Source: Subtercola lobariae
Lineage (GTDB): Bacteria; Actinomycetota; Actinomycetes; Actinomycetales; Microbacteriaceae
DNA length: 64,000 nucleotides
NCBI RefSeq assembly: GCF_014640255.1
Contig: NZ_BMGP01000005.1
Coordinates: 232,880 to 296,879 of the forward strand
Direction of reading: 5' to 3'
In this document: piece after piece, positions 1-64,000 of the stretch
How positions within the stretch are numbered: the first letter of the stretch is position 1
Layout: the number at the start of each line of letters is the position of its first letter
The notes under the pieces: model-generated
Databases searched by the model: none
What the model saw: only the letters and a program-made list of their open reading frames with translations
Told to the model about the DNA's origin: nothing
Position numbers and translations under genes: made by a program

Positions 1-74
1 GCTCATCCCCTGGTTTCCGAGGCGGGGCGCGGCGGCTCGCACGGCCTGACGCGTCTGCCGGTAACGTCGGAGGG

Positions 75-944
75 GTGACTTTCGATCGCTACGGTTCTGA
101 CGTGCTCGCCGACTTCAATCGCCGACCGGTTCGCACCCCGCCCGCGAAGCTCGAGGCTACGCTCGACCTGGTGGTCGAAGACGTGGGAACCGACTTCTGC
201 GGGTCGGTGACGTTCGTCGACGGCAAGACCGTTCAGCTCGAAGACCGGCACGGCAAACGGCGCACTTTTCCGCTCGGCGGCGGGTTCTTGCACGAAGGCA
301 AGCCCGTGATTCTGGTGGTGCCGAGCGGGCGGGCATCGGGCGCGAGCGGGGCGGCCGGCGCGGGTCGCCCGCCCGTGAAACGCACCGCGTCGGGCTCGGT
401 GAAGGCTCCGGATGCCCGTGCCCGGGTAGCCCTGCCGAGCAGAATCTTCGTCGAGGGCCGCCACGATGCCGAACTCGTCGAGAAGGTGTGGGGCGACGAT
501 CTGCGGGCCGAAGGCGTCGTGGTGGAGTACCTCGAGGGCGTCGACCACCTCGACGAAGTACTGCGCGAGTTCGCTCCCACCTCGAAACGGCGCGTCGGCG
601 TGCTCGTCGACCACTTGGTGTCAGGCTCGAAAGAGAGCCGCATCGCTGAGCAGGTGATGAAGGGAAAGTACTCGGGCGCGGTGCTCATTGTCGGGCATCC
701 GTATATCGACGTGTGGCAGGCCGTGAAACCCGAACGGCTCGGAATCGCAGCGTGGCCCGTCGTGCCGCGTTCGGTGGAGTGGAAACACGGCATCTGCGAA
801 GCCTTCGGCTGGCCGCACGCCGAGCAGGCCGACATCGCGGCGGCCTGGCGCCGCATTCTGGGCCGCGTGCGTAGCTACACCGACCTCGAGCCCGAGTTGC
901 TCGGGCGAGTGGAGCAACTCATCGATTTCGTGACCATCGAGTAG
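75..944 (+). CDS. DUF3097 family protein
   Basis: A 289-aa protein of the actinobacterial DUF3097 family, recognised from the N-terminal DRYGSDVLA block, the VVEDVGTDFCG stretch and a C-terminal half with a toprim-like look (FVEGRHDAELVEKVWGDDL, then VGVLVDHLVSGSKES). Biochemical function is unknown. The start is taken as GTG at 75 because family members begin just before the DRYGSDVLA block. The purine-rich GGAGGG lies only one base upstream, which is too close for a normal ribosome site, and the frame stays open to the window edge, so a slightly different start cannot be excluded. The aminotransferase-IV gene follows 26 bases later in the same direction. Confidence 0.85.
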   Translation: MTFDRYGSDVLADFNRRPVRTPPAKLEATLDLVVEDVGTDFCGSVTFVDGKTVQLEDRHGKRRTFPLGGGFLHEGKPVILVVPSGRASGASGAAGAGRPPVKRTASGSVKAPDARARVALPSRIFVEGRHDAELVEKVWGDDLRAEGVVVEYLEGVDHLDEVLREFAPTSKRRVGVLVDHLVSGSKESRIAEQVMKGKYSGAVLIVGHPYIDVWQAVKPERLGIAAWPVVPRSVEWKHGICEAFGWPHAEQADIAAAWRRILGRVRSYTDLEPELLGRVEQLIDFVTIE

Positions 945-970
945 GCGCCCGCGCGTCGATAATGGTCAGC

Positions 971-1837
971 ATGGCCACACCTGTTCTGCTCCTTCTGCAC
1001 GACCCTTCACGCTCGACCGGTTTCACAGCGGCCGACCCCGCGCTGCCCGTCGCCTCGGCCTTAGACCTCGGCATCACCCGCGGCGACGGCATCTTCGAGA
1101 CCATCACGGTGATCGACGGCATTCCGCAGGCACTGGATGCCCATCTCACCCGTCTCGAACGTTCGGCCGCGCTGCTCGAGTTGCCTGCGCCTCACCTCGC
1201 CGCGTGGCGCGAGGCGGTATTCGCGGCCATCGATGCTCACGACGACGCACCCGAATCGTTCATCAAGCTGCTCTACTCTCGCGGAATCGAAGGCACCGAT
1301 GAACCGACGGGCTGGGTCTACATGCAGCCGAGCGGTGACTTCAGCGCCGAGCGCACCGAGGGCATCGCCGTGGTGCTGCTCGACCGCGGCTATCACAGCA
1401 CCATCGCCGAGACCTCGCCCTGGCTGCTGCAGGGCGCGAAGACGCTCTCGTACGCCATCAATCGCGCTGCCGCTCGCGAGGCCCACCGGCGCGGCGCCGA
1501 TGACGTGATCTTCGTCAGCACCGACGGGTATCTGCTCGAGGGGCCGACAGCCACCGTGGTGCTGAAGCTCGACGACCGGTTCGTGACCCCCGACACGCAC
1601 CTCGGCATTCTCCCCGGCACCACCCAAGAGAGCATTTTCGAGATCGCGGTGGTCAATGGCTACCGCACGGCGTACGAGAAGCTGACGCCGGCCGATCTTC
1701 TGCGAGCGGATGCCGCGTGGCTGGTCTCGAGCGTGCGAAACGCCGCCCCGATTCGGTCTGTCGACGGTGTGCCACGCTCGATCGACGCCGAGCTCACCGA
1801 GTCGATCAACTCGGGTCTCGCGTCGCGCACGAGCTGA
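971..1837 (+). CDS. pabC: Aminotransferase class IV, aminodeoxychorismate lyase-like
   Basis: A 288-aa fold-type IV PLP enzyme. Lys157 (in GAKTLSYAINR) fits the Schiff-base lysine and Glu190 (in LLEGPTATV) the conserved glutamate that contacts the cofactor. The GDGIFETI motif at 38-45 is typical of 4-amino-4-deoxychorismate lyases, which release 4-aminobenzoate for folate synthesis. Branched-chain or D-amino-acid aminotransferases share the fold, so substrate is inferred from overall resemblance. ATG 971 is preferred over ATG 962 because the family begins close to the core fold. Its TGA stop shares one base with the ATG of the next gene, suggesting translational coupling. Confidence 0.8.
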   Translation: MATPVLLLLHDPSRSTGFTAADPALPVASALDLGITRGDGIFETITVIDGIPQALDAHLTRLERSAALLELPAPHLAAWREAVFAAIDAHDDAPESFIKLLYSRGIEGTDEPTGWVYMQPSGDFSAERTEGIAVVLLDRGYHSTIAETSPWLLQGAKTLSYAINRAAAREAHRRGADDVIFVSTDGYLLEGPTATVVLKLDDRFVTPDTHLGILPGTTQESIFEIAVVNGYRTAYEKLTPADLLRADAAWLVSSVRNAAPIRSVDGVPRSIDAELTESINSGLASRTS

Positions 1838-2592
1838 TGGGTGACGGGGGCGCCGGCGTGGGTAGGGGCGCCGCGGGCAGCACGGGCGGGCGCGGCGACG
1901 CCAGTACGGGCGGGGCCGGCTCCGGCGTGGGCGAATCGGCGAGCGAGATCAGCGCGAAGAACTCGAGCCGGGCATCCACTGCCGCACGGCGCCTGTATTC
2001 GGTAGCCGATCATGCCGCGACCGCGCTCTTCGCTATCGAGGGTGCGACCGCCGGAGTGCTCGCCGGGCTCGATGTGCTCGGGGTGCTGGTGGTGGGGTTC
2101 TGCACGGCGCTGGCCGGCGGAATTCTGCGTGACGTGCTGCTCGGCGATGTTCCACCGGCGGCGTTTCGCTCACCCTCGCGCATTGTCGTGGCGCTGGCCG
2201 GGGCCGCGGTGACGTGCCTGCTCGCGGGCCAGCTCAGCGAGATTCCGGTGGCACTGTTGTCGGTTTTCGACGCCGCCGGGTTGGGGCTCTTCGCGGTGAC
2301 CGGGGCGCAGAAGGCGCTCGAACACCGATCGAACGGGCTGGTCGTGGTGATTCTCGGCACGATGACCGCGGTGGGCGGCGGGGTCGTGCGCGACGTTCTG
2401 CTGAATCGGGTTCCGCTGGTGCTGAGCGGGGATTTTTATGCGACGGCTGCGGCGGCGGGAGCACTGGTGGTCTACCTGGCGACTCGCCTGCGAATCGCGC
2501 CGGTGTGGGCCATGACGCTCGGCTTTGCCGTCTGTTTCGTGCTTCGGTTGTTCGCCATTACCGACGGATGGCAGCTACCGTCGTTTCGGTAG
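1837..2592 (+). CDS. Trimeric intracellular cation channel (TRIC/UPF0126) family protein
   Basis: A 251-aa integral membrane protein with two tandem copies of the TRIC/UPF0126 unit. Each copy has a glycine-rich motif ending in RDVLL: GGILRDVLLGDVP in the first half and GGGVVRDVLLNRVP in the second. About seven hydrophobic segments are visible. Prokaryotic TRIC proteins are K+-permeable channels. ATG 1837 overlaps the upstream stop (TGATG) and is used as the start. It gives a roughly 45-residue Gly/Ser/Ala-rich N-terminal tail that family members normally lack, so a later start before ASTAARRLYSV is possible. The stop codon lies inside the 3' arm of a terminator-like hairpin. Confidence 0.85.
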   Translation: MGDGGAGVGRGAAGSTGGRGDASTGGAGSGVGESASEISAKNSSRASTAARRLYSVADHAATALFAIEGATAGVLAGLDVLGVLVVGFCTALAGGILRDVLLGDVPPAAFRSPSRIVVALAGAAVTCLLAGQLSEIPVALLSVFDAAGLGLFAVTGAQKALEHRSNGLVVVILGTMTAVGGGVVRDVLLNRVPLVLSGDFYATAAAAGALVVYLATRLRIAPVWAMTLGFAVCFVLRLFAITDGWQLPSFR

Positions 2593-2600
2593 CTGCCATC
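2567..2600. terminator. Perfect 14-bp hairpin between convergent genes
   Basis: GATGGCAGCTACCG (2567-2580) is repeated perfectly inverted at 2587-2600 with a 6-base loop. It spans the TRIC stop codon and sits before the end of the oppositely oriented protease gene. There is no strong T-tract on either side. It is best read as a bidirectional terminator or transcript-stabilising hairpin for the two convergent genes. Confidence 0.6.
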
Positions 2601-2625
2601 TGGGTAGAGCGAGGTGTTGCGTTGG

Positions 2626-4146
2626 TTACGCCGCGGGGCCCTGAACCAGCGTGACCTTGGCCGTCTGGGCTGCGCCCGAAGCATCGGTGTAGCCGATGGT
2701 GACCGAGTCGCCGGGCTTGAACGACCGCAGCGTGCTCGTCAGGTCGGTGCCCGAAGCCACTGCCTTGCCGTTCACCGAGGTGATGGTGTCGCCGGCGACG
2801 ATGCCCGCCGAAGCGGCCGGGGTGCCGTCGATGACGCCGGCAACGGGAGCGCCCGCCGTGCTGCCACTGGTGGCGCCACCCTGCGCGCCGAGACCTGAGT
2901 CAGCGCTGCCGACCTCGATGCCCAAGAAGGCGGGGTAGCCGAGAATGATCGAGCTGCTCGACGTTCCGCTCAGAATCTGCTTGGCGATGCCAAGCGCGGT
3001 GTTGATGGGAATAGCGAACCCGGTCACGTCTGAGCTTCCGCTCGAGGCGGCCGTGTCGATACCGACCACTTCGCCGTCGGAGTCGAGCAGCGGGCCGCCC
3101 GAGTCGCCGGCTTCGATGTCGGCCGAGACCTGAATCATTCCGCTGAGGGTTTCGCTTGCGGCACTGCCCTCGGCCTCGGTGGTGACCGATTGGTTCAGAG
3201 CATCCACTGTGCCGACAGCAGCCGAGAGCGCACCGGTGCCGCCCGCGTTGCCGACGCCGGTGACGGCGTCGTTCGCGGCAAGTGCGCCTGAGGTGTCGAC
3301 CTTGGCGGTGGTGAGACCGGATGCCCCGTCGAGCTTCAAGACGGCCACATCGTCAGTGGCGTCGGTGCCCACGACGGTTGCCGTGTACGTCTTGCCCGTT
3401 GAAGCGACGGTGACGCTGATGCTCGTGGAGCCTTCGACGACGTGGTTGTTGGTGAGAATCTCGCCGTCTGAGGTCAGAATGATGCCGGTGCCTGCGGCTG
3501 CTGCGTTCTCGTACTGCAGCTGGGTGTTGATGAGAACGACGCCGACGGCCTGAGCATCCGTAGCCGCTGTAGCAGCAGACGTGCTCGAGCCTGAGCCGCC
3601 ACCGGTGCTGCCCGACTGGCCAGAACCGTCGGAGCCGTTGCCGAAGCCCAATCCGTTGCTGCCGGAGGAGCCGCTGCCGCTCTGGCCGCTGCCCGAGCCG
3701 AAGCCGTGACCGTGCGTGGTGCCGCCGTTGGAGCTACCTGAAGTGCCGGAGGTGCCGCTGTCGACGACGGAGCTCTTCGATGAGAGTGCGTTGAGCGCGA
3801 AGGGGATGCCCGTTGCCAGGGTGGCGCCGACACTGGCGCCTCCCACCAGAAGGGCGGCCGCAGCAGCGCCGAGAATCACGAAGTTGCGGGGGCGCCAGGT
3901 GCGGTTGGCGTGAGTGTGCTGGGGGGCTGCCTGGGGCTGAGGCGCGGCCTGAGCTTGGGGTGCTGCCTGCGGAGCCTCGGTCTGGGGTGCTGCCTGGGGC
4001 GCCTCGGCTTGGCTGGCGTAGGCGGCGACGGGCTGTACCGGTGCTGCTTCTGCGGGGGTCGATGAGACCTGAACGGCCTCAGGCTGCTGCGGTGCGACGG
4101 GCTGAACCGGCGACGGCTGGTCAGCTGCGGGCTGTGGGGTTTCCAT
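2626..4146 (-). CDS. S1C family serine protease with PDZ domain (HtrA/DegP-like)
   Basis: A 506-aa membrane-anchored trypsin-like protease. Residues 1-85 are Pro/Gln/Ala-rich and cytoplasmic, about 88-112 form one transmembrane helix, and 120-195 are a Gly/Ser linker facing the cell exterior. The catalytic triad is His235 (NNHVVEG), Asp266 (DDVAVLKL) and Ser349 (GDSGGPL). A PDZ domain follows at about 405-500. Actinobacterial HtrA/PepD proteins of this layout act in envelope protein quality control and stress signalling. The ATG start has an AGGAAG-like ribosome site (reverse strand, about 4150). It is transcribed away from the coiled-coil gene. Confidence 0.9.
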   Translation of the reverse strand: METPQPAADQPSPVQPVAPQQPEAVQVSSTPAEAAPVQPVAAYASQAEAPQAAPQTEAPQAAPQAQAAPQPQAAPQHTHANRTWRPRNFVILGAAAAALLVGGASVGATLATGIPFALNALSSKSSVVDSGTSGTSGSSNGGTTHGHGFGSGSGQSGSGSSGSNGLGFGNGSDGSGQSGSTGGGSGSSTSAATAATDAQAVGVVLINTQLQYENAAAAGTGIILTSDGEILTNNHVVEGSTSISVTVASTGKTYTATVVGTDATDDVAVLKLDGASGLTTAKVDTSGALAANDAVTGVGNAGGTGALSAAVGTVDALNQSVTTEAEGSAASETLSGMIQVSADIEAGDSGGPLLDSDGEVVGIDTAASSGSSDVTGFAIPINTALGIAKQILSGTSSSSIILGYPAFLGIEVGSADSGLGAQGGATSGSTAGAPVAGVIDGTPAASAGIVAGDTITSVNGKAVASGTDLTSTLRSFKPGDSVTIGYTDASGAAQTAKVTLVQGPAA

Positions 4147-4419
4147 TTCTTCCTCTCGGTGCCCGTGGTGGGCTGAAACCAGATAACGCCCAGAAGTTAT
4201 GAACAGGCTATGTAGGGGTCTCGGTTTATCTGGGAGTCGCCTTCACGCGGGCTGAGCATTATTCGCCGCTGGATGCTCGGCAGTGCTCCCCTCCTCCACA
4301 GGGCGGTTCAGACGTCAAGTTCGCACCCTCCATTTGATCGATTCGCTCAGGCAGTTAGTCTGGTTAGTGGGCAGACGACAACTCGCACCCGCAGAATTAT
4401 CGAAGCCACGAGGAGCATT

Positions 4420-6012
4420 ATGACTGACGACTCCACACCAGAACATGTGCATACCGGCGATGCCGTAGCCAACATCGAAGATGCACTGAGCATCGAAACT
4501 GCTGGGGCTGTGCCGGTGTCGGCTGCGCCCGCGGCCGCGTCGGGGTACGTTCTGACTCGGCGTGACCGCACCGCCGTCAAACTCATCGACTGGGCCGTGA
4601 ACTTCGGCACGCCTGAGTTTCGCGCCATCTACCGCCCGGTGAGCGATGAGCTCTTCACCCATCACTTCATCGATTCCACCGCGAAGCCGGCTTTCGTTCC
4701 GCCCGCCATTGTGAGTGTCGAGCAGCTCGATGCGGCCAGTGACCCGCTCGAGGTCATCCGCTCGCACCTCGGTCTGGTGATCGACGATCGGCAGGCCCGC
4801 GACAAGGCACGTCTCGACGCGCAGACCCACTACGAAGAGGCGTCGCAGACCCTCGCCGAGTTGCAGGTGCGCGCTTCGGGGCTCGAAACCGACCTCGCCG
4901 ACACGACCGAACGGCTGCGAGTCGCCGACGCCGAGATTGCAACCCTCACGGAGCGGCTCGCCGCAGAGGTGTCGGGGTTGCACACCACCTACACAACTCA
5001 GATCGACGAATTGCAGTCGAAACTCGCCACCGACACCGAGGCGCAACGAGCAGCCCACGAAGCGGAGATCGAACGACTCAGCACCGAACACGCTGACGCC
5101 GTCGCCCTGCTGACGAGTGAGCGCGAGGCTGAGACGGCTCGGTTGACCGGCGAACACCAGGCCGAGACGGCCCGCCTGGCAGCTGAGCGTGATGACTCCG
5201 TCGGAGGCCTGACAACGGGGCACGCGGCGGCCATCGCCGAGCTCGAATCGCAGCACGAAGCAGAACGGGCTGCCGCCGAATCGCGGCACACCGAATCGGT
5301 CGATGCACTGCGCACGCAGCACGACGAACATGCCGCGGCTGCCGCTCTCGAGCTCGCTGCAGCGGTCGCCGCCACGGGGGCCATCACGGGGCAACTGAAA
5401 GACGCGCGTCTCGAAGCCGCCGCGCTCACTGCGCAGCGCGATCGGGCCATCGCCGAGGGTTCGGAGTGGCGAAGCCGCCTGCAGCAAGTCGTTGCGGGGC
5501 TCGCGAGCACGGCCGATGTGGGCGAGTGGAGCGAAACGAACGCTCCGGATGCCCGGCTCGTCGATTTCATCGAAGAGACCCAACTCGAGCTCACCACCCG
5601 ACTCGAATTGGCGCAGGCCACCCTCGACGAAATCGAAGACGTGGCGACCGCCCAACTCGTCGACGAGACAGAGACGAGCGACTATGCCATCGGGGCGAAC
5701 GATGCCGCGGTACTCATTCTCAATTCGCTCTGGGGTACAGACGACGAGGAGGCGGCTGACGCCGCTGCCGAGGCCGATCTAGCTGCCGAACTCGGCTCCG
5801 ATGCCGAAACCGCGCCCCGAGCGTCAGCAGACGAGCCGACGCTTGGTGCCTCGTCTGCTACCAACGACGACGAGAGCGCCGCGAACGGCGTCGCTGTCGG
5901 CGACAGCGCGGCCGCAGACGAGGAATTCGCCGAAGCGCTGAGCGACGACGTCGATGTCGAGATCGATTTCGACGAGTTCGCTGCCGACTCCAAGGCTCCG
6001 CGGGCCTCGTGA
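4420..6012 (+). CDS. Hypothetical coiled-coil protein
   Basis: A 530-aa soluble protein of unknown function. ATG 4420 is chosen because AGGAG sits 5 bases upstream at 4411-4415. Residues 1-45 are acidic and disordered. A small conserved-looking block (about 45-125, YVLTRRDRTAVKLIDWAVNFG) precedes a long Glu/Ala/Arg-rich heptad region (about 135-380) with near-repeats such as SEREAETARLTGEHQAETARL. The C-terminal 100 residues are strongly acidic (Asp/Glu/Ala). No catalytic motif was recognised. The layout suggests a structural or scaffolding role, but nothing in the neighbourhood fixes it. The S4-domain gene starts 22 bases downstream and may be co-transcribed. Confidence 0.7.
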   Translation: MTDDSTPEHVHTGDAVANIEDALSIETAGAVPVSAAPAAASGYVLTRRDRTAVKLIDWAVNFGTPEFRAIYRPVSDELFTHHFIDSTAKPAFVPPAIVSVEQLDAASDPLEVIRSHLGLVIDDRQARDKARLDAQTHYEEASQTLAELQVRASGLETDLADTTERLRVADAEIATLTERLAAEVSGLHTTYTTQIDELQSKLATDTEAQRAAHEAEIERLSTEHADAVALLTSEREAETARLTGEHQAETARLAAERDDSVGGLTTGHAAAIAELESQHEAERAAAESRHTESVDALRTQHDEHAAAAALELAAAVAATGAITGQLKDARLEAAALTAQRDRAIAEGSEWRSRLQQVVAGLASTADVGEWSETNAPDARLVDFIEETQLELTTRLELAQATLDEIEDVATAQLVDETETSDYAIGANDAAVLILNSLWGTDDEEAADAAAEADLAAELGSDAETAPRASADEPTLGASSATNDDESAANGVAVGDSAAADEEFAEALSDDVDVEIDFDEFAADSKAPRAS

Positions 6013-6034
6013 TGCCACGACGCGGGCTGGTCGC

Positions 6035-6406
6035 GTGACCGAGCTGACCAGCGCCCGCGTCGACAGCTGGGCCTGGGCGGTTCGCCTGTTCAAGACGCGC
6101 TCGGCTGCCACGACCGCATGCCGCGCCGGGCATGTTCGGGTGAACGGCGAGCGCGTGAAGGCTGCGGCCACGCTTCACCTGGGCGATGAGGTACGCATTC
6201 GCAGTGCCGGGTTCGATCGCATCGTGACCGTTCAGCGACTGGTCGTCAAGCGGGTCGGTGCCACGGTGGCGGCCGAGTGCTTCATCGACCTCACTCCCCC
6301 GCCACCACCCCGCGAGACCGTCGCGCTGGTGGCGACTCGAGATCGTGGCGCGGGGCGCCCGACGAAACGCGAACGCCGCGAAGTCGACAAGCTCCGCGGT
6401 CGTTGA
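6035..6406 (+). CDS. hslR: RNA-binding S4 domain protein, Hsp15-like
   Basis: A 123-aa protein with an N-terminal S4 RNA-binding domain (about 6-70): RVDSWAWAVRLFKTRSAATTACRAGHVRVNGERVK followed by GDEVRI. It ends in a basic tail, RGAGRPTKRERREVDKLRGR, which is characteristic of the Hsp15 family. Hsp15 binds stalled 50S subunits carrying peptidyl-tRNA during heat stress; that role is inferred from family. GTG 6035 is chosen because the S4 motif begins nine residues later. The longer frame upstream runs into the coiled-coil gene. Confidence 0.85.
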   Translation: MTELTSARVDSWAWAVRLFKTRSAATTACRAGHVRVNGERVKAAATLHLGDEVRIRSAGFDRIVTVQRLVVKRVGATVAAECFIDLTPPPPPRETVALVATRDRGAGRPTKRERREVDKLRGR

Positions 6407-6438
6407 GTGTATCGATCTCTAGCCCCGCGCCATCGCTG

Positions 6439-6463
6439 ACGCTCAGCGGGGGTCGCTGAGCGT
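6439..6463. terminator. Hairpin terminator between convergent genes
   Basis: ACGCTCAGCG (6439-6448) pairs perfectly with 6454-6463 around a GGGGT loop. It lies between the ends of the convergent Hsp15-like and glycosylase-annotated genes. No long T-run follows, but position and stem strength fit a shared terminator. Confidence 0.6.
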
Positions 6464-6490
6464 TTGCGTTCGCGTTCGCGTTTGCGTTCG
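6461..6490. repeat. Five tandem hexamers CGTTTG/CGTTCG
   Basis: Five consecutive 6-base units reading CGTTTG, CGTTCG, CGTTCG, CGTTTG, CGTTCG. They fill the gap just outside the end of the minus-strand gene at 6493. This simple repeat could vary by slippage. It is noncoding and no function is evident. Confidence 0.7.
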
Positions 6491-6492
6491 CT

Positions 6493-7416
6493 TCAGGTCG
6501 CCAGTGCGGTCGCTCGGGGGCTCATCGCCTGTTGCCCCGCCGCGGCATCCCGAGCGAGCCGGATCGCGTCGAGCACTCGGCTGCGCAAGGCATTCGAACG
6601 CTCGGCGAAGGCGCGCTGGCGGGTAGCGTACTCCGACTTTCCTTCGCGGGTTTCGATGCGAACGGGCGCGAGCCCGTACGACGAGACATCGTAGGGTGAC
6701 GCTTGCATGTCGAGCTGCCTGATGTCGCGTGCGAGTTCGAAAGAGTCGAGCAGAACCTCGCCCGGCACCAGCGGGCCGAGCTTGATGGCCCATTTGTAGA
6801 CATCCATACCCGCGTGCAGGCAGCCCGCCTGCTCGGTGAACTCTTGCGTGTCACGGGTTGGCGACAGGGTATTGAGCGGCCGGGCATCCGGAGTGAAGAA
6901 TCGAAACGCGTCGAAGTGCGTGCAGGCGATGTGGTTCGTTTCGACCACACGATCGGTCTCGTCGGCACTCAGCCGCAGGGGAAGCGCCTCGTGCCGCACT
7001 GCGCCGGCCGCCACCTTGTAGACCATCGCCCATTCGTGCAGCCCGAAGCAGCCGAACTGCGCCGGCTGAGCGCTCGTTCTCGACAACAGTCGTTCGACGA
7101 ATCCGAGCATCGAGGCGCGGGCATCGATCAGGGCTGCGGCATCGACAATGCTGTCGACGTCAGAAACCGTTCGATACCAGCGATACTGCCCGCGTTCGTG
7201 GGTCGCTGCGCCTTCGAGTACGACCGCGGCTCCGGGATGCCACCGGCGAAGCATCGAGGGTTTGTAGGGGTAGTAGGTGAACAGAAAATCGTCGACCGCG
7301 TGGGTTTCACCGGTTTGACGGCGTGATCGCCAGCCGGCGGTCAGGGCATCCGCTCGCTCATGGTGGGCAGCTTCGGCACCAGACCACTCGGGGGCGGTCA
7401 GGCGAGTGTCGTTCAC
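6493..7416 (-). CDS. Conserved actinobacterial protein, annotated as 3-methyladenine DNA glycosylase in relatives
   Basis: A 307-aa soluble protein beginning at GTG 7416. Recognisable blocks are HAVDDFLFTYYPYKPSMLRRWHPG (about 39-62), QFGCFGLHEWAMVYK (about 120-135) and a C-terminal YGLAPVRIETREGKSEYATRQRAFAERS stretch. Close relatives in Microbacteriaceae carry the name 3-methyladenine DNA glycosylase. No helix-hairpin-helix or AAG fold motif is visible, so that name should be treated as unproven. The conserved His, Trp and Tyr residues suggest an enzyme. It is monocistronic and convergent with the Hsp15-like gene. Confidence 0.7.
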   Translation of the reverse strand: MNDTRLTAPEWSGAEAAHHERADALTAGWRSRRQTGETHAVDDFLFTYYPYKPSMLRRWHPGAAVVLEGAATHERGQYRWYRTVSDVDSIVDAAALIDARASMLGFVERLLSRTSAQPAQFGCFGLHEWAMVYKVAAGAVRHEALPLRLSADETDRVVETNHIACTHFDAFRFFTPDARPLNTLSPTRDTQEFTEQAGCLHAGMDVYKWAIKLGPLVPGEVLLDSFELARDIRQLDMQASPYDVSSYGLAPVRIETREGKSEYATRQRAFAERSNALRSRVLDAIRLARDAAAGQQAMSPRATALAT

Positions 7417-7581
7417 GTTTCGAGCCTAGGTCAACCCGGCTGCGAACGCGCAGAGTGCTGCTTTCGGCCGGAATGCAGGTCGACTTGCAGGCGATAGTGG
7501 CTCGCGGGCGCGGGTGCGCGCTCAGGCATCCGCGAGCCGGCGCGATTACGGGTGCAAAGTGGTGCCACCGCGCGGGGGTGG

Positions 7582-8820
7582 TCAGGCGACACGCAACTCG
7601 CGCAGCGGGTCACGCGTCGAGGCGACGACGGCTGGCGCGATGGATGCCGCGACGGCCGTGAGCACCGCCAGAACAGCGGCGGCGGCCACAAACGAGACGG
7701 TCGGCAACGGGTCGCCCGTGAGTATGAGGGCGATGGTTGCGGCGAAGCAGCCTGCGAGTGAGCCAACGGTAGCGAGGGCGGCGACCTGGCAGACGAGCAG
7801 CATCACGATCAGCGAGCGCGAGGCGCCGAGCGCACGGCGGCGCCCGAAGTCTGTGCGACGCAGAACGACGAGGCCGGAGAGAATGGCGGCAACCATGAGC
7901 GCTCCGACGCCGAAGACGAGTGCGGTGAGCGAGTGACCGAAGGCCCCGAGCTGCGCCTGCACCGAATCGCGGAGGGCGGTGAGCTGGGCGCTGGTCGTGA
8001 CGGTGACCTTCGCAGGGTCGGTGAGGCCGAGAACCGACGTGACGAGGGCCGCCACTGCCTGAACCTGCTCGCTCGACGACGCGACAACGACGAGCACGGT
8101 GACGGGTTGCGGTGCCGCCAGATCGAGCGCGGTCGGCGCGACAACCACGGGGTCGAGAAACTGCAGGTCGTCGGGCAGGGCTATTCGCCCCTCGACACCC
8201 TCGCTCACTCCCGATGCCACTGACGACACCGCTCCGACCCCGTCGGCGAGCCCGAGCGCACGGGCTGCGGCGGCAGACGCCTCCACAAACGAATGCTCCG
8301 TCGGGATGGCACGGTCTCCCGTCGCGGCCGCAGGGGGCACAGACGCGGTCGGCGAGGGCGCAGCCGCCGCGGCCGCCGCACCCGCCGCCGCCGTCTCAGT
8401 CTCAGTCGCAGCCGCCGCTCCCGTCGGGCGATCGAGGGTGTATTCGGGGCGCAGCGAGACGCGTGTGCCGCCCGCGAAAGCGGCGTTCGTCACGTCGTCA
8501 GCTGCGCCGAAGGCCACCGCTGATGAGATTTCCGACGCGTTCGCCAGTCGCGCCAGAACTCCGGTGTCGAGCCCCGCCGACACGGGTGCACGCACCACGA
8601 TCGACCGCGTCGCCGTGTTGCTGATGCTCGACACGATGGCGTTCTGCGCCCCGACAGAGCGCCCGGTGGTGAGCACGACCACGGCGCAGAGCACCGCCAC
8701 CACCGTCATGGTCAAGATCGAGGCGACGCGTGCGCCGCACGCCGACGCCACGGCTTCGCGCACCACCGCTTTCACCACCTCAAACGAGGCCACCGCCGCG
8801 CGCGCATCCGCCCTCGCCAC
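7582..8820 (-). CDS. ABC transporter permease (FtsX/MacB type)
   Basis: A 412-aa permease with one N-terminal transmembrane helix (about 33-55), a large extracytoplasmic domain (about 60-275) and three C-terminal helices (about 285-400). This is the usual FtsX-like layout. The extracytoplasmic part carries a low-complexity Ala/Thr/Glu stretch (about 133-165). It starts with GTG one base after the ATPase stop codon, so the two products almost certainly form one complex. The adaptor-like gene upstream suggests a MacAB/YknXYZ-type exporter of a peptide or toxic compound. The substrate is not evident. Confidence 0.85.
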   Translation of the reverse strand: MARADARAAVASFEVVKAVVREAVASACGARVASILTMTVVAVLCAVVVLTTGRSVGAQNAIVSSISNTATRSIVVRAPVSAGLDTGVLARLANASEISSAVAFGAADDVTNAAFAGGTRVSLRPEYTLDRPTGAAAATETETAAAGAAAAAAAPSPTASVPPAAATGDRAIPTEHSFVEASAAAARALGLADGVGAVSSVASGVSEGVEGRIALPDDLQFLDPVVVAPTALDLAAPQPVTVLVVVASSSEQVQAVAALVTSVLGLTDPAKVTVTTSAQLTALRDSVQAQLGAFGHSLTALVFGVGALMVAAILSGLVVLRRTDFGRRRALGASRSLIVMLLVCQVAALATVGSLAGCFAATIALILTGDPLPTVSFVAAAAVLAVLTAVAASIAPAVVASTRDPLRELRVA

Positions 8821-8821
8821 C

Positions 8822-9475
8822 TCAGAGCTCGATTCTGCGATCGCACTGCGCCATCAACGCGCCATCGTGAGTGGCGATGACCACCGCCGCGCCCTGCTCG
8901 GCCCGTTCGCGAAATGCCCCGAGCACGACGGCAGCAGATGCCTGGTCGAGGTTGCCTGTCGGCTCGTCTGCGAGCAATACCTGCGGATCGTTCATCAGCG
9001 CACGGCAGAGCGCAATGCGCTGCGCCTGCCCGCCAGAAATCTGCCCGGGCCGCGACTGAACCCGGTGCTCCACGCCGAAACGCTCGAGCAGCCCCCGAGC
9101 GCGAAGCACCGACCCCCGGCGGTCTGCCCGGCGATACAGGCTCGTCTCCACCACGTTGTCGAGAATGGTGCGCGCCGGGTCGAGTGCGGCATCCTGAAAC
9201 ACGAACCCTAGCCTCGTTGCGCGCAGCCACGCCCGCTCGCGGTCAGACAATGAGCCAACAGGATGCCCGCCGAGAAGCACCTCACCGGCCGTCGGCCGGG
9301 TCATCAGGCCGAGCACGTAGAGCAGCGTCGACTTTCCGCGCCCCGATGCTCCGGTGAGAGCGACGATCTCGCCGGGCACAAACCGCTCGCTCCACTCGGA
9401 GAAAACGAACGCATCACGCGCATAGCCGAACGCGAGCCCCACACCCTCGAGCACCGCCTCAGCGTGGCGGCTCAC
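8822..9475 (-). CDS. ABC transporter ATP-binding protein (MacB/LolD type)
   Basis: A 217-aa nucleotide-binding subunit. Walker A is GASGRGKST (42-50), the Q-loop is FVFQDAALD, the signature is ISGGQ (146-150) and Walker B is VLLADE (166-171), followed by PTGNLD. This set is typical of ATPases paired with FtsX-like permeases. GTG start at 9475 overlaps the TGA of the adaptor gene by four bases, and the permease follows one base after its own stop. The product energises the exporter from the cytoplasmic face. Confidence 0.93.
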   Translation of the reverse strand: MSRHAEAVLEGVGLAFGYARDAFVFSEWSERFVPGEIVALTGASGRGKSTLLYVLGLMTRPTAGEVLLGGHPVGSLSDRERAWLRATRLGFVFQDAALDPARTILDNVVETSLYRRADRRGSVLRARGLLERFGVEHRVQSRPGQISGGQAQRIALCRALMNDPQVLLADEPTGNLDQASAAVVLGAFRERAEQGAAVVIATHDGALMAQCDRRIEL

Positions 9476-10602
9476 GGCGCACTCGCCGGCGCCGTGGCCG
9501 AATCGGCGGGCACGCGCACCGCCAGCCCAGCATCGATGCCCGTCACCACCGAGAGCCCTTGCGACTCAGCCGTCACCCGCACCGGATGCTCGGTGCCGGC
9601 CCCATCGACAACGACCACCCGTTGCGTGGCATCGGTCTGCAGTGCGGCGGTCGGCACCACCACTCCGCGAACGGTCTCGACGGTCACCACCCGCGCCGAA
9701 AACAGTGTCTGCCCGTCAACAGGCACCACCTCGCATTGCGCACCACAAATGCCCCCATCAGCATTAGCAGCGCCATCGGCCGGCGCCAGCGCGATGACCA
9801 CCGTGCCCGTCTGCGCCTCGCTGCGGCCCGCCGCCACCGCCTGCCAGGTGTCACCGTGCCCGTCGTCGATCAGCACCCGAGTATCGGTGCCGACCATCGC
9901 AGACTGAGTATCGCTGACCGGCAGCGTGAAGACGGGCGACTGGCCCAGCCACTGCACCACGGCCTCGCCGCCCGCGAGCGTCGCCCCGCGATGAACCACG
10001 CTCGCATCGAGCACCAGCCGAGCCGGCAGCGTCGGCACGAAGATCACCGCGCCGAGGGTAAGCTCACCCGTTGCATCCACCCCCACTGACTGCTGCCACT
10101 GGCGCACCGCGACAACAGTCGACGCCCCGGCCGTACCGTCGGCAGGCCCCGCGTAGAACCCGAGCTGCGTAAGCATCGCCTGCAGCTGAGCCACATCGGC
10201 ACCCGAGTCGCCGCCCGAGATGCTGCGATACGCCGGCACAGCGCCTTGAGCCGCGACGACCGGCTGCTGGTTCACCGAATACAGCCGCGCGCCCGCATCG
10301 ACCAGCTGCCCGCTCTGCGCGTCGACTGTGGTCACCACTCCCGCGGCCTCGTTCGTGCCCACGGGCGAGAGACTCCACGTCGCCGCCACGTTCAGGGTGA
10401 GATGCGCCCCCACATCGCCCTCGACCGAAGTGGCGAGCGTATAACCGTCGGGCGTAGGCACACCAGGTGCCGGCGACAGGATGACCGTGAAGGCCCACCC
10501 CGCCACGGCCGCCACCACGACCAGCGCCAGCGCGGCGGTCGTGGTGGCGGCTTTCGTGGGCCCGTGAGCGCTGCCGGGCATCCACCATCGTCGTTTCGTC
10601 AC
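9472..10602 (-). CDS. Membrane-anchored adaptor with peptidoglycan-binding domain for the ABC exporter
   Basis: A 376-aa protein with one N-terminal transmembrane segment (about 18-38, AALALVVVAAVAGWAF). A PG_binding_1-like domain lies at about 122-175 (SGADVAQLQAMLTQLGFYAGPADGTAGASTVVAVRQWQQ), flanked by beta-rich sections as in efflux periplasmic adaptors. GTG 10602 is chosen because it overlaps the preceding gene's TGA as GTGA. Actinobacteria use such adaptors with MacB-like pumps, where the peptidoglycan-binding part tethers the complex to the wall. Operon position supports this role. Confidence 0.8.
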   Translation of the reverse strand: MTKRRWWMPGSAHGPTKAATTTAALALVVVAAVAGWAFTVILSPAPGVPTPDGYTLATSVEGDVGAHLTLNVAATWSLSPVGTNEAAGVVTTVDAQSGQLVDAGARLYSVNQQPVVAAQGAVPAYRSISGGDSGADVAQLQAMLTQLGFYAGPADGTAGASTVVAVRQWQQSVGVDATGELTLGAVIFVPTLPARLVLDASVVHRGATLAGGEAVVQWLGQSPVFTLPVSDTQSAMVGTDTRVLIDDGHGDTWQAVAAGRSEAQTGTVVIALAPADGAANADGGICGAQCEVVPVDGQTLFSARVVTVETVRGVVVPTAALQTDATQRVVVVDGAGTEHPVRVTAESQGLSVVTGIDAGLAVRVPADSATAPASAP

Positions 10603-10817
10603 GACCCGACGGCTCCCGCCCGCCGAATGATCGAAGCGAGAACCCACACGGTTTCGCTCTCGAGCTGGCCCAGTTCTTCGACTACTCGCTTGTCGAACCG
10701 CCCGAGGCGCACGCCCGCTTCGGCGCACGCCAAGACGAGCGCGTCAGAGCCGCGCAGCCGTTCGTAGAGCGCTGCGGCGCGGGTTTCGGCGAGAGTCTCG
10801 AACGGACCGTACGGCAT
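10599..10817 (-). CDS. Small hypothetical protein, first gene of ABC exporter operon
   Basis: A 72-aa protein (MPYGPFETLAETRAAALYERLRGSDALV...) with no recognised domain. It appears mostly helical with no membrane segment. It is supported as a gene by its four-base overlap with the adaptor gene, by coding-like composition, and by its place at the head of the operon. It could be a small regulator or accessory of the exporter. Its function is unknown. Confidence 0.6.
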   Translation of the reverse strand: MPYGPFETLAETRAAALYERLRGSDALVLACAEAGVRLGRFDKRVVEELGQLESETVWVLASIIRRAGAVGS

Positions 10818-10820
10818 CAG

Positions 10821-11144
10821 CTAGAACGATCCGTTTGCGCACGAGAACGCGTGGCCGGTCTCGGTTCCGTCGGGGTAACTGATCTGCATGGTGACGACGC
10901 CGTTGCCGTAGGAGAAGCGGTGAAAACCTGACCCGAAGGTCTGGCTGGCCCACGCGACGCCGTTCGCCTGGTGGTAGTGCACGCTGGTCGCGTTCACGTA
11001 TGCGGTCGAGGCGGCAGCTGGGCCGCCGAACCCGCAGATCTGCGAGCCGATGTTGGCGGAGTTCGCCGATGCTCCCATGGCGCTGGCCAGAACCAGCCCT
11101 CCTGCCACGACTGCGGCCGCGATCGATGAGGTTATGACCTTCAT
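10821..11144 (-). CDS. Small secreted protein, unknown function
   Basis: A 107-aa protein with a Sec signal peptide (MKVITSSIAAAVVAGGLVLASAMGASA, cleavage near 27). The mature part of about 80 residues has two cysteines, near its beginning (SQICGFG) and end (FSCANGSF), which could form a disulfide, and is rich in Ser, Gly, Asn and aromatics. ATG 11144 is chosen because AAAGGAT precedes it by about 7 bases. Size and layout resemble secreted bacteriocin-like or surface-active small proteins, but no family was recognised. It is divergent from the lipoprotein gene. Confidence 0.75.
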   Translation of the reverse strand: MKVITSSIAAAVVAGGLVLASAMGASANSANIGSQICGFGGPAAASTAYVNATSVHYHQANGVAWASQTFGSGFHRFSYGNGVVTMQISYPDGTETGHAFSCANGSF

Positions 11145-11291
11145 TGTTGATCCTTTCGACACCCCAGAATCACGTTGACCTGAAGCCATTTCAGTGCGAT
11201 TCTGTTGGTGATGAATCCTCACTATATGCCTCAAGCTTTTAGACCACAACTCAGCGCCGGCAGGGCTTCATCTCACACCGAAAGGATTCTT

Positions 11292-11888
11292 GTGCGCTTA
11301 CCTCGCGGCACCTCGACCCGCCCATTTTCACTCCGGGCACTGACACTCCGAGCGGCGGCGCTGGCCGCCTGCGGCCTGCTGGCGGGGTGCGCCGGTACCA
11401 CCGTTTCGCCCGGTTCGGCCGCCGAATCTGGGGCAGCGGATGCTCTGCAGACGCCAGCCGTAGCGGGCGAGTCACCCGTGGTCGACGCCCTCTACCGCTG
11501 CATCACGGCACGCGGCTGGCAGGTGACGCTCACCGACGACGGAGCCATTCAGGCCTCGAGCGACACCATTCCGAAGGAGCAGTATCAGCTTTACCTCTCT
11601 GACACGTGGGCGTGCAATGCCCAGGTCGCGAAACAGTTTCCGGTCGACGACAATCAGAAGCATCTGCTCTACGCAGCAGAGCTTGCTGAGCGTGCCTGCC
11701 TGCAGCAGCACGGTTACTCGGTCGACGAGCCCCCGAGTCTGCAACAGTTTCTCGACACCTACGACAGCGCACCCTGGTCGGCGATGGCGTCGTCAGAGCT
11801 GGCCACGCTCAGTCAGACCATGTCTGACGCCGACTGGCGATCGATCAACCTCGCCTGCCCTCAACCGGTTCCGGGCACCCTGCACTGA
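11292..11888 (+). CDS. Putative lipoprotein
   Basis: A 198-aa exported lipoprotein. The N-terminus is basic, with a hydrophobic stretch and the lipobox LLAGC ending at Cys33. The mature part has three further cysteines and no recognised domain. GTG 11292 is selected because AAAGGA lies at 11281-11286 with a 5-base spacing; the frame upstream of it overlaps the divergent promoter region. Function is unknown. Surface attachment is predicted from the lipobox. Confidence 0.75.
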   Translation: MRLPRGTSTRPFSLRALTLRAAALAACGLLAGCAGTTVSPGSAAESGAADALQTPAVAGESPVVDALYRCITARGWQVTLTDDGAIQASSDTIPKEQYQLYLSDTWACNAQVAKQFPVDDNQKHLLYAAELAERACLQQHGYSVDEPPSLQQFLDTYDSAPWSAMASSELATLSQTMSDADWRSINLACPQPVPGTLH

Positions 11889-11954
11889 GCACCTTCGCCT
11901 GAGCCACCGCCTACACCTGCGCCTGCGCCGTTAGCAGATTTCCCGCGTACTGCG

Positions 11955-12305
11955 TCATTTGATCAGGTCTACCTTCGCGACAGCGATCGGCGGAGCGCTC
12001 GGCCGCGGAAGTCTCGGCGTAGCGAGAGCTCGCTCCGCAAGACCCGCGGTTAAGTGGCGCCGTCTCAGTATGAGCCAGACTGCGGTCACGACAACCCAGA
12101 GCAGCCCTAAGTGATTGCAGAGGAAGACCGCGAACATCGTCGAGAACAACGCTTGTGGAATCACGGCGACGGCGCCCAAGACTCCGAGAATCAGCACCAC
12201 GATTGCAACCTTGGCTCCCTGACGCCGTGCGGCCCAACCGGCGATCGTCGTGACGGCGGCCGGCGAAGACAGGGCGACGTGAACCTCGACGAGCGAGATG
12301 GCCAC
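11955..12305 (-). CDS. Hypothetical small membrane protein
   Basis: A 116-aa protein with two to three hydrophobic segments (about 16-27 weak, 33-53 and 57-79), then a basic, Pro-rich cytoplasmic tail. It starts with GTG and has a weak AAGGGCGG ribosome site at a rather long distance. It is not assigned to any family. Composition and membrane topology make it a plausible gene; the lack of a partner leaves the role open. Confidence 0.5.
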   Translation of the reverse strand: MAISLVEVHVALSSPAAVTTIAGWAARRQGAKVAIVVLILGVLGAVAVIPQALFSTMFAVFLCNHLGLLWVVVTAVWLILRRRHLTAGLAERALATPRLPRPSAPPIAVAKVDLIK

Positions 12306-12478
12306 CGTCGGGGTCGTCCGCCCTTAGACCGTTGTGAGGTCATGAGCCGAGCGCGGGGTTATCTCGGGGCTATCGTCATTTTGTTGCCACGTTTCGTTGG
12401 CATCGATCAGCGGCGAAATGTGGGGTTTTGTGAGGTCGGCGATTTCAAAGTACCTGGCTAAATGGCAATGAAGCGCGG

Positions 12479-12808
12479 CTACGATCGGCTCGTCAATCGC
12501 AGCGATGCCGTCATCGCGAGAGCGGTGAGCACACTGATTCGGCCCTTTCGCAATCGAAACTTGCTTGTTCTTGACCCGCGATCGTTTTCGTGTCGATCGG
12601 CGGCCGCGTCGTTTTCGAAGAATTCGAGTCCTACGAGAGAGTCTGTGTCGTCGTGTGCGAGGCAGATGAGCCAACTTTGTACGTCAGCCGATTCGGCGTT
12701 TGCTCGAGCTAGGGTCGCGCGCAATTCGTCTCCTTTGCCGGGCTTCGAGCGCATTGTGGCCGCTTTCGTTTGGTGGCGTGTCGGCGTAGCGTCGACACGC
12801 CACTCCAC
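12479..12808 (-). pseudogene. Antibiotic biosynthesis monooxygenase (ABM)-like protein, probably decayed
   Basis: Residues about 15-72 of this 109-aa frame match the ABM fold pattern: ATMRSKPGKGDELRATLARAN, then WLICLAHDD, then LVGLEFFENDAAADRHE. After the AADRHE helix, where a short beta strand and stop are normally found, the frame continues with 38 basic, unstructured residues. The N-terminus also starts in atypical sequence. ABM proteins are small cofactor-free monooxygenases or heme-degrading enzymes. The odd C-terminus suggests a frameshifted or truncated copy. It could also be a divergent intact gene. Confidence 0.45.
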
Positions 12809-12843
12809 CCGTCGAACCGCTCACTGAACAAGGAAGGACTGAC

Positions 12844-13410
12844 TTGTGCGTCTGCCGATCATCCGAAGCAGAATCGCTCGGATTCGCCGAATATCAGCCG
12901 AGGGCGATGCGGCCGTTCGTTTCCGTACCGAGCCGCGTTCGCATCGCGTCCATCGATGACGTGACAGAAATTGTTCGGGTTCAGGCGGAGGCAGCGCGAC
13001 CAGCAGCCACGATATCGTCGCTGCAACGGGCGATTTTCGACCCGAAGCGGGAGGTGGTGGTGGCCACTATGAATGGAACAATCATCGGTTGGGCTAAAAC
13101 GCATTACTGGAATTACAGCGATGGTGCGGCCTCCGCGGGTCACTACTTGGGCGGCGTGACTGTCGCGCGGCATTTTCGGAGGATTGGGGTCGCTGACAAA
13201 CTGACCGCCGTGCGTCTCGAGTGGATCTGGCAGCGCGCAGCCGAAGCGTGGTGCGTTATCAGCCCGAAGAACTTGGCATCCATTGCCCTTCATCAGAGGT
13301 TCGGGTTTCGGGAGATGGCTCGAAGCGACCGCTTTCATACCACTACGTTCAACGGCGCAGAAGGCATTCTCTACAAACTGTCAAACCCGCACTCGATCGC
13401 CGACGAATAA
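12844..13410 (+). CDS. GNAT family N-acetyltransferase
   Basis: A 188-aa acetyltransferase. The acetyl-CoA binding motif A is visible as GGVTVARHFRRIGVADKLTAVRLEW (about 100-124) and motif B as NLASIALHQRFGFREMARSD (about 142-161). The start is probably TTG 12844, because a strong AGGAAGGA (12831-12838) lies five bases upstream. ATG 12907 is a weaker alternative that would begin right at the fold. Substrate is not predictable. It stands alone in an eroded region. Confidence 0.8.
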   Translation: MCVCRSSEAESLGFAEYQPRAMRPFVSVPSRVRIASIDDVTEIVRVQAEAARPAATISSLQRAIFDPKREVVVATMNGTIIGWAKTHYWNYSDGAASAGHYLGGVTVARHFRRIGVADKLTAVRLEWIWQRAAEAWCVISPKNLASIALHQRFGFREMARSDRFHTTTFNGAEGILYKLSNPHSIADE

Positions 13411-13808
13411 CTGCTTGCCTCGTCATCGCCTGCGCAGCAGTTGCCCGAGGATCACAGGCAGCTCGAGCGCGACAGCCGGATGATCCCCAATACTTCGTCA
13501 TACTGATACCGACGATCGTGATCATCGCGGTCGTATTGTGGCTGCGATTTCATTAGCGGTGTTGTCATCAGCCGGCGGCGATCCCGAGCATCGACAAAAG
13601 TGACGACGTCGTCCGTCTCAGAACCGGGTGAACGAAGAACCGGCCGAACTTCCTTCGCCATATTCCTGGCTCTGCAGCTCAGGCCGAACACCCTAGCCGA
13701 CCCCTAGATTGGTCACACCGTTGACTTCCTGCCCATGGAGCGGAGCTGGCCTCAGCGGCCTGGCTGCCGGGCCCGCCGAACTCGGAGGTCGCGGCGTAGG
13801 GTCGGAAG
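13411..13808. other. 398-bp stretch without a supported gene
   Basis: No start-to-stop frame with coding character was found. In plus frame, about 13485-13556 encodes an isolated hydrophobic helix (PQYFVILIPTIVIIAVVLWLRFH) before a stop. It has no usable start codon upstream, so it may be the tail of a lost membrane-protein gene. Confidence 0.5.
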
Positions 13809-14807
13809 ATGCGTTTCGGAATTTTTGTGCCTCAGGGTTGGCGTCTTGACTTGTTGAATGTCGAGCCGACTGCGCAGTGGCCAAGCATTCGCGATTTTGC
13901 GCGCACGGTCGATGCCGGCAGCTGGGAATCGCTGTGGGTGTTTGACCATTTTCACACCGTGCCAGTGCCAACAACCGAGGCGACTCACGAAGCGTGGAGC
14001 CTGATGGCGGGTCTTGCGGCGTCGACGTCACGGGTACGCCTGGGGCAGATGTGTACGAATATCAGTTTTCGAAATCCCGTTCATTTGGCGAAGATTGCAG
14101 CGACAGTCGACCACATCTCGGGCGGCCGACTGGAGGTCGGAGTTGGCGGCGGCTGGTACGAAACCGAGTGGCGCGCGTACGGTTATGGATTTCCGCCGAT
14201 CGGCGAACGCCTCGAGCGCCTTCGCGAGGGAGTCGAAATACTTCGCCGAGCATGGACAACCGGCGCAGTCACACTCGAGGGCAAACATTTCCAGGCAACC
14301 GATGCAATCGTGCAACCACGACCCCTCCAGCCCGGCGGACCATCGTTGTGGGTTGCCGGCGCCGGCCCCAGAGTGACCTTGCGTATCGCGGCAGAGTTCG
14401 CGGACTTCACAAACTTCGGGGCCGAGGATCTCGACGAGTTCCTCGTGTCGAGCGCAATACTGAGATCACACTGCGACGCCATCGGAAGAGACTATGAAAC
14501 CATCACTCGTTCCGCGGAGTTCAGCACAATCATTGGAATCAGTCGTGCAGACGTCGATGCGCGAATCGCTCGCCTCCAGCAACGCTTCGAGCAGGTTCTT
14601 GACCCCGGCACGGCCGCCCGCTTCATACGACGCTATCTAAACTCGGTGGCAGTCGGAACACCAGACGAAGTTGTTGAGCGACTCAAATCGCGCGAAGCAG
14701 CCGGTCTTGGATACGCGATCCACTACTTCCCCGAAGCCGCGTTCGACCGTTCGGGCATCGACCTCTTCGAGCAAGAGGTCATGCCCGCCCTCGAAAAGAA
14801 CAGGTAG
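13809..14807 (+). CDS. LLM class (F420-dependent) oxidoreductase
   Basis: A 332-aa luciferase-like monooxygenase-fold enzyme starting MRFGIFVPQGW. The family pattern is clear: ESLWVFDHF (about 40-48), LAASTSRVRLGQMCTNISFRNPVHLAKIAATVDHISGGRLEVGVGGGWYETEWRAYG (about 69-125) and a late VGTPDEVVERL. The GGRLEVGVGGGWYETE signature is typical of F420-dependent members of actinobacteria, so F420 is more likely than FMN. Substrate unknown. The start ATG has GGAAG at 13804-13808, rather close. Confidence 0.88.
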   Translation: MRFGIFVPQGWRLDLLNVEPTAQWPSIRDFARTVDAGSWESLWVFDHFHTVPVPTTEATHEAWSLMAGLAASTSRVRLGQMCTNISFRNPVHLAKIAATVDHISGGRLEVGVGGGWYETEWRAYGYGFPPIGERLERLREGVEILRRAWTTGAVTLEGKHFQATDAIVQPRPLQPGGPSLWVAGAGPRVTLRIAAEFADFTNFGAEDLDEFLVSSAILRSHCDAIGRDYETITRSAEFSTIIGISRADVDARIARLQQRFEQVLDPGTAARFIRRYLNSVAVGTPDEVVERLKSREAAGLGYAIHYFPEAAFDRSGIDLFEQEVMPALEKNR

Positions 14808-14918
14808 CCCAAAAGCTCCGCAACATCAGATCGGTGAAGCGAAATGCAGGCCGCAGAGTGAGCACCAGGATGAACGCACTCCTCCCGCTGGCGGTCGCCT
14901 GAACACCGTGGTTGGGGA

Positions 14919-15080
14919 TTAGTTCTGCACGGTCGGTCGGATGGTGATGTCGCCGAACTTTACGTCGCGCGGCTGGTCTATGACGAACGCGATCGCGCGG
15001 GCAACAAACTGCGTGCTTTCTGGGCAAGTATTCGAAACCTGGTTGTCGGGTGCAAGAATGTAAACACTGTCCACAACGGT
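14919..15080 (-). pseudogene. 3' remnant of a short-chain dehydrogenase/reductase gene
   Basis: Reading the minus strand, codons from about 15080 to the TAA at 14919-14921 give an open stretch ending FVARAIAFVIDQPRDVKF followed by GDITIRPTVQN. This is the canonical C-terminus of YdfG-like SDRs (ARAIxFxIxQP...GDIxIRPT). A stop lies directly upstream at 15081-15083 and no Rossmann or YxxxK part remains. It is a 5'-truncated relic, and the only feature I see in the 331-base gap between the LLM and VOC genes. Confidence 0.7.
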
Positions 15081-15138
15081 TCATGTGATGCCTCACCGGC
15101 ACATCGAAGCGACGACGGCAATAGAAGGTACCGAACAA

Positions 15139-15522
15139 ATGGCCACGAACTCCCCCATCACCGGCGTACGCACGGTGAGCATCCCTGTCGAGAATCAGGA
15201 TGCCGCACTCCACTTCTACGTCGATATTCTCGGCTTCACCAAATTGAACGAGAAACCTACCCCGAACGGCGGCCGGTGGATCGAATTGCAACCCGGCGAA
15301 AAAGGCGTGATCGTTACACTCGAGCCAGCACTAACCGGTGTCGTTCGCGGCGCCATCGGCATCCGTTTCACGACCGACGACATCGACAGTGCGCACACCA
15401 CGCTGCAGCAACAAGGCGCGGCAGTGGACGAGATTCTTCGGTGGCCCTGGGTGCCTCCAATGTTTGCGTTCTCCGACCCCGACGGAAACGCGTTCTCCAT
15501 CACCGCGGCGGCAGAATTTTGA
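15139..15522 (+). CDS. VOC family (glyoxalase/bleomycin resistance-like) protein
   Basis: A 127-aa single-domain vicinal oxygen chelate protein: VRTVSIPVENQDAALHFYVDILGF at the start and MFAFSDPDGNAFSITAAAEF at the end. The DPDGN turn before the last strand is characteristic. ATG 15139 is supported by AGAAGG about ten bases upstream. Such proteins range from glyoxalases to drug-binding proteins, so the substrate is open. Confidence 0.85.
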   Translation: MATNSPITGVRTVSIPVENQDAALHFYVDILGFTKLNEKPTPNGGRWIELQPGEKGVIVTLEPALTGVVRGAIGIRFTTDDIDSAHTTLQQQGAAVDEILRWPWVPPMFAFSDPDGNAFSITAAAEF

Positions 15523-15846
15523 ACCGCCAGGGGCTCAAGGCCGACCGCATGAAATGAACCTTTATGGGCCATCCACGATTGTCAGCTCGACTTCCGGTTG
15601 GCGAATTGCCTAACCCACTGAAGGCAGCACCGGCCCTCGCTCAGCTAGCCAAATCGAGAATTCCAGGAGGCGCAAACCATTCGAGTTGTGCTGACGTAAG
15701 GTCCGTTATCAGCGAATTTTACGCCGTGCGTCTTTGGACCTTCTCTTTATCTCGAATTCAGCAACGAGCCTACCGGTTCGTGCATCTGGCGACGATTTGT
15801 GCCTTGCTGATTGTTCGAACCTCGGCCAGCGCCTTGACGGCACTTA
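15523..15846. other. 324-bp stretch without a supported gene
   Basis: Sequence between the VOC gene and the left end of the insertion element. It is less GC-rich than its surroundings, and I see no promoter, hairpin or frame I would defend as coding. Confidence 0.5.
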
Positions 15847-16778
15847 GGGCGTGTCTGACAATTCGCGAGTTCAGGTGATGACGGCGTTGAGGCTGCTAGC
15901 GGCGCGGTAGGTTATTGCGTGTTTGTCTTAGTGGGTCGCGAGTCCTCTCCATTGCTTCGATCGCAGAAGCGGCGCTCGATGACATTGCCGCGGTAGCTTT
16001 CTTTGTCTAACCCGACGGGTCTCCGCCTTATGATCCTCGCTGTTTAAGGTGGCCTTTATGGTCATCGGGTTCAGGGATCACCGCGGTAATGCCGCGGCCC
16101 CGCAAATGCGCGCGGATCGCTCTGGATGAGTACGCCTTGTCAGCACGAACAGCGTCCGGCCTCATCCGTGGCCGTCCGGATGTCCTGCCGACCCGGAGCT
16201 GCCGCATCGAGGGCACAAACATCGGCGAATCGCCAGCCTGGCCAGGACTGAGCAGACGCACCAATGCTCGCCCGTTACCATCGACGAGTTGGAGAATCTT
16301 CGTAGATAACCCGCCCCGTGAGCGGTCGACGGCGTGATCAGGCGGCTCGAGACCCAGATTCGTGTAATTCGATGAATCCCCCTGTGAGCCTGGCGACGTT
16401 CGTTGCGTGCTGGTGCGCACGGGCGATCGTGGAATCCACCGACAACGACCAATCGATCAACCTAACCGCCTCCGCGACAGCGGTCGGCTTCGCAAGAACC
16501 AGGTCCCATGTGCCCTCAGACGCCATCCGGGAATGCCACGTCCACACCGTCTGCCACGGCCCGAACATGAGAGGCAAATCACGCCAGGCGATCCCACACC
16601 GATACCGGTACACGATCACTTCGACCATCAGTCTGGCATCCGCGAACGGCCGTCGCTTACGCCCGTGGGACGAGGCAACATCTCCTCGATCAACGACCAC
16701 TGAACATCCGAGAGCACCTCAAACGCGACATCCCAACAGCACCCCAGCCCAACCGTCAATCATTTGTCAGACACGCTC
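15847..16778 (-). mobile_element. Degenerate IS5-family (IS427-like) insertion sequence
   Basis: A 932-bp element bounded by imperfect inverted repeats: GGGCGTGTCTGACAA at the left end and, on the other strand, GAGCGTGTCTGACAA at the right end. Both ends are flanked by TA, which fits a TA target duplication. It encodes a two-frame DDE transposase on the minus strand that is now broken by several frameshifts and stops. The terminal repeats are well preserved, so it could still be mobilised in trans. Confidence 0.85.
15856..16700 (-). pseudogene. IS5/IS427-type transposase, frameshifted
   Basis: The first frame (16700-16338) carries MVEVIVYRYRCGIAWRDLP, FGPWQTVWTWH and VDSTIARAHQHA with the first catalytic Asp. 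The second frame (to 16028) carries DKAYSSRAIRAHLRGRGITAVIPEP with the second Asp. The step between them, near a run of five G at about 16380, could be the programmed frameshift used by this group. Beyond 16028 the VIERRFC block with the catalytic Glu needs another frame change. The tail (SKQWRGLATH, then HAITYRAAS) is in a third frame with in-frame stops. The copy is therefore dead. Confidence 0.85.
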
Positions 16779-16813
16779 TAGCCGTCATTACGGACAGCGT
16801 CATTCCTCTGAAG

Positions 16814-18256
16814 TCACCCTCTCGCTGGTGCCGCCTCTCCCAGGTAGTCAGCCGAGGCGAATAGCTCGAAGAGTTCTGAACAATCGTCTCGCAGCCACAA
16901 ATCTGCGACGAGTGTCTCGATGCGCTCAACAGCGTCGGCTTGCAGCACCCGAGAAGCGACGCCACGGAAACGCGCGCGAACGCCGTCATCGTCGAGCCAC
17001 GGAACGTCGGGCAATGATGACGACAATTCTTCTCCGCCCAACAGACGAACCGTCACTGTTGCCGGCTGCTGGCCGAGGCGCAGGGCCTTGCCGTACTCCT
17101 CGTTGATTTCGATGCGGGTGCGGCTAATCACTCGAGCAAGCCTCGGATCGGCCATGTTCCGGTAGGTCTCTTCGTCGACTCGGCCGAAGACCAGCGCAGA
17201 CGCAACCCCGTATTGCAGGCTCATCTTCGAGGTCTGAACGCGTTCGAAGGGGCCGAGGTTGTCGCACCCTGGGTAGGCCTTCGCCTCAGCGAACGTCGTG
17301 ATGACGACTTCTTCGATGTCGTCGGCTCGGTCTACAAGGTCGCTCGCGACGACGAGAGCTGCAGCGATCGGAGTCTGGGTGAGGTTACAACCAGGGTTCG
17401 GCTTGAATCGCACCTCGCCGATACCGAACGGCCGATCGATCAGCTGACGATATAACACTTCACCGCGAACCGCGCCGTAGGCGGCGAACATGCCGTCTCG
17501 TCCCTCCAGAATCGACTCGGAGGCGGTGAGTCCGGCGCGCGCGAGATCGAACGCCGCGATGCCGCCGCGCGCCGCGTTGCCTGCGTGCGTGTTGATTTCT
17601 CCGCCGCCGGCCCACGGCCATTCGTTGAAGCCCGCCGCGGCATTCGCGGCGAATGACAGGGCGCTGACCGCCTGATCTTCGTCAAGATCGACAGCCGTGA
17701 TGGCGGCGGCAGCGGCACCGAATGCGCCATTGACGCCCGACGGGCGAAAGTGCGAACTGCCTCCGCCGAGAACTACCGACGTGCCGAGTGTCGTGGCTGC
17801 GTCGTAGCCGCCGACGATCGCCCGAACCACCGCGTCGCCCGAGTAACCGTCTCGCTGGGCGAGGGCGAGAACGGCGGGCAACACGAGCACACCGATGTGG
17901 CTTGCGCTCATCAGGTGCATATCGTCACGAATGAGGCTGTGGGCGAGCGCTCCGTTGCCGAATGCCGCATCTTCGACTGCAACCGGGCGGGTCAGGCCCC
18001 ATTGATGGGCCACGCCGCCGCTGCCGCGGCTGCCGACGTATGACACGATCGAGGGGGCCCACGGAGCTTCGAGACCACCGATGACGGCCGAAAGGTAGTC
18101 GAGCAGGCACATGGATGCCTTGTGCCTGACATCATCGGGCAGGTCATCATTGGCGATCCGGTGCAGGCGCTGCGCCATCTGCCGCGTCAACGAGGGTGGG
18201 GATGCAGTGGGGTCGAGGTGTGCAGTAGCGGAGCCGGTCGTCGACGGTGACGTCAT
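16814..18256 (-). CDS. MmgE/PrpD family protein
   Basis: A 480-aa member of the MmgE/PrpD fold, which includes 2-methylcitrate dehydratase and cis-aconitate/itaconate-type decarboxylases. Recognisable parts are CLLDYLSAVIGGLEAPWAPSI (about 43-63), GALAHSLIRDDMHLMSASHIG (about 101-121), FKPNPGCNLTQTPIAAAL and a C-terminal subdomain with DPRLARVISRTRIEINEEYG. ATG 18256 is used because AAGGAAGG lies 6 bases upstream. It is transcribed divergently from the LLM gene and shares its regulatory region, so it probably handles an intermediate of the same pathway. The exact reaction is unknown. Confidence 0.85.
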   Translation of the reverse strand: MTSPSTTGSATAHLDPTASPPSLTRQMAQRLHRIANDDLPDDVRHKASMCLLDYLSAVIGGLEAPWAPSIVSYVGSRGSGGVAHQWGLTRPVAVEDAAFGNGALAHSLIRDDMHLMSASHIGVLVLPAVLALAQRDGYSGDAVVRAIVGGYDAATTLGTSVVLGGGSSHFRPSGVNGAFGAAAAAITAVDLDEDQAVSALSFAANAAAGFNEWPWAGGGEINTHAGNAARGGIAAFDLARAGLTASESILEGRDGMFAAYGAVRGEVLYRQLIDRPFGIGEVRFKPNPGCNLTQTPIAAALVVASDLVDRADDIEEVVITTFAEAKAYPGCDNLGPFERVQTSKMSLQYGVASALVFGRVDEETYRNMADPRLARVISRTRIEINEEYGKALRLGQQPATVTVRLLGGEELSSSLPDVPWLDDDGVRARFRGVASRVLQADAVERIETLVADLWLRDDCSELFELFASADYLGEAAPARG

Positions 18257-18273
18257 GGCAACCTTCCTTTTTC

Positions 18274-18318
18274 GGCTGAACATCAGCTCTGGCTGAACAT
18301 CAGCTCTGGCTGAACATC
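18274..18318. repeat. Tandem 17-bp repeat in the mmgE/prpD leader
   Basis: GGCTGAACATCAGCTCT occurs at 18274-18290 and 18291-18307, followed by the first 11 bases again at 18308-18318. The array lies between the divergent promoter and the ATG of the MmgE/PrpD gene, in its presumed 5' untranslated region. It may be a slippage product or a binding-site array. Confidence 0.85.
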
Positions 18319-18337
18319 GAGCGGGCGCGCTCGCGTG

Positions 18338-18378
18338 TTGACAAGTATAAGCACGCTGATCTATCGTAAGCATGCTTA
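18338..18378 (+). promoter_or_regulatory. Promoter with paired palindromic operators upstream of LLM-marR
   Basis: A -35 TTGACA (18338-18343) and -10 TATCGT (18362-18367) are 18 bp apart. The perfect palindrome TAAGCATGCTTA (18367-18378) overlaps the -10. A degenerate copy, TAAGCACGCTGA, lies in the spacer (18348-18359). The same arrangement occurs at 20036-20076. A MarR dimer bound here would block RNA polymerase, so autorepression by the adjacent MarR protein is the likely mode. Confidence 0.75.
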
Positions 18379-18402
18379 TATCAAACTAACCGAGGAGACA
18401 TC

Positions 18403-19455
18403 GTGGTTCAGATCTTCACCCTCACCCTTCCGATGGCACCGAACGAAACGACCGCCGACCCACTGAACGAACGAACCCGTGAGCTCGAGTCGTCGGCGGC
18501 GATCGATCGCGTGCTGCTCGGGTACTCGGCCATTTGGCCGCACAACCACGCCTACGCTCCGCACATGCTCGCCATGACCAAGCGGCTCGGCGTCATACTG
18601 GCACACCGGCCGGGGGTCATGGACCCTGCCGCAGCGGCCCGTTATTTCTCCACACTCGACGTGGTTTCGGGCGGTCGTTTGGCCATCAATCTCGTCATCG
18701 GGGGGTCAGAGACCGATATTCATCGAGAGGGCGATTACACCGAGAAGGCCGACCGATACGAGCGAGCAATCGAGTATCTCGACGTCGTGCGCGAGACCTG
18801 GTCGAACCCCGAATCCTTCGATCACCACGGCCGGTTCTACACCGAAGACCGGGTTAAGCAGCTCATTCGGCCAGTGAATTCGCAGATACCTATCTACATG
18901 GGCGGCGACAGTGATGCGGCTATCGACTTCGGTGCCCGGCACGCCGACCTGTACATGCTCTGGGGCGAACCGCTGGCCGGTACCCGCGAACGCATCGAAC
19001 GCGTTAAAGCGGCCGCCGCTGGTTACGGTCGGTCGCCGCAGTTCTCGCTCAGCCTGAGGCTCTTTCTGGGCGAGACCGACGAGGCTGCGTGGGAGGCGGC
19101 GCACAAGGCGGAGCGTGCCATCCTCGATGCTCAGGGCAGCAATACGTTCATGCGATCATCGAAAACAGACGCGTCAGTGGGCCGCGAACGCCAGCTGGCC
19201 TTCGCTCAAGAGGAAGTGCACGACGACATCTTCTGGACCAGGCTCGTCACCCTGCTGGGCGGCTTCGCCAACTCTGCGGCCCTCGTCGGCACGCCCGATC
19301 GTGTCATCGAGGCCCTCAAGAAGTACCGCGCACTCGGCGTCGACGCGTTTCTCTTCACCACGGGGGCGCACGGCGCATGGGATGCCCGGCTCGAGGGTTT
19401 CGTCACTGAGGTGAAACGCGCTCTCGCCCGACAATCGCCTACTGTAAGGGTGTGA
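18403..19455 (+). CDS. LLM class flavin-dependent oxidoreductase (SsuD-like)
   Basis: A 350-aa luciferase-fold monooxygenase of the alkanesulfonate monooxygenase group: AIDRVLLGYSAIWPHNHAYAP (about 28-48), HRPGVMDPAAAARYFSTLDVVSGGRLAINLVIGG (about 66-99) and YTEKADRYERAIEYLDVVRETW (about 108-129). FMNH2 is the likely cosubstrate, used to oxygenate a C-S, C-N or C-H position. It starts with GTG behind GAGGAG. The stop overlaps the marR start by four bases (GTGA). The promoter carries the palindromic operator. Confidence 0.88.
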   Translation: MVQIFTLTLPMAPNETTADPLNERTRELESSAAIDRVLLGYSAIWPHNHAYAPHMLAMTKRLGVILAHRPGVMDPAAAARYFSTLDVVSGGRLAINLVIGGSETDIHREGDYTEKADRYERAIEYLDVVRETWSNPESFDHHGRFYTEDRVKQLIRPVNSQIPIYMGGDSDAAIDFGARHADLYMLWGEPLAGTRERIERVKAAAAGYGRSPQFSLSLRLFLGETDEAAWEAAHKAERAILDAQGSNTFMRSSKTDASVGRERQLAFAQEEVHDDIFWTRLVTLLGGFANSAALVGTPDRVIEALKKYRALGVDAFLFTTGAHGAWDARLEGFVTEVKRALARQSPTVRV

Positions 19456-19946
19456 GTACAGCAACATCCCCGACCGGCGACGCGTCGCCGGCCCCCGCAG
19501 ACTCCGACATGGAGCCCGCCACCTATGTGGTCGACGCCGTAGCGCGCCTGCAGCGCGCCGTGTTCGCCATCGGCAGCCAGCGCCTGCAGCCCTGGAACAT
19601 GACGCTCTCGAGTTATACCGCGCTTCGCGTGATGGCGAATCGCCCAGAACTCACCCTCGCGCAGCTCGCCCGCCGCTGCTTCGTGAAGCCGCAGACCATG
19701 ACACGAATCGTCAGCGAACTCGAACGCCGCGGGCTGGTTCAGCGGCTCCCCCGGCCAGAAAGCGAGCGCGCACTCTCGCTGAGTCTCACCGACCGTGGGC
19801 ACACATCGCTCGCCGCGATGAACACTGAGGTGAACAAGATCAATCAGACGATAACCGGAGTGCTGAGCCCCGAACAGGTCGATCAGCTCGACTCGCTGCT
19901 GCGGTTGTGCGCCCTGACGGTAGAGACCGAACTGAAAGAACGCTGA
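19452..19946 (+). CDS. MarR family transcriptional regulator
   Basis: A 164-aa winged-helix regulator. The HTH and wing are visible at about 74-120: LTLAQLARRCFVKPQTMTRIVSELERRGLVQRLPRPESERALSLSLTDRG. Long helices on both sides would form the dimer interface. GTG 19452 overlaps the LLM stop. It probably binds the TAAGCATGCTTA palindromes in front of its own transcript and of the acyl-CoA synthetase operon, released by a pathway substrate or CoA thioester. A terminator hairpin follows. Confidence 0.9.
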   Translation: MSTATSPTGDASPAPADSDMEPATYVVDAVARLQRAVFAIGSQRLQPWNMTLSSYTALRVMANRPELTLAQLARRCFVKPQTMTRIVSELERRGLVQRLPRPESERALSLSLTDRGHTSLAAMNTEVNKINQTITGVLSPEQVDQLDSLLRLCALTVETELKER

Positions 19947-19977
19947 CGAGCTTCCAACGTTTCGCAGTTACGCACTG

Positions 19978-20014
19978 AATGCCGGGCCCTCGGGTACCCG
20001 GCATTCACCGTTTT
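19978..20014 (+). terminator. Intrinsic-type terminator after marR
   Basis: AATGCCGGG (19978-19986) and its complement CCCGGCATT (19997-20005) form a 9-bp stem with a 10-base loop. A short T-run follows at about 20010-20014. It separates the LLM-marR unit from the next promoter. Confidence 0.75.
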
Positions 20015-20035
20015 CCACCCTGCACGAGGCATGGG

Positions 20036-20076
20036 TTGACAACATATAAGGATGCTGTCTAGCATAAGCATGCTTA
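20036..20076 (+). promoter_or_regulatory. Second promoter with the same palindromic operator
   Basis: A -35 TTGACA (20036-20041) and -10 TAGCAT (20060-20065) are 18 bp apart. TAAGCATGCTTA (20065-20076) touches the -10, and the imperfect copy TAAGGATGCTGT (20047-20058) fills the spacer. Copy spacing is 18 bp here against 19 bp at 18348-18378. Sequence and layout match the upstream promoter closely, which indicates joint control. Confidence 0.78.
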
Positions 20077-20098
20077 CGTTTGTACAGGGAGGTACAGG

Positions 20099-21709
20099 GT
20101 GAATTCTTACGAGATGCGTGACCTCGGCGGCGGTACGGTGTCAGGCCTATTGACTGCTCGCGCCAGCGCGGCTCCGAACCAGGAGGCCATCGTCTTCGGC
20201 GACTCGGTCATGACCTATGGCGAGCTGAATGATGCGGCGACGCGTTGCGCGTCGGCGCTGCTCGCTCTCGGCCTCACTCCCGGCGATTCGGTAGGATTGC
20301 TGGTCTCGAATCGGCCCGAGTACATCGTGGCGCACTTCGCCCTCAGCCGGGCCGGCCTGCGGAGCGTGCCGATCAACACCGCTTACAAGGGTGCATTTCT
20401 CGCATTCTCACTCGATCACTCCGATGCTAAAGCACTGATCACCGAAGCCCGATTAGCCGATCCGGTCGCCGACCTCGAGAATCTGCCCGCGGCGGTGCGA
20501 AGCGTCGTTTACATCGACGGCATTCCCGACCGGCTGCCCTCGGGCATCCAGAGTGTCGATTGGTCCGCGACGATTGAGAGCGCAGATCTGACGAGACCGC
20601 TCCCCGATGTTCAGCCCTCTGACATCGCAGTGATCGCCTATACCTCAGGAACGACCGGGCGCAGTAAGGGCGTGCTCTCGCCAGCGCTGCAGCAGGTCGT
20701 CATGGCCCGCGAGGTCGCCGTGGCAATGGGAACGACGACGCGCGACCGCCTCTACACCGTGCTACCTCTCTTTCACGGTGCCGCGGCAGTCGCGAGTTGC
20801 GTTCATGCCATCTACGCTGGCGCAACCATCTGTCTCAGCCCTCGTTTCAGCGCAAGCAAGTTCTGGGACGACATCAGGCAGACGGGCGCGACGCAGTTCA
20901 ACGCCCTCGGGTCGATCATTCCCATGCTGCTGGCGCAGCCCGAGTCTCCACATGACAGAGACCATAGCGTCGAGCTGGTTTTCGCGGCGCCCGCCCCGCC
21001 CGAGGTGCTCTACCGCTTCGAGGCGCGTTTTGGTGTGCGCATCATCGAGGGCTACGGCGCGACCGAGATCAAGAACGTCATGTACAGCCCCGTTGAGGGC
21101 CGCAAGGTCGGCTCGATGGGCAAGCCCACCGCGTCATCGCTCATCGAGATTCACGACGAGAAGGGGCAGTCTGCCGGTGCGGGCGTTGTGGGCGAGATCG
21201 TCTACCGCCCGAAGCAGCCGAACATCATGTTCACGGGCTATCACCGAGACCCGCAGGCCACCCTCAACACCTTGGGCGACCTGTGGTTTCACACGGGCGA
21301 CCTCGGCTATGTCGACGACGAGGGATTCTTCTACTTCGTCGATCGTAAGAAAGACGCCCTGCGCCGCAAAGGCGAGAACATCTCGTCACAAGAAGTCGAA
21401 GCCGTGCTCATGCTGTTTGCGGGCATCCATGACGCTGCCGCCATCGCCGTGCACTCCGATCTCGGCGAAGACGAAGTGCTTGCCGTCGTGCAAGTCGAAG
21501 ACCCCGAGGCACTCGACTTCGAGGCTCTGTTTCGGCACTGCGACCAGGTCATGCCGCATTTCATGGTGCCGCGTTACTTTCGGGCGTCAGAAACACTGCC
21601 GCGCACTCCCACGGGCAAAGTTCAGAAGGTCACGCTTCGGGCAGAAGGTGTCACCGAAGACTCGTGGGATTCTCTCTCGGCCGGCCTCAAACCCACCCGT
21701 CACCTCTGA
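20099..21709 (+). CDS. AMP-dependent acyl-CoA synthetase/ligase
   Basis: A 536-aa ANL-superfamily enzyme that activates a carboxylic acid to its CoA thioester. The P-loop is YTSGTTGRSKG (about 181-191), the A5 motif is GYGATEIKN (about 318-326), the hinge region is DLWFHTGDLGYVDDEGFFYFVDRKKDALRRKGENIS (about 394-429) and the catalytic lysine lies in PRTPTGKVQK near the C-terminus. GTG 20099 has GGGAGG (20087-20092) six bases upstream. It is the first gene of the operon and so probably supplies the CoA ester used by the lyase-like protein. Confidence 0.92.
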   Translation: MNSYEMRDLGGGTVSGLLTARASAAPNQEAIVFGDSVMTYGELNDAATRCASALLALGLTPGDSVGLLVSNRPEYIVAHFALSRAGLRSVPINTAYKGAFLAFSLDHSDAKALITEARLADPVADLENLPAAVRSVVYIDGIPDRLPSGIQSVDWSATIESADLTRPLPDVQPSDIAVIAYTSGTTGRSKGVLSPALQQVVMAREVAVAMGTTTRDRLYTVLPLFHGAAAVASCVHAIYAGATICLSPRFSASKFWDDIRQTGATQFNALGSIIPMLLAQPESPHDRDHSVELVFAAPAPPEVLYRFEARFGVRIIEGYGATEIKNVMYSPVEGRKVGSMGKPTASSLIEIHDEKGQSAGAGVVGEIVYRPKQPNIMFTGYHRDPQATLNTLGDLWFHTGDLGYVDDEGFFYFVDRKKDALRRKGENISSQEVEAVLMLFAGIHDAAAIAVHSDLGEDEVLAVVQVEDPEALDFEALFRHCDQVMPHFMVPRYFRASETLPRTPTGKVQKVTLRAEGVTEDSWDSLSAGLKPTRHL

Positions 21710-21735
21710 CCAGCCCACCCGCCACCTCTGACCAG
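21692..21735. repeat. 22-bp tandem duplication across a stop codon
   Basis: Bases 21692-21713 are repeated at 21714-21735 with a single mismatch. The first copy covers the last codons (PTRHL) and stop of the acyl-CoA synthetase. The second fills the gap before the lyase-like gene. It looks like a recent slippage event that lengthened the intergenic spacer. Confidence 0.85.
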
Positions 21736-21753
21736 AACCGAAAGGCACCAGCG

Positions 21754-22692
21754 ATGAACAGCCTTCGCATTCGCGACATTTCACCCCGTCTCGCTTTTCA
21801 GGCCCAACCGGGTACGACGGCACAGAAGATCGAGTTGGTCGAGCGGCTGATAGCCAGCGGCGTCACCGCGGTCGAGGTGTCATCGTTCGTCAGGCCAGAC
21901 CTGGTTCCCGGGCTGGCCGATGCCGCTGAGGTGTTCGCCGGCATCCAGCGGCGACCAGGCGTGTCGCTCGAGTGCTGCGTAGCGAATGCCACCGGTCTCA
22001 CTCAAGCGATCGAGGCCGGGGCGGATGCCGCGTGGTTTCTGCTCTCGGTCGACGAAGGCTTTTCGAGCGGCAACACCGGGCGGTCGATCGAGAAATCGTT
22101 GGCGGTGCTGGAGCAACTGCAGCACATTGCTGAGGGCTCCAGAACACAACTCGGCAGTTACCTCATCGGAGCGTGGGGCGGGCCCGTGGGGCTCGGTAAG
22201 AACCCACGCGCACTCGCCCCGGTTCTCAAACGCCTGGGCGAGATCGGTGTCGACGATTGGATTCTCGCCGACTCGTTCGGGTATGCCAGCCCCCGCCAGA
22301 TCACCGAGACCGTCGCCTTCGTGGCGCCCTCGAGCAGGCTCGATTCGCTGACGGTGCAGGTGCACGACACACGCGGCATGGGTGTCGCCGACGTGGTCGA
22401 GTTGGCGCGGGCGGGAGTGCGTAACATCGACACGTCGCTTGCGGGTTCGGGCGGGCATCCTGCGTCACCCGCTGCTCGCGTCGGCGGGGTCTGCACCGAA
22501 GATGCCGTGCAAGCGCTTGAGCTGATGGGCTTCGATACCGGCATTGACCTGCCCGCGCTGATCGACGCCGCGAACTGGCTCGACACGGTGCTCGGTGGGC
22601 ATGAAAAGGGGTTTGTGCGGCATGTCGGCGCAGTGCCGCAAGCTCACAACGACAAGGCACCGGTCGTTCCCGAGTTCAGCTGGTCGCGTTGA
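21754..22692 (+). CDS. HMG-CoA lyase-like (DRE-TIM family) protein with altered active site
   Basis: A 312-aa protein of the hydroxymethylglutaryl-CoA lyase type within the DRE-TIM metallolyase family. The metal/catalytic RD pair is kept (Arg7-Asp8), as are SFVRPDLVPGLADAAEV (about 44-60) and HDTRGMGVADVVELARAG (from His204). Two key positions differ. The HxHD metal motif reads QVHD at 202-205, and the active-site cysteine loop GGCPY reads GGHPA (His235). This suggests either a changed chemistry or a non-lyase role. ATG 21754 follows GAAAGG. It is co-transcribed with the synthetase. Confidence 0.82.
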   Translation: MNSLRIRDISPRLAFQAQPGTTAQKIELVERLIASGVTAVEVSSFVRPDLVPGLADAAEVFAGIQRRPGVSLECCVANATGLTQAIEAGADAAWFLLSVDEGFSSGNTGRSIEKSLAVLEQLQHIAEGSRTQLGSYLIGAWGGPVGLGKNPRALAPVLKRLGEIGVDDWILADSFGYASPRQITETVAFVAPSSRLDSLTVQVHDTRGMGVADVVELARAGVRNIDTSLAGSGGHPASPAARVGGVCTEDAVQALELMGFDTGIDLPALIDAANWLDTVLGGHEKGFVRHVGAVPQAHNDKAPVVPEFSWSR

Positions 22693-22732
22693 TCAGCCCA
22701 TCGTCGACTTCGCGAAGAAAGAAAGCGTCATC

Positions 22733-23782
22733 ATGATTCTCACCATCACTGAAGCACAACGGCTTGTCGAACAGAGCATGGAGTCGGTGGGCCATACCGA
22801 AGCCGAAGCGCGCATCATCGCCGATCATCTCATCGACTGCGAACTTCGCGGGCTTGCCTTCGGCGGCGTCGCCCGTGCCTTGTCGATCATCGAACGCATC
22901 ACCAGCACCCCGACTCCGCCGTCACCCATCGCGCTGACCAGAGAAACGTTCGTGTCGGCCCAGTTCGATGGTGGCGATCAGGTGGGCTATCTGGTGGCCG
23001 ATCGCGCGACCGACGCGGCGATCGAGAAGGCTCGAACCATGGGCATCGCGGTCGTCGGGGCGAATAACACCTGGTACACGGGTATGTTCTCGTACTACCT
23101 CGAGCGCATCACGGCTGCTGGCTTCATGGGCATCATCGCCGGCAGCGGGGCGCACATCGTGGCGCCGCACGGTGGAACAGAGGCCAGGTTCGGCACGAAC
23201 CCCATCGCCTTCGGCTTTCCCTCGACGACGGGGCCGATCATCTGGGATGTCGGTACTGCGAGCGTCATGCTCGGCGAGATCTTGGTGGCGATGCGGCTCG
23301 GCCAGCCCATCGCCGAAGGGCTCGGTTACGACCGAGAGGGCGAACCCACGGTGAACCCTCAAGCGGCCCTCAGCGGCGCGTTCACCGTATGGGGCGGTCA
23401 CAAGGGCTCTGGCCTGGCGCTTGTCGTGCAGCTGCTCGGTATGATGACCGGGGCAGCCGCTGCACCGGTCGGAATCTCTGATTGCGGCTTTTTCGTACTC
23501 GCCGTCGACCCTGAACTGTTCGGCTCGGCCGACGACTTTCAGGCTCGTGTCGCCGAGTATGCCGAGTCCATTCGTTCGACCCGCCCGGTAGATGCACAGA
23601 CGCCCGTGCGGGTGCCTTTCGATCGTTCGATCGCCGAACGATCACGTCGCCAGGCAGAAGGAACCCTGAACATTCTCGACCCGGTCTACGTAGAGCTTCA
23701 GCGCATTTCGCAGGGCGCCGCGGTCGAGGCGAAATCAGAAAACCCGCAAGACACGATCAACCGACTCATCAACGAAAGGTAA
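22733..23782 (+). CDS. Ldh family (type-2 malate/lactate dehydrogenase-like) protein, atypical active site
   Basis: A 349-aa member of the Ldh_2 NAD(P)-dependent oxidoreductase family, recognised from FGTNPIAFGFPS (about 153-164) and GGHKGSGLALVVQLLGMMTGA. Most relatives have an RGxxSHGxxR motif and a second catalytic His in an SNHFG-type motif. Here these read RGLAFGGVAR (39-48) and NNTWYTG (111-117), so both histidines appear to be missing. The fold is probably retained while the reaction is changed or lost. It sits between the lyase-like and YciI genes in one operon. Confidence 0.8.
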   Translation: MILTITEAQRLVEQSMESVGHTEAEARIIADHLIDCELRGLAFGGVARALSIIERITSTPTPPSPIALTRETFVSAQFDGGDQVGYLVADRATDAAIEKARTMGIAVVGANNTWYTGMFSYYLERITAAGFMGIIAGSGAHIVAPHGGTEARFGTNPIAFGFPSTTGPIIWDVGTASVMLGEILVAMRLGQPIAEGLGYDREGEPTVNPQAALSGAFTVWGGHKGSGLALVVQLLGMMTGAAAAPVGISDCGFFVLAVDPELFGSADDFQARVAEYAESIRSTRPVDAQTPVRVPFDRSIAERSRRQAEGTLNILDPVYVELQRISQGAAVEAKSENPQDTINRLINER

Positions 23783-23784
23783 CC

Positions 23785-24108
23785 ATGTCACTCTACGTCG
23801 CACTCTTCACCCACCCCGATGAGGCCGGCTGGGCCGAGCACCTCGACGAGCATGTGCAATACCTGCTGCAACTCATCGCGCAAGGCAAGCTCCGCGCATC
23901 AGGGCCACTCGTCGGCACCCCGCAGAAGCGGGCCGTTCTCATCATCTCTGCCGAGAATCGCGAAGAAGCCGAGGGCATCATCGCTGCCGACCCCTACGAC
24001 ATTCACGGCATGATCACCGATCTCGTTCTCGAAGAGTGGGATCCCATCTTCGGCGCCTTCAACGCCGAGTCGACCAGGGTGGACGAACGGCTCACCCTGC
24101 GCGGCTGA
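23785..24108 (+). CDS. YciI family protein
   Basis: A 107-aa ferredoxin-like dimeric alpha-beta barrel protein. It has the YciI pattern: LYVALFTHPD at the start, then HVQYLLQLIAQGKLRASGPLVG (about 25-46) and a late ADPYDIHGMITDLVLEEWDPIFG. A His-Asp pair in this family is thought catalytic. Some members dehalogenate muconolactones or act as accessory isomerases. It starts three bases after the Ldh-family stop and closes the operon. Confidence 0.85.
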   Translation: MSLYVALFTHPDEAGWAEHLDEHVQYLLQLIAQGKLRASGPLVGTPQKRAVLIISAENREEAEGIIAADPYDIHGMITDLVLEEWDPIFGAFNAESTRVDERLTLRG

Positions 24109-24130
24109 GACAGTCACATCTGAAGGGCGC

Positions 24131-24160
24131 GGCCCGCGTGCGTTCTATTGCACGTGGGCC
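24131..24160 (+). terminator. Terminator-like hairpin after the YciI operon
   Basis: GGCCCGCGTGC (24131-24141) pairs with GCACGTGGGCC (24150-24160), one G-U wobble, 8-base loop. No T-run follows. It is the only structured element I see in the 315 bases between the YciI gene and the end of the cytochrome b gene. Confidence 0.6.
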
Positions 24161-24423
24161 GAATCTAATACTTGCTCGAGTTCCGACCGGGGCGTGCCCG
24201 CCGATGTACAGAACCGAGCGGCACGCTACCTCACCCTCCCGAGGCTCCGCGAGGGTCGACCAGATAGCCCTCTCGCGGCTCAGGCGCGCGGTCGGCAGGA
24301 ATCATCGAGCTAGGGAGTTCACACCAACACCAGAATTGTGAAAAACCCACTTTGAAGAGATCGCGGCTCTCCGCAAGCGATCCCGTAATGCTCCGATCGA
24401 CGACAGGTCATCGCGTCTACAGC

Positions 24424-25836
24424 TCATCGGCTGCTGACGTTGCCGAAGAGCGAGGCGATCGGCGCAAGAATGACTGGCCGTGCGGCGAACCACACGCCTA
24501 CCATGACGGCGAGGGAGACGAAGAAGATGGCGAAGCCCCACCAGTTCACCTCGTCCGACCCGCCATACATGTGGTTCAGGTTGCGGAGGGCACCTGTGGC
24601 GAACACCAGTGCGACGTGAACCACGATGAAGAAGACGAAATAGAGCATGACCGGAAAATGGATCGCCCGCGCAACTTCGATGGGGTACGCCGCGCTCAGC
24701 CGTTTGGCGTTCTTCGGCCAGATGGCTGACATGCGAACCCCGGTGACCACTGCAAGCGGGGCGGCGACGAACACAGTGATGAAATACGAAAGCTGTTGAA
24801 GGCTGTTGTAGTTCACCCAGCCGTCTTCGGTGGGCCACTGCAGCGTGAGGTATTGCAGCAGCGCCGATATGGCGTTCGGGAACACGGACCAGCTCGTAGG
24901 TACGATTCTGACCCACTGGGCGGTGACGAACAGCAACACGACGAAGATTACGCCGTTGACCAGCCAGAGAATGTCGAGCGACTGGTGAAACCAGAGTGTG
25001 AGGCTGATCTTGCGCGGTGTGCCTTTGGCCCATCGTGATGCCCAGAACGCGGCCGGTCTGCGTTCGGTCCGCACCTGCCAGCCCGAACGGATGATCAACA
25101 CCATCAAGAAGGCGCTGAAGAAGTGTTGCCAGCCGATCCAGGTCGGAATGCCAACGGGTGCGAAGTCGGGAAGCGCGTACGATCCTGGGTACGTCTGAAG
25201 AAAATCTTGTATCGGGGCGTAGGTTGTGAGGCCTCGAGCAGCGAGTACCACGACTGCGGCAATCACGAGCAGCGCACCTGCGGCGAGGATGAACTGAGCC
25301 GGCCGTGACGAGGGAATCCAGCGCGAGAAGGCGGTCAACGGGCCTGCGACCTCCTTCGCGGCCGAAGTGCGGGAGGCCGACGGGCGGGTGATCGTCACCG
25401 TGGGTGCGGGTGCAGCGCCCGGTGGCGCCACTCTTGATTCCCGAATTGTGCTCGTCCCACCCGGCGCCGCCGCTGGAACAGTCGTCGCCGACGTGGGCAC
25501 AGCCGAAGTCGTCGACGTAGTGTCGACTGCAGTGACCACAATGCCGTCATCGGCTCGCCTGGGAAGCCCCTGACGCCCGGCGGGCTTCGCGCCTTCGCCG
25601 ACCGCCGTTGAGCCCGCCGGCCTCGGCGCTCGAGAACCCACCGCGGCAGCCGTCTCGACCGGCGAAGCCGCTGGCACTGCCGCGGTAGCAGCATCTGGCA
25701 CAAGCGACCCAGGCGTCTGCACGGAGGCACTCGCTCCGGTGTCGTCCGGCGCCCGCGGAGGCAGCGGCTCGCCGCCCGATACGCGGGGCAGGCCTTGTCG
25801 GCGCGGAGGGTTTGGGTCGGAGACGGGTGGTGGCAC
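24424..25836 (-). CDS. Cytochrome b/b6-domain membrane protein with long disordered N-terminus
   Basis: A 470-aa protein. Residues 1-160 are Pro/Ala/Arg-rich and probably disordered in the cytoplasm. At least five transmembrane segments follow, resembling a bacterial di-heme cytochrome b561/b6-type module. Candidate heme-ligand histidines lie in [28 protein letters not shown] and [13 protein letters not shown] 25836 shares one base with the EtfA stop (TAGTG), so it is translationally coupled to the ETF genes. Likely role: passing electrons from ETF into the membrane quinone pool. This is inferred from context. Confidence 0.78.
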
Positions 25837-26825
25837 TACTGCTTCTTTTTCGCTTCGAGTGCTTCGATCAGTTGGGGTACCACCGTGAAAACATCGCCGA
25901 CGACGCCGAAGTCGGCGATGTCGAAAATAGGTGCATCAGCGTCTTTATTGATTGCCACGATGGTCTTGGCTGTTTGCATGCCCGCCCGATGCTGGATTGC
26001 ACCTGAGATGCCTAGGGCGATGTAAAGCTGTGGCGAAACCGAAACTCCCGTTTGTCCGACCTGACACGACTGCTGAACGTATCCGGCGTCTACTGCTGCG
26101 CGAGAGGCGCCTATTGCTGCCCCGAGGGAGTCGGCAAGTTGTTCGACGAGAGCGAAGTTGGCCAACGAGCCCAGGCCGCGCCCTCCAGAGACCACCGTTG
26201 CCGCGCCGCGAAGCTCAGGTCGCGATGACTGTGCGGGTGCTGGTGTGAACGATTCGATCGTTGCGGCAGATTTGTTGGAAGGGGCATGCCTTAGTCGTTC
26301 AATGACGAGTGGCTGGGGCTCCGCGTGTGCAGTAATAGCCCCCATGCGGACCGTTACGACGATCGAACCTGTCGAAGTTGCAGACAAGATGTCATAGCTC
26401 CCGCCATACACCGAGTGATGAACTAAAACGCCCTCATCGTCGCGAGAAACGCCGACGGCGTCCGCCGCCAATGAAGATCTACGGCGTGCCGCAACACGTC
26501 CGGCCACATCGCGACCCTCGATTGAGTTTGCGATCAGCACCGCGTCTGGGTTCATGAGATCCCACGCGAGGCACAGCGCGTCGACAATCGGCACGCTGAG
26601 CACCGACGAGACGCGAGCGTCCTCCACAACGATGACCGTGGTTGCGCCTAACCGAGCGGCCTCCGCGGCGGCTCCGACCGCCTGCTCTGGAGTCGCCACG
26701 ACCAACGCAATGGGAGTGCCCACCGAGGTCGCAGCGGCCAGTAGGCCAGCAGCGCTTGTGGCCAACTGACCGTCGTTCGTCACCGTGACGAGCACGAGAA
26801 TCGAGTCTGAAGCAAAATCGGTCAT
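25836..26825 (-). CDS. etfA: Electron transfer flavoprotein alpha subunit
   Basis: A 329-aa EtfA/FixB protein. The C-terminal FAD-binding domain is clear: [20 protein letters not shown] (about 231-250), then [29 protein letters not shown] (about 255-283) and [24 protein letters not shown]. It forms a heterodimer with EtfB and accepts electrons from acyl-CoA or other flavin dehydrogenases. It lies 9 bases after etfB and overlaps the cytochrome b gene. Confidence 0.95.
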
Positions 26826-26834
26826 GATGGATCC

Positions 26835-27611
26835 CTACGCCAGAAGGTTGGAGATGAGAAATTCCGCGATCAGTTGGCCCGCATCACCTTGGTCGTCTAC
26901 TTTCACGCCGGCTTGCCTCGGAGGCTTTTCCGCTACCGCAATCAATATGGAGCGCGGCACGGATAGATCATCGATTGTGATGTTGAGATCTGAGAGTGAA
27001 ATCATCTCGTACGGTTTTTTCTTGGCCGCCAGAATCCCTTTGAAAGACGGGAATCGGGCTTCCGCAAGGGCCTCAGTGACCGAGATCACTGCAGGGAGTG
27101 CTGCTGAAACCGTCATCACTCCCTCATCGGTTGCTCGAGTGCCCCTGACAATACTGTCGTCGAGGCTGATCTCCGTGAGGTTGGTCAACTGCGGTAGGTC
27201 GAGTGTCTCTGCGATCATCGCGGGCAGAATACCCGAAGCACCGTCTGTTGACTGGTTACCCGCGATGACGAGGTCGAACCCGAGGCGCGTGATCGCCGCT
27301 GACAGAACTTCCGCGGTCACCCCATAGTCGGCGCCCACGATGGCGGGATCGGCTATATGAACCGCAGAATGAGCTCCCATAGCCAACCCTTTCCGCAGCG
27401 ACGCCGTTGCAGAATCTGGAGCCATCGTCAGCACGACCACTTCGGTGTCTGGGTTGCGGTCTGCGTGAGCGAGCGCGAATTCTAGAGCACGCTCATTGAT
27501 CTCGTCTAACACCGCGTCGCTGGCAGCGCGATCTGCGATTCCTGTTTCGGGGTCGAGCTTTCTCTCCCCATAGGTGTCGGGCACTTCTTTCATGAGGACG
27601 ATGATCTTCAT
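26835..27611 (-). CDS. etfB: Electron transfer flavoprotein beta subunit
   Basis: A 258-aa EtfB/FixA protein. It begins MKIIVLMKEVPDTYGERKLDPETG and carries EINERALEFALA and the AMP-site region IAGNQSTDGASGILPAMIAETLDLPQLTNLTEI (about 116-148). It is the first gene of the etfB-etfA-cytochrome b operon. The ETF takes electrons from dehydrogenases; the coupled membrane cytochrome suggests their exit route. Confidence 0.95.
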   Translation of the reverse strand: MKIIVLMKEVPDTYGERKLDPETGIADRAASDAVLDEINERALEFALAHADRNPDTEVVVLTMAPDSATASLRKGLAMGAHSAVHIADPAIVGADYGVTAEVLSAAITRLGFDLVIAGNQSTDGASGILPAMIAETLDLPQLTNLTEISLDDSIVRGTRATDEGVMTVSAALPAVISVTEALAEARFPSFKGILAAKKKPYEMISLSDLNITIDDLSVPRSILIAVAEKPPRQAGVKVDDQGDAGQLIAEFLISNLLA

Positions 27612-27703
27612 TGGTCTCTTCTCTCAGGAGCGATGATACTCACTGCGCGCCAGCGCTCGTTGTTCAGGCACAGAGGCGATAGACGCACATCTGACCGAAG
27701 CTG

Positions 27704-28234
27704 TTATTTGGATTCCCACCACGGAGTGATGACTGCTCGCGCCAAAGTATGCGACGCGAGATTGAAACCGAGAAAAGCAGGAGTTGCGTCGACGCTGATT
27801 TCGAGCTCATCAACATCTACCGCGTGCACGGCTATGAAGTAGTTGTGTTTGCCGCTTCCAGCGGGAGGGGCAGCGCCCAGGAAGCGCTTCAGCCCGGCAT
27901 CGTTGGCCAGCTGAAGAGCACCTGCTGGCAGATCGTCGCTCAGCCCGCTCCCCACCCCTGTTCCCAGCTCGGTGACAGAACTCGGGATGTTCGCGACCGC
28001 CCAGTGCCAGAACCCGCTCCCTGTTGGAGCCGTCGGATCGTAGACAGTCACCACGAAGCTCTTCGTGGCTGATGGGAAACCCGACCAAGAGAGATTCGGA
28101 GATGTGTCCGATCCGCCGGCACCGAAGATGCCGCTGACGTGGGCGAGAGCGAGTTCTTCGCCATCTGCGACATCGGTGCTGGTGACCTCGAACTCAGGTA
28201 CTGACGCGATCTGGTCATACGGTGATTTTGACAT
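27704..28234 (-). CDS. YbhB/YbcL family Raf kinase inhibitor-like protein (PEBP)
   Basis: A 176-aa phosphatidylethanolamine-binding-protein fold. Typical blocks are [44 protein letters not shown] (about 44-87) and [13 protein letters not shown] (about 127-139), with the DPDAP-like and GxxxYxGPxPP-like ligand-pocket elements reduced to YDPTAP and APPAGSG. Physiological role in bacteria is poorly defined. AAGGAAG precedes the ATG. It is downstream of the alcohol dehydrogenase gene on the same strand. Confidence 0.88.
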
Positions 28235-28280
28235 GTGCTTCCTTGCTCATTGTTTCGGTTTTCGTTTTTTTCGGTTCAGG

Positions 28281-29309
28281 TCAGGGAATGAGAATGCCGC
28301 GCCCGCGAATGCGGCCCAGCTGTAAGTCTGCGATCGCGTCGAGGGCGGCATCGAGGGGATACTCGGCCGTGTGCAAGACCATGCGGCTTTGGCTGGTGAG
28401 GGTCATCAGTTCAACGAGGTCGTTGTAGGTTCCAACCAGGTTTCCCACAATGTTGATTTCGCGAGAAATGATGTCAATTGTCGGCACATTGACGGTGCCG
28501 CCGTATCCGATCACGTAATGCGATCCCCGCGTACGCAACAACTTCGGCGCGAGAAGTTCCGCACCGTTCTCTCCGACGAAGTCGAAGAGAACGTGTGCTC
28601 CCCCCGAAGTGATGTCTAATACCCGCCGTTGCACGAACTCATCGCTTGTCGCATGCACAGTGTGGTGAGCGCCGAGTTCTATCGCTAGTTCGAGGGCCGC
28701 CTCAGACTGATCGACGACTGTGACCTCAGCCGAGGTGATTGCGAGCAGGCTCTGAATGCCGATGTGACCCAGACCACCGGCACCAACAACAACGGTGTGG
28801 GTACCTGGGTATAGTGCAGACGCTGCCTTGCGCACGGCATGGTATGCGGTGAGACCTGCATCTGCCAAAGCGGCAACGTTTCGCGGTTCTAATCCCGGGC
28901 CGAGCTTGACGACTGCTCGAGCGTTCGTGAGAAGCTGCTGCGCCATTCCGCCGTCGACATTCACACCCGGAAATGTTGCGTTCTCGCAGTGGGAGTCTTC
29001 GCCGATTCGGCAAGCCGGGCACAGGCCACAGCTCGTAAGCGGGTGCATGATGACGGCATCGCCCGGAGATACGTTGCTGACCGCAGATCCCACCTCGCGA
29101 ACCCACCCGGCATTTTCGTGCCCGAGCGTGTACGGCAACTGTGGGTTCTGGATTCCAGACCACTGGCCCTCGATGATGTGCAAGTCGGTTCGACATAAGC
29201 CCGCGGCACCGATGTCGACGATCACGTCCCACGGTCTCGTGATCCGTGGTTCGGCAACCTCGTCAACGGTGGGCGGACGCTCGTATTCGTGCAGTCTTAC
29301 GGCCTTCAC
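28281..29309 (-). CDS. Zinc-dependent alcohol dehydrogenase
   Basis: A 342-aa medium-chain dehydrogenase. Cys39, and His64-Glu65 in GHENAG, contribute to the catalytic zinc site. Cys94, Cys97, Cys100 and Cys108 (CGLCPACRIGEDSHC) form the structural zinc lobe. The Rossmann motif GAGGLGHIG (about 175-183) binds NAD(P). GTG 29309 is used because family members start KAVRLHEY. It is transcribed divergently from the small membrane/HTH pair, through a bidirectional promoter resembling two others in the island. Likely it interconverts alcohols and the aldehydes made by the amine oxidase. Confidence 0.9.
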   Translation of the reverse strand: MKAVRLHEYERPPTVDEVAEPRITRPWDVIVDIGAAGLCRTDLHIIEGQWSGIQNPQLPYTLGHENAGWVREVGSAVSNVSPGDAVIMHPLTSCGLCPACRIGEDSHCENATFPGVNVDGGMAQQLLTNARAVVKLGPGLEPRNVAALADAGLTAYHAVRKAASALYPGTHTVVVGAGGLGHIGIQSLLAITSAEVTVVDQSEAALELAIELGAHHTVHATSDEFVQRRVLDITSGGAHVLFDFVGENGAELLAPKLLRTRGSHYVIGYGGTVNVPTIDIISREINIVGNLVGTYNDLVELMTLTSQSRMVLHTAEYPLDAALDAIADLQLGRIRGRGILIP

Positions 29310-29333
29310 ATCGACTCTTTTCCCTGTTCTGTA

Positions 29334-29396
29334 ATTATCTGTTAATAAATAATAGAGTACAAATCTATTGACACGCAAGTTAAACTAATCTAACGT
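29334..29396. promoter_or_regulatory. Divergent promoter pair, site 1 of 3
   Basis: Plus strand: TTGACA (29368-29373), 17 bp, TAACGT (29391-29396). Minus strand: TTGTAC (29362-29357), 17 bp, GATAAT (29339-29334). The two -35 boxes lie five bases apart. The core reads GTCAATAGATTTG on the minus strand with a downstream TATTATTT, related to the sites at 34283-34299 and 41654-41670. The plus start would be near 29403, only about five bases before the ATG at 29408, so that mRNA is almost leaderless. Confidence 0.65.
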
Positions 29397-29407
29397 CAAT
29401 CTACACG

Positions 29408-29605
29408 ATGACCCCTAGTCCTGACCGCCCCAGCCTCGTAAGAATGTTGTTGTTCTCAGCAGCGTTTTGCGTCATCGGTGCTGCGCTATGTGCAAAATCT
29501 CTCGGAGACTCTTCAGCGTTGGTCGACATCTGGGCTGGCGGATTTTCTGTCGTCTTGGGTTCGTCGCTCTGTGTTCAAGCGTTCGCCAGGTTGCTGGAGG
29601 TCTAG
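29408..29605 (+). CDS. Small membrane protein, probably leaderless
   Basis: A 65-aa protein with two hydrophobic segments (about 12-30 and 39-60) and no recognised family. There is no ribosome-binding site before ATG 29408, and the predicted promoter ends about 12 bases upstream, which fits leaderless translation. Its last codons contain the GGAGG used by the following HTH gene. It may be a membrane partner of that regulator. Confidence 0.55.
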   Translation: MTPSPDRPSLVRMLLFSAAFCVIGAALCAKSLGDSSALVDIWAGGFSVVLGSSLCVQAFARLLEV

Positions 29606-29609
29606 CGAG

Positions 29610-29942
29610 TTGGCGAAGCAGACAATTGAGGCTTGGGAAGCGTCGAGTGTCGATGACACCGGTCGGGCATTCACCGCTCTCGGTGTATCAAACGCACGCG
29701 TTGAGATACTCCGTGCTATTTCTCGTCGCGGTGAAAGCCCTACGAGTGCGCTGATGGAGGACGTCGGTCTTAGCCGAAATGGTCTCTCGCGACATCTCGA
29801 GGTTCTGCGTCAATCAGGGTTTTTGTCAGATCGGCATGCGACGCATCCGCGCGGTTCTGGTCCAATCACCTACTGGAGTCTCGACAGTGACGGTATCAGT
29901 GACGCGATCGAGGCGCTGTTGACTTACATTTCGACTCTCTAG
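29610..29942 (+). CDS. Helix-turn-helix (ArsR/MarR-like) transcriptional regulator
   Basis: A 110-aa winged-helix protein. NARVEILRAISRRGESPTSALMEDVGLSRNGLSRHLEVLRQSGFLSDRH (about 27-75) is an ArsR-type HTH, and the wing includes GPITYWSLD. No metal-binding cysteine motif is present. TTG 29610 is chosen because GGAGG (29596-29600) lies nine bases upstream; longer versions would overlap the small membrane gene out of frame. It probably controls the divergent alcohol dehydrogenase promoter. Confidence 0.72.
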   Translation: MAKQTIEAWEASSVDDTGRAFTALGVSNARVEILRAISRRGESPTSALMEDVGLSRNGLSRHLEVLRQSGFLSDRHATHPRGSGPITYWSLDSDGISDAIEALLTYISTL

Positions 29943-29943
29943 T

Positions 29944-29965
29944 CATTCTGCGTTGTTGCAGAATG
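29944..29965. terminator. Hairpin between convergent genes
   Basis: CATTCTGC (29944-29951) and GCAGAATG (29958-29965) form a perfect 8-bp stem with loop GTTGTT, directly after the HTH stop and before the end of the minus-strand membrane gene. It is likely a shared terminator. Confidence 0.6.
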
Positions 29966-29984
29966 CGGCGCTTGCGCAGGCTGT

Positions 29985-30536
29985 TTATGCAGACATGACA
30001 GTCATCGCCAGAATCATGCAGAGCGTGCAGGTCGCGTGAGGGATGGTGTGGGCTCTTTTTTTGTGAATGGCAGGCACGATCAGTACCGCTGCACACAGAG
30101 CCCAGTCAACGAGCACTAGTGTGCCGATTATGTTGCTGGCGAGCATTTCGTGCGGCATGTGAAGTGAACTAGCTGCGGGGCTGGAGGCTGTGGTGGCGGG
30201 AGTGTCCATTCGATGAGCTGGCATGAGAAGCAAGGCAAGAGCCATGAACCACACATCGACGAGCACAAGAATAGTGACGGATTTCTGCCGTGCATTTGAG
30301 GCCCGATTAGAGCGTATTCGAGCGACCACCAAGGTGATCATACTGACGCTGATCACTGCTAACAGCGCTCCGCAGCCTACGCTTGCGGGAAAACTCGGCA
30401 GTGTGAGTACAGCGAGCATCACCGCGCCAGTTATCAGGCTTACCCCTGCCTGAATTCGTGAACCGTTGCGTCCGCCGACGGCTGCAGCCATGCCCGCGAT
30501 TGTGAGAATGGCTGCAGCGATGCTGGTCAGTGGCAC
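29985..30536 (-). CDS. Hypothetical six-helix membrane protein
   Basis: A 183-aa protein with about six transmembrane segments. His and Met residues cluster around 115-130 (HRMDTPATTASS, then HMPHEMLAS) and at the C-terminus (HTIPHATCTLCMILAMTVMSA). This pattern recalls DUF5134-like proteins and suggests metal, perhaps copper, binding. It overlaps the end of the copper amine oxidase gene by 10 bases and lies downstream of it on the same strand. A role in copper supply to the oxidase is possible but unproven. Confidence 0.6.
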   Translation of the reverse strand: MPLTSIAAAILTIAGMAAAVGGRNGSRIQAGVSLITGAVMLAVLTLPSFPASVGCGALLAVISVSMITLVVARIRSNRASNARQKSVTILVLVDVWFMALALLLMPAHRMDTPATTASSPAASSLHMPHEMLASNIIGTLVLVDWALCAAVLIVPAIHKKRAHTIPHATCTLCMILAMTVMSA

Positions 30537-32500
30537 GTATGCCCGTCTGTTCCACCGTCAGCATGGTGTTGGTGCGAAACATCTGCCGGAACGTCGAGGG
30601 TCGGATTTCGGTCAAAGAAACCATGCGGCTTCAGGGTGAATTTTGCGTAGTCCACAGGCATGACTGGCCAGTCCTCGGGTCGGGGAAAGTGGGTGGGTCC
30701 GAAGGTGTGCCACAAGACGATGTCTTCGTTCTCGAGCGAGCGGCCTGCCTTCTGATATTCCGGTATTCCGCCGCCACCGAGGTGTTGATTGGGAAAATCT
30801 CCTGCTGAGTAACGTTCCTTCGGGTCGTATTGCGTGATCCACAGCTGTTTGGTCGTGAATTGGGCACGCGTCGTGACCGTTGCTGATTCGTCGGCCAGCA
30901 GCACCGGGTTCTGTTCCGGATAGAGAACGTAAGAGACCGGGTCACCGAATCGGTTCAGAGAGTTGGGGTTCGTGATGTGCCACGTTCGAGCGAGGCTGGC
31001 ATTGGCGAGCCGACCTCCTTCAGACTCGTTTGTGATCGGCGTGGCCTTGTTCGTGAACGCGTTGCCGTGTTCATTGCCGGGCCCAGCCGGAACTCGTTTA
31101 ACTTCAACTTCTTGAACGGTATTGTTCGTCCCGTCGACGGTCATGTCTAGACGTGCCGAGAAGAGGTGCTGATGGTAAGGGGCCCCAAGGCCCGGCGCGA
31201 CCTCGTTGGCGTATGGATAGTCTTTTCCCCGATATGACGAGGTGAACAGTATGCCGGTAAGTTTTGCTTCGCACTCGATAGTGCCGTCTAGATAGAGGTA
31301 CCAGAAAAAACCGTAATCATAGTTGCCCACGGTGGTGAAGAATGAGATCACGAGCCGGCGTTGCCGGCGGGTCTCGTTCGATCCGGTCACGAAGTCAGAA
31401 TGTTTCCAGAGAATGCCGTAATCCTCTTCGTGCATGCAGATGGCATTCTTGATCGTCTTCGGGTGGCCCTGCTCATCCATGATCACGCCATCGAAGTACG
31501 TGATCTCACCGACGCAGTCGCAGCCGAGTTCGAGGCTGTTGGTGTATCGGGCGAACATGTACTCGCCGGTGTCGAAGTAGTTCTGCCAAAACCGCACCGG
31601 GCTCGGATCAGCGTACGGCACCACCATTTCGGCGATCGATGCCCGATAGATGATCGGCCGATCTTCACCCTTGTCGTGGAAAGAGAGCTGGCGCAATATC
31701 AGTCCCTCTCGCGCATCGAACCCGACCCGGAATTTCCAGTTCTGCCAGGTGACGACCTCGCCGTCGACCTGATACGACGGCCCATCTGGCTGACTGATCT
31801 CGAGTGGCTTCAGGCTCTTACGCTCTGGCCCACGGAACGCAGGGTCGTCATAGTTGCCTGATTCTTTCGGCACCGGCAAATCCAGAAAGTCGACGAGCTT
31901 GATGACACGCCCTTCGGTCATATCTACGTAGGCGCAGAGCCCATCGACAGGATGGGCCCAGCACGCGTCTGTCGGATGGTCCTGCATGAAGAACAAAGAC
32001 CGGGCGACGCGATGGTTCAACTCATCGTCGAAACCATAGTGTCCAGCAGAGAGCGGAATGGAGACAACCTGAGCGGGGTCGATACCGCGCCGAGCGATCG
32101 CCTCCTGAAACCCGGGGTCGGCTTGAATAATAGGCCCGATCAACTCGAATTCTTCGTCGAGAATCGCAACCTGACCATCCTCTGGTGCGATTGATCGAAC
32201 CGAGACCACGCTGGCTGCGACAATGTCCACCACGATGTCTTGCGACTCGCCGGTAGCCAGATCGATGAGGATCGCTCTGGCCCACCGTCTTACGGCATCG
32301 CCGGGGCTGAAAGCCAGAACGTCTTTCTTGTTCGGCTCCTCTAACCCCACGTGCACAAATCGAGTCGACTCGAGCAGAAATTCTCCATCGTGAAGGATTT
32401 TGCGGACCGCGTCGAGTTCGCTGACACTGAGATTGTCCAGTGGATGAGGCTGCACGTCGCCCATGCCCGCAATGCTTCTCTCATGCTGAGTGATCGACAT
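30527..32500 (-). CDS. Copper-containing primary amine oxidase
   Basis: A 657-aa amine oxidase that oxidises R-CH2-NH2 to aldehyde, NH3 and H2O2. Tyr394 in the T-V-G-N-Y-D motif is the precursor of the topaquinone cofactor, and Asp310 (YFDTGEYMF) is the catalytic base. Copper ligands are His443 and His445 (HQHLFSARLDM) and His604 (THFPRPEDWP). No signal peptide is seen, so it is probably cytoplasmic. An unusual His-rich tail (HQHHADGGTDGHTCH) may bind extra copper. An APC permease lies just upstream, and aldehyde dehydrogenases are nearby to consume the product. Confidence 0.95.
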   Translation of the reverse strand: MSITQHERSIAGMGDVQPHPLDNLSVSELDAVRKILHDGEFLLESTRFVHVGLEEPNKKDVLAFSPGDAVRRWARAILIDLATGESQDIVVDIVAASVVSVRSIAPEDGQVAILDEEFELIGPIIQADPGFQEAIARRGIDPAQVVSIPLSAGHYGFDDELNHRVARSLFFMQDHPTDACWAHPVDGLCAYVDMTEGRVIKLVDFLDLPVPKESGNYDDPAFRGPERKSLKPLEISQPDGPSYQVDGEVVTWQNWKFRVGFDAREGLILRQLSFHDKGEDRPIIYRASIAEMVVPYADPSPVRFWQNYFDTGEYMFARYTNSLELGCDCVGEITYFDGVIMDEQGHPKTIKNAICMHEEDYGILWKHSDFVTGSNETRRQRRLVISFFTTVGNYDYGFFWYLYLDGTIECEAKLTGILFTSSYRGKDYPYANEVAPGLGAPYHQHLFSARLDMTVDGTNNTVQEVEVKRVPAGPGNEHGNAFTNKATPITNESEGGRLANASLARTWHITNPNSLNRFGDPVSYVLYPEQNPVLLADESATVTTRAQFTTKQLWITQYDPKERYSAGDFPNQHLGGGGIPEYQKAGRSLENEDIVLWHTFGPTHFPRPEDWPVMPVDYAKFTLKPHGFFDRNPTLDVPADVSHQHHADGGTDGHTCH

Positions 32501-32544
32501 AAAAAGTTCCTTCTCTTCTTGAGTGCGTTGATCGGCCTGAATCC

Positions 32545-34035
32545 CTACGACTCTTGACGCCCGATTTTGCTGTAGACATCTGGTCGGTGGTTGCGGAGCC
32601 AGAGCGCGAGAACGATGCCCGCGACGGTGATGACGATCAGGCCTATCGCGCAGATGGGTCCGATGTTAGGAATTCCGAGGACGAGATCCAAGTTGGTCAA
32701 CACGAGCACGAGAACCGCAGCGAATCCGATGCCGGCAAGAGCAGGCGCGATCAATGACTTCCATGTCGACTCCAGGCCTGGTCGGCGCCGGAAGAACGCG
32801 ATGATCGCCGCTATCGTGCCCAGGAACAACAGCAGGATGCAGATCGTGCCGAACCCGCCGAACGCACCGTAGATCAGCACGACATCTTTGCTGAAGCCGA
32901 TCAAAATGAGGTAGATGGCTAGGCAGATTCCGATGCTGGCCAAGACAGCGATCCAGGGAGACCCAAGTTTACGATGCACTCGGCCTAGACCAGAGGGCAG
33001 AATTCGATCCCGTCCCATCGAGTACAGATATCTGACGGACGCGCCTTGCACAGAGTTCGCCGCAGCAAGTTGACTTGTCACGAGCAGAACCGATACGAGG
33101 GTTGCCACAAAGCCGCCGAGATAGACCTGAATACTAGAGATCACTGAATCGACGGGGGCATTGCGAGCATCATCAACGACCTGCGAGGGTCCGACGGCCA
33201 CGATATAAGCGAACGCGGCGAGAGCGAAGAACAGGGCGGTGAAAATGATCGCACCGTAGGCCGCCCTCGGAACCGTCTTTTCGGGCTTCTTCACCTCTTC
33301 CCTGAACACGGCCATCGCTTCGATACCGATCATTGTGTTGAGCGCAAACAGCACTGCGATACCGGGGTTGGCAGACAGAAATTCAGAGGGCAGAAAGGAA
33401 GAGGGGGAGTACCCTTCTGGGCCGCCCTTGATCATCACCGAAGCTTCATAAACGGCGACAATGATGATCTCTAGGCTGACGAAGACAGCAACAGCCTTAA
33501 TAGAGAGGTCTACGCGCAGCAGATTGAGCACCGTAACGACGGCAAAGCCGATCAGGCCCCAAACCTGCCAGGGCAGGGAGGAGCCGAAGACGTTGGTCAC
33601 GAGCGTCTCGGTGATCAAACCGAGGAACACATAGCCACTCACGGCGTAAAAGATGTAAGCGATGGTTGCCAAGAACGAACCCGCAACGGCAGCAGGTTTA
33701 CCCAAACCTTGGGCGATCAGGGTGTAAAAGGCGCCCGGAGTCTTCATATGCCGGCTAATGGCCAAGATCCCGACCTCGAACAGCAGCAGCAACGCACCCG
33801 CTGCAAGAAAAGCGACAGGCGCGCCTATTCCGTTTCCGAAGGCAATGGCCGGTTGGAGGTAGCCCGCCAGCACAGCAAGCGGGGCGTTGAATGCAATGAA
33901 GATGAATGCCAAAGTAACGGCATTGAGTTTTCGTGGTAGAGCAGTTTGTGGTTGAGTGGCCGCCGATGGATCATTGGCCGCCTCAGAAGTCGTTGAGGTG
34001 CGAACCTCAGGTGCTTTGTGATCGAGCTCACTCAT
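32545..34035 (-). CDS. APC family amino acid/amine permease
   Basis: A 496-aa transporter with about 12 transmembrane helices. The N-terminal tail is hydrophilic, and helix 1 shows the APC pattern LAFIFIAFNAPLAVLAGYLQPAIAFGNGIG. GIEAMAVFREEVKKPEKTVPRA (about 233-254) is the conserved loop of the superfamily. It shares a transcript with the amine oxidase (44 bases apart), so uptake of an amine or amino acid substrate is likely. It is divergent from the first aldehyde dehydrogenase. Confidence 0.92.
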   Translation of the reverse strand: MSELDHKAPEVRTSTTSEAANDPSAATQPQTALPRKLNAVTLAFIFIAFNAPLAVLAGYLQPAIAFGNGIGAPVAFLAAGALLLLFEVGILAISRHMKTPGAFYTLIAQGLGKPAAVAGSFLATIAYIFYAVSGYVFLGLITETLVTNVFGSSLPWQVWGLIGFAVVTVLNLLRVDLSIKAVAVFVSLEIIIVAVYEASVMIKGGPEGYSPSSFLPSEFLSANPGIAVLFALNTMIGIEAMAVFREEVKKPEKTVPRAAYGAIIFTALFFALAAFAYIVAVGPSQVVDDARNAPVDSVISSIQVYLGGFVATLVSVLLVTSQLAAANSVQGASVRYLYSMGRDRILPSGLGRVHRKLGSPWIAVLASIGICLAIYLILIGFSKDVVLIYGAFGGFGTICILLLFLGTIAAIIAFFRRRPGLESTWKSLIAPALAGIGFAAVLVLVLTNLDLVLGIPNIGPICAIGLIVITVAGIVLALWLRNHRPDVYSKIGRQES

Positions 34036-34259
34036 TTGTAGACACTCCAGGTATTGGGCGGAAACCGTGTTGGATGTGAATTCGAATGCCTGCGCCCGTG
34101 GTCTTTAGCCGGCGAAGGCCGAATCGTCGTACTTGATTGGTGAATTATTCGCGGGTAAATCTGGTGATTCGCTACAGACGCGCAAGTCAACGTCGTTTGG
34201 TGACTGATCGGCTGGGACGCGCGGGGTGTTACGCCAGCCAGCGCATTTCTGTTTCCCCG

Positions 34260-34322
34260 ACACTAGAGGTGGATTCTGCAATAGTCAATATATTTGACAC
34301 TTATTATTTGAAGATGTAACTT
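34260..34322. promoter_or_regulatory. Divergent promoter pair, site 2 of 3
   Basis: Plus strand: TTGACA (34294-34299), 17 bp, TAACTT (34317-34322). Minus strand: TTGACT (34288-34283), 17 bp, TAGTGT (34265-34260). The -35 boxes are five bases apart, and the core is GTCAATATATTTG with downstream TATTATTT. This AT-rich block lies in the 341-base gap between the permease and aldehyde dehydrogenase genes. The rest of the gap holds nothing I can name. Confidence 0.68.
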
Positions 34323-34376
34323 TAAGAATATCGATTTCCTCAATCGACGATGACGCGTTAATCCAGGGAGTATCTG

Positions 34377-35870
34377 ATGAGCACTATCACCGAACAGACG
34401 AGTGTCTTGAATGACGCGCGCGTTGAGTTGAGCGGACGTCAGCTCGGTCATGTCATAGACGGGCAGATCGACCCGTCGGGTATCGGAGATGCGATCGTGG
34501 TGATTGATCCTGCGTCCGGAGATGTGATTGCAACCATCCCCCAGGGAACGAAAGCGCATGTTGATCGTGCTGTTGAGGCTGCGAGAACGGCACAGCCGGC
34601 CTGGCGGTCCAAATCGTATTCAGAACGTGCAACCGTCTTGAATGCCGTCGCGGGTCTGGTTGAGGCGAACGTTGAAAGACTCGCCGCGCTGGAGTCACTC
34701 AACACGGGCAAGCCATTCGATGCGGCTCGCGACGAGATTCTTGGTACTGCTGAAGCATTTCGATTCCTGGCGGGTGCGGCACGAGCGTTGCAGGCTCCCG
34801 CGCCAGATGAATATGTGGGTGGCCAACTTTCCATGATTCGACGAGAACCGGTTGGCGTTGTCGGTGCAATAACTCCATGGAACTATCCGTTGTTAACAGC
34901 ATCGTGGAAGATCGCTCCAGCTCTCGCTATGGGAAACACTGTCGTTCTCAAACCCTCTGAGCTCACCCCGCTGACCACCCTTCTGTTCATGGATCTGATA
35001 AAAGACGTGCTCCCTGCGGGGGTCCTCAATATTGTTCTCGGTACCGGCCGAGAAGTGGGTGCCGCTCTGAGCGAGCACACCGCTGTCGATCTGATTTCGT
35101 TGACAGGCAGCGTTGGTAGCGGGCAAGCGGTTATCGCGGGCTCAGCTCATACGTTGAAGCCGACGCACTTAGAGCTGGGGGGAAAGGCGCCCGTTCTCGT
35201 CTTCGACGACGCCGTCCTCGATGATGTCGCTGCGGGAGTACGGTTCGCCGGTTTCTGGAATTCCGGTCAAGAGTGCGGCTCGGCGACGCGCATCATCTGT
35301 GCTGAGTCTGTTCGAGACGAACTGACTCAGCGTCTCGTCGACTCTGCCACGACCCTCCGTGTGGGAGCGCCGGATGAGTTGAACTCCGAAATGGGCCCTC
35401 TCATCAGTGAGCGGCAGCGTAACGCGGTGGCAGCGATGGTGAATCGGGCGCGTGATGCAGGTGCGACTGTGGTTTTGGGCGGTGAGGTGCCTGACGGGGC
35501 CGGCTTTTTCTATCCGCCCACAATTATCACCGACGTGGTTCACGGGAGTGAGATTGCGACGCAAGAGATCTTTGGGCCTGTGGTCACGATCGAGACCTTT
35601 TCTGATGAAGCTGAGGCGCTAGCGTTGGCGAACAGCGTCGTGTACGGTCTCGCAGCCTCCGTCTGGACCGAGAATCTTGGTCGCGCTCTGCGGGTCTCGA
35701 GCCTTCTTGACTTCGGTACGGTGTGGGTCAACGGACACCTGCACGGGGTGAGTGAGATGCCGTGGGGTGGGTTCGGTGCGTCTGGACACGGGCGTGAGAT
35801 GTCAATTTTTGCGCTCGAAGATTTCTCTCGAACAAAGCATGTGATGATCGCGACAGGGGCGACTTCCTAA
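34377..35870 (+). CDS. Aldehyde dehydrogenase (aminobutyraldehyde/betaine-aldehyde type)
   Basis: A 497-aa NAD(P)-dependent aldehyde dehydrogenase. Asn169 (PWNYP), Glu266 (LELGGK) and nucleophile Cys300 (NSGQECGSATRI) make up the active site. The closest visible pattern is to gamma-aminobutyraldehyde and betaine-aldehyde dehydrogenases. It is divergent from the permease and amine oxidase operon, so it probably oxidises the aldehyde made by that oxidase. The second ALDH in this island (38000) is about the same length but diverges clearly in sequence. Confidence 0.93.
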   Translation: MSTITEQTSVLNDARVELSGRQLGHVIDGQIDPSGIGDAIVVIDPASGDVIATIPQGTKAHVDRAVEAARTAQPAWRSKSYSERATVLNAVAGLVEANVERLAALESLNTGKPFDAARDEILGTAEAFRFLAGAARALQAPAPDEYVGGQLSMIRREPVGVVGAITPWNYPLLTASWKIAPALAMGNTVVLKPSELTPLTTLLFMDLIKDVLPAGVLNIVLGTGREVGAALSEHTAVDLISLTGSVGSGQAVIAGSAHTLKPTHLELGGKAPVLVFDDAVLDDVAAGVRFAGFWNSGQECGSATRIICAESVRDELTQRLVDSATTLRVGAPDELNSEMGPLISERQRNAVAAMVNRARDAGATVVLGGEVPDGAGFFYPPTIITDVVHGSEIATQEIFGPVVTIETFSDEAEALALANSVVYGLAASVWTENLGRALRVSSLLDFGTVWVNGHLHGVSEMPWGGFGASGHGREMSIFALEDFSRTKHVMIATGATS

Positions 35871-35965
35871 CACCTGAACGGTTTCCGCCGCAGTATTTCT
35901 GCACCGCTATCAAGCAACCACTAGTTCTCGCATCAGCGGGAAACGTCAAACGAAGGAGAACATAA

Positions 35966-36304
35966 ATGTCAGGCAGCGTAGTACCTCACTTCAACGCACA
36001 CAGCGCGGAGTTCAAGAAATTTTCCGCGGGCGAGATGGCTCTTCTGTATGCATCAGATGATGGAACCCGGCTTGCGGGAAGCTTCAAAGAATCCGGCCTC
36101 CATCAGATGACGATGCCGTTTGACGAGTTCATCTATATCGTCGCTGGAAGCTCGAAAATCACTGTAGAAGGCGAAACCTTCGAGATGGGCGTGGGTGACG
36201 CCTGCTACTTGAAGAAAGGCATGGAAGTCACTTTCGAACACTCCTCAGACTTTCACGATGTAACCGTGTTGCTCTCAGACACTCCCATCGAACCAATAGT
36301 TTGA
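35966..36304 (+). CDS. Cupin domain protein (EutQ/Cupin_3-like)
   Basis: A 112-aa single cupin barrel: MPFDEFIYIVAGSSKITVEGETFEMGVGDACYLKKGMEVTFEH (about 50-92). The usual HxH metal ligands of motif 1 are not seen (PFDEFIYIV), as in EutQ-like and (S)-ureidoglycine-type cupins. AAGGAGAA precedes the ATG by 5 bases. It follows the aldehyde dehydrogenase by 95 bases on the same strand and may stabilise or isomerise a reactive intermediate. Confidence 0.82.
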   Translation: MSGSVVPHFNAHSAEFKKFSAGEMALLYASDDGTRLAGSFKESGLHQMTMPFDEFIYIVAGSSKITVEGETFEMGVGDACYLKKGMEVTFEHSSDFHDVTVLLSDTPIEPIV

Positions 36305-36386
36305 GTCATGATGACGCCTATGGTTCGATACGCCTCGAATCATTCGCGCTACCATTTGTACCGAGTCACTGATTGGACGGGGTAAC

Positions 36387-37868
36387 ATGCCTCCATTTCC
36401 ATCTGCGAGCAGAGATCTGGTCTTCTCTAATCTGCCATCGTCGGACATCGTTGCCGCGGTGGTGCAGAGAATTAGATCTGCCATCGGACTCGGGTTGGTG
36501 GCCGGTGGTGACAAGCTTCCGAAAGAGGCGGAGCTGGCGAGACAATTTGGCATTTCAGCCTTTGCGCTTCGCGAGGCACTCACGACGTTGCGCGAAGAAG
36601 GCGCGATCGAGACTCGGGCTGGCAAGTTCGGAGGCAGCTTCGTTACTGAATCGCTCGTCACAGAATCGCTCGCTCACGACGAACTATGCCGCTTGACTTT
36701 CTCGGAGCTACGAGACCTCGGGGATTGGCGACGCATGCTTTCTGCGCAGGCCGCAGATCTTGCTGCGCGGCGAGCATCGCCTTCGAACCTCGAGAGGCTT
36801 TCCGGTTACGCACATCAAGTCTCCGAGGCCCAGACGGCTGAACAAGCACGTCGTGCGCACGGCCGTTTCTACTTGGAGCTGGCCGCGGCCGGCCAATCCA
36901 TGAGGTTGAGTCAGGCCGGATTTGCCATGCACGATCAGCTCGATTGGCTGTTCGGTCTCGTGCTTGACGACGAACCCAAACGGGCGCTGAGGTCTGCGGA
37001 GCTGAGCGAGATCGTGCACTGCGTCGGCACCCAGAATTCGGACTACGCCCGCGTTCTGGCATCAACTCACATTCTCACGATGGTGGATGAGCTGGCGCGT
37101 TTACGATTGGAGCTGATTGCGAGCCGAGATCGGCAAAGCGGTGCCAGAGTCAAGGCCGTGAGCGGTGAGAGCTTCGCTGCGGAAGTAGAACTGTTCGTCG
37201 GCTCGCTGGCATCCGAGATTGGGGCCTTGGCAGTAAAAACCGCGCCCCTATTAGGTGCGACGCTGTCGGCCCGTGAAATTCGCACAGGGGTTTCGTTGCT
37301 TGTTCTTCCTGCGTTCGATCGGATTCCTATTTTCAGCCTCGGCCTCGGCGTCATGGCAGAGGTCGGAGTAGTGCCCGAGCATCCCTACTGGATCAACTGG
37401 TGGGAGACGACGCCATCGGGTCCAGTCGAAAATACTCATCACATTCTCGATCCCGAAGACGAAAACTTTTATGACTACGAAGCCAGGGAGTTCATAGCCC
37501 AGCCTCGACAGCGCTTAGCAGACTGGGCGACCGGCCCGTATGTGGACTACGGGGGAAACAATGACTACATAGTCACGTTTTCGTCCCCCATTCTGTTCGA
37601 AGACCGGTTTCTCGGGGTCGTGACGGTCGACCTCTTGGTCGCCGACTTAGAGCGTCACTTCTCATCGTTTCTTGCCGGACTCGATAGCTCCTGCGTCGTC
37701 GTGAACGCTGAAAATCGAGTGGTGATGTCGAATTCTGTGTCGTTTGACGTTGGTGATGTGGTCAGGCCGGCATCGAGCGATGACGTGTTCTCGATCGGCG
37801 TTTTCGGCTGGTCGCTGGTTCTGAAAAATACCCGAGTGAGCACTGAAACAGCCAACATTCTCGCATAA
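36387..37868 (+). CDS. GntR/FCD transcriptional regulator fused to a Cache sensor domain
   Basis: A 493-aa protein. Residues about 18-90 form a FadR-type GntR winged helix (RIRSAIGLGLVAGGDKLPKEAELARQFGISAFALREALTTLREEGAIETR). About 105-245 are a helical FCD-like ligand domain. About 265-480 look like a Cache sensor: RQRLADWATGPYVDYGG (375-390), then TFSSPILFEDRFLGVVTVDLLVADLE (397-422). Normal FadR-type regulators are about 230 aa. Cache domains are usually extracytoplasmic, but no membrane helix is present, so this one would sense inside the cell. The context points to amines, amino acids or sugar acids as ligand. Confidence 0.82.
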   Translation: MPPFPSASRDLVFSNLPSSDIVAAVVQRIRSAIGLGLVAGGDKLPKEAELARQFGISAFALREALTTLREEGAIETRAGKFGGSFVTESLVTESLAHDELCRLTFSELRDLGDWRRMLSAQAADLAARRASPSNLERLSGYAHQVSEAQTAEQARRAHGRFYLELAAAGQSMRLSQAGFAMHDQLDWLFGLVLDDEPKRALRSAELSEIVHCVGTQNSDYARVLASTHILTMVDELARLRLELIASRDRQSGARVKAVSGESFAAEVELFVGSLASEIGALAVKTAPLLGATLSAREIRTGVSLLVLPAFDRIPIFSLGLGVMAEVGVVPEHPYWINWWETTPSGPVENTHHILDPEDENFYDYEAREFIAQPRQRLADWATGPYVDYGGNNDYIVTFSSPILFEDRFLGVVTVDLLVADLERHFSSFLAGLDSSCVVVNAENRVVMSNSVSFDVGDVVRPASSDDVFSIGVFGWSLVLKNTRVSTETANILA

Positions 37869-37999
37869 CTACTGAGCGCCATCGGGATCACCGATGTGCT
37901 CCCGATCTGGGTCGCGAATTCGGGTCTACCGGCAGTATCCGCTGCCTACTTATTCGCGCCCGAATTCACAGGCAATCTTTCAAAAAATGAGGAAAACAG

Positions 38000-39478
38000 A
38001 TGTCAAATGAGCAACTGGCGAACGACCAGCGAACAGTGGTGCGGGATTTCTCCAAAAGGGTAATCGGGAATTTCATAGATAATCGCTGGGCTCCCTCGAC
38101 ATCAGCCGACCAACTCGTTGTGGTTGATCCTTCAACCGGACTCGAGATTGGGCGCGTTCCTGCTTCTTCGGCGGTCGATGTAGATGTCGCTGTCTCGGCC
38201 GCCGCGGCCGCCCAACCAGCATGGGCTCGTCTGACACCCGCTGCTCGGGCGAACTATTTGCTCGAGCTGGCGACGCTCGTCGAGCAGCACATTGATGAAC
38301 TGGTGGTGATCGAAGCAATCGACGCGGGAAAGCCGATCACGGCCGCAAAGGAAGAAATGCACGGCGTGGTCGACGCAATGCGCTTTTTTGCTGGCTCCGC
38401 CCGCTCGCTGCCCGCCCCCGCCGGCGGTGACTATCTCGACGGAGTGACGTCGGTCATGCGGAGAGAACCGGTCGGCGTCGTTGCCGGCATCACCCCTTGG
38501 AACTATCCGCTCCTACAAGCGGTTGCGAAGTTGTTTCCCGCCCTCGCCACTGGCAACACGGTGGTGATTAAGCCTGCCGAGACGACGCCCTACTCCACCG
38601 CCTGGCTGGCAGAGTTCAGCGTTCGCGTGCTCCCTCCCGGCGTGTTCAATGTCGTCTTCGGAACCGGCCACAGTGTCGGCGAGGCGCTCACTCGGCACCC
38701 AGACGTCGATCTCGTGTCTTTCACCGGGTCTATCGAGGCCGGTCGTAAGGTCGGCATAGCCGCCGCTGATGGTGTCAAGAAAGCAATCATGGAGTTGGGT
38801 GGCAATGCTCCCGTCATTGTCTTCGATGACGCAGCTCTTGACTCCGCTGTCGATGCAATCGTGATTGCGGGTTTGTACAACACTGGGCAAGAGTGCATGG
38901 CAGCGAGTCGACTGATCGTGCATTCTTCGATTGTCGAAAAATTTACCGAGGCCCTGATCGTGCGCTGCACCGTCGAGCGAATCGGCGATGTTCTTGATCA
39001 GAGCACAACTCTTGGCCCAATGACATCAGCGAGTCAGCGCACTCGAGTTCTCGAGAAAATCGAACGACGCAGCGCCTTGTCACAGGTGGTGACTGGCGGC
39101 ACGGTGCCTGCGGGCGAAGGTTTCTATTTCCCGCCGACGATCATCACCGGAGTCTCACAAGACGACGAGCTCGTGCAGGAGGAAATATTCGGTCCGGTCT
39201 TTACAATTCAAACTTTCGATTCAGAGAACGAGGCGCTGCTGCTGGCGAATGGAACTCGCTACGGGCTCGCGGCTTCGGTCTTTACCACCGACGTCGGTCG
39301 CTCGATTCGCGTACAGAATGCGCTCGATTTCGGAACCGTGTGGGTGAACACGCATCTGGTATTCGCTGCGGATCTTCCCGTGAGCGGGTTTGGTTCCTCT
39401 GGCATTGGTACCGAGAACGCCGAGCTGGGTGTTATCGAGTTCACCCGTCTGAAGCACGTCATGATCGACCAGCACTAA
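38000..39478 (+). CDS. Aldehyde dehydrogenase (second copy in the island)
   Basis: A 492-aa NAD(P)-dependent aldehyde dehydrogenase. Asn168 (PWNYP), Glu265 (MELGGN) and Cys299 (NTGQECMAASRL) are the catalytic set. Its lineage is clearly different from the copy at 34377. Position 22 bases before the hydroxyproline-epimerase-like gene makes 2-oxoglutarate semialdehyde a reasonable substrate, because both the hydroxyproline and pentonate routes end in that aldehyde. Aminoaldehydes are an alternative. Confidence 0.92.
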   Translation: MSNEQLANDQRTVVRDFSKRVIGNFIDNRWAPSTSADQLVVVDPSTGLEIGRVPASSAVDVDVAVSAAAAAQPAWARLTPAARANYLLELATLVEQHIDELVVIEAIDAGKPITAAKEEMHGVVDAMRFFAGSARSLPAPAGGDYLDGVTSVMRREPVGVVAGITPWNYPLLQAVAKLFPALATGNTVVIKPAETTPYSTAWLAEFSVRVLPPGVFNVVFGTGHSVGEALTRHPDVDLVSFTGSIEAGRKVGIAAADGVKKAIMELGGNAPVIVFDDAALDSAVDAIVIAGLYNTGQECMAASRLIVHSSIVEKFTEALIVRCTVERIGDVLDQSTTLGPMTSASQRTRVLEKIERRSALSQVVTGGTVPAGEGFYFPPTIITGVSQDDELVQEEIFGPVFTIQTFDSENEALLLANGTRYGLAASVFTTDVGRSIRVQNALDFGTVWVNTHLVFAADLPVSGFGSSGIGTENAELGVIEFTRLKHVMIDQH

Positions 39479-39544
39479 CGAATCAAACCCGACACAGGGG
39501 TGTGCAACCGCTCCCCCGATGAAGTAAGACGAGAGCGAATATTC

Positions 39545-40576
39545 ATGCGATTGAACAATTTAGTACATGTCGTTGGCTGCCATGCCGAAGGGGAGGTGGG
39601 CAACGTCGTAGTCGGCGGAATTGGCGACATTCCGGGGCAGACAATGTTTGACAAGCGAAACTATCTCGAACAACATCGAGACGATCTCAGGCGCCGCCTC
39701 TTGCACGAACCGCGCGGCAACGTCATTCGCAGCACGAACGTCATTCTGCCGTCTAATGACCCGCGCGCACAAATGGGGTACGTCATTCTCGAATCGACCG
39801 AGTATCCGGCGATGTCTGGCAGTAATACAATTTGCGTCGCGACGGTTTTGCTTGAGACAGGCATGATTCCCATGCAAGAGCCCGTGACGAACCTAACTCT
39901 CGAATCGCCGGCTGGTCTGATTGAACTCGAGTGCCAGTGCAGCGATGGAAAAGTCACGAGTGTGCGGTTCCTGAATCAGCCGGCGTTCGTCTACGAGCTC
40001 GATGCGGTGATCGATGTACCCGACTTGGGAAAGGTGACGGTCGACGTCGCGTGGGGCGGCATGGCGTACGTGCTCGTTGACGCTCAGAGCGTCGGCATCG
40101 AGATCGTTCCTGCGCGAGCTCGCGATATCGCGATACTCGGCCAACGTATCAAGCTGGCCGCCGCCGAGCAGCTTCAGGCGGTGCATCCGGTGCATCCTGA
40201 CTTCCCGGGAATCACTCAAACCGAATTCACTAATCCGATCCGACGAGAGGGCGGAGTGTTGACGGCTCGAAACGCTGTCGCTGTGTCTCCGGGTCGGTTG
40301 GATCGTAGCCCGTGCGGCACCGGCACCTCTGCTCGTCTAGCCGTGATGCACGCCAAAGGTGAGATTCAAAAAGGCGAACGGTTCGTGCATGAGTCGATCA
40401 TCGGAACGAAGTTCGACAGCACCATTGAGTCACTGACGACCGTAGGTGGAATCGCTGCCGTTGTGCCGAGCGTGGCCGGGCAGGCCTGGATCACCGACAT
40501 TTCTCAGGTTGGCGTAGACCCGACTGACCCATTTCAAACCGGCTATACCCTAGCCGACACCTGGATGCAGCTGTGA
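39545..40576 (+). CDS. Proline racemase family protein (hydroxyproline epimerase-like)
   Basis: A 343-aa diaminopimelate-epimerase-fold enzyme of the proline racemase family. The first catalytic cysteine (usually MCGH) is replaced by Ser91 in MSGSNTI. The second is kept as Cys257 in RSPCGTGTSARL. Family studies associate a Ser/Cys pair mainly with hydroxyproline epimerases, and Thr/Cys with trans-3-hydroxyproline dehydratase. The N-terminal HTGGEP motif reads HAEGEV. ATG 39545 is chosen over GTG-type upstream starts because the fold begins at once. It is followed by a large hairpin. Confidence 0.85.
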   Translation: MRLNNLVHVVGCHAEGEVGNVVVGGIGDIPGQTMFDKRNYLEQHRDDLRRRLLHEPRGNVIRSTNVILPSNDPRAQMGYVILESTEYPAMSGSNTICVATVLLETGMIPMQEPVTNLTLESPAGLIELECQCSDGKVTSVRFLNQPAFVYELDAVIDVPDLGKVTVDVAWGGMAYVLVDAQSVGIEIVPARARDIAILGQRIKLAAAEQLQAVHPVHPDFPGITQTEFTNPIRREGGVLTARNAVAVSPGRLDRSPCGTGTSARLAVMHAKGEIQKGERFVHESIIGTKFDSTIESLTTVGGIAAVVPSVAGQAWITDISQVGVDPTDPFQTGYTLADTWMQL

Positions 40577-40604
40577 CAGTCATGACGTAGCCGCCGTGAA
40601 TGCT

Positions 40605-40661
40605 GGATTCCTGCCGCCATTATTTCAACATCGAGGTTTAGCCTCGTGGCGGCAGGAATCC
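40605..40661. terminator. Long perfect hairpin between convergent genes
   Basis: GGATTCCTGCCGCCA (40605-40619) is perfectly complementary to 40647-40661. The 27-base loop contains a second small hairpin, CGAGG/CCTCG (40632-40646). It fills the space between the epimerase-like gene and the convergent DapA-family gene. It is probably a bidirectional terminator, though the stem is unusually long and has no T-tract. Confidence 0.7.
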
Positions 40662-40667
40662 CGACGC

Positions 40668-41597
40668 CTATTCGACGGACAGCAATCCAACTGAGCTGAG
40701 CAACTCGTGAAGTTGAGCGGTCGAACTGGGATCGGACAACGGCAAGAGCGGGCTGCGCACAACCCCACCCGGTTGGCCGAGCATCTGCATCGCCGCTTTG
40801 AGCTGCGCCACGGGCGCGGCAAAACGACCACTGAAGTCGGGATTCCAAAGACCGGTCATCAAGGTGGAGTACTTAATTGCAACCTCGCGCGCGCGGTCGA
40901 TGTCGCCCGCATCGATGGCCTCGAAAAATGGCACCCCGAACGGCGCGCCCAGCCCGCCACCGTCGATGAATCCGTCGCTGCCGTAATTTTGGATCACATC
41001 GATTCCTGCAGGTGATATCAAGTTCGCGAAGACGCGCACTATCGGGCTCAACTCGACAACGGCTTGACGAAGTGCGACTAGGTTGCCCGTGCTGTTCTTG
41101 ATCGATACCACGTGGTCGAGCTCAGCCAGCCTGAGCATCGTAGATACTTCGATCTCGGTGCCGATTCCGAGCGGCCAGTTATAGATCGAGAGAGGAAGAT
41201 CTATACGCTGATCGATCTCTGAGAAGAATGCGAAGATCTCTTGTTGCGTCGGATGAACGTATGCAGGCGCAGTCGCAAGAACCCCATCCGCGCCGATGTG
41301 CTGGGCATGCTGAGCGAGTGCCACGACGTAGTCGGGTGTGAAACCGGAGCAGCCAACAATGACAGGAATTCTTCCACCGGAAATGGTGACGAAGAGCTCA
41401 GCATTTGTTTTGCGCTCCTGGAGCGTTTGCGCCCACCATTCACCGCTCGAACCATTGACGACGAGACCTTTAACCCCTTGAGCTATGTACATCTCAATCA
41501 TCGCTCGATGCAGGTCGGGGTCGATGAGACCGTCGTCTCCGAATGGCGTGGGTGCTGCAACCCAATAGCCGTGCCAGTCAACAGAATGACGATCCAT
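40668..41597 (-). CDS. DapA/DHDPS family lyase or deaminase (first copy)
   Basis: A 309-aa class I aldolase-fold enzyme. Lys167 (VVSIKNST) is the Schiff-base lysine and Tyr139 (LSIYNWP) the conserved tyrosine. The usual GTTGE pyruvate-binding motif reads GSSGE (49-53). ATG 41597 follows GGGGAGA. In hydroxyproline catabolism a DapA homologue deaminates pyrroline-4-hydroxy-2-carboxylate to 2-oxoglutarate semialdehyde. The neighbouring epimerase-like gene makes that role plausible, but a KDG-type aldolase cannot be excluded. Confidence 0.88.
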   Translation of the reverse strand: MDRHSVDWHGYWVAAPTPFGDDGLIDPDLHRAMIEMYIAQGVKGLVVNGSSGEWWAQTLQERKTNAELFVTISGGRIPVIVGCSGFTPDYVVALAQHAQHIGADGVLATAPAYVHPTQQEIFAFFSEIDQRIDLPLSIYNWPLGIGTEIEVSTMLRLAELDHVVSIKNSTGNLVALRQAVVELSPIVRVFANLISPAGIDVIQNYGSDGFIDGGGLGAPFGVPFFEAIDAGDIDRAREVAIKYSTLMTGLWNPDFSGRFAAPVAQLKAAMQMLGQPGGVVRSPLLPLSDPSSTAQLHELLSSVGLLSVE

Positions 41598-41630
41598 AGT
41601 TCTCCCCAGCTTCAAAGTGGCGTTTTTCTT

Positions 41631-41693
41631 AAAGTACACTTCTAAATATTAACTTGCAAATAATTTGACGCACTGTTGCTAGAGGAATATCGT
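41631..41693. promoter_or_regulatory. Divergent promoter pair, site 3 of 3
   Basis: Plus strand: TTGACG (41665-41670), 17 bp, TATCGT (41688-41693). Minus strand: TTGCAA (41659-41654), 17 bp, TACTTT (41636-41631). The -35 boxes are five bases apart. The core on the minus strand, GTCAAATTATTTG with TTAATATTT further on, aligns with site 2 at about 25 of 34 positions. CAAATTATTTG is itself palindromic. Confidence 0.68.
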
Positions 41694-41726
41694 CGGAGCA
41701 CGGGCAAGTCGCAATGGAGTGAAAAT

Positions 41727-43346
41727 ATGAGTCTCAAAGATGAAGCCGCCGTTGACATCGTCATCGTCGGAGCTGGTCCATCGGGCGCTGTCGTCGCGCA
41801 TACCCTCGCCTCGCGGGGATTCACGGTCATGTGCCTGGAACAAGGCGATTGGGTGAGCCCTGCCGACTATCCCGGGAACAAACCGGAATTCGAGCTTCTG
41901 TTGCAGCAAAAGTGGAGCTGGAACAACAACACAAGAAATCGCCCAGAAGATTACCCGATGAATCTGGATCACACAGACGTGGTGCCAATCATGTTCAGCG
42001 GCGTCGGAGGGTCGAGCCTGATGTATGGGGCGCACTGGCTGCGACTTCTTCCCTCGGATTTCCGGATGAAGACCCTTGATGGAATTTGCGACGACTGGCC
42101 GATCAGTTACGACGACCTCGAGCCGTATTACACGCGCATCGACAAAGTCATAGGGGTAGCGGGCCTGGGCGGAGACCCCGCATATCCCCCACAAGATTTC
42201 GATATGCCACCGCATCCTCTGGGCAAGGGTGGTCTGATCGCCGCCGAGGCCCTCAACAAACTCGGTTGGCACTGGTGGCCCGGAACCCAGGCGATTCCGA
42301 CTTTCAAGCACAAGAATCTCGAACAGTGCGTGCGATGGGGTGTCTGCGAGACCGGTTGTCCGGCCGGCGCGAAAGCCTCGTTCGACCTCGCATATTGGCC
42401 GCAGGCCATTGAAGCCGGAACCAAGCTGGTGACAGGAGCGCGTGTTCGCGAAATCACGGTAAACGAATCGGGTTTAGCCGACGCGGTCATCTGGATCGAC
42501 CGCGAAGGCCGTGAGCATAGGCAACAGACCAGCGCCGTTGTCATGGCGGCGAACGGGATCGGCACAGCACGGCTCCTCCTTCTCTCGACATCAAACAAGC
42601 ATCCCAATGGCCTTGCCAACTCGTCGGGGTTGGTGGGAAAGAACCTCATGTTGCATCCCAACAACGCTGTCGTGGGCTTGTACGACGAGGAAATCGAATC
42701 GTGGAAAGGACCAGCAGGGCAATTGATCTACTCTCTCGAGTTTGCAGAGACGGATGTAAGACGGGGGTTCTACGGCGGTTCCAAGGCCAATCTAATGCCG
42801 CTTCCGGGGGTTCTGCACATCTTGGAAATGTTCAAAGATCTGCCGTTCGAACAGCGGTGGGGAGATGCGGTACACAACCTCGACAAATACGCAGGTCGCG
42901 CGCTCAACTGGGCGGGTAATATCGGTGACCTTCCCGAGGAGACAAACCGCATCACTCTCGACCGCGACCTGACGGACAGTGACGGCATTCCGGCTCCCCG
43001 TATTGACTACAGAATCAGCGAGAACACGCAGAAGAACCTGGACTTCACTCTCGAGCGTCTGGAAGAAATGCATAAGGCGGCCGGGGCGGCCCATATTGCT
43101 TCAACGAAACTGTGGCGGGAGGCGCCCGGACACATCCTTGGCACGGCCCGCATGGGTAACGACCCGGCGACCTCCGTCGTCGATCGTTTCGGCCGAAGTC
43201 ACGACGTGTCGAACCTGTTCATCGTAGACGGAAGCATTATGGTCACCAGCGGAGCCATGAACCCCACCGCGACGATCACGGCGCTGGCGCTCAGGGCGGC
43301 TGAGCACATCGCTGAAACAGCGAAGGGGCAGCGGGTGCCCTCATGA
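41727..43346 (+). CDS. GMC oxidoreductase (gluconate 2-dehydrogenase large-subunit type)
   Basis: A 539-aa FAD enzyme. The dinucleotide motif GAGPSG is at 15-20. A cysteine block CVRWGVCETGCPAGAKAS (about 206-223) and the C-terminal HILGTARMG and NPTATITALALR motifs mark the membrane sugar/sugar-acid dehydrogenase branch. It would oxidise a sugar or polyol, passing electrons to a cytochrome partner. ATG 41727 has TGGAG about ten bases upstream. Its stop overlaps the small-subunit gene by four bases. No Tat signal is evident, which is unusual for the periplasmic enzymes. Confidence 0.9.
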   Translation: MSLKDEAAVDIVIVGAGPSGAVVAHTLASRGFTVMCLEQGDWVSPADYPGNKPEFELLLQQKWSWNNNTRNRPEDYPMNLDHTDVVPIMFSGVGGSSLMYGAHWLRLLPSDFRMKTLDGICDDWPISYDDLEPYYTRIDKVIGVAGLGGDPAYPPQDFDMPPHPLGKGGLIAAEALNKLGWHWWPGTQAIPTFKHKNLEQCVRWGVCETGCPAGAKASFDLAYWPQAIEAGTKLVTGARVREITVNESGLADAVIWIDREGREHRQQTSAVVMAANGIGTARLLLLSTSNKHPNGLANSSGLVGKNLMLHPNNAVVGLYDEEIESWKGPAGQLIYSLEFAETDVRRGFYGGSKANLMPLPGVLHILEMFKDLPFEQRWGDAVHNLDKYAGRALNWAGNIGDLPEETNRITLDRDLTDSDGIPAPRIDYRISENTQKNLDFTLERLEEMHKAAGAAHIASTKLWREAPGHILGTARMGNDPATSVVDRFGRSHDVSNLFIVDGSIMVTSGAMNPTATITALALRAAEHIAETAKGQRVPS

Positions 43347-43864
43347 GCGAGATCGAACTTTCTGAGCGTGACGTGACCGATCTGAAGACGTTTGCCGGCA
43401 TATTGATTCCTGGGTCAGACTCTCTTCCAACAATCGATCGATTGCCTGCTTACGAGGGGCTTCTTCGCGCGGCAGTCGCCGCATGTGGATATTCAGATGA
43501 CTTGATCAGAGCAGCAATCGATTTGCTGCCGATCAACATGACCTGGCAGAGCATCGAGGCTTACGAGTCGGAATACCCCACGTCTTTCGCTACCTTGGCC
43601 GTGCTGGTGAGCGCTTCGTACTATATGTCGCCGCGCGTGCTCGCAGGCCTGTCGTATCCAGTAAACCGCAGACAACCCGCGCGACCGGATGAATTCGCCG
43701 AAGAGTTCGCGACAGGGATTCTTGACGTCATGTTGGAGCGAGAACCGTTTTTCCGCGACCCCCTTAGCCCAGAAGCGTCAGCACATGTGCATCATTTGAC
43801 GTCTCAAGCCAGTGACGCCATTTACCCGACAACCACTCTCTTAGACGGGAAAAACGATGACTGA
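43343..43864 (+). CDS. Gluconate 2-dehydrogenase subunit 3-like protein
   Basis: A 173-aa protein of the gluconate 2-dehydrogenase subunit 3 family, recognised from its short helical build (LKTFAGILIPGSDSLPTIDRLPAYEGLLRAAVAACG) and from its position directly after the GMC gene (ATGA overlap). The subunit is normally needed for assembly or export of the large subunit. No twin-arginine signal is present here, so the complex may stay cytoplasmic. Confidence 0.8.
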   Translation: MSEIELSERDVTDLKTFAGILIPGSDSLPTIDRLPAYEGLLRAAVAACGYSDDLIRAAIDLLPINMTWQSIEAYESEYPTSFATLAVLVSASYYMSPRVLAGLSYPVNRRQPARPDEFAEEFATGILDVMLEREPFFRDPLSPEASAHVHHLTSQASDAIYPTTTLLDGKNDD

Positions 43865-45605
43865 AGACAACGACAACCTCGATCTGAGAAGCCAGAAATG
43901 GACCGAGATGACGGGAATCCCCGGATTCTTGCAGCGCGCCCATCTCAAGTCAATGGGGCTTCGAGAGACGGATTATCAACGACCTATCATCGGTATCTGC
44001 AACAACACCAGTGACTTCAACAGGTGCCACACACACTTCGACGGAATGGTGGCCGCGGTCAAAGAAACGATTTTGCGTGCCGGCGGGCTACCCCGTGTGT
44101 TCAACACGATGACGATGGGCGCTGACAATACGCGACCCATGGGTATTTCGTTCATGCACCGCAACCTCCTTGCAATGGAGATCGAGCAGACCGCAATCAC
44201 TTACTCCATGGACGGCCTGGTCTTGCTCGGCGCATGCGATGAGACGATTCCCGCAATGCTGATGGCAGCGGCTTCGCTGGATCTTCCGGCCATCGTACTG
44301 CCGGGCGGCCCCTCTTTCACGGGCTACTGGCGAGGAAAAGACGTCGGGTCCGGCTCGGATATGCATCAGGCATTTGACGCCGTTCATCGCGGCGAGTTAG
44401 ACGAATGCGCGTTGACCTGCTTGGAGTCATCGTTGGAACGAACTGCCGGGCACTGCACCACTATGGGCACAGCCTCGACGATGACGACGATCGCGGAGGC
44501 GCTCGGAATGGCTCCGGCCGGTAGCTCTGCTATTCCGGCAGTGGACTCGCGCCGACTTGCGATGTCGAGAGACGTTGGTGAACACATCATGCGACTCGTG
44601 CGAGACGATACGCGCCCGTCGCAGATCATGACCGCCGAAGCCTTCGATAACGCTATTCGAGCACTCGCAACCGTCGACGGGTCGAGCAATGCTGTTCTTC
44701 ATCTGCTCGCAATCGCCGGACGCACCGAAGTCGATCTCAAGCTAGACCGGTTCGACGAGCTGTCGGTCGACACCCCGGTGCTGTTGAATCTCAAGCCGTC
44801 AGGTAAGTACTACATGAACGACTTCTTCAATGCGGGTGGCGTTCCTGCATTGCTCAACGCCCTCGGGCCGCTCATTCATCGAGACGTGCTCACGGTGACG
44901 GGGCAGACCATGGGAGAGGCGATCAGCGACGCCGAGATCGAGGATGACCGAGTGATTGGAACCCTCGAGAACCCCGTGGCTCAGCCCCAGGGTTTTGCAG
45001 TGGTCCGCGGCAACATTGCTCCGGATGGTGCGATTATCCGAACAGGCGTTGCTACGCCAGACCTTCTCGTTCACCGCGGACGCGCGGTGGTATTCGAAAG
45101 CAACGAAGAGCTACAGGCGAACTTGTATGACCCAGAATTCGACATCCGAAAGGATGATGTGATCGTGCTTCGCGGACAGGGCCCCCGAGGTGCCGTCGGC
45201 ATGCCGGAATATGGCCGTATTCCCGTACCCGAGAAGCTCCTGCGATTGGGAGTTACAGACATGCTCCGCGTTTCAGACAACCGCATGGGAGGCACGGTAA
45301 AAGCTACCGCCGTGCTGCACGTCGCTCCTGAGTCCGCTGTCGGGGGGCCGTTGGGTCTCGTTCGCTCCGGTGACATCATCAACCTTGACATCAACCTTCG
45401 GCGTATCGATGTGGAGGTGTCAGATGCCGAGCTCGAAATCCGACGTGCGGAATTGCCGCCGCGAAAGCCTGCGAAATTGCCGGAGCGCGGATTTGCTCGC
45501 TTATATGCCACCAACGTCACGCAGGCGAACGCTGGCTGTGATTTCGACTTCTTGAGCCGTGCCCATGAAACTATCCACCAACTTGATGCGGAGATTACCC
45601 AATGA
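43857..45605 (+). CDS. IlvD/Edd family dehydratase (sugar-acid dehydratase type)
   Basis: A 582-aa iron-sulfur dehydratase. Cys57 (FNRCHTHF), Cys127 (LGACDETIP) and Cys200 (AGHCTTMGTAST) match the three cluster cysteines of the pentonate dehydratase branch, which carries a [2Fe-2S] cluster. These enzymes convert aldonates such as L-arabonate to 2-keto-3-deoxy acids. Start overlaps the upstream gene by eight bases and its stop overlaps the DapA gene by four. The neighbours point to a sugar acid rather than to branched-chain amino acid synthesis. Confidence 0.92.
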   Translation: MTEDNDNLDLRSQKWTEMTGIPGFLQRAHLKSMGLRETDYQRPIIGICNNTSDFNRCHTHFDGMVAAVKETILRAGGLPRVFNTMTMGADNTRPMGISFMHRNLLAMEIEQTAITYSMDGLVLLGACDETIPAMLMAAASLDLPAIVLPGGPSFTGYWRGKDVGSGSDMHQAFDAVHRGELDECALTCLESSLERTAGHCTTMGTASTMTTIAEALGMAPAGSSAIPAVDSRRLAMSRDVGEHIMRLVRDDTRPSQIMTAEAFDNAIRALATVDGSSNAVLHLLAIAGRTEVDLKLDRFDELSVDTPVLLNLKPSGKYYMNDFFNAGGVPALLNALGPLIHRDVLTVTGQTMGEAISDAEIEDDRVIGTLENPVAQPQGFAVVRGNIAPDGAIIRTGVATPDLLVHRGRAVVFESNEELQANLYDPEFDIRKDDVIVLRGQGPRGAVGMPEYGRIPVPEKLLRLGVTDMLRVSDNRMGGTVKATAVLHVAPESAVGGPLGLVRSGDIINLDINLRRIDVEVSDAELEIRRAELPPRKPAKLPERGFARLYATNVTQANAGCDFDFLSRAHETIHQLDAEITQ

Positions 45606-46504
45606 GTTCGACGATCTGGCCGGACGGCCTGCTCACTGCCCTCGTCACCCCGTTGCGAAATGATCAACTCGACCTCGATGCTCTCGCTGAACTGATTGAA
45701 CGTCAGATCTCAGGCGGAGTGGATGGCCTGGTGGTGGGTGGGGGTACCGGTGAGTTCGGATCGTTGACGCTCATCGAACGTCGCGCTTTGGCCGAAGGCG
45801 CCGTGGCTGCCGCGGCGGGGCGAGTTCCGGTGATCGTTCAGACAGGAAGTCTCGCCACGCGAGACACGATCGGTTTGACCGAGCATGCGCAATCCATCGG
45901 CGCCCACGGCGCTTTGGTCGCATCCCCGTTCGGCGAACCCATCAATTGGAGCGAACGATACGGCTTCTATGATTCGGTCAACGCTAGTGTCGACCTTCCG
46001 ATCATGCTCTACAACACCCCACCGGCTGGTGTTCTTACGTTCTCGCAGATCGAACAGCTGGCTGCGCTTTCGAACGTCAGCGCCATTAAGGACACTTCTG
46101 GAGACCCTGGGTTGCTCGGTGATCTGGTGACAAACGACCAACACGGTCTGCAGGTCTATGTCGGCATGGACACTCTGGTCTTCGATGCCATAACGTCTCG
46201 CGCGTCCGGAGTGATTTTCGGTGTCCCCAATTTCATCCCCGACATCTTGGCGTCGTTGGTCGGCCGGTTAAAAAGGAGAGACCTGACCGATGACACATTC
46301 GAACTCTGGCGCGAACTACGCACGTTTCTGAGGTTCATGGAGGTCTCGCCGAACTACATGTCGTTATGCAAGGCGGGCTGTGCAATCGAGGGAATCGATG
46401 TCGGCGATGTTCGGGCGCCATACCTGATGCCATCGCAACCAGAGCGAGCTGAACTTGCGCGGCGCCTCGCCACGCTGAGAACGGCGTATGAGCTACTCGA
46501 CTGA
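45602..46504 (+). CDS. DapA/DHDPS family lyase (second copy; 2-keto-3-deoxy acid dehydratase/aldolase-like)
   Basis: A 300-aa class I aldolase-fold enzyme. Schiff-base Lys163 (VSAIKDTSGD), Tyr137 (IMLYNTPP) and a GGGTGE motif (46-51) are present. It is placed directly after the IlvD/Edd dehydratase (ATGA overlap). It probably dehydrates or cleaves the 2-keto-3-deoxy acid made there: dehydration gives 2-oxoglutarate semialdehyde for the ALDH at 38000, cleavage gives pyruvate plus an aldehyde. Its sequence is distant from the copy at 40668. Confidence 0.9.
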   Translation: MSSTIWPDGLLTALVTPLRNDQLDLDALAELIERQISGGVDGLVVGGGTGEFGSLTLIERRALAEGAVAAAAGRVPVIVQTGSLATRDTIGLTEHAQSIGAHGALVASPFGEPINWSERYGFYDSVNASVDLPIMLYNTPPAGVLTFSQIEQLAALSNVSAIKDTSGDPGLLGDLVTNDQHGLQVYVGMDTLVFDAITSRASGVIFGVPNFIPDILASLVGRLKRRDLTDDTFELWRELRTFLRFMEVSPNYMSLCKAGCAIEGIDVGDVRAPYLMPSQPERAELARRLATLRTAYELLD

Positions 46505-46546
46505 ACCGGTACCTTCAAACCTGCAATCGCCCCAGGGCGTGGAGTA

Positions 46547-47764
46547 GTGGAGACTCGAGGTTTACTTCGATGGAGACTGTCGCTCTTCACTTTCACGTTC
46601 ATTGTCGGACTCGGGATCGCGTCATGGGTGACGCGCACCCCGGCGATCCGGGATTCCGTAGGTGCGAACACCGCAGAGATGGGGATCGTTCTCTTTGGTT
46701 TGTCTGTGGGATCGATGGCAGGGGTTGTCGGCTCCGGTAGGCTCGTGCGTCGCGTGAGCACGCGACCGGTCATCATGGTGGGCATTGCACTCGTCATCAC
46801 CGGGGTACTTGTGATAGCTGTTGGCTCTTCGGCAGGAGCGGCGTTGATCGTCTTCAGCGGCCTCGTGTTCGTCGGCATCGGGAGCGGGCTCGGTGAGGTT
46901 GCGCTCAACATCGACGCTGCGGCACTAGAGAAGCTCTTGAAACGCTCTGTTTTGCCGACACTGCATGGGTGCTACAGCCTGGGAACATTGGTGGGTGCCA
47001 TACTAGGCATCTCGCTAACAGCGGCGCAATTTCCGGTGGTATGGCACCTCGTTCTCAGTTCGATAGTGATGGCTGGACTCGGGTTGTGGGCCATACTCAG
47101 TATTCCCGGTGGAACGGGCGCGAGTTCGCCTGATTTTGGTTCACGATTCGGCCTAACGACCGCACGTAGAAAACGAAGCGTGTGGCTCCAGCCAACCGTG
47201 CTCGTGCTTGGCCTGGTCGTGCTGGCTGTCGCATTTGCAGAGGGCTCTGCAAACGATTGGCTCCCCCTACTGATGGTTGACGGGTTCGGTCTCACAGGCG
47301 CCCAAAGCTCGACTATCTTCGCTGCGTTCGCAGCCGTCATGACGATCGGTCGATTTGCGGGTCAGCCCCTCATACAACGCCTCGGAAAGTCTCGGGTACT
47401 CATTGGAAGCGTTGTGCTCGCCGCGATAGGCGTGGTTGTCGTTTCGGTCGCCGCTACACCTGCACTGACTGTGGGTGGCGTTGTGCTCTGGGGCTTAGGC
47501 GCATCTCTCGGGTTTCCGGTAGGAATCTCTGCTGCTGGCGACAGCAGCGATCGACCTGGGCAAAGAGTCAGCGCCGTGACCACGGTTGGATACCTTGCCT
47601 TTCTGGTTGGCCCCCCGGTGCTCGGGTTTCTCGGTGAACGTTATGGCCTCCGCGAGGCAATTCTCTTAGTCGCCGCTGTGCTCGCATGCGCCACGCTGAT
47701 TTTGGTAACCAACGATACGTACGTTTCAGTGCGTGAGAAACGAAAAGCTCGGGTTACGAGGTAG
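46547..47764 (+). CDS. MFS transporter
   Basis: A 405-aa major facilitator permease with 12 predicted transmembrane helices. The early FIVGLGIASWVTRTPAIRDSVG and GLSVGSMAGVVGSGRLVRRVSTRPVIM segments carry the conserved loop after helix 2, and HGCYSLGTLVGAILG marks the middle. It starts with GTG and closes the sugar-acid operon, so import of a sugar or sugar acid is likely. Confidence 0.88.
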   Translation: METRGLLRWRLSLFTFTFIVGLGIASWVTRTPAIRDSVGANTAEMGIVLFGLSVGSMAGVVGSGRLVRRVSTRPVIMVGIALVITGVLVIAVGSSAGAALIVFSGLVFVGIGSGLGEVALNIDAAALEKLLKRSVLPTLHGCYSLGTLVGAILGISLTAAQFPVVWHLVLSSIVMAGLGLWAILSIPGGTGASSPDFGSRFGLTTARRKRSVWLQPTVLVLGLVVLAVAFAEGSANDWLPLLMVDGFGLTGAQSSTIFAAFAAVMTIGRFAGQPLIQRLGKSRVLIGSVVLAAIGVVVVSVAATPALTVGGVVLWGLGASLGFPVGISAAGDSSDRPGQRVSAVTTVGYLAFLVGPPVLGFLGERYGLREAILLVAAVLACATLILVTNDTYVSVREKRKARVTR

Positions 47765-47996
47765 CTCCCGTATCGACTTCGCCCTGAGTTCGGTGTTACG
47801 TAGCTAATCGAGGAGCGCAGCCGGTTTCGATCGGTCTCCATCGCGACGGGTGATGTCTGATTCGCCTTGCCCTAGGGCGAATTCCGAACGCTCGAGATTA
47901 CCTCGCAGCTCTTCCCCTCAGGTCTTCGCGGTCGATCGGTCTAAGGGTCGTCTGGTTAGCGATAGCCATGTCAACCGCCGCGGCACTGCGCCTGGT

Positions 47997-48485
47997 CTAG
48001 CTCAGCAAGAGCCCGCCCTGCTCGGTGGCGAGAATGCTCGTCGCTAACGCTCGGGGATCGATGTCGGCGCGCAGCTCGCCACGATTCCGCATCGTCTCGA
48101 GGCCTACGCAGAGCCGGCGCTCTCACGCGGCGAACGATTTCGCGAGAGCCGCACACAGGCCGGAGGGTCAGATTCGGCCAGCGCTCTCGCCAATGACCCG
48201 AGCGGGCATCCACCCATGCAGCGCCGCGAATCGATCGACGACACGATCAGATCGCGCCATTCGTGAAGAGCGTCGAAGGTGTCGAGCCGCTCGAGCACGG
48301 GGCGATGTGCGCCGAGAACGGCCTCGGTTTGATAGTCGATCACCGCAATCCGCAGAGCGCTCTTGTCGTCAAAATAGTGGAACAGCTGCGGTGCGCTGAC
48401 GTGTGCTGCGCTTCGCTCGCCGCAGATGGCGCTCGCATCTCCACCAGCGGGCGAGACCAGATCGCGGCGACGCGACGGTAGCAGC
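47997..48485 (-). pseudogene. TetR-family regulator, truncated and frameshifted
   Basis: From about 48430 the minus strand reads VSAPQLFHYFDDKSALRIAVIDYQTEAVLG, then MGGCPLGSLARALAESD. The first part is the second half of a TetR HTH plus ligand domain. Near 48180 the frame breaks. The expected C-terminus, LETMRNRGELRADIDPRALATSILATEQGGLLLS, continues in another frame to a stop at 47997. The N-terminal half of the HTH is scrambled or missing. It is divergent from the SDR fragment. Confidence 0.8.
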
Positions 48486-48917
48486 AATACGCCAGGCAAG
48501 CGGAACTGCTGACTTCGTCTCAGCCGAACTGTCCGATGCCTCCAGCGTACGCAGCCTCGCGAACCAAGGCATCGAGCTGGGCAACGGCCAAATCGACACC
48601 CTCGTCAACAACGCGGCAACCTTCCCGTTCGAGCCGACAACTGACGTCTCAGACGAAGAGCTCGACGCTACCGCCGCAGTCAACGTGAAAGCACCGTTCC
48701 TGCTCGTCGCCGCGCTCGCTCTGGGTATGGTCACCCGCGGTTCAGGCGCAATCGTCAACATTTCGACCATGGTGGCCAACTTCGAGATGCCCGCCATGGC
48801 ACTCGAGGGGTCGAGCAAAGCCGCGCTGCGACTGCTCACAAGTCATGGGCGGCAGAGCTCGGCCCCTTCGGAGTTCGCGTCAACGCCGTGACTTTCTCGG
48901 AAATATTCATTGAATAG
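48478..48917 (+). pseudogene. Short-chain dehydrogenase, N-terminus lost and frameshifted
   Basis: Plus-strand codons from about 48478 give VAAIRQASGTADF, then IDTLVNNAATFPFEPTTDVSDEELD, then GSGAIVNISTMVANFEMPAMALEGSSKAAL. This is the SDR core from the NNA motif through the active-site serine. The YxxxK tyrosine is absent (ALEGSSKAAL in its place). A single-base loss at about 48840 throws the end out of frame; KSWAAELGPFGVRVNAV continues in the next frame to a stop at 48917. The GxxxGxG Rossmann start is missing. Confidence 0.85.
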
Positions 48918-49337
48918 ACCTCAGGTCCATGTGTCTTCTTGATCATGTCATCCCTCCCCGATCAGGCTGTGTGCAGCCGGTGCGGTTGGACTATTCGGTA
49001 TGGATCGAGCCTTTGTCGGTCGGTGTTCTGGGTGCGCCCAGCACTCTTGCAAGAAGGGAGATAGTGTTCATCGCGATGTCTAGGAGTTCGCCAAGTGGGG
49101 AGCGTCTTGTAGTCCTTGGATTGCGGACCTTTCGGTTGACCCCGTCAAAAGTGGTCTCTACCGGTGTCTCATAAAGGTAAAGGTTAATGAAGCACGGGTC
49201 TCCCCCTGCAAACAGTCCACACAATTCGCCAACTGCGCGGATGTGGTTTGTCTCGGAAACTCGTCTTATAGGGCTGAATGTCTCGAGGCTCGTTTTGGGC
49301 GTTTCTGGGGCAAAAAGTCGGGACGAGGCGCTTGCAG
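48918..49337. other. 420-bp stretch without a supported gene
   Basis: Between the SDR and resolvase fragments. Several frames are open on both strands, but none has a start with a ribosome site or a recognisable motif. A minus-strand stretch CFINLYLYETPVETTF is protein-like, but too short to name. Confidence 0.4.
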
Positions 49338-49681
49338 TACACGCGGGTGAGTACCGCTGGGCAGCACGTGCAGTTGCAGATCGATGCGTTGACGAAACTG
49401 GGCGTGCAGTGTCGAGATATTTTCTCTGACGTGACATCGGGAACGAAGGTCGCCGCGAGCCGGCCGGCAATGAGCCGGCTGCTTTTGAATACGCCGTCGA
49501 GGGTGACACGGTCGTGGTCTGGCGCATCGACCGGTTAGGCCGTTCGCTGATCGATGTGCTGAACACGGTGAAGTCGCTGCAGCAGGCAGGTATCAGCGTG
49601 CATTCCGTGTCGAACGAGATCGACCCATCGACGAAGACCGGCCGGATGATGCTTGGCATGCTCGCCACCCTGGCGGAGTAG
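49338..49681 (+). pseudogene. Serine resolvase/invertase fragment
   Basis: YTRVSTAGQHVQLQIDALTKLGV (from 49338) is the N-terminal catalytic motif of Tn3-type resolvases with its active Ser. A one-base loss near 49485 shifts the frame. VVVWRIDRLGRSLIDVLNTV and DPSTKTGRMMLGMLATLAE then follow, ending in TAG at 49679-49681, just where the long helix before the DNA-binding domain should run on. No HTH remains. It is a relic of a mobile element. Confidence 0.85.
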
Positions 49682-49890
49682 GTACGAGCAGGCGGCGGAG
49701 GGTACCCCCGAGCAGAACCTGGCCACAATTCTGAAGGAACTCCCGGTGGATACTAGACCGCTGCCATCGGTTGCGGAGTACGGCGACCTGCTGCAATATC
49801 AGTGCTGCGTTGCTTATGGAGTAGTCGAACGCCAGCTCCATCGCCGGGAAGTACTCCAGCATTGTTGAGTGACGCCGGTTCGCCGTCGTT

Positions 49891-50589
49891 TCATTCGATA
49901 ATGAGACGCTCGAGCAGCTCAACGTCGTGGCGTAGAAGCGCGAGTGCCTGTGCTGGCCCGACCAATCCCGACGCGCGGTCATCGACGTGTGCAAGTCCGG
50001 CCACCGCGAACTCAGCGAATTGAGCGGCAATCGCTTCGTCGACGGCTATCTGTCCAGGTCTGTGCCACCAAGCCACCCAGTTGACCATCCCGATCACACC
50101 GAGGGCAGCGGTTCGAGCATCAACCGAGCGAATTTCGTTGCGGTTAACGCCTTCTTCGATTGTCTCTTGAAATGCTTTAAGCACCCGCCGACGGCCATTG
50201 CGGTAGGTCTGAGCAAGTTCTGATGGTAGTTCCGCTTCCGATCGAACCAGAAGCCGGAAATGATCCGGAGCGGCGAGTTGTCTGAGGGCGGCTTCTCGAA
50301 CTAATTCACGCAGAGTGACAAGAGAGCTTGATGCTGGCGCATTCGCGATTTCACTCAACCGATCAGCGATGTCGTCGGTTTCCTGGCCCACGAGTCGCGC
50401 AAGCAGATCATCCTTGCTCTTAATGTAGTAATACAGCGCGCTTCGAGTGAGACCCGCGGCGTCGGCGATGTCTTGCAAGCTGGTCCCGGCAAATCCGCGT
50501 TCAGCGATGAGGGTGATCGCTGTTTCGAAGATCTGTTTTGTAACGAGGTCGTGTCGGGAACTGGTAGGCAGAGGCTCATCGTGAGTCAC
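49891..50589 (-). CDS. TetR/AcrR family transcriptional regulator
   Basis: A 232-aa regulator. The HTH is IFETAITLIAERGFAGTSLQDIADAAGLTRSALYYYIKSKDDLLARLV (about 20-67), followed by an all-helical ligand domain typical of members that sense acyl-CoA or aromatic compounds. GTG 50589 overlaps the MaoC stop by four bases, so it is the last gene of the catabolic operon and probably represses it, released by a pathway metabolite. Confidence 0.9.
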   Translation of the reverse strand: MTHDEPLPTSSRHDLVTKQIFETAITLIAERGFAGTSLQDIADAAGLTRSALYYYIKSKDDLLARLVGQETDDIADRLSEIANAPASSSLVTLRELVREAALRQLAAPDHFRLLVRSEAELPSELAQTYRNGRRRVLKAFQETIEEGVNRNEIRSVDARTAALGVIGMVNWVAWWHRPGQIAVDEAIAAQFAEFAVAGLAHVDDRASGLVGPAQALALLRHDVELLERLIIE

Positions 50590-51035
50590 GAATTCGCTCC
50601 ACTTCTCCGCACGTACATGTCGACCGATAGCGTGAGGATGAGAGCATCGTCGGTGCGCAACCGGCCAGTCGTTTTCACCAGCGCCCGGTCGGGATACGTG
50701 AAATCAACGTCGTCGATGGTGAGATCTGCGAACAACACCGCGCCGGCCCTGACCGGACTCGTCAGCTGAACGTCTCGCATCGACCGCCCAGCAACAATGT
50801 CCCAGGATAGGTACGCACCCAAGACCGCCAGTCGTTGGAAAACGGCCATCGAATAGACGCCACTACCGATTATCTCGCCGAAGAATCCGGCGGCCGCAGC
50901 ATCGGGGTCTGTGTGAAACGGCTGCGGATCCCACGCCTTCGAGAACTCGACCATTTCGTCAAGTGGAACGTCGTAGCTTCCCAGTTCGATGGTCGTTCCG
51001 ACCGGCAATTCTTCAGCGGCGAGGCGGTAGGTCAT
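50586..51035 (-). CDS. MaoC family dehydratase (hotdog fold)
   Basis: A 149-aa hotdog-fold protein. Asp36 and His41 in AWDPQPFHTDPDAA are the hydratase-2 catalytic pair, followed by GEIIGSGVYSMAVFQRL. These enzymes hydrate enoyl-CoA thioesters. ATG 51035 is used rather than a longer form because the fold starts at once. It lies 114 bases after the AMP ligase on the same strand, so it may act on the CoA ester made by that ligase. Confidence 0.88.
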   Translation of the reverse strand: MTYRLAAEELPVGTTIELGSYDVPLDEMVEFSKAWDPQPFHTDPDAAAAGFFGEIIGSGVYSMAVFQRLAVLGAYLSWDIVAGRSMRDVQLTSPVRAGAVLFADLTIDDVDFTYPDRALVKTTGRLRTDDALILTLSVDMYVRRSGANS

Positions 51036-51149
51036 GCGGTCCAGTCTATTGAGGGCCCGATGTTCCACGCGGGTCAGGTGGTTGCGGCGCAGACTTTCTG
51101 GGTCAGCTGCTTCGAGAATTCGTTGGGTCAGTGAAGCAAAAGTCGATCT

Positions 51150-52853
51150 TCATGGCGCGATGCTCGCTTCCGGCGCAGCGGACCGCTCGGTTTCTCTCAG
51201 TACGATGGCGTGGATCGTGTCGCGCAGCTTCACTTTGTCGATCTTGAGCGTGTTGGTTCGGGGCAATGCCTCAATCCATTCCAGCCGTTCGGGCCATTTG
51301 TATTTGGCGACCCCGAGTTGGCCGAAGTGTGCTCGGATGTCGTCAAGACTGATCCGCGTATCGGGTTGCACGTGCACGAGATACGCGCACGCACGTTCGC
51401 CGAGCCGCGGGTCTGGCATTGCAACGACGGCGGCTTCCCTGATGAGGGGGTGTGCCAGTAGCAGCTTTTCGATTTCCTCGGTACTGATCTTTTCCCCACC
51501 GCGACTGATGACGTCTTTGATCCGCCCCTCAATCGATAAGTATTCGACGCCGTCGATGATGCATACCCGGCCAAGATCGCCTGTCACGAGAAATTCGTCC
51601 TTCAGAATTGCCGCGATGTTGTGTTCTGGAGCATCGAAGTAACCGGCAATCGTTGATGGGCCTCTGACGGTCAGCAGGCCGGTCGTTCCGTGTGTCACGG
51701 GGACGCCCGTGGCGACATCGAGGATTCGGACCTCGTCCATTTCATGGACGGGTGTGCCGACTGTCTGCTTTCTTGCTTCGACAGACGCGGTGGCGGCAGT
51801 AGAGGTATACGGGCCTTCGGCCATGCCCCACACTTGTCCGATCCACGTTCCCGCAACCTCGATGCGGTCAAACAGCGATGCCGGCACTTTGGAACCGGAG
51901 AACATCAGACGCTTGAGGTGGGGAGAGAATTCAGACCAGAGAGGATGTTCAGTCCACGGCGCCATCGCGCTGCCGATCATCATGTCGTTCGCATCGGAGG
52001 CGATGAGGAAGGCGATTGCTTGTTCTGCGGGCGCGAATGGCATTGTCACTGCGCAGCCGCCGACGGAGTGTGCGCCGAAGATGGAGTGCACGATGCCTGC
52101 GTTGTGGATAAACGGAAGAGCATGTGCGATGCGCGATGTCTCGTCTCGTTCAAGTTGACGAGAGTTTCGGAGAGCGTTATTCCAGTACTCGGCATGGATG
52201 CGCGGGATGAGTTTCGGAGTACCGGTAGTTCCGCCGGAAAGCTGAAAGACGGCGACGTCCTCGGGATCGATTCCGGCCTGAATCGTGCGGACCGTCGCCC
52301 GTGCACTATCTGGGTCGATGTCCAAACCCATGTCGGTCAGCCTGACTAAGCCGTCTGCCGATCCTCCAACGGTATAGACGTCACGGATGCTGTGGGAAGC
52401 ACGAGCGTTCTCGAGTGCGAACGGCACCAGAGCACCCGACGACACGCCCACATCGATGACGTGGGCAACAGCCGTGATCTTCGAGCCGATCTGACCGATC
52501 TCGTGACCACGATGCGCAGCGAGGGTCGCCACCGGCACAGCGCCGGCCTTCAGAAATGCGTAGAAGGCCAGCACCCCCTCGGTGAGATTGCCTGTTTGAA
52601 ACAAAACAGTTTCACCCCGCTTCAGTCCGGTGCCAGCCAGCCACGCGCCTATCTGATCAGATCGCGCGTCCAGCTGCGCGTAGGTCAGGGAACCATCCAT
52701 GCCGAGCACGGCTTCGCGGCCAGCGAAGCGTTCAGCAACGTCATAAAAACGTTCAATTGTTGTCGCGGAACTCCACGCACCAGACGTGAAATACTGCGCA
52801 GCTCGTTCGGGTTGATGCCGAATGAGCTTCGCATCAGAAACTGGTGATGTCAT
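51150..52853 (-). CDS. AMP-dependent ligase (aryl/acyl-CoA or aryl-AMP type)
   Basis: A 567-aa ANL enzyme. The P-loop is LSGGTTGTPKLIPR (about 194-207), the A5-like motif is VWGMAEGPY, DEFLVTGDLGRV carries the hinge Asp region, and RIKDVISRGGEKIS is the A8 hinge. PRTNTLKIDKVKLR near the end holds the catalytic lysine. The HNAGIVHS and WGMAEG patterns resemble 2,3-dihydroxybenzoate-AMP ligases, so an aromatic acid is a good guess. ATG 52853 is supported by GGGAGG five bases upstream. Confidence 0.9.
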   Translation of the reverse strand: MTSPVSDAKLIRHQPERAAQYFTSGAWSSATTIERFYDVAERFAGREAVLGMDGSLTYAQLDARSDQIGAWLAGTGLKRGETVLFQTGNLTEGVLAFYAFLKAGAVPVATLAAHRGHEIGQIGSKITAVAHVIDVGVSSGALVPFALENARASHSIRDVYTVGGSADGLVRLTDMGLDIDPDSARATVRTIQAGIDPEDVAVFQLSGGTTGTPKLIPRIHAEYWNNALRNSRQLERDETSRIAHALPFIHNAGIVHSIFGAHSVGGCAVTMPFAPAEQAIAFLIASDANDMMIGSAMAPWTEHPLWSEFSPHLKRLMFSGSKVPASLFDRIEVAGTWIGQVWGMAEGPYTSTAATASVEARKQTVGTPVHEMDEVRILDVATGVPVTHGTTGLLTVRGPSTIAGYFDAPEHNIAAILKDEFLVTGDLGRVCIIDGVEYLSIEGRIKDVISRGGEKISTEEIEKLLLAHPLIREAAVVAMPDPRLGERACAYLVHVQPDTRISLDDIRAHFGQLGVAKYKWPERLEWIEALPRTNTLKIDKVKLRDTIHAIVLRETERSAAPEASIAP

Positions 52854-52982
52854 CGCATCCTCCCAGTCACCCCATGCCGACGAGACCTGGGCAGTGGGTC
52901 TTTCATTTTTCTTGCCTTTCGAACTGCATCGTTCGAGCACACCGAGTGGTGGCTGCTGGTGGAAACTGGATTCGGTTAGGTG

Positions 52983-54191
52983 CTACATCGAAACGAATGC
53001 GCCGGTAGGAAAGCGCTCTCCCATCCAATTCGACATCGCCGAGCCGGCAAGCTGTGTGCCGCTGGTTTCGCCGCGGTGAATCGGCGCCCCGAAGTGCTGC
53101 CCGGCGATCGAAACGTTTTCAACGTCTGTCGCCGAGCACGCTGCCGTGAACGCAGCGATGTCGGCCGGGAAGCAGGCCTGATCGCCCGTGAACTCCACAA
53201 TAAGCGTGGGCACCGTTACTGCTTTCAGATTGCGGGCCAAGTTGGCGTTACTCGAAATCGACGACCAGGTCGACAACCACGCTTCGGGGGTGGCGAGTCG
53301 GCCGAAACCTGCGACGCCGAAATCGGACAGATCGGGTCGCGGGCCGAACAACGACCCATATCGCCGGTTGTTCGGATCGATGGAGAGATCAACCGATCGA
53401 AGATCCGCATCCGTTCGGTGCACTGTCATCACTCCGGTCGCCACAGATGCTCGCTCGTCTTGTGGGTCGTTGGATGCGGCAAAGTACGCCTTAGAGTTGC
53501 TAGCCACACCAATGCGTTCTCGTGCGAAGGCATCGATCTTCGCCACGCGATCTCGTTGACCCCGTCGATAACGATCCACGAACTCTTGTGAATAGTTCGA
53601 CGATGTCGGAGGTGGCATGAACCCGTTCATCGCGCTCCACGGGTCAAGTTCCGGGTCGACAGAAAGCGGGTCGGCTTCATCCAAAACGGACGGGTCGATG
53701 ACGCGTTCGAGCAGCACGCCTTGCCCGGGATGAGGTGCCAGTAGAACGAGGCCGTCAGGCAGCGGCATGTCTGCATCAGCCAGGGCGACGGGCTGCCCTC
53801 CAGGAGCCTGCTTAAGGCGGCCACCCGATGGCTGAATGGCCTGCTCAAAATAGAAGGCCGCGAGGGTCGCGCCACCTGAATGCCCAATGCACACGACGTT
53901 CTCGAATCCTCGCTCACGCAAGAACATCTGGCCTGCTGCCATGTCGAGCAACGCTTGCTCGTGCAACAGGGCGAGATCGTTGCCCTGGCTGCGGCTTCCC
54001 TGAGTCCATACTGCCCAACCGCGTGCGAGGAGTTCCGGTACCAGGGGGTGGTGCGACACGTCCTGACGCGGATGCATGATGAACGCGACGGTCGTTGCCC
54101 CTGGCACGGTACGCAACAGTCCGGCAACTTTTGCTCGATCTGCGGTGCGTAGTTCGTGCGCCGTTGTCGTCGCGTTAGCCGATGAGCTCAT
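52983..54191 (-). CDS. Alpha/beta hydrolase
   Basis: A 402-aa alpha/beta hydrolase. The nucleophile elbow is GHSGGATLAAFYFEQ (Ser near 109), with a long insertion (about 130-290) forming a cap. Late acid and base candidates are TLIVEFTGDQACFPAD and GQHFGAPIHRGET. It is larger than typical 280-aa meta-cleavage hydrolases. It overlaps the 82-aa gene by four bases (ATGA). In context it may hydrolyse the ring-cleavage product or an ester. Confidence 0.82.
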   Translation of the reverse strand: MSSSANATTTAHELRTADRAKVAGLLRTVPGATTVAFIMHPRQDVSHHPLVPELLARGWAVWTQGSRSQGNDLALLHEQALLDMAAGQMFLRERGFENVVCIGHSGGATLAAFYFEQAIQPSGGRLKQAPGGQPVALADADMPLPDGLVLLAPHPGQGVLLERVIDPSVLDEADPLSVDPELDPWSAMNGFMPPPTSSNYSQEFVDRYRRGQRDRVAKIDAFARERIGVASNSKAYFAASNDPQDERASVATGVMTVHRTDADLRSVDLSIDPNNRRYGSLFGPRPDLSDFGVAGFGRLATPEAWLSTWSSISSNANLARNLKAVTVPTLIVEFTGDQACFPADIAAFTAACSATDVENVSIAGQHFGAPIHRGETSGTQLAGSAMSNWMGERFPTGAFVSM

Positions 54192-54436
54192 CGCGCCTCG
54201 ACGCGGAGTGCGTCTTTGTCGTGTTGCGTAATGACGGACTGATCCAGGCCTGCGACAGCGCTGTACCAGACTGCATGTCGGCAGCCCGTTGCTCGACGAT
54301 CGATCACGATCGTCGATGGCGCTGAGATGCTGAAATACGGGCCCACCGGCACGACGGAGATACTCGGATCACCCTCTGCGACATCGACGACTCCCTGATT
54401 TTCGGGGGTCTTGAGAACGAACAGGCGGGCGGTCAC
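54188..54436 (-). CDS. Small hypothetical protein in the VOC-hydrolase operon
   Basis: An 82-aa protein with no recognised family: MTARLFVLKTPENQGVVDVAEGDPSISVVPVGPYFSIS... It is supported by four-base overlaps at both ends (GTGA with the VOC gene, ATGA with the hydrolase), which make an artefact unlikely. Beta-rich composition and conserved-looking His, Trp and Tyr (RHAVWYSAVAGLD) suggest a small enzyme subunit or accessory of the dioxygenase. Confidence 0.72.
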   Translation of the reverse strand: MTARLFVLKTPENQGVVDVAEGDPSISVVPVGPYFSISAPSTIVIDRRATGCRHAVWYSAVAGLDQSVITQHDKDALRVEAR

Positions 54437-55107
54437 GGAATCAACTCCGAGTCACGGATAGGCAATTGCGCCGACTCCCACTGCTCTGCTCGCGCCACGA
54501 TCAGCTCGGCCTTCCGGGTGAGCAGTGCATCCAGCGTCGGTTCGCCCGCCTCGAACACGTCTACGAGAGCGTCGATAGTGAGAACCGCATCGAAGTCTTC
54601 CTCGGGCGTGACCGGGCGCAACGACCTCGTGATCTCGACCATGTAACCGTTCGGATCGTGGGTATAGATCGACTCGATCGTCTCGTGCGTCACCTGCATC
54701 TCGACAGGCCATTCTGACGCATCGAGACGCTTGCGGTACTCGAGCAGGTCTTCTTCATCGTTGACGTGAATTGCGAGATGACGAGAGTTCTTAAAGAAGA
54801 GAGGAGTGTCTGGGGTCAGCCGGGCCCACGCATCCCCCGGGGCCGACTGGTCACCGAACGGCTCGAGCCCGAAATAGTAAAAGAATGCGATGCGATCATC
54901 GTTACCGATATCGAAAAAGAAATGAATGAAATCGGGGTGATCCTCGGGCCCCCAGCCTGCCGCGCAGATCGAGTGCACAACAGGGAACTTGAGGATATCC
55001 CGGTAGAAACGCACTGTCGCAGCCGGGTTGAACGTCGGGAACGCGGCGTGGTCGACTCCATGTACGCGGTGCTCGGGCTTTACCACTTCGAGTTCTTGCT
55101 CTGACAT
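54433..55107 (-). CDS. VOC family protein, extradiol-dioxygenase-like
   Basis: A 224-aa vicinal oxygen chelate protein. His20 (HGVDHAAFP), His110 (NSRHLAIHV) and Glu158 (GYMVEIT) fit the 2-His-1-Glu Fe(II) triad of extradiol ring-cleavage dioxygenases and related enzymes. A roughly 55-residue helical C-terminal extension follows. ATG 55107 is chosen because AAGGA sits about 11 bases upstream and the fold begins at residue 15. Followed by a hydrolase and preceded by a maleate isomerase, it may open an aromatic or heteroaromatic ring. Confidence 0.83.
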   Translation of the reverse strand: MSEQELEVVKPEHRVHGVDHAAFPTFNPAATVRFYRDILKFPVVHSICAAGWGPEDHPDFIHFFFDIGNDDRIAFFYYFGLEPFGDQSAPGDAWARLTPDTPLFFKNSRHLAIHVNDEEDLLEYRKRLDASEWPVEMQVTHETIESIYTHDPNGYMVEITRSLRPVTPEEDFDAVLTIDALVDVFEAGEPTLDALLTRKAELIVARAEQWESAQLPIRDSELIP

Positions 55108-55150
55108 GTTTTCAGTCCTTCCTTGGTGAAATGAACGCAGCAACGCCGCG

Positions 55151-55909
55151 TCAGGATGCCGGAACGGCAGCATCGGTGCGCAGAAGCGACCCTGCGCCGT
55201 CGATGTCGACGGGCGCGCCGATACTGCGCAGAATGGCGAATGCTCCGGCGGTTGCCGCCGAGATAACGGGAATACCGAACTCGTCCTCCGCTGGTTGAAC
55301 AAGGTCAAGTGACGGCATCTGCACGCAGGCTGAGATCACGAGCACATCAACACCGTCAAGGTCAAGGCTTCGTGCCGCGGCCATGACTCGGTTACCGGGG
55401 ATGCGGCCGACCTCCGCGTTGTCTGCTACTTCCAGGGCACGCCAATCCGCCACTCGAATGCCCTCGTGCTCGATGTATGCCACCACTTCTTCGGCAAGGG
55501 GCCGAAGATAGGGAGTGACAAGCGCGATCGTTTTCGCTCCCATCGCGTGCAGTGTCTCAACAAGCGCGCCGGCACTTGAAAGCACCTTCGCACCAGACCC
55601 TCCCGTTGCCAGCTGCTCGGCAATGCCGAATTCGGCGGCGCGATGCGCGCCAGCTCCGGTCGACATGATTGCCACAAGGCAGGCATAGAGCATGACGTCG
55701 ACCCCGGCGTCTCCGAGTTCGATGACGCACCGCTCGCGTTGGGCATTCATCGCGCGCAATTGCTCCTTGGAGACGGATTTCATACGCATCCGACTGGAGT
55801 GAAAACTGAAGTTTTGCGACGTCGAGCGGTTCAGAATCCGTGGCATCTCCGTCTCGACAGTGGTATTCGAGCTGGGAACGATAAGACCGACCTTCACAGT
55901 GTTATCCAC
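55151..55909 (-). CDS. maiA: Maleate cis-trans isomerase (Asp/Glu racemase family)
   Basis: A 252-aa enzyme that isomerises maleate to fumarate. VPSSNTTVE (11-19) carries the conserved Asn. Cys77 (LYACLVAIMS) and Cys195 (SACVQMPSL) correspond closely to the catalytic Cys76/Cys194 known in actinobacterial maleate isomerase. GTG 55909 follows GGAG. It is the first gene of the operon, divergent from the esterase. It implies that the pathway releases maleate, as in nicotinate, gentisate-hydrolysis or related ring-cleavage routes. Arylmalonate-decarboxylase-type relatives are less likely. Confidence 0.88.
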   Translation of the reverse strand: MDNTVKVGLIVPSSNTTVETEMPRILNRSTSQNFSFHSSRMRMKSVSKEQLRAMNAQRERCVIELGDAGVDVMLYACLVAIMSTGAGAHRAAEFGIAEQLATGGSGAKVLSSAGALVETLHAMGAKTIALVTPYLRPLAEEVVAYIEHEGIRVADWRALEVADNAEVGRIPGNRVMAAARSLDLDGVDVLVISACVQMPSLDLVQPAEDEFGIPVISAATAGAFAILRSIGAPVDIDGAGSLLRTDAAVPAS

Positions 55910-56057
55910 ACCATCTCCATTCGACGTTTGACATGTGCGTTAATTATTCACCACAGATGTCACTTTCGCAAGTGCGGGGTGAATTCGGGTGTCGATCCTG
56001 CGCGGAACGGCCTGGAATCCAAGCAGGCTGACGAGAAAAAGCATTATCGAAAATCAT

Positions 56058-56086
56058 TTGACATTTTGGAAATGCTGCATTACGAA
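56058..56086 (+). promoter_or_regulatory. Promoter of the carboxylesterase gene
   Basis: TTGACA (56058-56063), 17 bp, TACGAA (56081-56086), about 32 bases before ATG 56118, which has GAGGAGAAA in front. It lies in the 208-base divergent gap shared with the maleate isomerase operon. Confidence 0.55.
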
Positions 56087-56117
56087 TAGGTTGCACGCTC
56101 ACCGATGAGGAGAAACG

Positions 56118-57551
56118 ATGACCCCGATAGTTCAGATATCCAGCGGTTTGATTACCGGCCGTTCCGAGGATGGGATAACGTCGTACCTCGGAATCCCCTA
56201 CGCGGCGGCCCCTGTCGGGCCCCTCCACTTCGCCGCCCCCCAGCCGCATGCAGGCTGGGAAGGGGAACGCGATGGCACCGCCTTCGGCCCGACCGCGCCG
56301 CAGTCCGGCTGGACCCCCGACCTCGTCGACATAATTCCCAACCGGATCATCGCGGGTGATGAGTTTCTGAATCTCAACGTCTGGGTACCCGACGGGGCAC
56401 GCGACCTGCCCGTCATGGTGTGGATTCACGGCGGTGCGCTTTTGCGGGGGGCCAACAGTCTCGAGGGTTACTCTGGCGTGCCTTTCGCACGCGATGGGGT
56501 GGTCTACGTAGCGATCAACTATCGGGTCGGAGCCGAGGGCGCGGCCGTGCTCGAGGGCGCCCCGCTGAATTTGGCGGTCGCCGACGTCGTTGCCGCTCTC
56601 AGGTGGGTTCAGGCCGAGATCAGCGCATTCGGCGGAGATCCGGGTCGCGTGACGATCTTTGGAGAATCGGCGGGATCAACGATGGCCGGGTGTGTGCTCG
56701 CACGGGATGATGCCGCCGAGCTCTGCGCGCAGGCCATCATGGAAAGCGCGGTTCCCACTGCGGGCACCAAAGAGAGGGGCGTCGAGATCACCCAGTTGAT
56801 CGCGGATCGCCTCGGCGTCTCAGCCACACGGGAAGCCTTCGCCGCCGTGGAGCCTCACAAAATTATCGAAGCGCAGGACGCGGTGCTCGAGGAAACCAGC
56901 ATCCTCGGCGGGGGCCCGATGTTCGTGCTGGTACCAGGAGGGGACAGCGTGCCACGAGATCCAATGGCCGCCCTGCTCTCTGGGGCCGGATCGACCGTTC
57001 CGATTATGTTGGGCTGGACGCGTGATGAGGCCCGGCTCTGGGTGCAGACCACACCCCTTCAGCACATCACGGACGAGATGTTCGCCGGATTGGCCCCGAA
57101 GCTGGGAGCGACAGCCGAGGTCATCGAGGTGTACCGGGGCAACCGCCCGGACGCATCGCCGGCCGACATTCTCGCCGCGATGGCCAGCGACCGAATGATG
57201 CGCAATCCGATGAACGTTCTCGCGGATGCCCGCGCGGCTCATGGGGCGACGACCTTCGTCTACGAGTTTGCCTGGGAAAGCCCCGTGCAGGGTCTGGGAG
57301 CCGCGCACGCGATGGAACTCGGATTCGTGTTCGACCGTCTCGACTCGGACGACTTCACGTCAATGACCGGACCTGGTGCGCCACAGCAGGTCGCGGACGA
57401 CATGCACCGTGCGTGGGTCGCCTTCGCGATCACCGGCAACCCGGGCTGGGAGCCGTGGGATTCGGAGCGCCCCGTGCAGGTCTTCGACACCCCGGCTTCC
57501 GTGCTCGTGCGAGCACCACGCGAAGACGAGCGGGTCGCCTGGGCAAGCTAG
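56118..57551 (+). CDS. Type-B carboxylesterase/lipase family protein
   Basis: A 477-aa carboxylesterase. YLGIPYAAAPVGPLHFAAPQP (about 23-43), the oxyanion-hole stretch VMVWIHGGALLRGAN (about 99-113) and the nucleophile elbow FGESAGS (Ser near 184) are typical. GAAHAMELGFVFDRL carries a His of the late conserved block. It would release an acid from an ester, which the AMP ligase of the divergent operon could activate. No signal peptide, hence cytoplasmic. Confidence 0.9.
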   Translation: MTPIVQISSGLITGRSEDGITSYLGIPYAAAPVGPLHFAAPQPHAGWEGERDGTAFGPTAPQSGWTPDLVDIIPNRIIAGDEFLNLNVWVPDGARDLPVMVWIHGGALLRGANSLEGYSGVPFARDGVVYVAINYRVGAEGAAVLEGAPLNLAVADVVAALRWVQAEISAFGGDPGRVTIFGESAGSTMAGCVLARDDAAELCAQAIMESAVPTAGTKERGVEITQLIADRLGVSATREAFAAVEPHKIIEAQDAVLEETSILGGGPMFVLVPGGDSVPRDPMAALLSGAGSTVPIMLGWTRDEARLWVQTTPLQHITDEMFAGLAPKLGATAEVIEVYRGNRPDASPADILAAMASDRMMRNPMNVLADARAAHGATTFVYEFAWESPVQGLGAAHAMELGFVFDRLDSDDFTSMTGPGAPQQVADDMHRAWVAFAITGNPGWEPWDSERPVQVFDTPASVLVRAPREDERVAWAS

Positions 57552-57785
57552 CCGTCGATTGCAGGATTTCGCTTCGGGATGCGCAGCGCCTTTCCCGCGA
57601 TGAGCAGGAATCCCCCGGTGCTGCGCAACCCGATCGACAGTTGCATCGACGAAGAGGTCTGATGCATGAAGAGGTGACATCTGAGTTGGCTTGCCTGCTT
57701 GTCGGAGCTGCGTCCCGATGGCGTCTTCAGCGGCGGCACGCTGCATGGTCTCCTTCGAATCCCACGTCGAGCGCCTGCGAACGGG

Positions 57786-59306
57786 TCAGCTGCTCTTGAG
57801 CGCGACGCCCTTGGCGTTCAAGAAGTCGATATGGTCGTGCGTGCAGGTGTCGTCGAACGGTGCGAAATTCGTCACCGAGGTCGAGCCGCGGCATTCTGCC
57901 TGCCCGAGACCACTGCCGGGAGGCACTAGGGGGTCGAGCAGAGCAATGAGCTTGAGTGAATCGGAGTCGGCGCCGGTGAGGCCGTGGCCATTCAGAATGT
58001 AGAAGTCCACCGCGTGACCGCCGCCGTCGGTGTAATGCGCCGAAGCCGTGCCGGCGCCTTCGATCTGGCCGGTGCACTTGCGGTTGATATCGCTGATGCC
58101 AACCTTGCTGAAGTTGTCGACGGCCACCTTGATGGCCTGAAGCACTCGATAGTCGACGCCGCAGTTCGGCACCACGACGCCGTTGGCGAGGTTCTGAATC
58201 TCGGGAATGTGGTTCGGCACCGAACCGACGAGCTTGCCCGACGCGACGTCGCCCATCAGCTCGGCAGCGAGCGCCTGAACGGTGGGCGATACCGTGTTGC
58301 CGGTGGTCGAATCCATCGACGCGATGTCGCCGGTGCTCGTGTAGCCATCACGGGGTGCGTCTTGAATGGTGCCGGCGGGCACCGAGAGACTCTGGATGCC
58401 CATCTGAGACGAAGCCGCATTCGATGTGGTCAACGGGCCGAGGTCGGAATATGCGTAAGCCGGTAGTGCGAACGTCGCGACGAGCCCAGCGGTTGCGATC
58501 ATCACGACAGTGTTGAAGATGGTGCGCTTTGGCGCTTGGGGGTGAGTCGAAGCCGCCCGCCTTCGACGAACCGGCAACACTCTGCGTCTGCCGGGTGCGG
58601 CCACAGCGGATGACGCCGCGCGGGGCTCGGTGACGCCGGGTATGCGGTCGAACGTGAGCGATTGCACTGATGTGTACGCCGGAGCCTCATTGAGGCTCGG
58701 AACGGCAATCACCGAAATCTGGTCGGTGACGGGTTCGTCGTCGAACCGGGTGAATGGCTCAGAATCCAGGTGGGCAACGAGGGCGGGCTCGGCGACGACC
58801 GGCAGCTCGGGTGCCAGCGGCACGACGAGGGCGGGCTCGACCTCAACGGGTACCTCGCGCTCCGCCGGTTCGACAACCTGCGCAGTCGCCACGACGGGCG
58901 CAGTCACCACGACGGGCTCAGGCGACACGGCAGGCGCAGGGGGTGCGACAGGCGTGGCAGCCGCCATTGCCGTGACCTGCTGCGCGAACAACGACTTGGA
59001 CACGACCCGCTCGGGCGCCGACTGCGGGGCTCGACCTGTCGGCGCGGTCAGCGACCCTGCAGCCGGAGCAGAAAGCGCCTTGGCGAGCTCACGCTCACGG
59101 CGCTCACGTCGCGTCTCGCCAGCCGGCGTCGATGACGCAGCAACTGAAGCAGCAAAAGCGCCCTCGCGTTCACGAATCTGGCGCCGACTGAGCGACGTGG
59201 TGACGATGGGCAATTCGAATGTGCCTCGTGCGGAGTTAGTGACTTCGGGGTTCGGGCGAGCTACCTGGTCGCCATCGGCGCCTGATGCTGTGCTCGAATC
59301 TGCCAC
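57786..59306 (-). CDS. Membrane-anchored protein with M15-like C-terminal domain
   Basis: A 506-aa protein. About 1-265 are low-complexity (Pro/Val/Ala/Glu, with a basic RRERRERELAKAL patch). One transmembrane helix lies at about 268-290 (TIFNTVVMIATAGLVATFALPAYA). The extracellular domain (about 345-506) has SAHYTDGGGHAVDF and THDHIDF, which recall the SxHxxGxAxD and HxH zinc motifs of M15 D,D-carboxypeptidases. The role is probably at the cell wall, but catalysis is not certain. GTG 59306 follows GGAGGA. Confidence 0.7.
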   Translation of the reverse strand: MADSSTASGADGDQVARPNPEVTNSARGTFELPIVTTSLSRRQIREREGAFAASVAASSTPAGETRRERRERELAKALSAPAAGSLTAPTGRAPQSAPERVVSKSLFAQQVTAMAAATPVAPPAPAVSPEPVVVTAPVVATAQVVEPAEREVPVEVEPALVVPLAPELPVVAEPALVAHLDSEPFTRFDDEPVTDQISVIAVPSLNEAPAYTSVQSLTFDRIPGVTEPRAASSAVAAPGRRRVLPVRRRRAASTHPQAPKRTIFNTVVMIATAGLVATFALPAYAYSDLGPLTTSNAASSQMGIQSLSVPAGTIQDAPRDGYTSTGDIASMDSTTGNTVSPTVQALAAELMGDVASGKLVGSVPNHIPEIQNLANGVVVPNCGVDYRVLQAIKVAVDNFSKVGISDINRKCTGQIEGAGTASAHYTDGGGHAVDFYILNGHGLTGADSDSLKLIALLDPLVPPGSGLGQAECRGSTSVTNFAPFDDTCTHDHIDFLNAKGVALKSS

Positions 59307-59584
59307 GTGTCGTAGTCCTCCAGCACCGAATCGGTGCTCGCGGGCCAAGCGTGTTTCACTTGCCCAAAAGCCGCACAAGGGCATGCCCGGCCTGCCGTCT
59401 CGAACGTCGGGTGAACGAGGCGACTTATCGAGGTTATCCGTTCGTTATCAATTTGTCACATCCATGCGTAAACATTCAGACACTTTTGTGGTGCCGTTGT
59501 GAGCGCGTTCACGGCGATTTCACTCCGAGCGAATATGAGCTACCTCAGCGAGGCGAATTCGCCTCTCACGAGCATCCACTCACG

Positions 59585-60511
59585 TCACACGAACGTGAGC
59601 GACGACTGAAGCCTAGAACGCAGATCGAAGATGCGATCGATGCTCTCACCGGCCGACCCACCGAGCCCGTTCCGCAGCAATTGCGGCAGCAGTGAACGCC
59701 TGATCACCACCGCACCCGCCTGACGCCCCCGCTCCACTTGCTCATAGGCAACCGCGAGATCGTCGTCGGGCACGACAACCACCAAGGCCGAGAAACGCAC
59801 CCCGACAGCACGCCCCAGAGCCCGAGCGTTTGCTCCGAGCGATCGCAGCGGCTCCTCGTCGTCGCCGATCGCCTCCCCCACAAGTTCACCTTTCGACATG
59901 CGAACCTCGCTGCCCCAGTCGTGCGACGAAACAGCGAACAACCCGCCGGGGCCCAGCACCACATGGTCGATGTTTCCGCCGGTTTTGGCCACGGCGACGT
60001 TGTTCCACACGGTGAACCCGATGCCCAGCGTCGACACGATGCGTGCCGTCTCTTCTTCGGCTATCGCCTTGGCCAGCCAGCGCCTGATCTCCCGCGGCGC
60101 CGAGCGCACGAGCGCCGCGTCATACGGATCACGAAGCTCGACCCCGCGCCCCACCCACTCACGCATCAACGTGATGTAGTGCTCACGTTCTTCGCCGCCG
60201 GGGTGCCCGTACGAGCGAGCTTTCGGCGACGAACTCTCTGCACGCGGGTGAGCGGATGCCCGGCCCCCGCCCCCGAAATCCGCCCCCCGGGCGCCAGAAC
60301 CAGAGCCCGAGTCGTACGCAGCCCGCGCCTCGGGGGTGCCCACCACCTCCCACGCCTGTTGCACGGCATGAAACAGCACTGCGCTCCCGCCCGTATCAGG
60401 ATGCGTCTCGCGCAACCGCTGCCGGTAGGCGCGCCGCACCTCCTCGTCAGACGATGTGGCGGTGACGCCGAGCACCTCGTACGGGCTCCGCGAAGCGAAA
60501 CTGGCGCTCAT
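59585..60511 (-). CDS. DnaJ domain and NERD (nuclease-related) domain fusion protein
   Basis: A 308-aa protein. Residues about 8-68 are a J domain with the HPD motif intact (ETHPDTGG). A Gly/Ser linker follows. About 130-260 form a NERD domain (EEETARIVSTLGIGFTVWNNVAVAKTGGNIDHVVLGPGGLFAVSSHDWG). J domains recruit DnaK. NERD domains have a restriction-endonuclease-like fold and are often in nucleic-acid enzymes. The pairing occurs in actinobacteria, but its function is unknown. Confidence 0.88.
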   Translation of the reverse strand: MSASFASRSPYEVLGVTATSSDEEVRRAYRQRLRETHPDTGGSAVLFHAVQQAWEVVGTPEARAAYDSGSGSGARGADFGGGGRASAHPRAESSSPKARSYGHPGGEEREHYITLMREWVGRGVELRDPYDAALVRSAPREIRRWLAKAIAEEETARIVSTLGIGFTVWNNVAVAKTGGNIDHVVLGPGGLFAVSSHDWGSEVRMSKGELVGEAIGDDEEPLRSLGANARALGRAVGVRFSALVVVVPDDDLAVAYEQVERGRQAGAVVIRRSLLPQLLRNGLGGSAGESIDRIFDLRSRLQSSLTFV

Positions 60512-60618
60512 CGGTCAGACTTCTCGCTTTCGCCCGCCGGCGGGCCGCAGAAAGGCGGGCGAATCCGGGTGGTTTTTCAGTATCGGTGACGCACACGATA
60601 GCTCCCTAAGCTTGAAGC

Positions 60619-61458
60619 ATGACGAACACCGTACCCAATTACACACTGAACAATGGCACCGAGATTCCCCAAGAGGGTTTCGGCGTGTTCAAGGTCGACC
60701 CCGACAAGACCGGGCGAATCGTACGAAACGCCCTCGAGGTGGGCTACCGGCACATCGACACCGCTGCCATCTACAAGAACGAAGAAGGCGTAGGGCACGC
60801 CATCGCCGAGGCCGAGAAGGCCGGCCTGGTCGCGCGCGAAGACCTGTTTGTGACCACGAAGCTGTGGAACAACGACCAGACCAACGCGGCCGCCGCCTTC
60901 GACAAGAGCCTCGGCCGCCTGGGCCTCGATTATGTCGATCTGTACCTCATTCACTGGCCGGCACCCGAACGTGGCTCCTACGTCGAGGCCTGGAAGGCGC
61001 TTGAAGACATCTACGCCTCGGGCCGAGCCAAGGCCATCGGCGTCTCGAACTTCTTGGTGCCGAACCTCGAGAAACTCTTGGCCGAAACCTCCATCGTGCC
61101 CGCCGTGAACCAGATCGAGCTGCACGTCGACCTTCAGCAGAACGAACTGCGCGCCTTTCACGCAGAGCACGGCATCGCCACCGAGGCGTGGGGGCCGCTC
61201 GGTCAAGGCTCGATCAACTCGTCACCCGATCTGGCGGCAATCGCCACCGCGCACGGTAAGACGGTGCCGCAGACCATCTTGCGTTGGCACCTGCAGCTCG
61301 GCAACATCGTCATTCCGAAGTCGAACAACCGCGATCGCATGCACGAGAACTTCGAGCTCTACGACTTCGAACTCTCATCAGCCGAACTCGATACCCTTGC
61401 CGGGCTCGACCGCGGCGAGGCGGGCCGCAACGGCAGTCACCCGCACACCGTCAACTGA
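60619..61458 (+). CDS. Aldo/keto reductase
   Basis: A 279-aa NADPH-dependent reductase of the AKR5-like group. The catalytic tetrad is visible: Asp in HIDTAAIYKNEEGVG (with its Tyr), Lys in TTKLWN and His in LIHWPAP. The C-terminal PKSNNRDRMHENFELYDFEL binds the cofactor phosphate. It probably reduces 2,5-diketo-gluconate-like or other carbonyls. It stands alone. Confidence 0.93.
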   Translation: MTNTVPNYTLNNGTEIPQEGFGVFKVDPDKTGRIVRNALEVGYRHIDTAAIYKNEEGVGHAIAEAEKAGLVAREDLFVTTKLWNNDQTNAAAAFDKSLGRLGLDYVDLYLIHWPAPERGSYVEAWKALEDIYASGRAKAIGVSNFLVPNLEKLLAETSIVPAVNQIELHVDLQQNELRAFHAEHGIATEAWGPLGQGSINSSPDLAAIATAHGKTVPQTILRWHLQLGNIVIPKSNNRDRMHENFELYDFELSSAELDTLAGLDRGEAGRNGSHPHTVN

Positions 61459-61543
61459 CCGCAGCCCGGCGCCAGTCGAGCACCCCGCGCCACGAAGAGC
61501 GCGGGCCACGAATACTGCGGGCCACCAACACTCGGCGCCGCGA

Positions 61544-62512
61544 TCACTCGGCCACCGCCTCGACCACCCGGTGCGCCGTGCCGCGCATGAACTCCAGCAG
61601 CTCGGGTTCGGCACGCACGGTGTACCGGATGCTCGGCGGAATCCACGTCAGCGTGCTGACCAGCGTCTCCATCGTTTCGGCCGCTATCGGCCAGATGGTG
61701 TGTGTCGGGCGCCCTGAATCCACACGCGCGCCCGTGGCCCAGTGCCCGAACAACTCGGTGAACCGGGCCAGAGACACCTGCAGCAGTACGTCGGCGTGAT
61801 AGCGCCTCGCGAACGACTGCGCGTTGCGCTCGACGAAGGTCGCGGCATCCGGAGCCGGCAACTCGCGAGGCTCGAAATGCACCCGCGTTGCGAAGAAGTT
61901 GGTGAGCCGGTCGACACGAAACGTTCGCCAGTCGTCGCGCTGCAGGTCGAAGCAGACCAGAAACCAGCTGCGGCGCGCCGTCACGAGTGAGTGCGGTTCG
62001 ACCACTCGATTGGTTTCGGCACCGCCGGCGGCCACGTAGGCGAAGCGAATGCGTTCGTGGTCGCGGCAAGCGAGGGCGAGCTGGCCGAGCAACTCGCCCT
62101 CGACGGGGCCACCCCGCGGCGTCTCTGGAGTGATGGATGCGGCGAGCGCATTCACCCGCTCGCGCACGGCGGCCGGCAGCACCTGCTCGAACTTGGCGAG
62201 CGCGGTCTGGGTGGTGAGCGCTCCGTCGACGAGCCCCTGCGTGGCGGCCAGACGCAGGCCGATGGCCATGGTCACCGCTTCGTCGTTCGAGAGCAGCAGC
62301 GGCGGCAGCTGCGAACCAGCCTCGAGCCGGTAGCCGCCCTGCACGCCGCGCGCGGCGACCACCCGATAGCCGAGTTCACGGAGCCGTTCGATGTCGCGGC
62401 GCAGCGTGCGTTCGGTGACACCGAGGCGCTCGGCGAGCTCTGAGCCGGCCCACTGGCGGTGCGTCTGCAGCAGGTTCAGCAGTTCGAGGGTGCGCGAAGT
62501 CGTTTCGGCCAT
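61544..62512 (-). CDS. WYL-domain transcriptional regulator (YafY/PafC-like)
   Basis: A 322-aa regulator. The N-terminal winged helix is RTLELLNLLQTHRQWAGSELAERLGVTERTLRRDIERLRELGYRV (about 6-50). A WYL domain (about 140-215) contains IRFAYVAAGGAETNRVVEPHSLVTARRSWFLVCFDLQRDDWRTFRVDRL. Such proteins respond to nucleic acids or metabolites. It is divergent from the VOC gene at 62598, which it may control. Confidence 0.92.
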   Translation of the reverse strand: MAETTSRTLELLNLLQTHRQWAGSELAERLGVTERTLRRDIERLRELGYRVVAARGVQGGYRLEAGSQLPPLLLSNDEAVTMAIGLRLAATQGLVDGALTTQTALAKFEQVLPAAVRERVNALAASITPETPRGGPVEGELLGQLALACRDHERIRFAYVAAGGAETNRVVEPHSLVTARRSWFLVCFDLQRDDWRTFRVDRLTNFFATRVHFEPRELPAPDAATFVERNAQSFARRYHADVLLQVSLARFTELFGHWATGARVDSGRPTHTIWPIAAETMETLVSTLTWIPPSIRYTVRAEPELLEFMRGTAHRVVEAVAE

Positions 62513-62597
62513 AGTGCCCAGTGTTCTCGAATTCAGGACAGAAAGCGACCTCTATCGCTCGTATCGTGAAACATCACCTCATCGAAAGAAGAAGCTC

Positions 62598-62966
62598 ATG
62601 GATTTCAAGATCGAACTCATTCTCGTTCCCGTCACCGACGTCGACCGCGCCAAAGCCTTTTACGTCGACCAGGTGGGCTTTCACGCCGACTTCGACCAGC
62701 GCGTCAGCGACGCGGTGCGCTTCGTGCAGCTCACGCCACAGGGCTCGGCCTGCTCCATCGCGTTCGGCGAGGGCATCAGCGAGATGGTGCCGGGCACGCT
62801 CAATGCCATTCAGGTGGTCATCGACAGCGCAGCGGATGCCCACCGGCACCTCACCGAAAACGGCGTCGAGGCGACCGAGCCCGACGTGCAGCCCTGGGGA
62901 ACCTTCGTCACCTTCGCCGACCCTGACGGCAACCGCTGGATCTTGCAGCAGATGCCTGTGCACTGA
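62598..62966 (+). CDS. VOC family protein
   Basis: A 122-aa single-domain glyoxalase-fold protein: IELILVPVTDVDRAKAFYVDQVGFHADFD at the start and WGTFVTFADPDGNRWILQQMPV at the end. ATG 62598 is used because the fold begins at once and GAAAGAAGAAG precedes it. It is probably a target of the divergent WYL regulator. Confidence 0.88.
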   Translation: MDFKIELILVPVTDVDRAKAFYVDQVGFHADFDQRVSDAVRFVQLTPQGSACSIAFGEGISEMVPGTLNAIQVVIDSAADAHRHLTENGVEATEPDVQPWGTFVTFADPDGNRWILQQMPVH

Positions 62967-62976
62967 CGTGCCGCGA

Positions 62977-63999
62977 TCAGAGTCGGGCGAGTTCGCGCGC
63001 CACGATCGAGATGCCCTCGCCGAAACGCTCGGGGTGGGGGCCCGAGTAGTTCAGACGCGCGAATGATCCGGGGGGTTCGGTGGGAAACCACTCCGAACCC
63101 GGGGTCATCGACACCCCGGCGGCGAGGCAGCGGGCAACGAGGGCCCGAACATCCACTCGGTCATCGAAGCGAACCCAGAGGTTGAGGCCGCCGCGGGGCA
63201 GAAACGTGAGGGTGTCAGGCCCGAGCTGAGAGACGATGTGCCCGGCGAGGTTGTCTCGGCGGTCGCGCAGAGCAGCGCGAAGCCGGATCAGGTGGGTGCG
63301 CCAGCCCGGGTCGGTCACCACGTCGAGCGCGGCGGCCTGCAGCGCCCTGCTCACGTAGAGGTCGGTCACCGTGCGATCCACCTGAATACGCGCCAAGGCA
63401 GGCCCGCGCGCCACCACCGCACCCACCCGCAACGCCGGCGACACGCTCTTGCTCAGCGATCTCAGGTACACCACGTGGCCGTCGGTGTCGCGGGAGACGA
63501 GGGGTCGAGCATCCGCTTCGATACCGAAGTCGTGCGCCCAATCGTCTTCGATGATGAAGGCGTTTCGTGCGCGAGCGACCGCGACGATCGCGGCGCTCTC
63601 GTCGGCCGACCAGAGAGCGCCCGTGGGGTTCGCGAAGTGGGGCTGCGCGTAGAACAGCCGCGCGCCGGAGCTTTCGAACGCCTCATCGAGGGCGGCTGCT
63701 GACGGCACGGCCGACCCCCTGGCCACGGGAACGATGACGAGCCCAGCCTGCCGCGCCGCCGCAATGGCGCCCCAATACGTGGGCGACTCCATCACCACGG
63801 CGTCGCCCGGCTGGGCGAGCGCCCGAAAGATGGAGGTGAGCGCGCTCTGACTGCCCGGTACGACGACCACGTCGTCTGCTGTGACTCCGGATGCCCGGGC
63901 GGGCCCACCGGCCCGAATCTCGTTCGCGAACCACGCCCTGAGGTCGGGCAGCCCGTCGACACTGGGAAGGCTGACGCTCGCGTGCCCCCGTGCCGCCCT
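62977..63999 (-). CDS. MocR/aminotransferase class I-II protein, 5' end cut by window
   Basis: At least 340 residues of a fold-type I PLP enzyme are present, open to the window edge. VVVVPGSQSALTSIFRALAQPGDAVVMESPTYWG and YAQPHFANPTGALWSADESAAIV match aminotransferases. The PLP lysine lies in YLRSLSKSVSPALRVG, with IIEDDWAHDF upstream carrying the cofactor Asp. These motifs are typical of MocR regulators, whose GntR winged helix would lie beyond 64000. A stand-alone aminotransferase is possible. Confidence 0.85.
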   Translation of the reverse strand, partial: RAARGHASVSLPSVDGLPDLRAWFANEIRAGGPARASGVTADDVVVVPGSQSALTSIFRALAQPGDAVVMESPTYWGAIAAARQAGLVIVPVARGSAVPSAAALDEAFESSGARLFYAQPHFANPTGALWSADESAAIVAVARARNAFIIEDDWAHDFGIEADARPLVSRDTDGHVVYLRSLSKSVSPALRVGAVVARGPALARIQVDRTVTDLYVSRALQAAALDVVTDPGWRTHLIRLRAALRDRRDNLAGHIVSQLGPDTLTFLPRGGLNLWVRFDDRVDVRALVARCLAAGVSMTPGSEWFPTEPPGSFARLNYSGPHPERFGEGISIVARELARL

Positions 64000-64000
64000 C

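Follow-up and report, generated by a model that had tools for sequence, protein, structure and literature searches.

Three divergent intergenic gaps in a catabolic gene cluster of Subtercola lobariae raise the question of whether they carry copies of one operator and, if so, which regulator may bind it. The cluster lies in a 64,000-nucleotide stretch of contig NZ_BMGP01000005.1 (hereafter the window), where divergent gene pairs flank all three sites, designated S1, S2 and S3, within 19 kb.

Gene content of the cluster

28281..29309, minus strand: zinc-type alcohol dehydrogenase (ADH), on the element-facing side of S1; GTG start at 29309 reassigned by eye
29408..29605, plus strand: 65-aa small ORF, membrane-like by eye, on the other side of S1
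29610..29942, plus strand: ArsR-like winged-helix protein (HTH_20), a rival candidate regulator; TTG start at 29610 presumed by eye
30527..32500, minus strand: copper (primary) amine oxidase
32545..34035, minus strand: amino acid permease, first gene to the left of S2
34377..35870, plus strand: first aldehyde dehydrogenase (ALDH1), first gene to the right of S2
36387..37868, plus strand: GntR-FCD-Cache regulator, third gene of the presumed rightward unit of S2 and proposed binder of all three elements
38000..39478, plus strand: second ALDH (ALDH2), 131 bp after the regulator gene
39500..40576, plus strand: proline-racemase-family protein; best NCBIfam match, below the cut-off, trans-3-hydroxy-L-proline dehydratase
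40668..41597, minus strand: DapA-family protein (DapA1), on the element-facing side of S3; start re-set by eye to ATG 41597
41727..43346, plus strand: GMC oxidoreductase, first gene to the right of S3; start re-set by eye to ATG 41727
to 47764: after GMC, a 173-aa protein, an IlvD/EDD dehydratase, DapA2 and an MFS transporter

The genes to the right of S2 up to the GntR-Cache gene are separated by gaps of 95 and 82 bp and presumably share transcription. The Pfam search gave no match for the 65-aa ORF.

Back-to-back promoter-like pairs

The initial annotation had described in each gap a -35/-10 pair on both strands with a 17-bp spacer, the two -35 boxes being five bases apart, and this arrangement was confirmed at all three sites.

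29334..29396, both strands: S1 pair, plus TTGACA-17-TAACGT, minus TTGTAC-17-GATAAT; putative promoters
34260..34322, both strands: S2 pair, plus TTGACA-17-TAACTT, minus TTGACT-17-TAGTGT; putative promoters
41631..41693, both strands: S3 pair, plus TTGACG-17-TATCGT, minus TTGCAA-17-TACTTT; putative promoters

The two -10 hexamers are located at opposite ends of each 63-bp segment, and do not overlap between the strands. The pattern ANNNTA-N20-CAA-N5-TTG-N20-TANNNT, with up to one mismatch allowed, was found at four places in the 4.09-Mb genome, three of which are S1 (with one mismatch), S2 and S3, while the control gave none; the fourth, C2:298482, lies between ORFs named by eye as TetR-like and SnoaL-like and has no core of the kind described below. 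TANNNT stands at exactly 17 bp in five of the six promoters and not one of 20,000 shuffles reached four. The hexamers had been chosen in the initial annotation after looking at the sequence. A generic sigma-70 scan of positions 27000-46900 recovered one of the six promoters (S3, plus strand) and seven sites in total versus 8.1 ± 2.7 in shuffles, so each promoter, taken singly, is weak. S1 and S3 are positioned 1 and 5.5 bp from the middle of their gaps and S2 about 90 bp off. The leaders would be compatible with the start codons at four of the six units, with the permease leader from S2 reaching about 218 nt and the small ORF at S1 being almost leaderless.

A core element restricted to the three sites

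Each gap also contains a directional element pointing to ADH, ALDH1 or DapA1.

29346..29373, minus strand: S1 element, 28-mer TGTCAATAGATTTGTACTCTATTATTTA, in the ADH/small ORF gap 29310-29407
34283..34310, plus strand: S2 element, AGTCAATATATTTGACACTTATTATTTG, in the permease/ALDH1 gap 34036-34376
41643..41670, minus strand: S3 element, CGTCAAATTATTTGCAAGTTAATATTTA, in the DapA1/GMC gap 41598-41726

The pattern GTCAAN3ATTTGN5TATTATTT, with up to three mismatches, occurs at exactly three places in the 4.09-Mb genome, namely S1, S2 and S3, and the reversed-pattern control at none. The refuting outcome named in the initial annotation, an element recurring at unrelated loci as often as AT-rich DNA would predict, was thus not obtained, and a shared regulator is supported as the best reading; the S2/S3 agreement, earlier put at about 25 of 34 positions, was recounted as 24/34 in the best three-way 34-mer, with 21/34 for S1/S2 and 20/34 for S1/S3. 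The best three-way ungapped 28-mer scored 59 versus 45.5 ± 1.65 (maximum 52) in 60 dinucleotide shuffles. In a leave-one-out test, with the matrix built from two sites and applied to the third, the values were 24.3, 26.1 and 24.3; within the window each left-out site ranked next after the two training sites, and its score exceeded the maximum of 17.5-18.0 in 200 kb of other sequence from the same genome. On the full 28-mer matrix the sites score 37.4-38.2, and the strongest match in the sampled 200 kb, upstream of a gene named by eye as helicase-like, scores 18.9. The shorter word GTCAAN{2,3}ATTTG has nine matches in the genome, three being the sites and six scattered, one of the latter inside the window at 16755.

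S2 and S3 are alike not only in the core but, with gaps, along about 60 bp (score 50; 0/3000 shuffles), and the gapped similarity of S1 and S3 alone is not unusual (283/3000 shuffles). The two -35 boxes with their five-base separation also read as the two arms of an imperfect dyad, GTCAA-N5-TTGAC, which is perfect at S2 only; as a genome-wide operator pattern the strict dyad was rejected, being found at one place (S2) versus two for the reversed control.

The GntR-FCD-Cache protein

The protein encoded at 36387-37868 possesses an N-terminal GntR winged helix (PF00392, E 2e-12, above the cut-off), present in 4/4 aligned proteins, and an FCD-type helical effector domain at residues 113-229 (PF07729, E 3e-8, above the cut-off), found in all four at E 0.01. 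Its best sequence match in the PDB is PdhR. In the register set by what we take to be the FadR sequence, HTH positions 28 and 38 correspond to Arg-35 and Arg-45, and these base-reading residues are replaced in each of the four proteins (A/P/S/A and A/T/L/P, respectively). Both are given as G-reading arginines in Table 1 of PMC4494728, and their replacement would fit a non-canonical operator, DNA reading in this GntR clade probably differing from the usual Arg-G contact; FadR-subfamily members with other motifs are noted in the available text of the same paper. The subfamily consensus TKGT-N2/3-ACMA was found at none of S1-S3 even with up to one mismatch; among the loci of relatives, it is exact at L081 (TTGTACACAA) and has one mismatch at L050 and L037. 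The combination of GntR, FCD and Cache domains was not found in the limited literature collection searched, and among the matches listed no title dealt with an amine oxidase/GntR/ALDH operon in Actinobacteria.

Relatives and conservation of the motif

Relatives of GntR-Cache and ALDH1 lie within one gene of each other at L037, L050 and L081, and the closest ALDH1 relatives at these loci are those near the GntR-Cache relative. In the 7.0 Mb of genome G434, which carries L050, there is a single GTCAAN{2,3}ATTTG match, C111:54873-54884, and it falls in the 105-bp gap that separates the relatives of GntR-Cache (44% identity) and ALDH1 (56%). Shuffles of this gap contain a match in 69/60,000 cases, a value that calls for correction by a factor of about 8 because the exact word was present in one of the eight gaps adjoining GntR-Cache or ALDH1 relatives (gap limits set by eye). 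The motif falls in the spacer of the regulator gene's promoter-like pair TTGACC-17-TAAGTT, where an operator would be expected. With 33 bp between the two -35-like hexamers, the five-base promoter geometry is absent here, so what has been kept appears to be an operator rather than a promoter layout. The L050 spacing is N2, one base off, its N3 core is no better than shuffles (133/300), and the best 28-mer matrix match is elsewhere in the gap.

At L081 the 28-mer matrix gives 14.1 on the plus strand of the gap upstream of ALDH1 (reached by 1/300 shuffles), and the core shortened by one base gives 11.7 on the minus strand (3/300), the two matches reading the same dyad, ATTTGTACACAAAT; for the N3 core, 30/300 shuffles do as well. 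At L037, a Mycolicibacterium locus (47% identity) that has GMC, ALDH1 and permease relatives close by, there is no core (scores equalled in 90 and 181 of 300 shuffles). No exact core was present in the gaps checked at L048, L051, L052 and L053, which carry distant GntR-Cache relatives (31-33%), and similar AT-rich words seen there by eye were not counted as support.

In the 11 other genomes of the genus neither ALDH1 at E 1e-120 nor GntR-Cache at 1e-30 was detected. GntR-Cache was found in at least one of 299 family genomes at 1e-60 (best five first-look candidates per genome scored) and at least one of 396 order genomes at 1e-65 (best three scored), in both cases the protein itself. DapA1 at 1e-80 was found in 2/299 family genomes, its own included; around the other relative, in G235, there is no GMC relative in the 14-kb stretch, and a scan of 3.9 kb gave no core. 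Searches of plasmids gave no GntR-Cache at 1e-20 and no DapA1 at 1e-60, and GMC relatives occur in 24 plasmid records, all below 60% identity and mostly rhizobial among the genera listed.

Proposed regulation and alternative explanations

It is reasonable to suggest that S1-S3 represent a single operator in three copies, recognised by a regulator dedicated to the cluster; the GntR-FCD-Cache protein is the most probable candidate, and we consider this reading somewhat better than even. What the sequences show is the element itself, its uniqueness in the genome, its orientation and its presence next to the GntR-Cache/ALDH1 pair of one further genome; for binding, repression versus activation, ligand, operon structure and transcription starts we infer the following. 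In each copy the operator would overlap both divergent promoters at their -35 boxes and continue into the spacer of the promoter facing ADH, ALDH1 or DapA1. With a dimer bound, neither -35 box would be accessible, so that one operator could silence both units of the pair; at S2 these probably include the unit that contains the regulator gene itself. Release of the repressor, and with it the joint induction of about 17 genes, would come from a ligand sensed by the FCD domain, the Cache domain or both; an amine, amino acid or aldehyde that the cluster handles is the probable ligand. The cluster is thus probably switched as a whole. From sequence alone, some 17 genes of catabolism, together with the unusual regulator encoded among them, would form one predicted regulon with a concrete candidate operator, and the Cache domain makes the inducer guessable among the amine or amino acid compounds of the cluster.

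The initial annotation had left the choice between GntR-Cache and the small HTH protein open, and the comparative evidence moderately favours the former. That the element is instead the operator of the ArsR-like protein (29610-29942), or of a regulator encoded elsewhere, with GntR-Cache not binding it, we regard as unlikely. ArsR/SmtB operators are 12-2-12 inverted repeats near the regulator's own gene. The small protein is a winged-helix one whose gene lies downstream of S1 and would be transcribed from there; the mismatch of S1-S3 with the FadR-subfamily consensus and the seven of eight relatives' gaps lacking the exact word also speak against GntR-Cache. Yet no relative of the small protein was found at L037, L050 or L081 (tblastn E 1e-8; loci of 13-21 kb), while the motif is present at L050 and, weakly, at L081. 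Rather unlikely, too, is an origin of the pattern with no dedicated regulator, in which S1-S3 would be AT-rich divergent promoters of shared ancestry, S2 and S3 being copies of one promoter segment, and polymerases would compete at the abutting -35 boxes. The S2/S3 similarity past the core and the placement of TANNNT agree with such an origin, but merely good promoters should recur elsewhere in the 4.09 Mb, which the element does not, the generic scan recovers one in six, and the L050 motif occupies a promoter spacer where the 5-bp geometry is lacking.

Given that weak promoters often need activation and that most of the -10 boxes are far from TATAAT (TAGTGT, TAACGT, TATCGT), the regulator at the sites, GntR-Cache or another, could be an activator recruiting polymerase both ways; we hold this to be improbable, as the element lies over the -35 hexamers and a spacer, where a bound protein usually blocks polymerase, and FCD-type GntR proteins are mostly repressors. 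HypR is described as a repressor in the available text of PMC6608401.

Beyond repression of the cluster by GntR-Cache, a wider and more tentative proposal, possible but not our expectation, is that the scattered small actinobacterial GntR-FCD-Cache group consists of soluble one-component amine/amino-acid sensors using a chemoreceptor-type Cache domain and reading a non-canonical AT-rich operator without the G-reading arginines. The operator would have been copied into three gaps where its half-sites double as -35 boxes, making repressor and polymerases mutually exclusive over six units.

Comparison with known systems

The proposed cluster regulator resembles the FadR subfamily, as presented in the available text of PMC4494728, in having a GntR winged helix with an FCD domain and a putative AT-rich operator and in its expected governing of both divergent operons from a single site, which is the usual situation in FadR-subfamily divergons; the extra boxes described there beside the main site are also counted as alike. 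It differs in the C-terminal Cache-type domain, in the lack of TKGT-N2/3-ACMA at S1-S3, in the replacement of Arg-35 and Arg-45 in all four aligned proteins and in having three divergons within a single cluster. HypR of Streptomyces coelicolor (PMC6608401) is likewise an actinobacterial GntR/FadR-type regulator with some sites upstream of divergent genes, and its targets are hydroxyproline genes including those for hydroxyproline epimerase and deaminase; in contrast, its consensus is CTNTGC(A/C)ATGTCAC, its sites are at several separate loci, and no Cache domain is mentioned in the available text. A GntR output joined to a Cache-type domain has already been recorded in the accessible part of PMC10104139 for the amine-sensing dCache_1AM domain, and the sensing of amines would suit a cluster that encodes an amine oxidase and a permease. 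The bidirectional promoters with a shared symmetric -10, as outlined in the available text of PMC12825309, are similar in that a single short segment would drive transcription both ways, with polymerases possibly competing, whereas here the -10 boxes are separate, the -35 boxes abut and the symmetry is in the -35/operator region.

Gene content of the catabolic cluster and its divergent gaps

The window has a G+C content of 61%, is located on contig 5 of the 4.09-Mb assembly and contains a 17-gene catabolic cluster spanning 28.2-47.8 kb. The left part of the cluster comprises genes coding for an alcohol dehydrogenase (ADH), a 65-aa ORF with an ArsR-like HTH protein and a 183-aa protein, followed in the middle by a copper amine oxidase, an amino acid permease, ALDH1 (34377-35870), a cupin-like ORF (named by eye) and a GntR-FCD-Cache regulator, hereafter GntR-Cache. 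The right part includes ALDH2 (38000-39478), a proline-racemase-family enzyme, the DapA-family protein DapA1, a GMC oxidoreductase and a 173-aa protein, and ends with an IlvD/EDD dehydratase, DapA2 and an MFS transporter. No Pfam match was found for the 183-aa and 173-aa proteins. Judging by gene order and strand, the genes would form six transcription units, and there are three divergent gaps, each with one copy of a related element:

29334-29396, S1, ADH/small ORF gap: element TGTCAATAGATTTGTACTCTATTATTTA, - strand, towards ADH
34260-34322, S2, permease/ALDH1 gap: element AGTCAATATATTTGACACTTATTATTTG, + strand, towards ALDH1
41631-41693, S3, DapA1/GMC gap: element CGTCAAATTATTTGCAAGTTAATATTTA, - strand, towards DapA1

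Since the three copies, aligned in one orientation, point towards ADH, ALDH1 and DapA1, the element is directional. In all three gaps, two promoter-like hexamer pairs face in opposite directions, each with a 17-bp spacer, and their -35 hexamers are five bases apart, which is the back-to-back architecture described in the initial annotation. The leaders of ADH (GTG 29309), ALDH1 (34377), DapA1 (ATG 41597) and GMC (ATG 41727) fit start codons and purine-rich ribosome-binding sites by eye; under the predicted promoters, counted in the same way, the small ORF (29408) is almost leaderless and the permease leader is about 218 nt long.

Comparison with chance expectation

The element at S1-S3 is more than a chance likeness. 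With up to three mismatches allowed in its 18 specified bases, the core GTCAAN3ATTTGN5TATTATTT matches the genome at S1-S3 and nowhere else, and the reversed pattern has no match, so this core does not recur at unrelated loci. As the core was derived from the sites themselves, tests independent of it were added. The best three-way 28-mer exceeded all 60 of 60 shuffles, a matrix built from any two sites recovered the third far above a background of 200 kb, and the promoter architecture, searched for with the core letters left open, was found at four places in the genome (at most one mismatch), three of them being S1-S3. TANNNT lies at exactly 17 bp in five of the six promoters, which 20,000 shuffles never approached. 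A plain sigma-70 scan recovered one promoter out of six with no excess over shuffles, and the six promoters are therefore regarded as plausible predictions only.

The S2/S3 likeness spans about 60 bp (0/3000 shuffles as good), that of S1 and S2 is weaker (17/3000), and that of S1 and S3 alone is not unusual (283/3000). Sequence comparison suggests that the S2/S3 promoter segment itself may have been copied between non-homologous genes. The likeness of these two sites extends beyond the -10 hexamer as GAAG-TGTA-CTTTAAGAA (34283-34340 and 41615-41670).

Another GTCAATCATTTG match is located at 16755, 12.6 kb to the left of S1, without the TATTATTT block. The fourth back-to-back promoter match (G000:C2:298482-298544, locus L049 of the same genome) has one mismatch, lacks the shared core and sits between divergent TetR-like and SnoaL-like ORFs.

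GntR-Cache and its relatives

GntR-Cache is rare and very patchy across the genomes searched. With few candidates per genome scored, it was found in at least one of 299 family genomes and in at least one of 396 genomes of the order, the hit in each case being the window's own. It was present in 5/394 class genomes, own included (E 1e-50), in 2/401 genomes in the family of the Mycolicibacterium genome (E 1e-70) and in one of the 12 genomes of the genus of genome G434. One named locus with a relative is L037 (Mycolicibacterium); the second locus of that search matches the HTH alone. The relatives in L037, L050 (G434) and L081 share 39-47% identity, and each has an ALDH within one gene, which by identity resembles ALDH1 (56-58%) more than ALDH2 (43-47%).

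All four aligned proteins match GntR, FCD and Cache-type families (E <=0.01); the window protein passes the cut-off for the PDC-type family but not that for dCache_1. The profile finds PdhR-like repressors in the PDB and, weakly, chemoreceptor sensor domains (E 3e-4 to 5e-4). GntR-FCD regulators with a Cache (PDC) type sensor domain at the C terminus are encoded at 36387-37868 (+) and in L037, L050 and L081; such domains are usually extracellular in chemoreceptors.

In the FadR register applied to the alignment, the Arg-35 position is A/P/S/A, the Arg-45 position A/T/L/P and the Thr-46 position F in all four proteins, with Arg-49 retained. In E. coli FadR, Arg-35 and Arg-45 read G and Thr-46 makes a further specific contact (PMC4494728, Table 1). 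TKGT-N2/3-ACMA is absent at S1-S3, and the replaced contact residues would fit an operator departing from it. The L081 dyad (TTGT-AC-ACAA) does match TKGT-N2/3-ACMA; the group may therefore be heterogeneous, or L081 may be recognized in another way.

The motif at the related loci

GTCAAN{2,3}ATTTG, as worded in the initial annotation, occurs once in the 7.0 Mb of G434, in the 105-bp GntR-Cache/ALDH1 gap of L050 (69/60,000 shuffles of this gap contain it). It has N2, not N3, the N3 core there being no better than shuffles (133/300), and the best 28-mer match in the gap (11.2; 3/300 shuffles; matrix built from the three sites) lies elsewhere. The regulator's apparent promoter, TTGACC-17-TAAGTT, contains the motif in its 17-bp spacer, and the two -35-like hexamers of the gap are 33 bp apart. 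The motif is therefore retained without the five-base geometry, which is what one would expect of an operator, not of a promoter component.

The exact core is absent from the L081 gap upstream of the ALDH1 relative, where the scores are 14.1 for the 28-mer matrix on one strand (1/300 shuffles), 11.7 on the opposite strand for the core with one base fewer (3/300) and 9.4 for the full N3 core (30/300), all being readings of one clean dyad, ATTTGTACACAAAT. L037 yielded nothing convincing, with the two core forms equalled by 90/300 and 181/300 shuffles; its 28-mer matrix match (2/300) was discounted as a T-rich run. An exact match was found in one of the eight gaps examined, and these sequences therefore point to GntR-Cache moderately, not strongly.

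The near-perfect dyad AATATTTGTACACAAATAATT at L081:12690-12720, upstream of the ALDH1 relative, contains an exact FadR-type TTGT-N2-ACAA match.

Proposed regulation

The shared regulator suggested earlier agrees with these results: the step from the element to shared regulation of the units is well supported, and the assignment of GntR-Cache as that regulator moderately so. Most likely, a GntR-Cache dimer would bind each element and cover both -35 hexamers, repressing both units of each pair, with its own unit probably among those repressed; a pathway-linked amine, amino acid or aldehyde would then release it. Repression, ligand and release are proposed by analogy with the family as treated in PMC4494728 and PMC6608401.

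FadR-subfamily GntR regulators are well known to control a divergon from one site (PMC4494728). No novelty is claimed for the GntR-Cache architecture as such, since a figure legend in PMC10104139 already records a GntR-dCache combination. As far as literature searches show, the new features are the use of the operator three times within a single cluster, the fixed-geometry -35/-35 overlap, and a Cache-bearing FCD-GntR protein with a predicted non-canonical operator.

In locus L047 of genome G235, proline-racemase-family, DapA, FAD oxidoreductase and GntR-like ORFs are grouped as in a hydroxyproline degradation operon, and its DapA is 49% identical to DapA1.

Follow-up and report, generated by a model that had tools for sequence, protein, structure and literature searches.

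Three intergenic regions within a gene cluster of Subtercola lobariae are best read, from their sequence, as three copies (S1, S2 and S3) of one bidirectional promoter-operator module, the operator function being predicted. It is probable that six groups of genes answer to a single switch protein, and the likeliest binder of the three sites appears to be the cluster's own GntR-FCD-dCache regulator (GntRC). This explanation as a whole, which draws on sequence comparison and a structure model, falls just short of an even chance. The module itself, its geometry and its restriction to the cluster are observed directly in the DNA, and, as control circuits go, the three-module arrangement is sound though rather ordinary.

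Three divergent modules in an amine cluster

The window, that is, the whole stretch of 64,000 nucleotides that was analysed, contains at 28281-47764 what is best read as a primary-amine oxidation and catabolic cluster in six operons of predicted extent. Module S1 (29334..29396; like S2 and S3, assigned to neither strand) is a predicted two-way promoter-operator, separating the gene for a Zn-dependent alcohol dehydrogenase (ADH; 28281..29309, minus strand; Pfam ADH_N/ADH_zinc_N; likely GTG start at 29309) from a plus-strand pair. This pair comprises a 65-aa ORF (29408..29605), hydrophobic by eye and presumably a membrane protein, and an ArsR-like winged-HTH protein (29610..29942) with relatives within the same genus. 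Module S2 (34260..34322) separates the minus-strand genes for an APC-type amino acid/amine permease (32545..34035) and a copper primary-amine oxidase (30527..32500; Pfam Cu_amine_oxid; NCBIfam NF008559 at 889.5 bits against a cut-off of 651) from the ALDH1 operon. On this plus-strand side lie aldehyde dehydrogenase ALDH1 (34377..35870), a cupin protein (35966..36304), GntRC (36387..37868, recognized with Pfam), a second aldehyde dehydrogenase, ALDH2 (38000..39478), and a proline racemase family protein (39500..40576). Module S3 (41631..41693) separates the DapA-family enzyme DapA1 (40668..41597, minus strand; ATG at 41597) from the GMC/dehydratase operon. Here the GMC oxidoreductase (41727..43346, plus strand) heads a same-strand run to 47764, presumably co-transcribed, which continues with a 173-aa ORF, an IlvD/EDD dehydratase, DapA2 and an MFS gene. 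At all three sites, two divergent operons of predicted extent flank one intergenic region, as in a divergon.

The sites lie where the original prediction had placed them, and every one measures exactly 63 bp. Their 26-bp elements, GTCAATAGATTTGTACTCTATTATTT in S1 (29347..29372, minus strand, 0 mismatches to the common pattern), GTCAATATATTTGACACTTATTATTT in S2 (34284..34309, plus strand) and GTCAAATTATTTGCAAGTTAATATTT in S3 (41644..41669, minus strand, also matching the pattern), align ungapped as GTCAA-N3-ATTTG-N5-TAWTATTT. The core of GTCAA, ATTTG and an AT block is therefore present as predicted, with spacings fixed at exactly 3 and 5 and not varying over 2-3 and 4-6; nor is the first gap made up of A and T only, since that of S1 includes a G. 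Seventeen of the 26 columns are invariant, against a maximum of 13 in 600 shuffles in which the AT-rich core was kept as its own compartment. Over 34 ungapped positions, S2 and S3 agree at 24 on recount (about 25 had been claimed), S1 and S2 at 21, and S1 and S3 at 20. Local alignment of S2 with S3 extends over 46 bp with a score of 41 (shuffle maximum 31, n=2000), and that of S1 with S2 scores 30, a value matched by 3 of 2000 shuffles. S1 and S3 score 15, which 1962 of 2000 shuffles also reach, and thus have no similarity above shuffles.

Promoter geometry and the shared palindrome

The predicted paired architecture is found at every site: each strand carries a -35-like hexamer, the two being 5 bp apart, and a further hexamer lies 17 bp beyond each. 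In five of the six arms, TANNNT lies at a distance of exactly 17 bp on the outer side of the -35 box, and the remaining arm has GATAAT; at 17 other spacings (10 to 27) TANNNT turns up in 1 of 102 arm-spacing combinations. The 17-bp geometry in five of six arms was reproduced in none of 200,000 shuffles. It is this geometry that is non-random, whereas the boxes are uneven in their match to the consensus. Out of six bases each, the -35 and -10 boxes match at 3 and 5 on the ADH side and 6 and 3 on the membrane/HTH side of S1, at 5 and 3 on the permease side and 6 and 3 on the ALDH1 side of S2, and at 4 and 3 on the DapA1 side and 5 and 4 on the GMC side of S3. A standard sigma-70 scan (at least 9 of 12) reports, among the six predicted promoters, the GMC side only, and over 28000-46600 there is no excess, with 5 promoter-like sites against 7.2 in shuffles.

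With transcription starts placed 7 nt after the -10 box, the predicted starts are 29327/29403 (S1), 34253/34329 (S2) and 41624/41700 (S3), about 76 bp apart. The corresponding predicted leaders measure 18 nt for ADH, 5 nt for the 65-aa ORF, 48 nt for ALDH1 and 27 nt each for DapA1 and GMC. On the permease side, a predicted leader of 218 nt counts against the best explanation.

Each -35 box supplies one arm of a short palindrome, GTCAAWWNATTTGAC, which overlaps both promoters at S1-S3 and has its centre at about -38 of each promoter. It is perfect (GTCAA-N5-TTGAC) at S2 only, at 34284-34298; S1 and S3 have two mismatches each, in the right arm. A third half-site, ATTTR, is located in the AT block, 14 bp to one side. 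As a search motif, GTCAA-N5-TTGAC alone (up to two mismatches) was rejected as unspecific, with 29 occurrences in the window, where 22.4 would be expected; genome-wide it occurs at 1747 places against 1083 for a reversed control.

Distribution of the element and of its neighbouring genes

In the 4.09-Mb genome, the 26-mer at up to three mismatches is confined to S1-S3, and the promoter geometry alone (up to two mismatches) is also found only there. Both patterns were written from S1-S3, so that the sites' own match is by construction. The 13-mer GTCAA-N3-ATTTG occurs exactly at five places in the genome, three of them S1-S3, and with up to one mismatch at 66, against 35 for a reversed control. 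The two further exact places (L103 and L104) were inspected by viewing; in L104, the 13-mer lies upstream of a leftward ORF, with no recognisable divergent gene pair around it. Because the element is restricted to one cluster, a common cluster-specific regulator is the simplest reading, in line with the shared regulator that had been proposed: the shared cis element is strongly supported, and such a regulator is what it suggests. Among 398 family genomes, 11 match the 26-mer, including its own. The 11 places in the 10 others (one with two mismatches, the rest with three) are noise, because a reversed control gives 7, and conservation of the 26-mer across the family was rejected. No RNA families were found in the window at gathering scores.

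GntRC relatives were sought in several sets. At E<=1e-30, 16 were found among 199 relatives, including its own, and 13 of the 15 others match the HTH-FCD part only; plasmids gave none at this threshold. At 1e-60, 3 of 394 class genomes have one, again including its own. Among 148 relatives of genome G584 there is one, G584 itself, and among 396 phylum genomes one, its own. The genome contigs gave two loci, of which a short HTH-only match (L032) was left out. At E<=1e-40 there are at least 158 relatives, with the Cache part annotated in only some of the 120 listed. The closest ones, 50-62% identical, are encoded on metagenome contigs (P0002-P0006). GMC relatives at E<=1e-100 occur in 15 of the 398 family genomes, including its own. 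Of the 14 others, 13 were compared (G431 was left out), and neither GntRC nor the full cluster layout stands beside the GMC relative at any of these 13 loci. The nearest layout (L084) has relatives of ALDH1 (46%), permease (31%) and GMC (53%) in a row; another locus (L093) has relatives of amine oxidase (38%) and GMC (44%). The exact element form is absent from L084 and L085, the two GMC loci scanned.

The candidate regulator, its rivals and related systems

GntRC has an N-terminal GntR winged HTH and an FCD domain, as in FadR-subfamily GntR proteins. In its structure model (pLDDT 88.6), the sensor adopts a dCache fold which, in a structural search, matches the ligand domains of the amine receptors PctD, PacA and McpU. 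The sequence alignment with PctD is weak: at E 0.14 it ranks behind two unrelated chains (E 0.007). Of the amine-binding residue motif, matched by eye, it retains W, F and the final D, whereas the Tyr that follows F is lost. Of the two binders that had been named, GntRC and the HTH protein, the former is favoured by this fold and by a Jiangella locus (L101), where a GntRC relative diverges from the same ALDH1 and the gap has an exact GTCAA-N2-ATTTG. However, among five loci with GntRC relatives (L031, L094, L095, L101 and L102), an exact form is present at L101 only, with N2 spacing. The Mycolicibacterium regulator locus, one of the other four, has no element match. At L031, which comes closest to the cluster, GTCAA-N3-ATTTG is missing even with one mismatch allowed, as are N1, N2 and N4 forms, and the two N5 one-mismatch matches there are both away from the regulator gap. 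L095 lacks the element despite relatives of GntRC (30%), copper amine oxidase (38%) and ALDH2 (44%) within 9 kb.

It is unlikely that the same module is bound instead by the ArsR-like HTH protein. Its gene adjoins S1, by which it is predicted to be driven, the protein has HTH_20 and HTH_5 matches, and short inverted repeats rich in A and T are common among operators of the ArsR family. Its relatives occupy 15 places (2 in the Subtercola lobariae genome and 13 spread over 9 of the 11 further genomes of the genus), of which 13 were compared, the two weakest of G005 being left out. Yet in none of the 13 do the 450 bp that precede the aligned part contain an exact GTCAA-N2-4-ATTTG, a one-mismatch N2 form precedes one (L153), and a BLAST comparison with L101 and L031, each a 20-kb stretch, finds no relative of the HTH protein; this candidate of the original prediction thus gained no support. 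Equally doubtful is a binder encoded elsewhere in the genome, for example of LysR, MarR or CRP type. The T-N11-A dyad included in GTCAA-N5-TTGAC is LysR-type, the S2/S3 similarity extends to 46 bp, and the sites depart from the FadR-subfamily consensus; confinement to one cluster in 4.09 Mb, however, is unlike the footprint of a global regulator. That the sites are merely copied bidirectional promoters, a cassette of shared ancestry with mutual exclusion of polymerases as sole control, is improbable. The high S2/S3 and S1/S2 alignment scores would agree with copying, and the AT block covers, by arithmetic, positions -49 to -56 relative to the left-facing promoter, about where UP elements sit. 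S1 and S3, by contrast, keep 17 of 26 core positions without alignment above shuffles, and arms and spacing (ATTT, exact N3, N5) are conserved further than -35 boxes would require. That AT-rich intergenic stretches should resemble each other by chance has next to no likelihood: S1-S3 are indeed the window's three most AT-rich islands (lowest 60-bp GC 0.23-0.28; next island 0.32), but the compartment-keeping shuffles, the 17-bp geometry shuffles and the genome-wide pattern searches, which gave no further copy, contradict it.

With GntRC as the favoured regulator, a dimer on the palindrome would cover both -35 boxes, and one binding event would therefore control two operons. The three sites would put six operons (28281-47764) under one switch, as three coupled operon pairs. 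Since GntRC would be made from the S2-driven operon, it would also be self-regulated. It would most likely repress by covering the -35 boxes, with release when its cytosolic dCache domain binds an amine or a product. Activation instead of repression is also conceivable, given the weak -10 boxes and, at S1 and S3, the weakness of the -35 boxes that face right. Domains of the amine-receptor dCache type are known mainly from membrane receptors. It could be imagined that with S1-S3 the GntR-FCD-dCache class gains its first operators, a class in which such a domain works in the cytosol and controls DNA directly, through a motif unlike the FadR consensus whose arms also serve two promoters as -35 boxes; a single dimer responding to amine would then switch the three operon pairs. 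The balance is somewhat against this tentative proposal. The best explanation, if right, offers a target of exactly 63 bp, a regulator to consider and a class of ligand, and it would supply an operator for a type of one-component regulator that senses amines. Should the binder be another protein than GntRC, a clean cluster-specific regulon remains.

As predicted, the circuit resembles a known type of divergon. FadR-subfamily divergons with a single central site are described in the available text of Suvorova et al. 2015 (PMC4494728), where the common consensus consists of TKGT/ACMA boxes separated by 2-3 nt, NanR and BioR being among the exceptions that are named. The arms of S1-S3, in contrast, are GTCAA/TTGAC-like and 5 nt apart, and their additional half-site, at positions 23-27, lies about 17 nt from the centre, as opposed to extra boxes 7-12 nt from the site centre in that text. 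TKGT-N2/3-ACMA is absent around S1 and S3 even at one mismatch; a single form with one mismatch is at 34036, outside S2. HypR of Streptomyces coelicolor, a GntR/FCD repressor and autorepressor of hydroxyproline genes, is likewise an actinobacterial FCD regulator of a catabolic cluster with some sites between divergent genes; its motif, CTNTGC(A/C)ATGTCAC, differs from S1-S3, and unlike GntRC it is presented without mention of a Cache domain, a term that does not occur in the paper (PMC6608401). GntRC shares its sensor fold with the dCache_1AM amine receptors, and GntR is among the listed domain architectures; the rows listed in Table 2 include kinases, chemoreceptors, a GGDEF/EAL protein and a phosphatase, and the available text describes neither an operator nor a regulon of any GntR-dCache protein (PMC10104139). 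In the literature, FCD and Cache domains were not found together among the matches listed, one paper brings together GntR, Cache domain and transcription factor, and the divergent arrangement with a single operator had no match.

In E. coli bidirectional promoters, according to the available text, a -10 element is shared and starts lie mostly 18, also 10 or 23, bp apart (PMC12825309). Like these, S1-S3 are pseudo-symmetric DNA with transcription predicted both ways, polymerases excluding each other sterically in the E. coli type (PMC12825309). Judged by their predicted starts, however, S1-S3 do not share a -10 element: the -35 sides abut, the -10 boxes are outermost and the starts are far more widely spaced. 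In an actinobacterium, they would offer a compact two-way promoter of natural origin, in which both directions may be locked to one binding event.

Architecture of the three predicted promoter modules

Three divergent gaps of the amine-oxidase cluster each contain a predicted 63-bp bidirectional promoter module: S1 (29334-29396, core read on the minus strand), S2 (34260-34322, plus strand) and S3 (41631-41693, minus strand). In a common orientation they align without gaps as GTCAA-WWK-ATTTG-N5-TAWTATTT, and 17 of the 26 columns of this core are invariant. On both sides of the core, each -35 box faces a hexamer at exactly 17 bp. The left-facing pairs are TTGACA with TAACGT in S1 (serving the small membrane/HTH pair), TTGACT with TAGTGT in S2 (permease-amine oxidase genes) and TTGACG with TATCGT in S3 (GMC run); the right-facing ones are TTGTAC with GATAAT (ADH), TTGACA with TAACTT (ALDH1) and TTGCAA with TACTTT (DapA1), respectively. 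Taken singly the promoter boxes are weak, with only the GMC side passing a standard sigma-70 scan.

The perfect palindrome GTCAA-N5-TTGAC is restricted to S2, the right arm of S1 and S3 retaining TTG, and all three modules carry a third half-site-like ATTTR, 14 bp from the ATTTG arm. The exact gaps of three and five bases, the ATTT beside the right arm and the AT block go beyond what -35 boxes alone require. The arrangement is of a known kind, the divergon operator, here used three times and unusually exact.

Departure from chance and possible origin of the copies

The best gap-free three-way 26-bp block reached at most 12 invariant columns in 300 dinucleotide shuffles of the three regions, and at most 13 in 300 shuffles with the AT-rich core as its own compartment, against the 17 observed. 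TANNNT stands at spacing 17 in five of the six arms, which not one of 200,000 shuffles of the arms reproduced; over the remaining spacings between 10 and 27 it turns up in 1 of 102 arm-spacing combinations. Since the patterns were built from S1-S3 themselves, what is informative in the searches of the genome (4,088,613 bases) is the absence of any other match: the 26-mer was found at 3 places when as many as 3 mismatches were allowed (control, 0), and the geometry ANNNTA-N18-GTCAA-N5-TTG-N20-TANNNT with up to 2 mismatches at S1-S3 only (5 strand hits; control, 2). The next-best 26-mer matches within the window have 6 mismatches (4 places); the palindrome alone is a common sequence. The original prediction of back-to-back promoters with a common core at three gaps stands, and is sharper than first stated.

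S2 and S3 resemble each other along 46 bp, the -10 region included, with a score of 41 where 2000 shuffles reached at most 31; this suggests the copying of one cassette. In the same test S1 and S3 did not exceed shuffles, so that only the core is retained between them.

Candidate regulators and proposed mode of action

A shared regulator, as first proposed, is still the best reading, the regulator's identity being a reasoned guess. The favoured binder is GntRC, the GntR-FCD-dCache regulator (36387-37868, plus strand); a literature search found no published operator for this class. Most likely, a single dimer bound at the palindrome would mask the two -35 boxes and block both promoters, and binding of an amine or its product by the dCache domain would release them jointly. 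GntRC would also control itself via S2. Activation is a possible alternative to repression, because the palindrome is centred at about -38 in each promoter, and the poor -10 boxes would be compatible with it; FadR reportedly acts in this way at fabA. Two polymerases could hardly occupy one module simultaneously, and its two directions may therefore compete. At the two-way promoters of an E. coli study, competition was slight at basal activity and was seen once one direction was strengthened (PMC12825309).

The rival binder is the ArsR-like HTH protein (29610-29942, plus strand). Besides 2 paralogues in the same genome, its relatives occupy 13 places spread over 9 of the 11 other genomes of the genus, with none in 18 genomes of other genera (30 genomes searched overall); among the matches listed, 10 of 27 records, are plasmid relatives at 35-42% in Clavibacter, Curtobacterium and Frondihabitans. 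Upstream regions were taken for 13 of these 15, all except the two weakest of genome G005; none contains the exact element and one contains a one-mismatch N2 form, which lowers the standing of this candidate. Upstream of HTH relatives in genomes G009 and G005, two AT islands (L146 and L152) share a near-identical AT-rich stretch containing TTGCTGCGAATGAATTGGAGCAATCGAATCATTCG, possibly the operator of the HTH family itself.

The amine cluster, its relatives and a possible additional site

The cluster genes (28281-47764) include those for an APC permease and for a copper primary-amine oxidase, which scores 889.5 bits with NCBIfam NF008559 (cut-off 651). Two aldehyde dehydrogenases come closest to aminobutyraldehyde dehydrogenase but, at 607.7 and 558, stay under its threshold of 615. 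Also encoded are a proline racemase family protein, two DapA-family enzymes, a GMC oxidoreductase and an IlvD/EDD dehydratase. From this enzyme content, primary-amine oxidation is the likeliest core function.

GntRC has no match at E<=1e-30 in the 11 other same-genus genomes. At E<=1e-100, 15 of the 398 family genomes, this one among them, have a GMC relative. Neither GntRC nor the complete layout is present at any of 13 GMC loci examined; L084 comes nearest, with relatives of ALDH1, permease and GMC in a row. In two distant actinobacteria (L101, from Jiangella, and L031, the closest cluster relative), a GntR-FCD-dCache regulator lies divergent, next to or in the vicinity of an ALDH1 relative, and this association could help in choosing ligands to test. 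Within the family, a GntRC relative (30%) in genome G087 lies at most 9 kb from a 38% relative of the copper amine oxidase and a 44% relative of an aldehyde dehydrogenase; the shared element was not found at this locus (L095).

Another AT-rich divergent gap (55909/56118) contains the partial element GTCAAATGATTTTCG (56037-56062, minus strand), with 6 mismatches to the 26-mer and one to GTCAA-N3-ATTTG; it could be a weak fourth site. If transcription starts 7 nt past the -10, the predicted leaders are short for five of the six promoters (18, 5, 48, 27 and 27 nt), and that of the permease is 218 nt (34036-34253). The permease leader has no Rfam match at gathering scores; it carries a FadR-like TTGTAGACAC (one mismatch) immediately upstream of the permease start codon.
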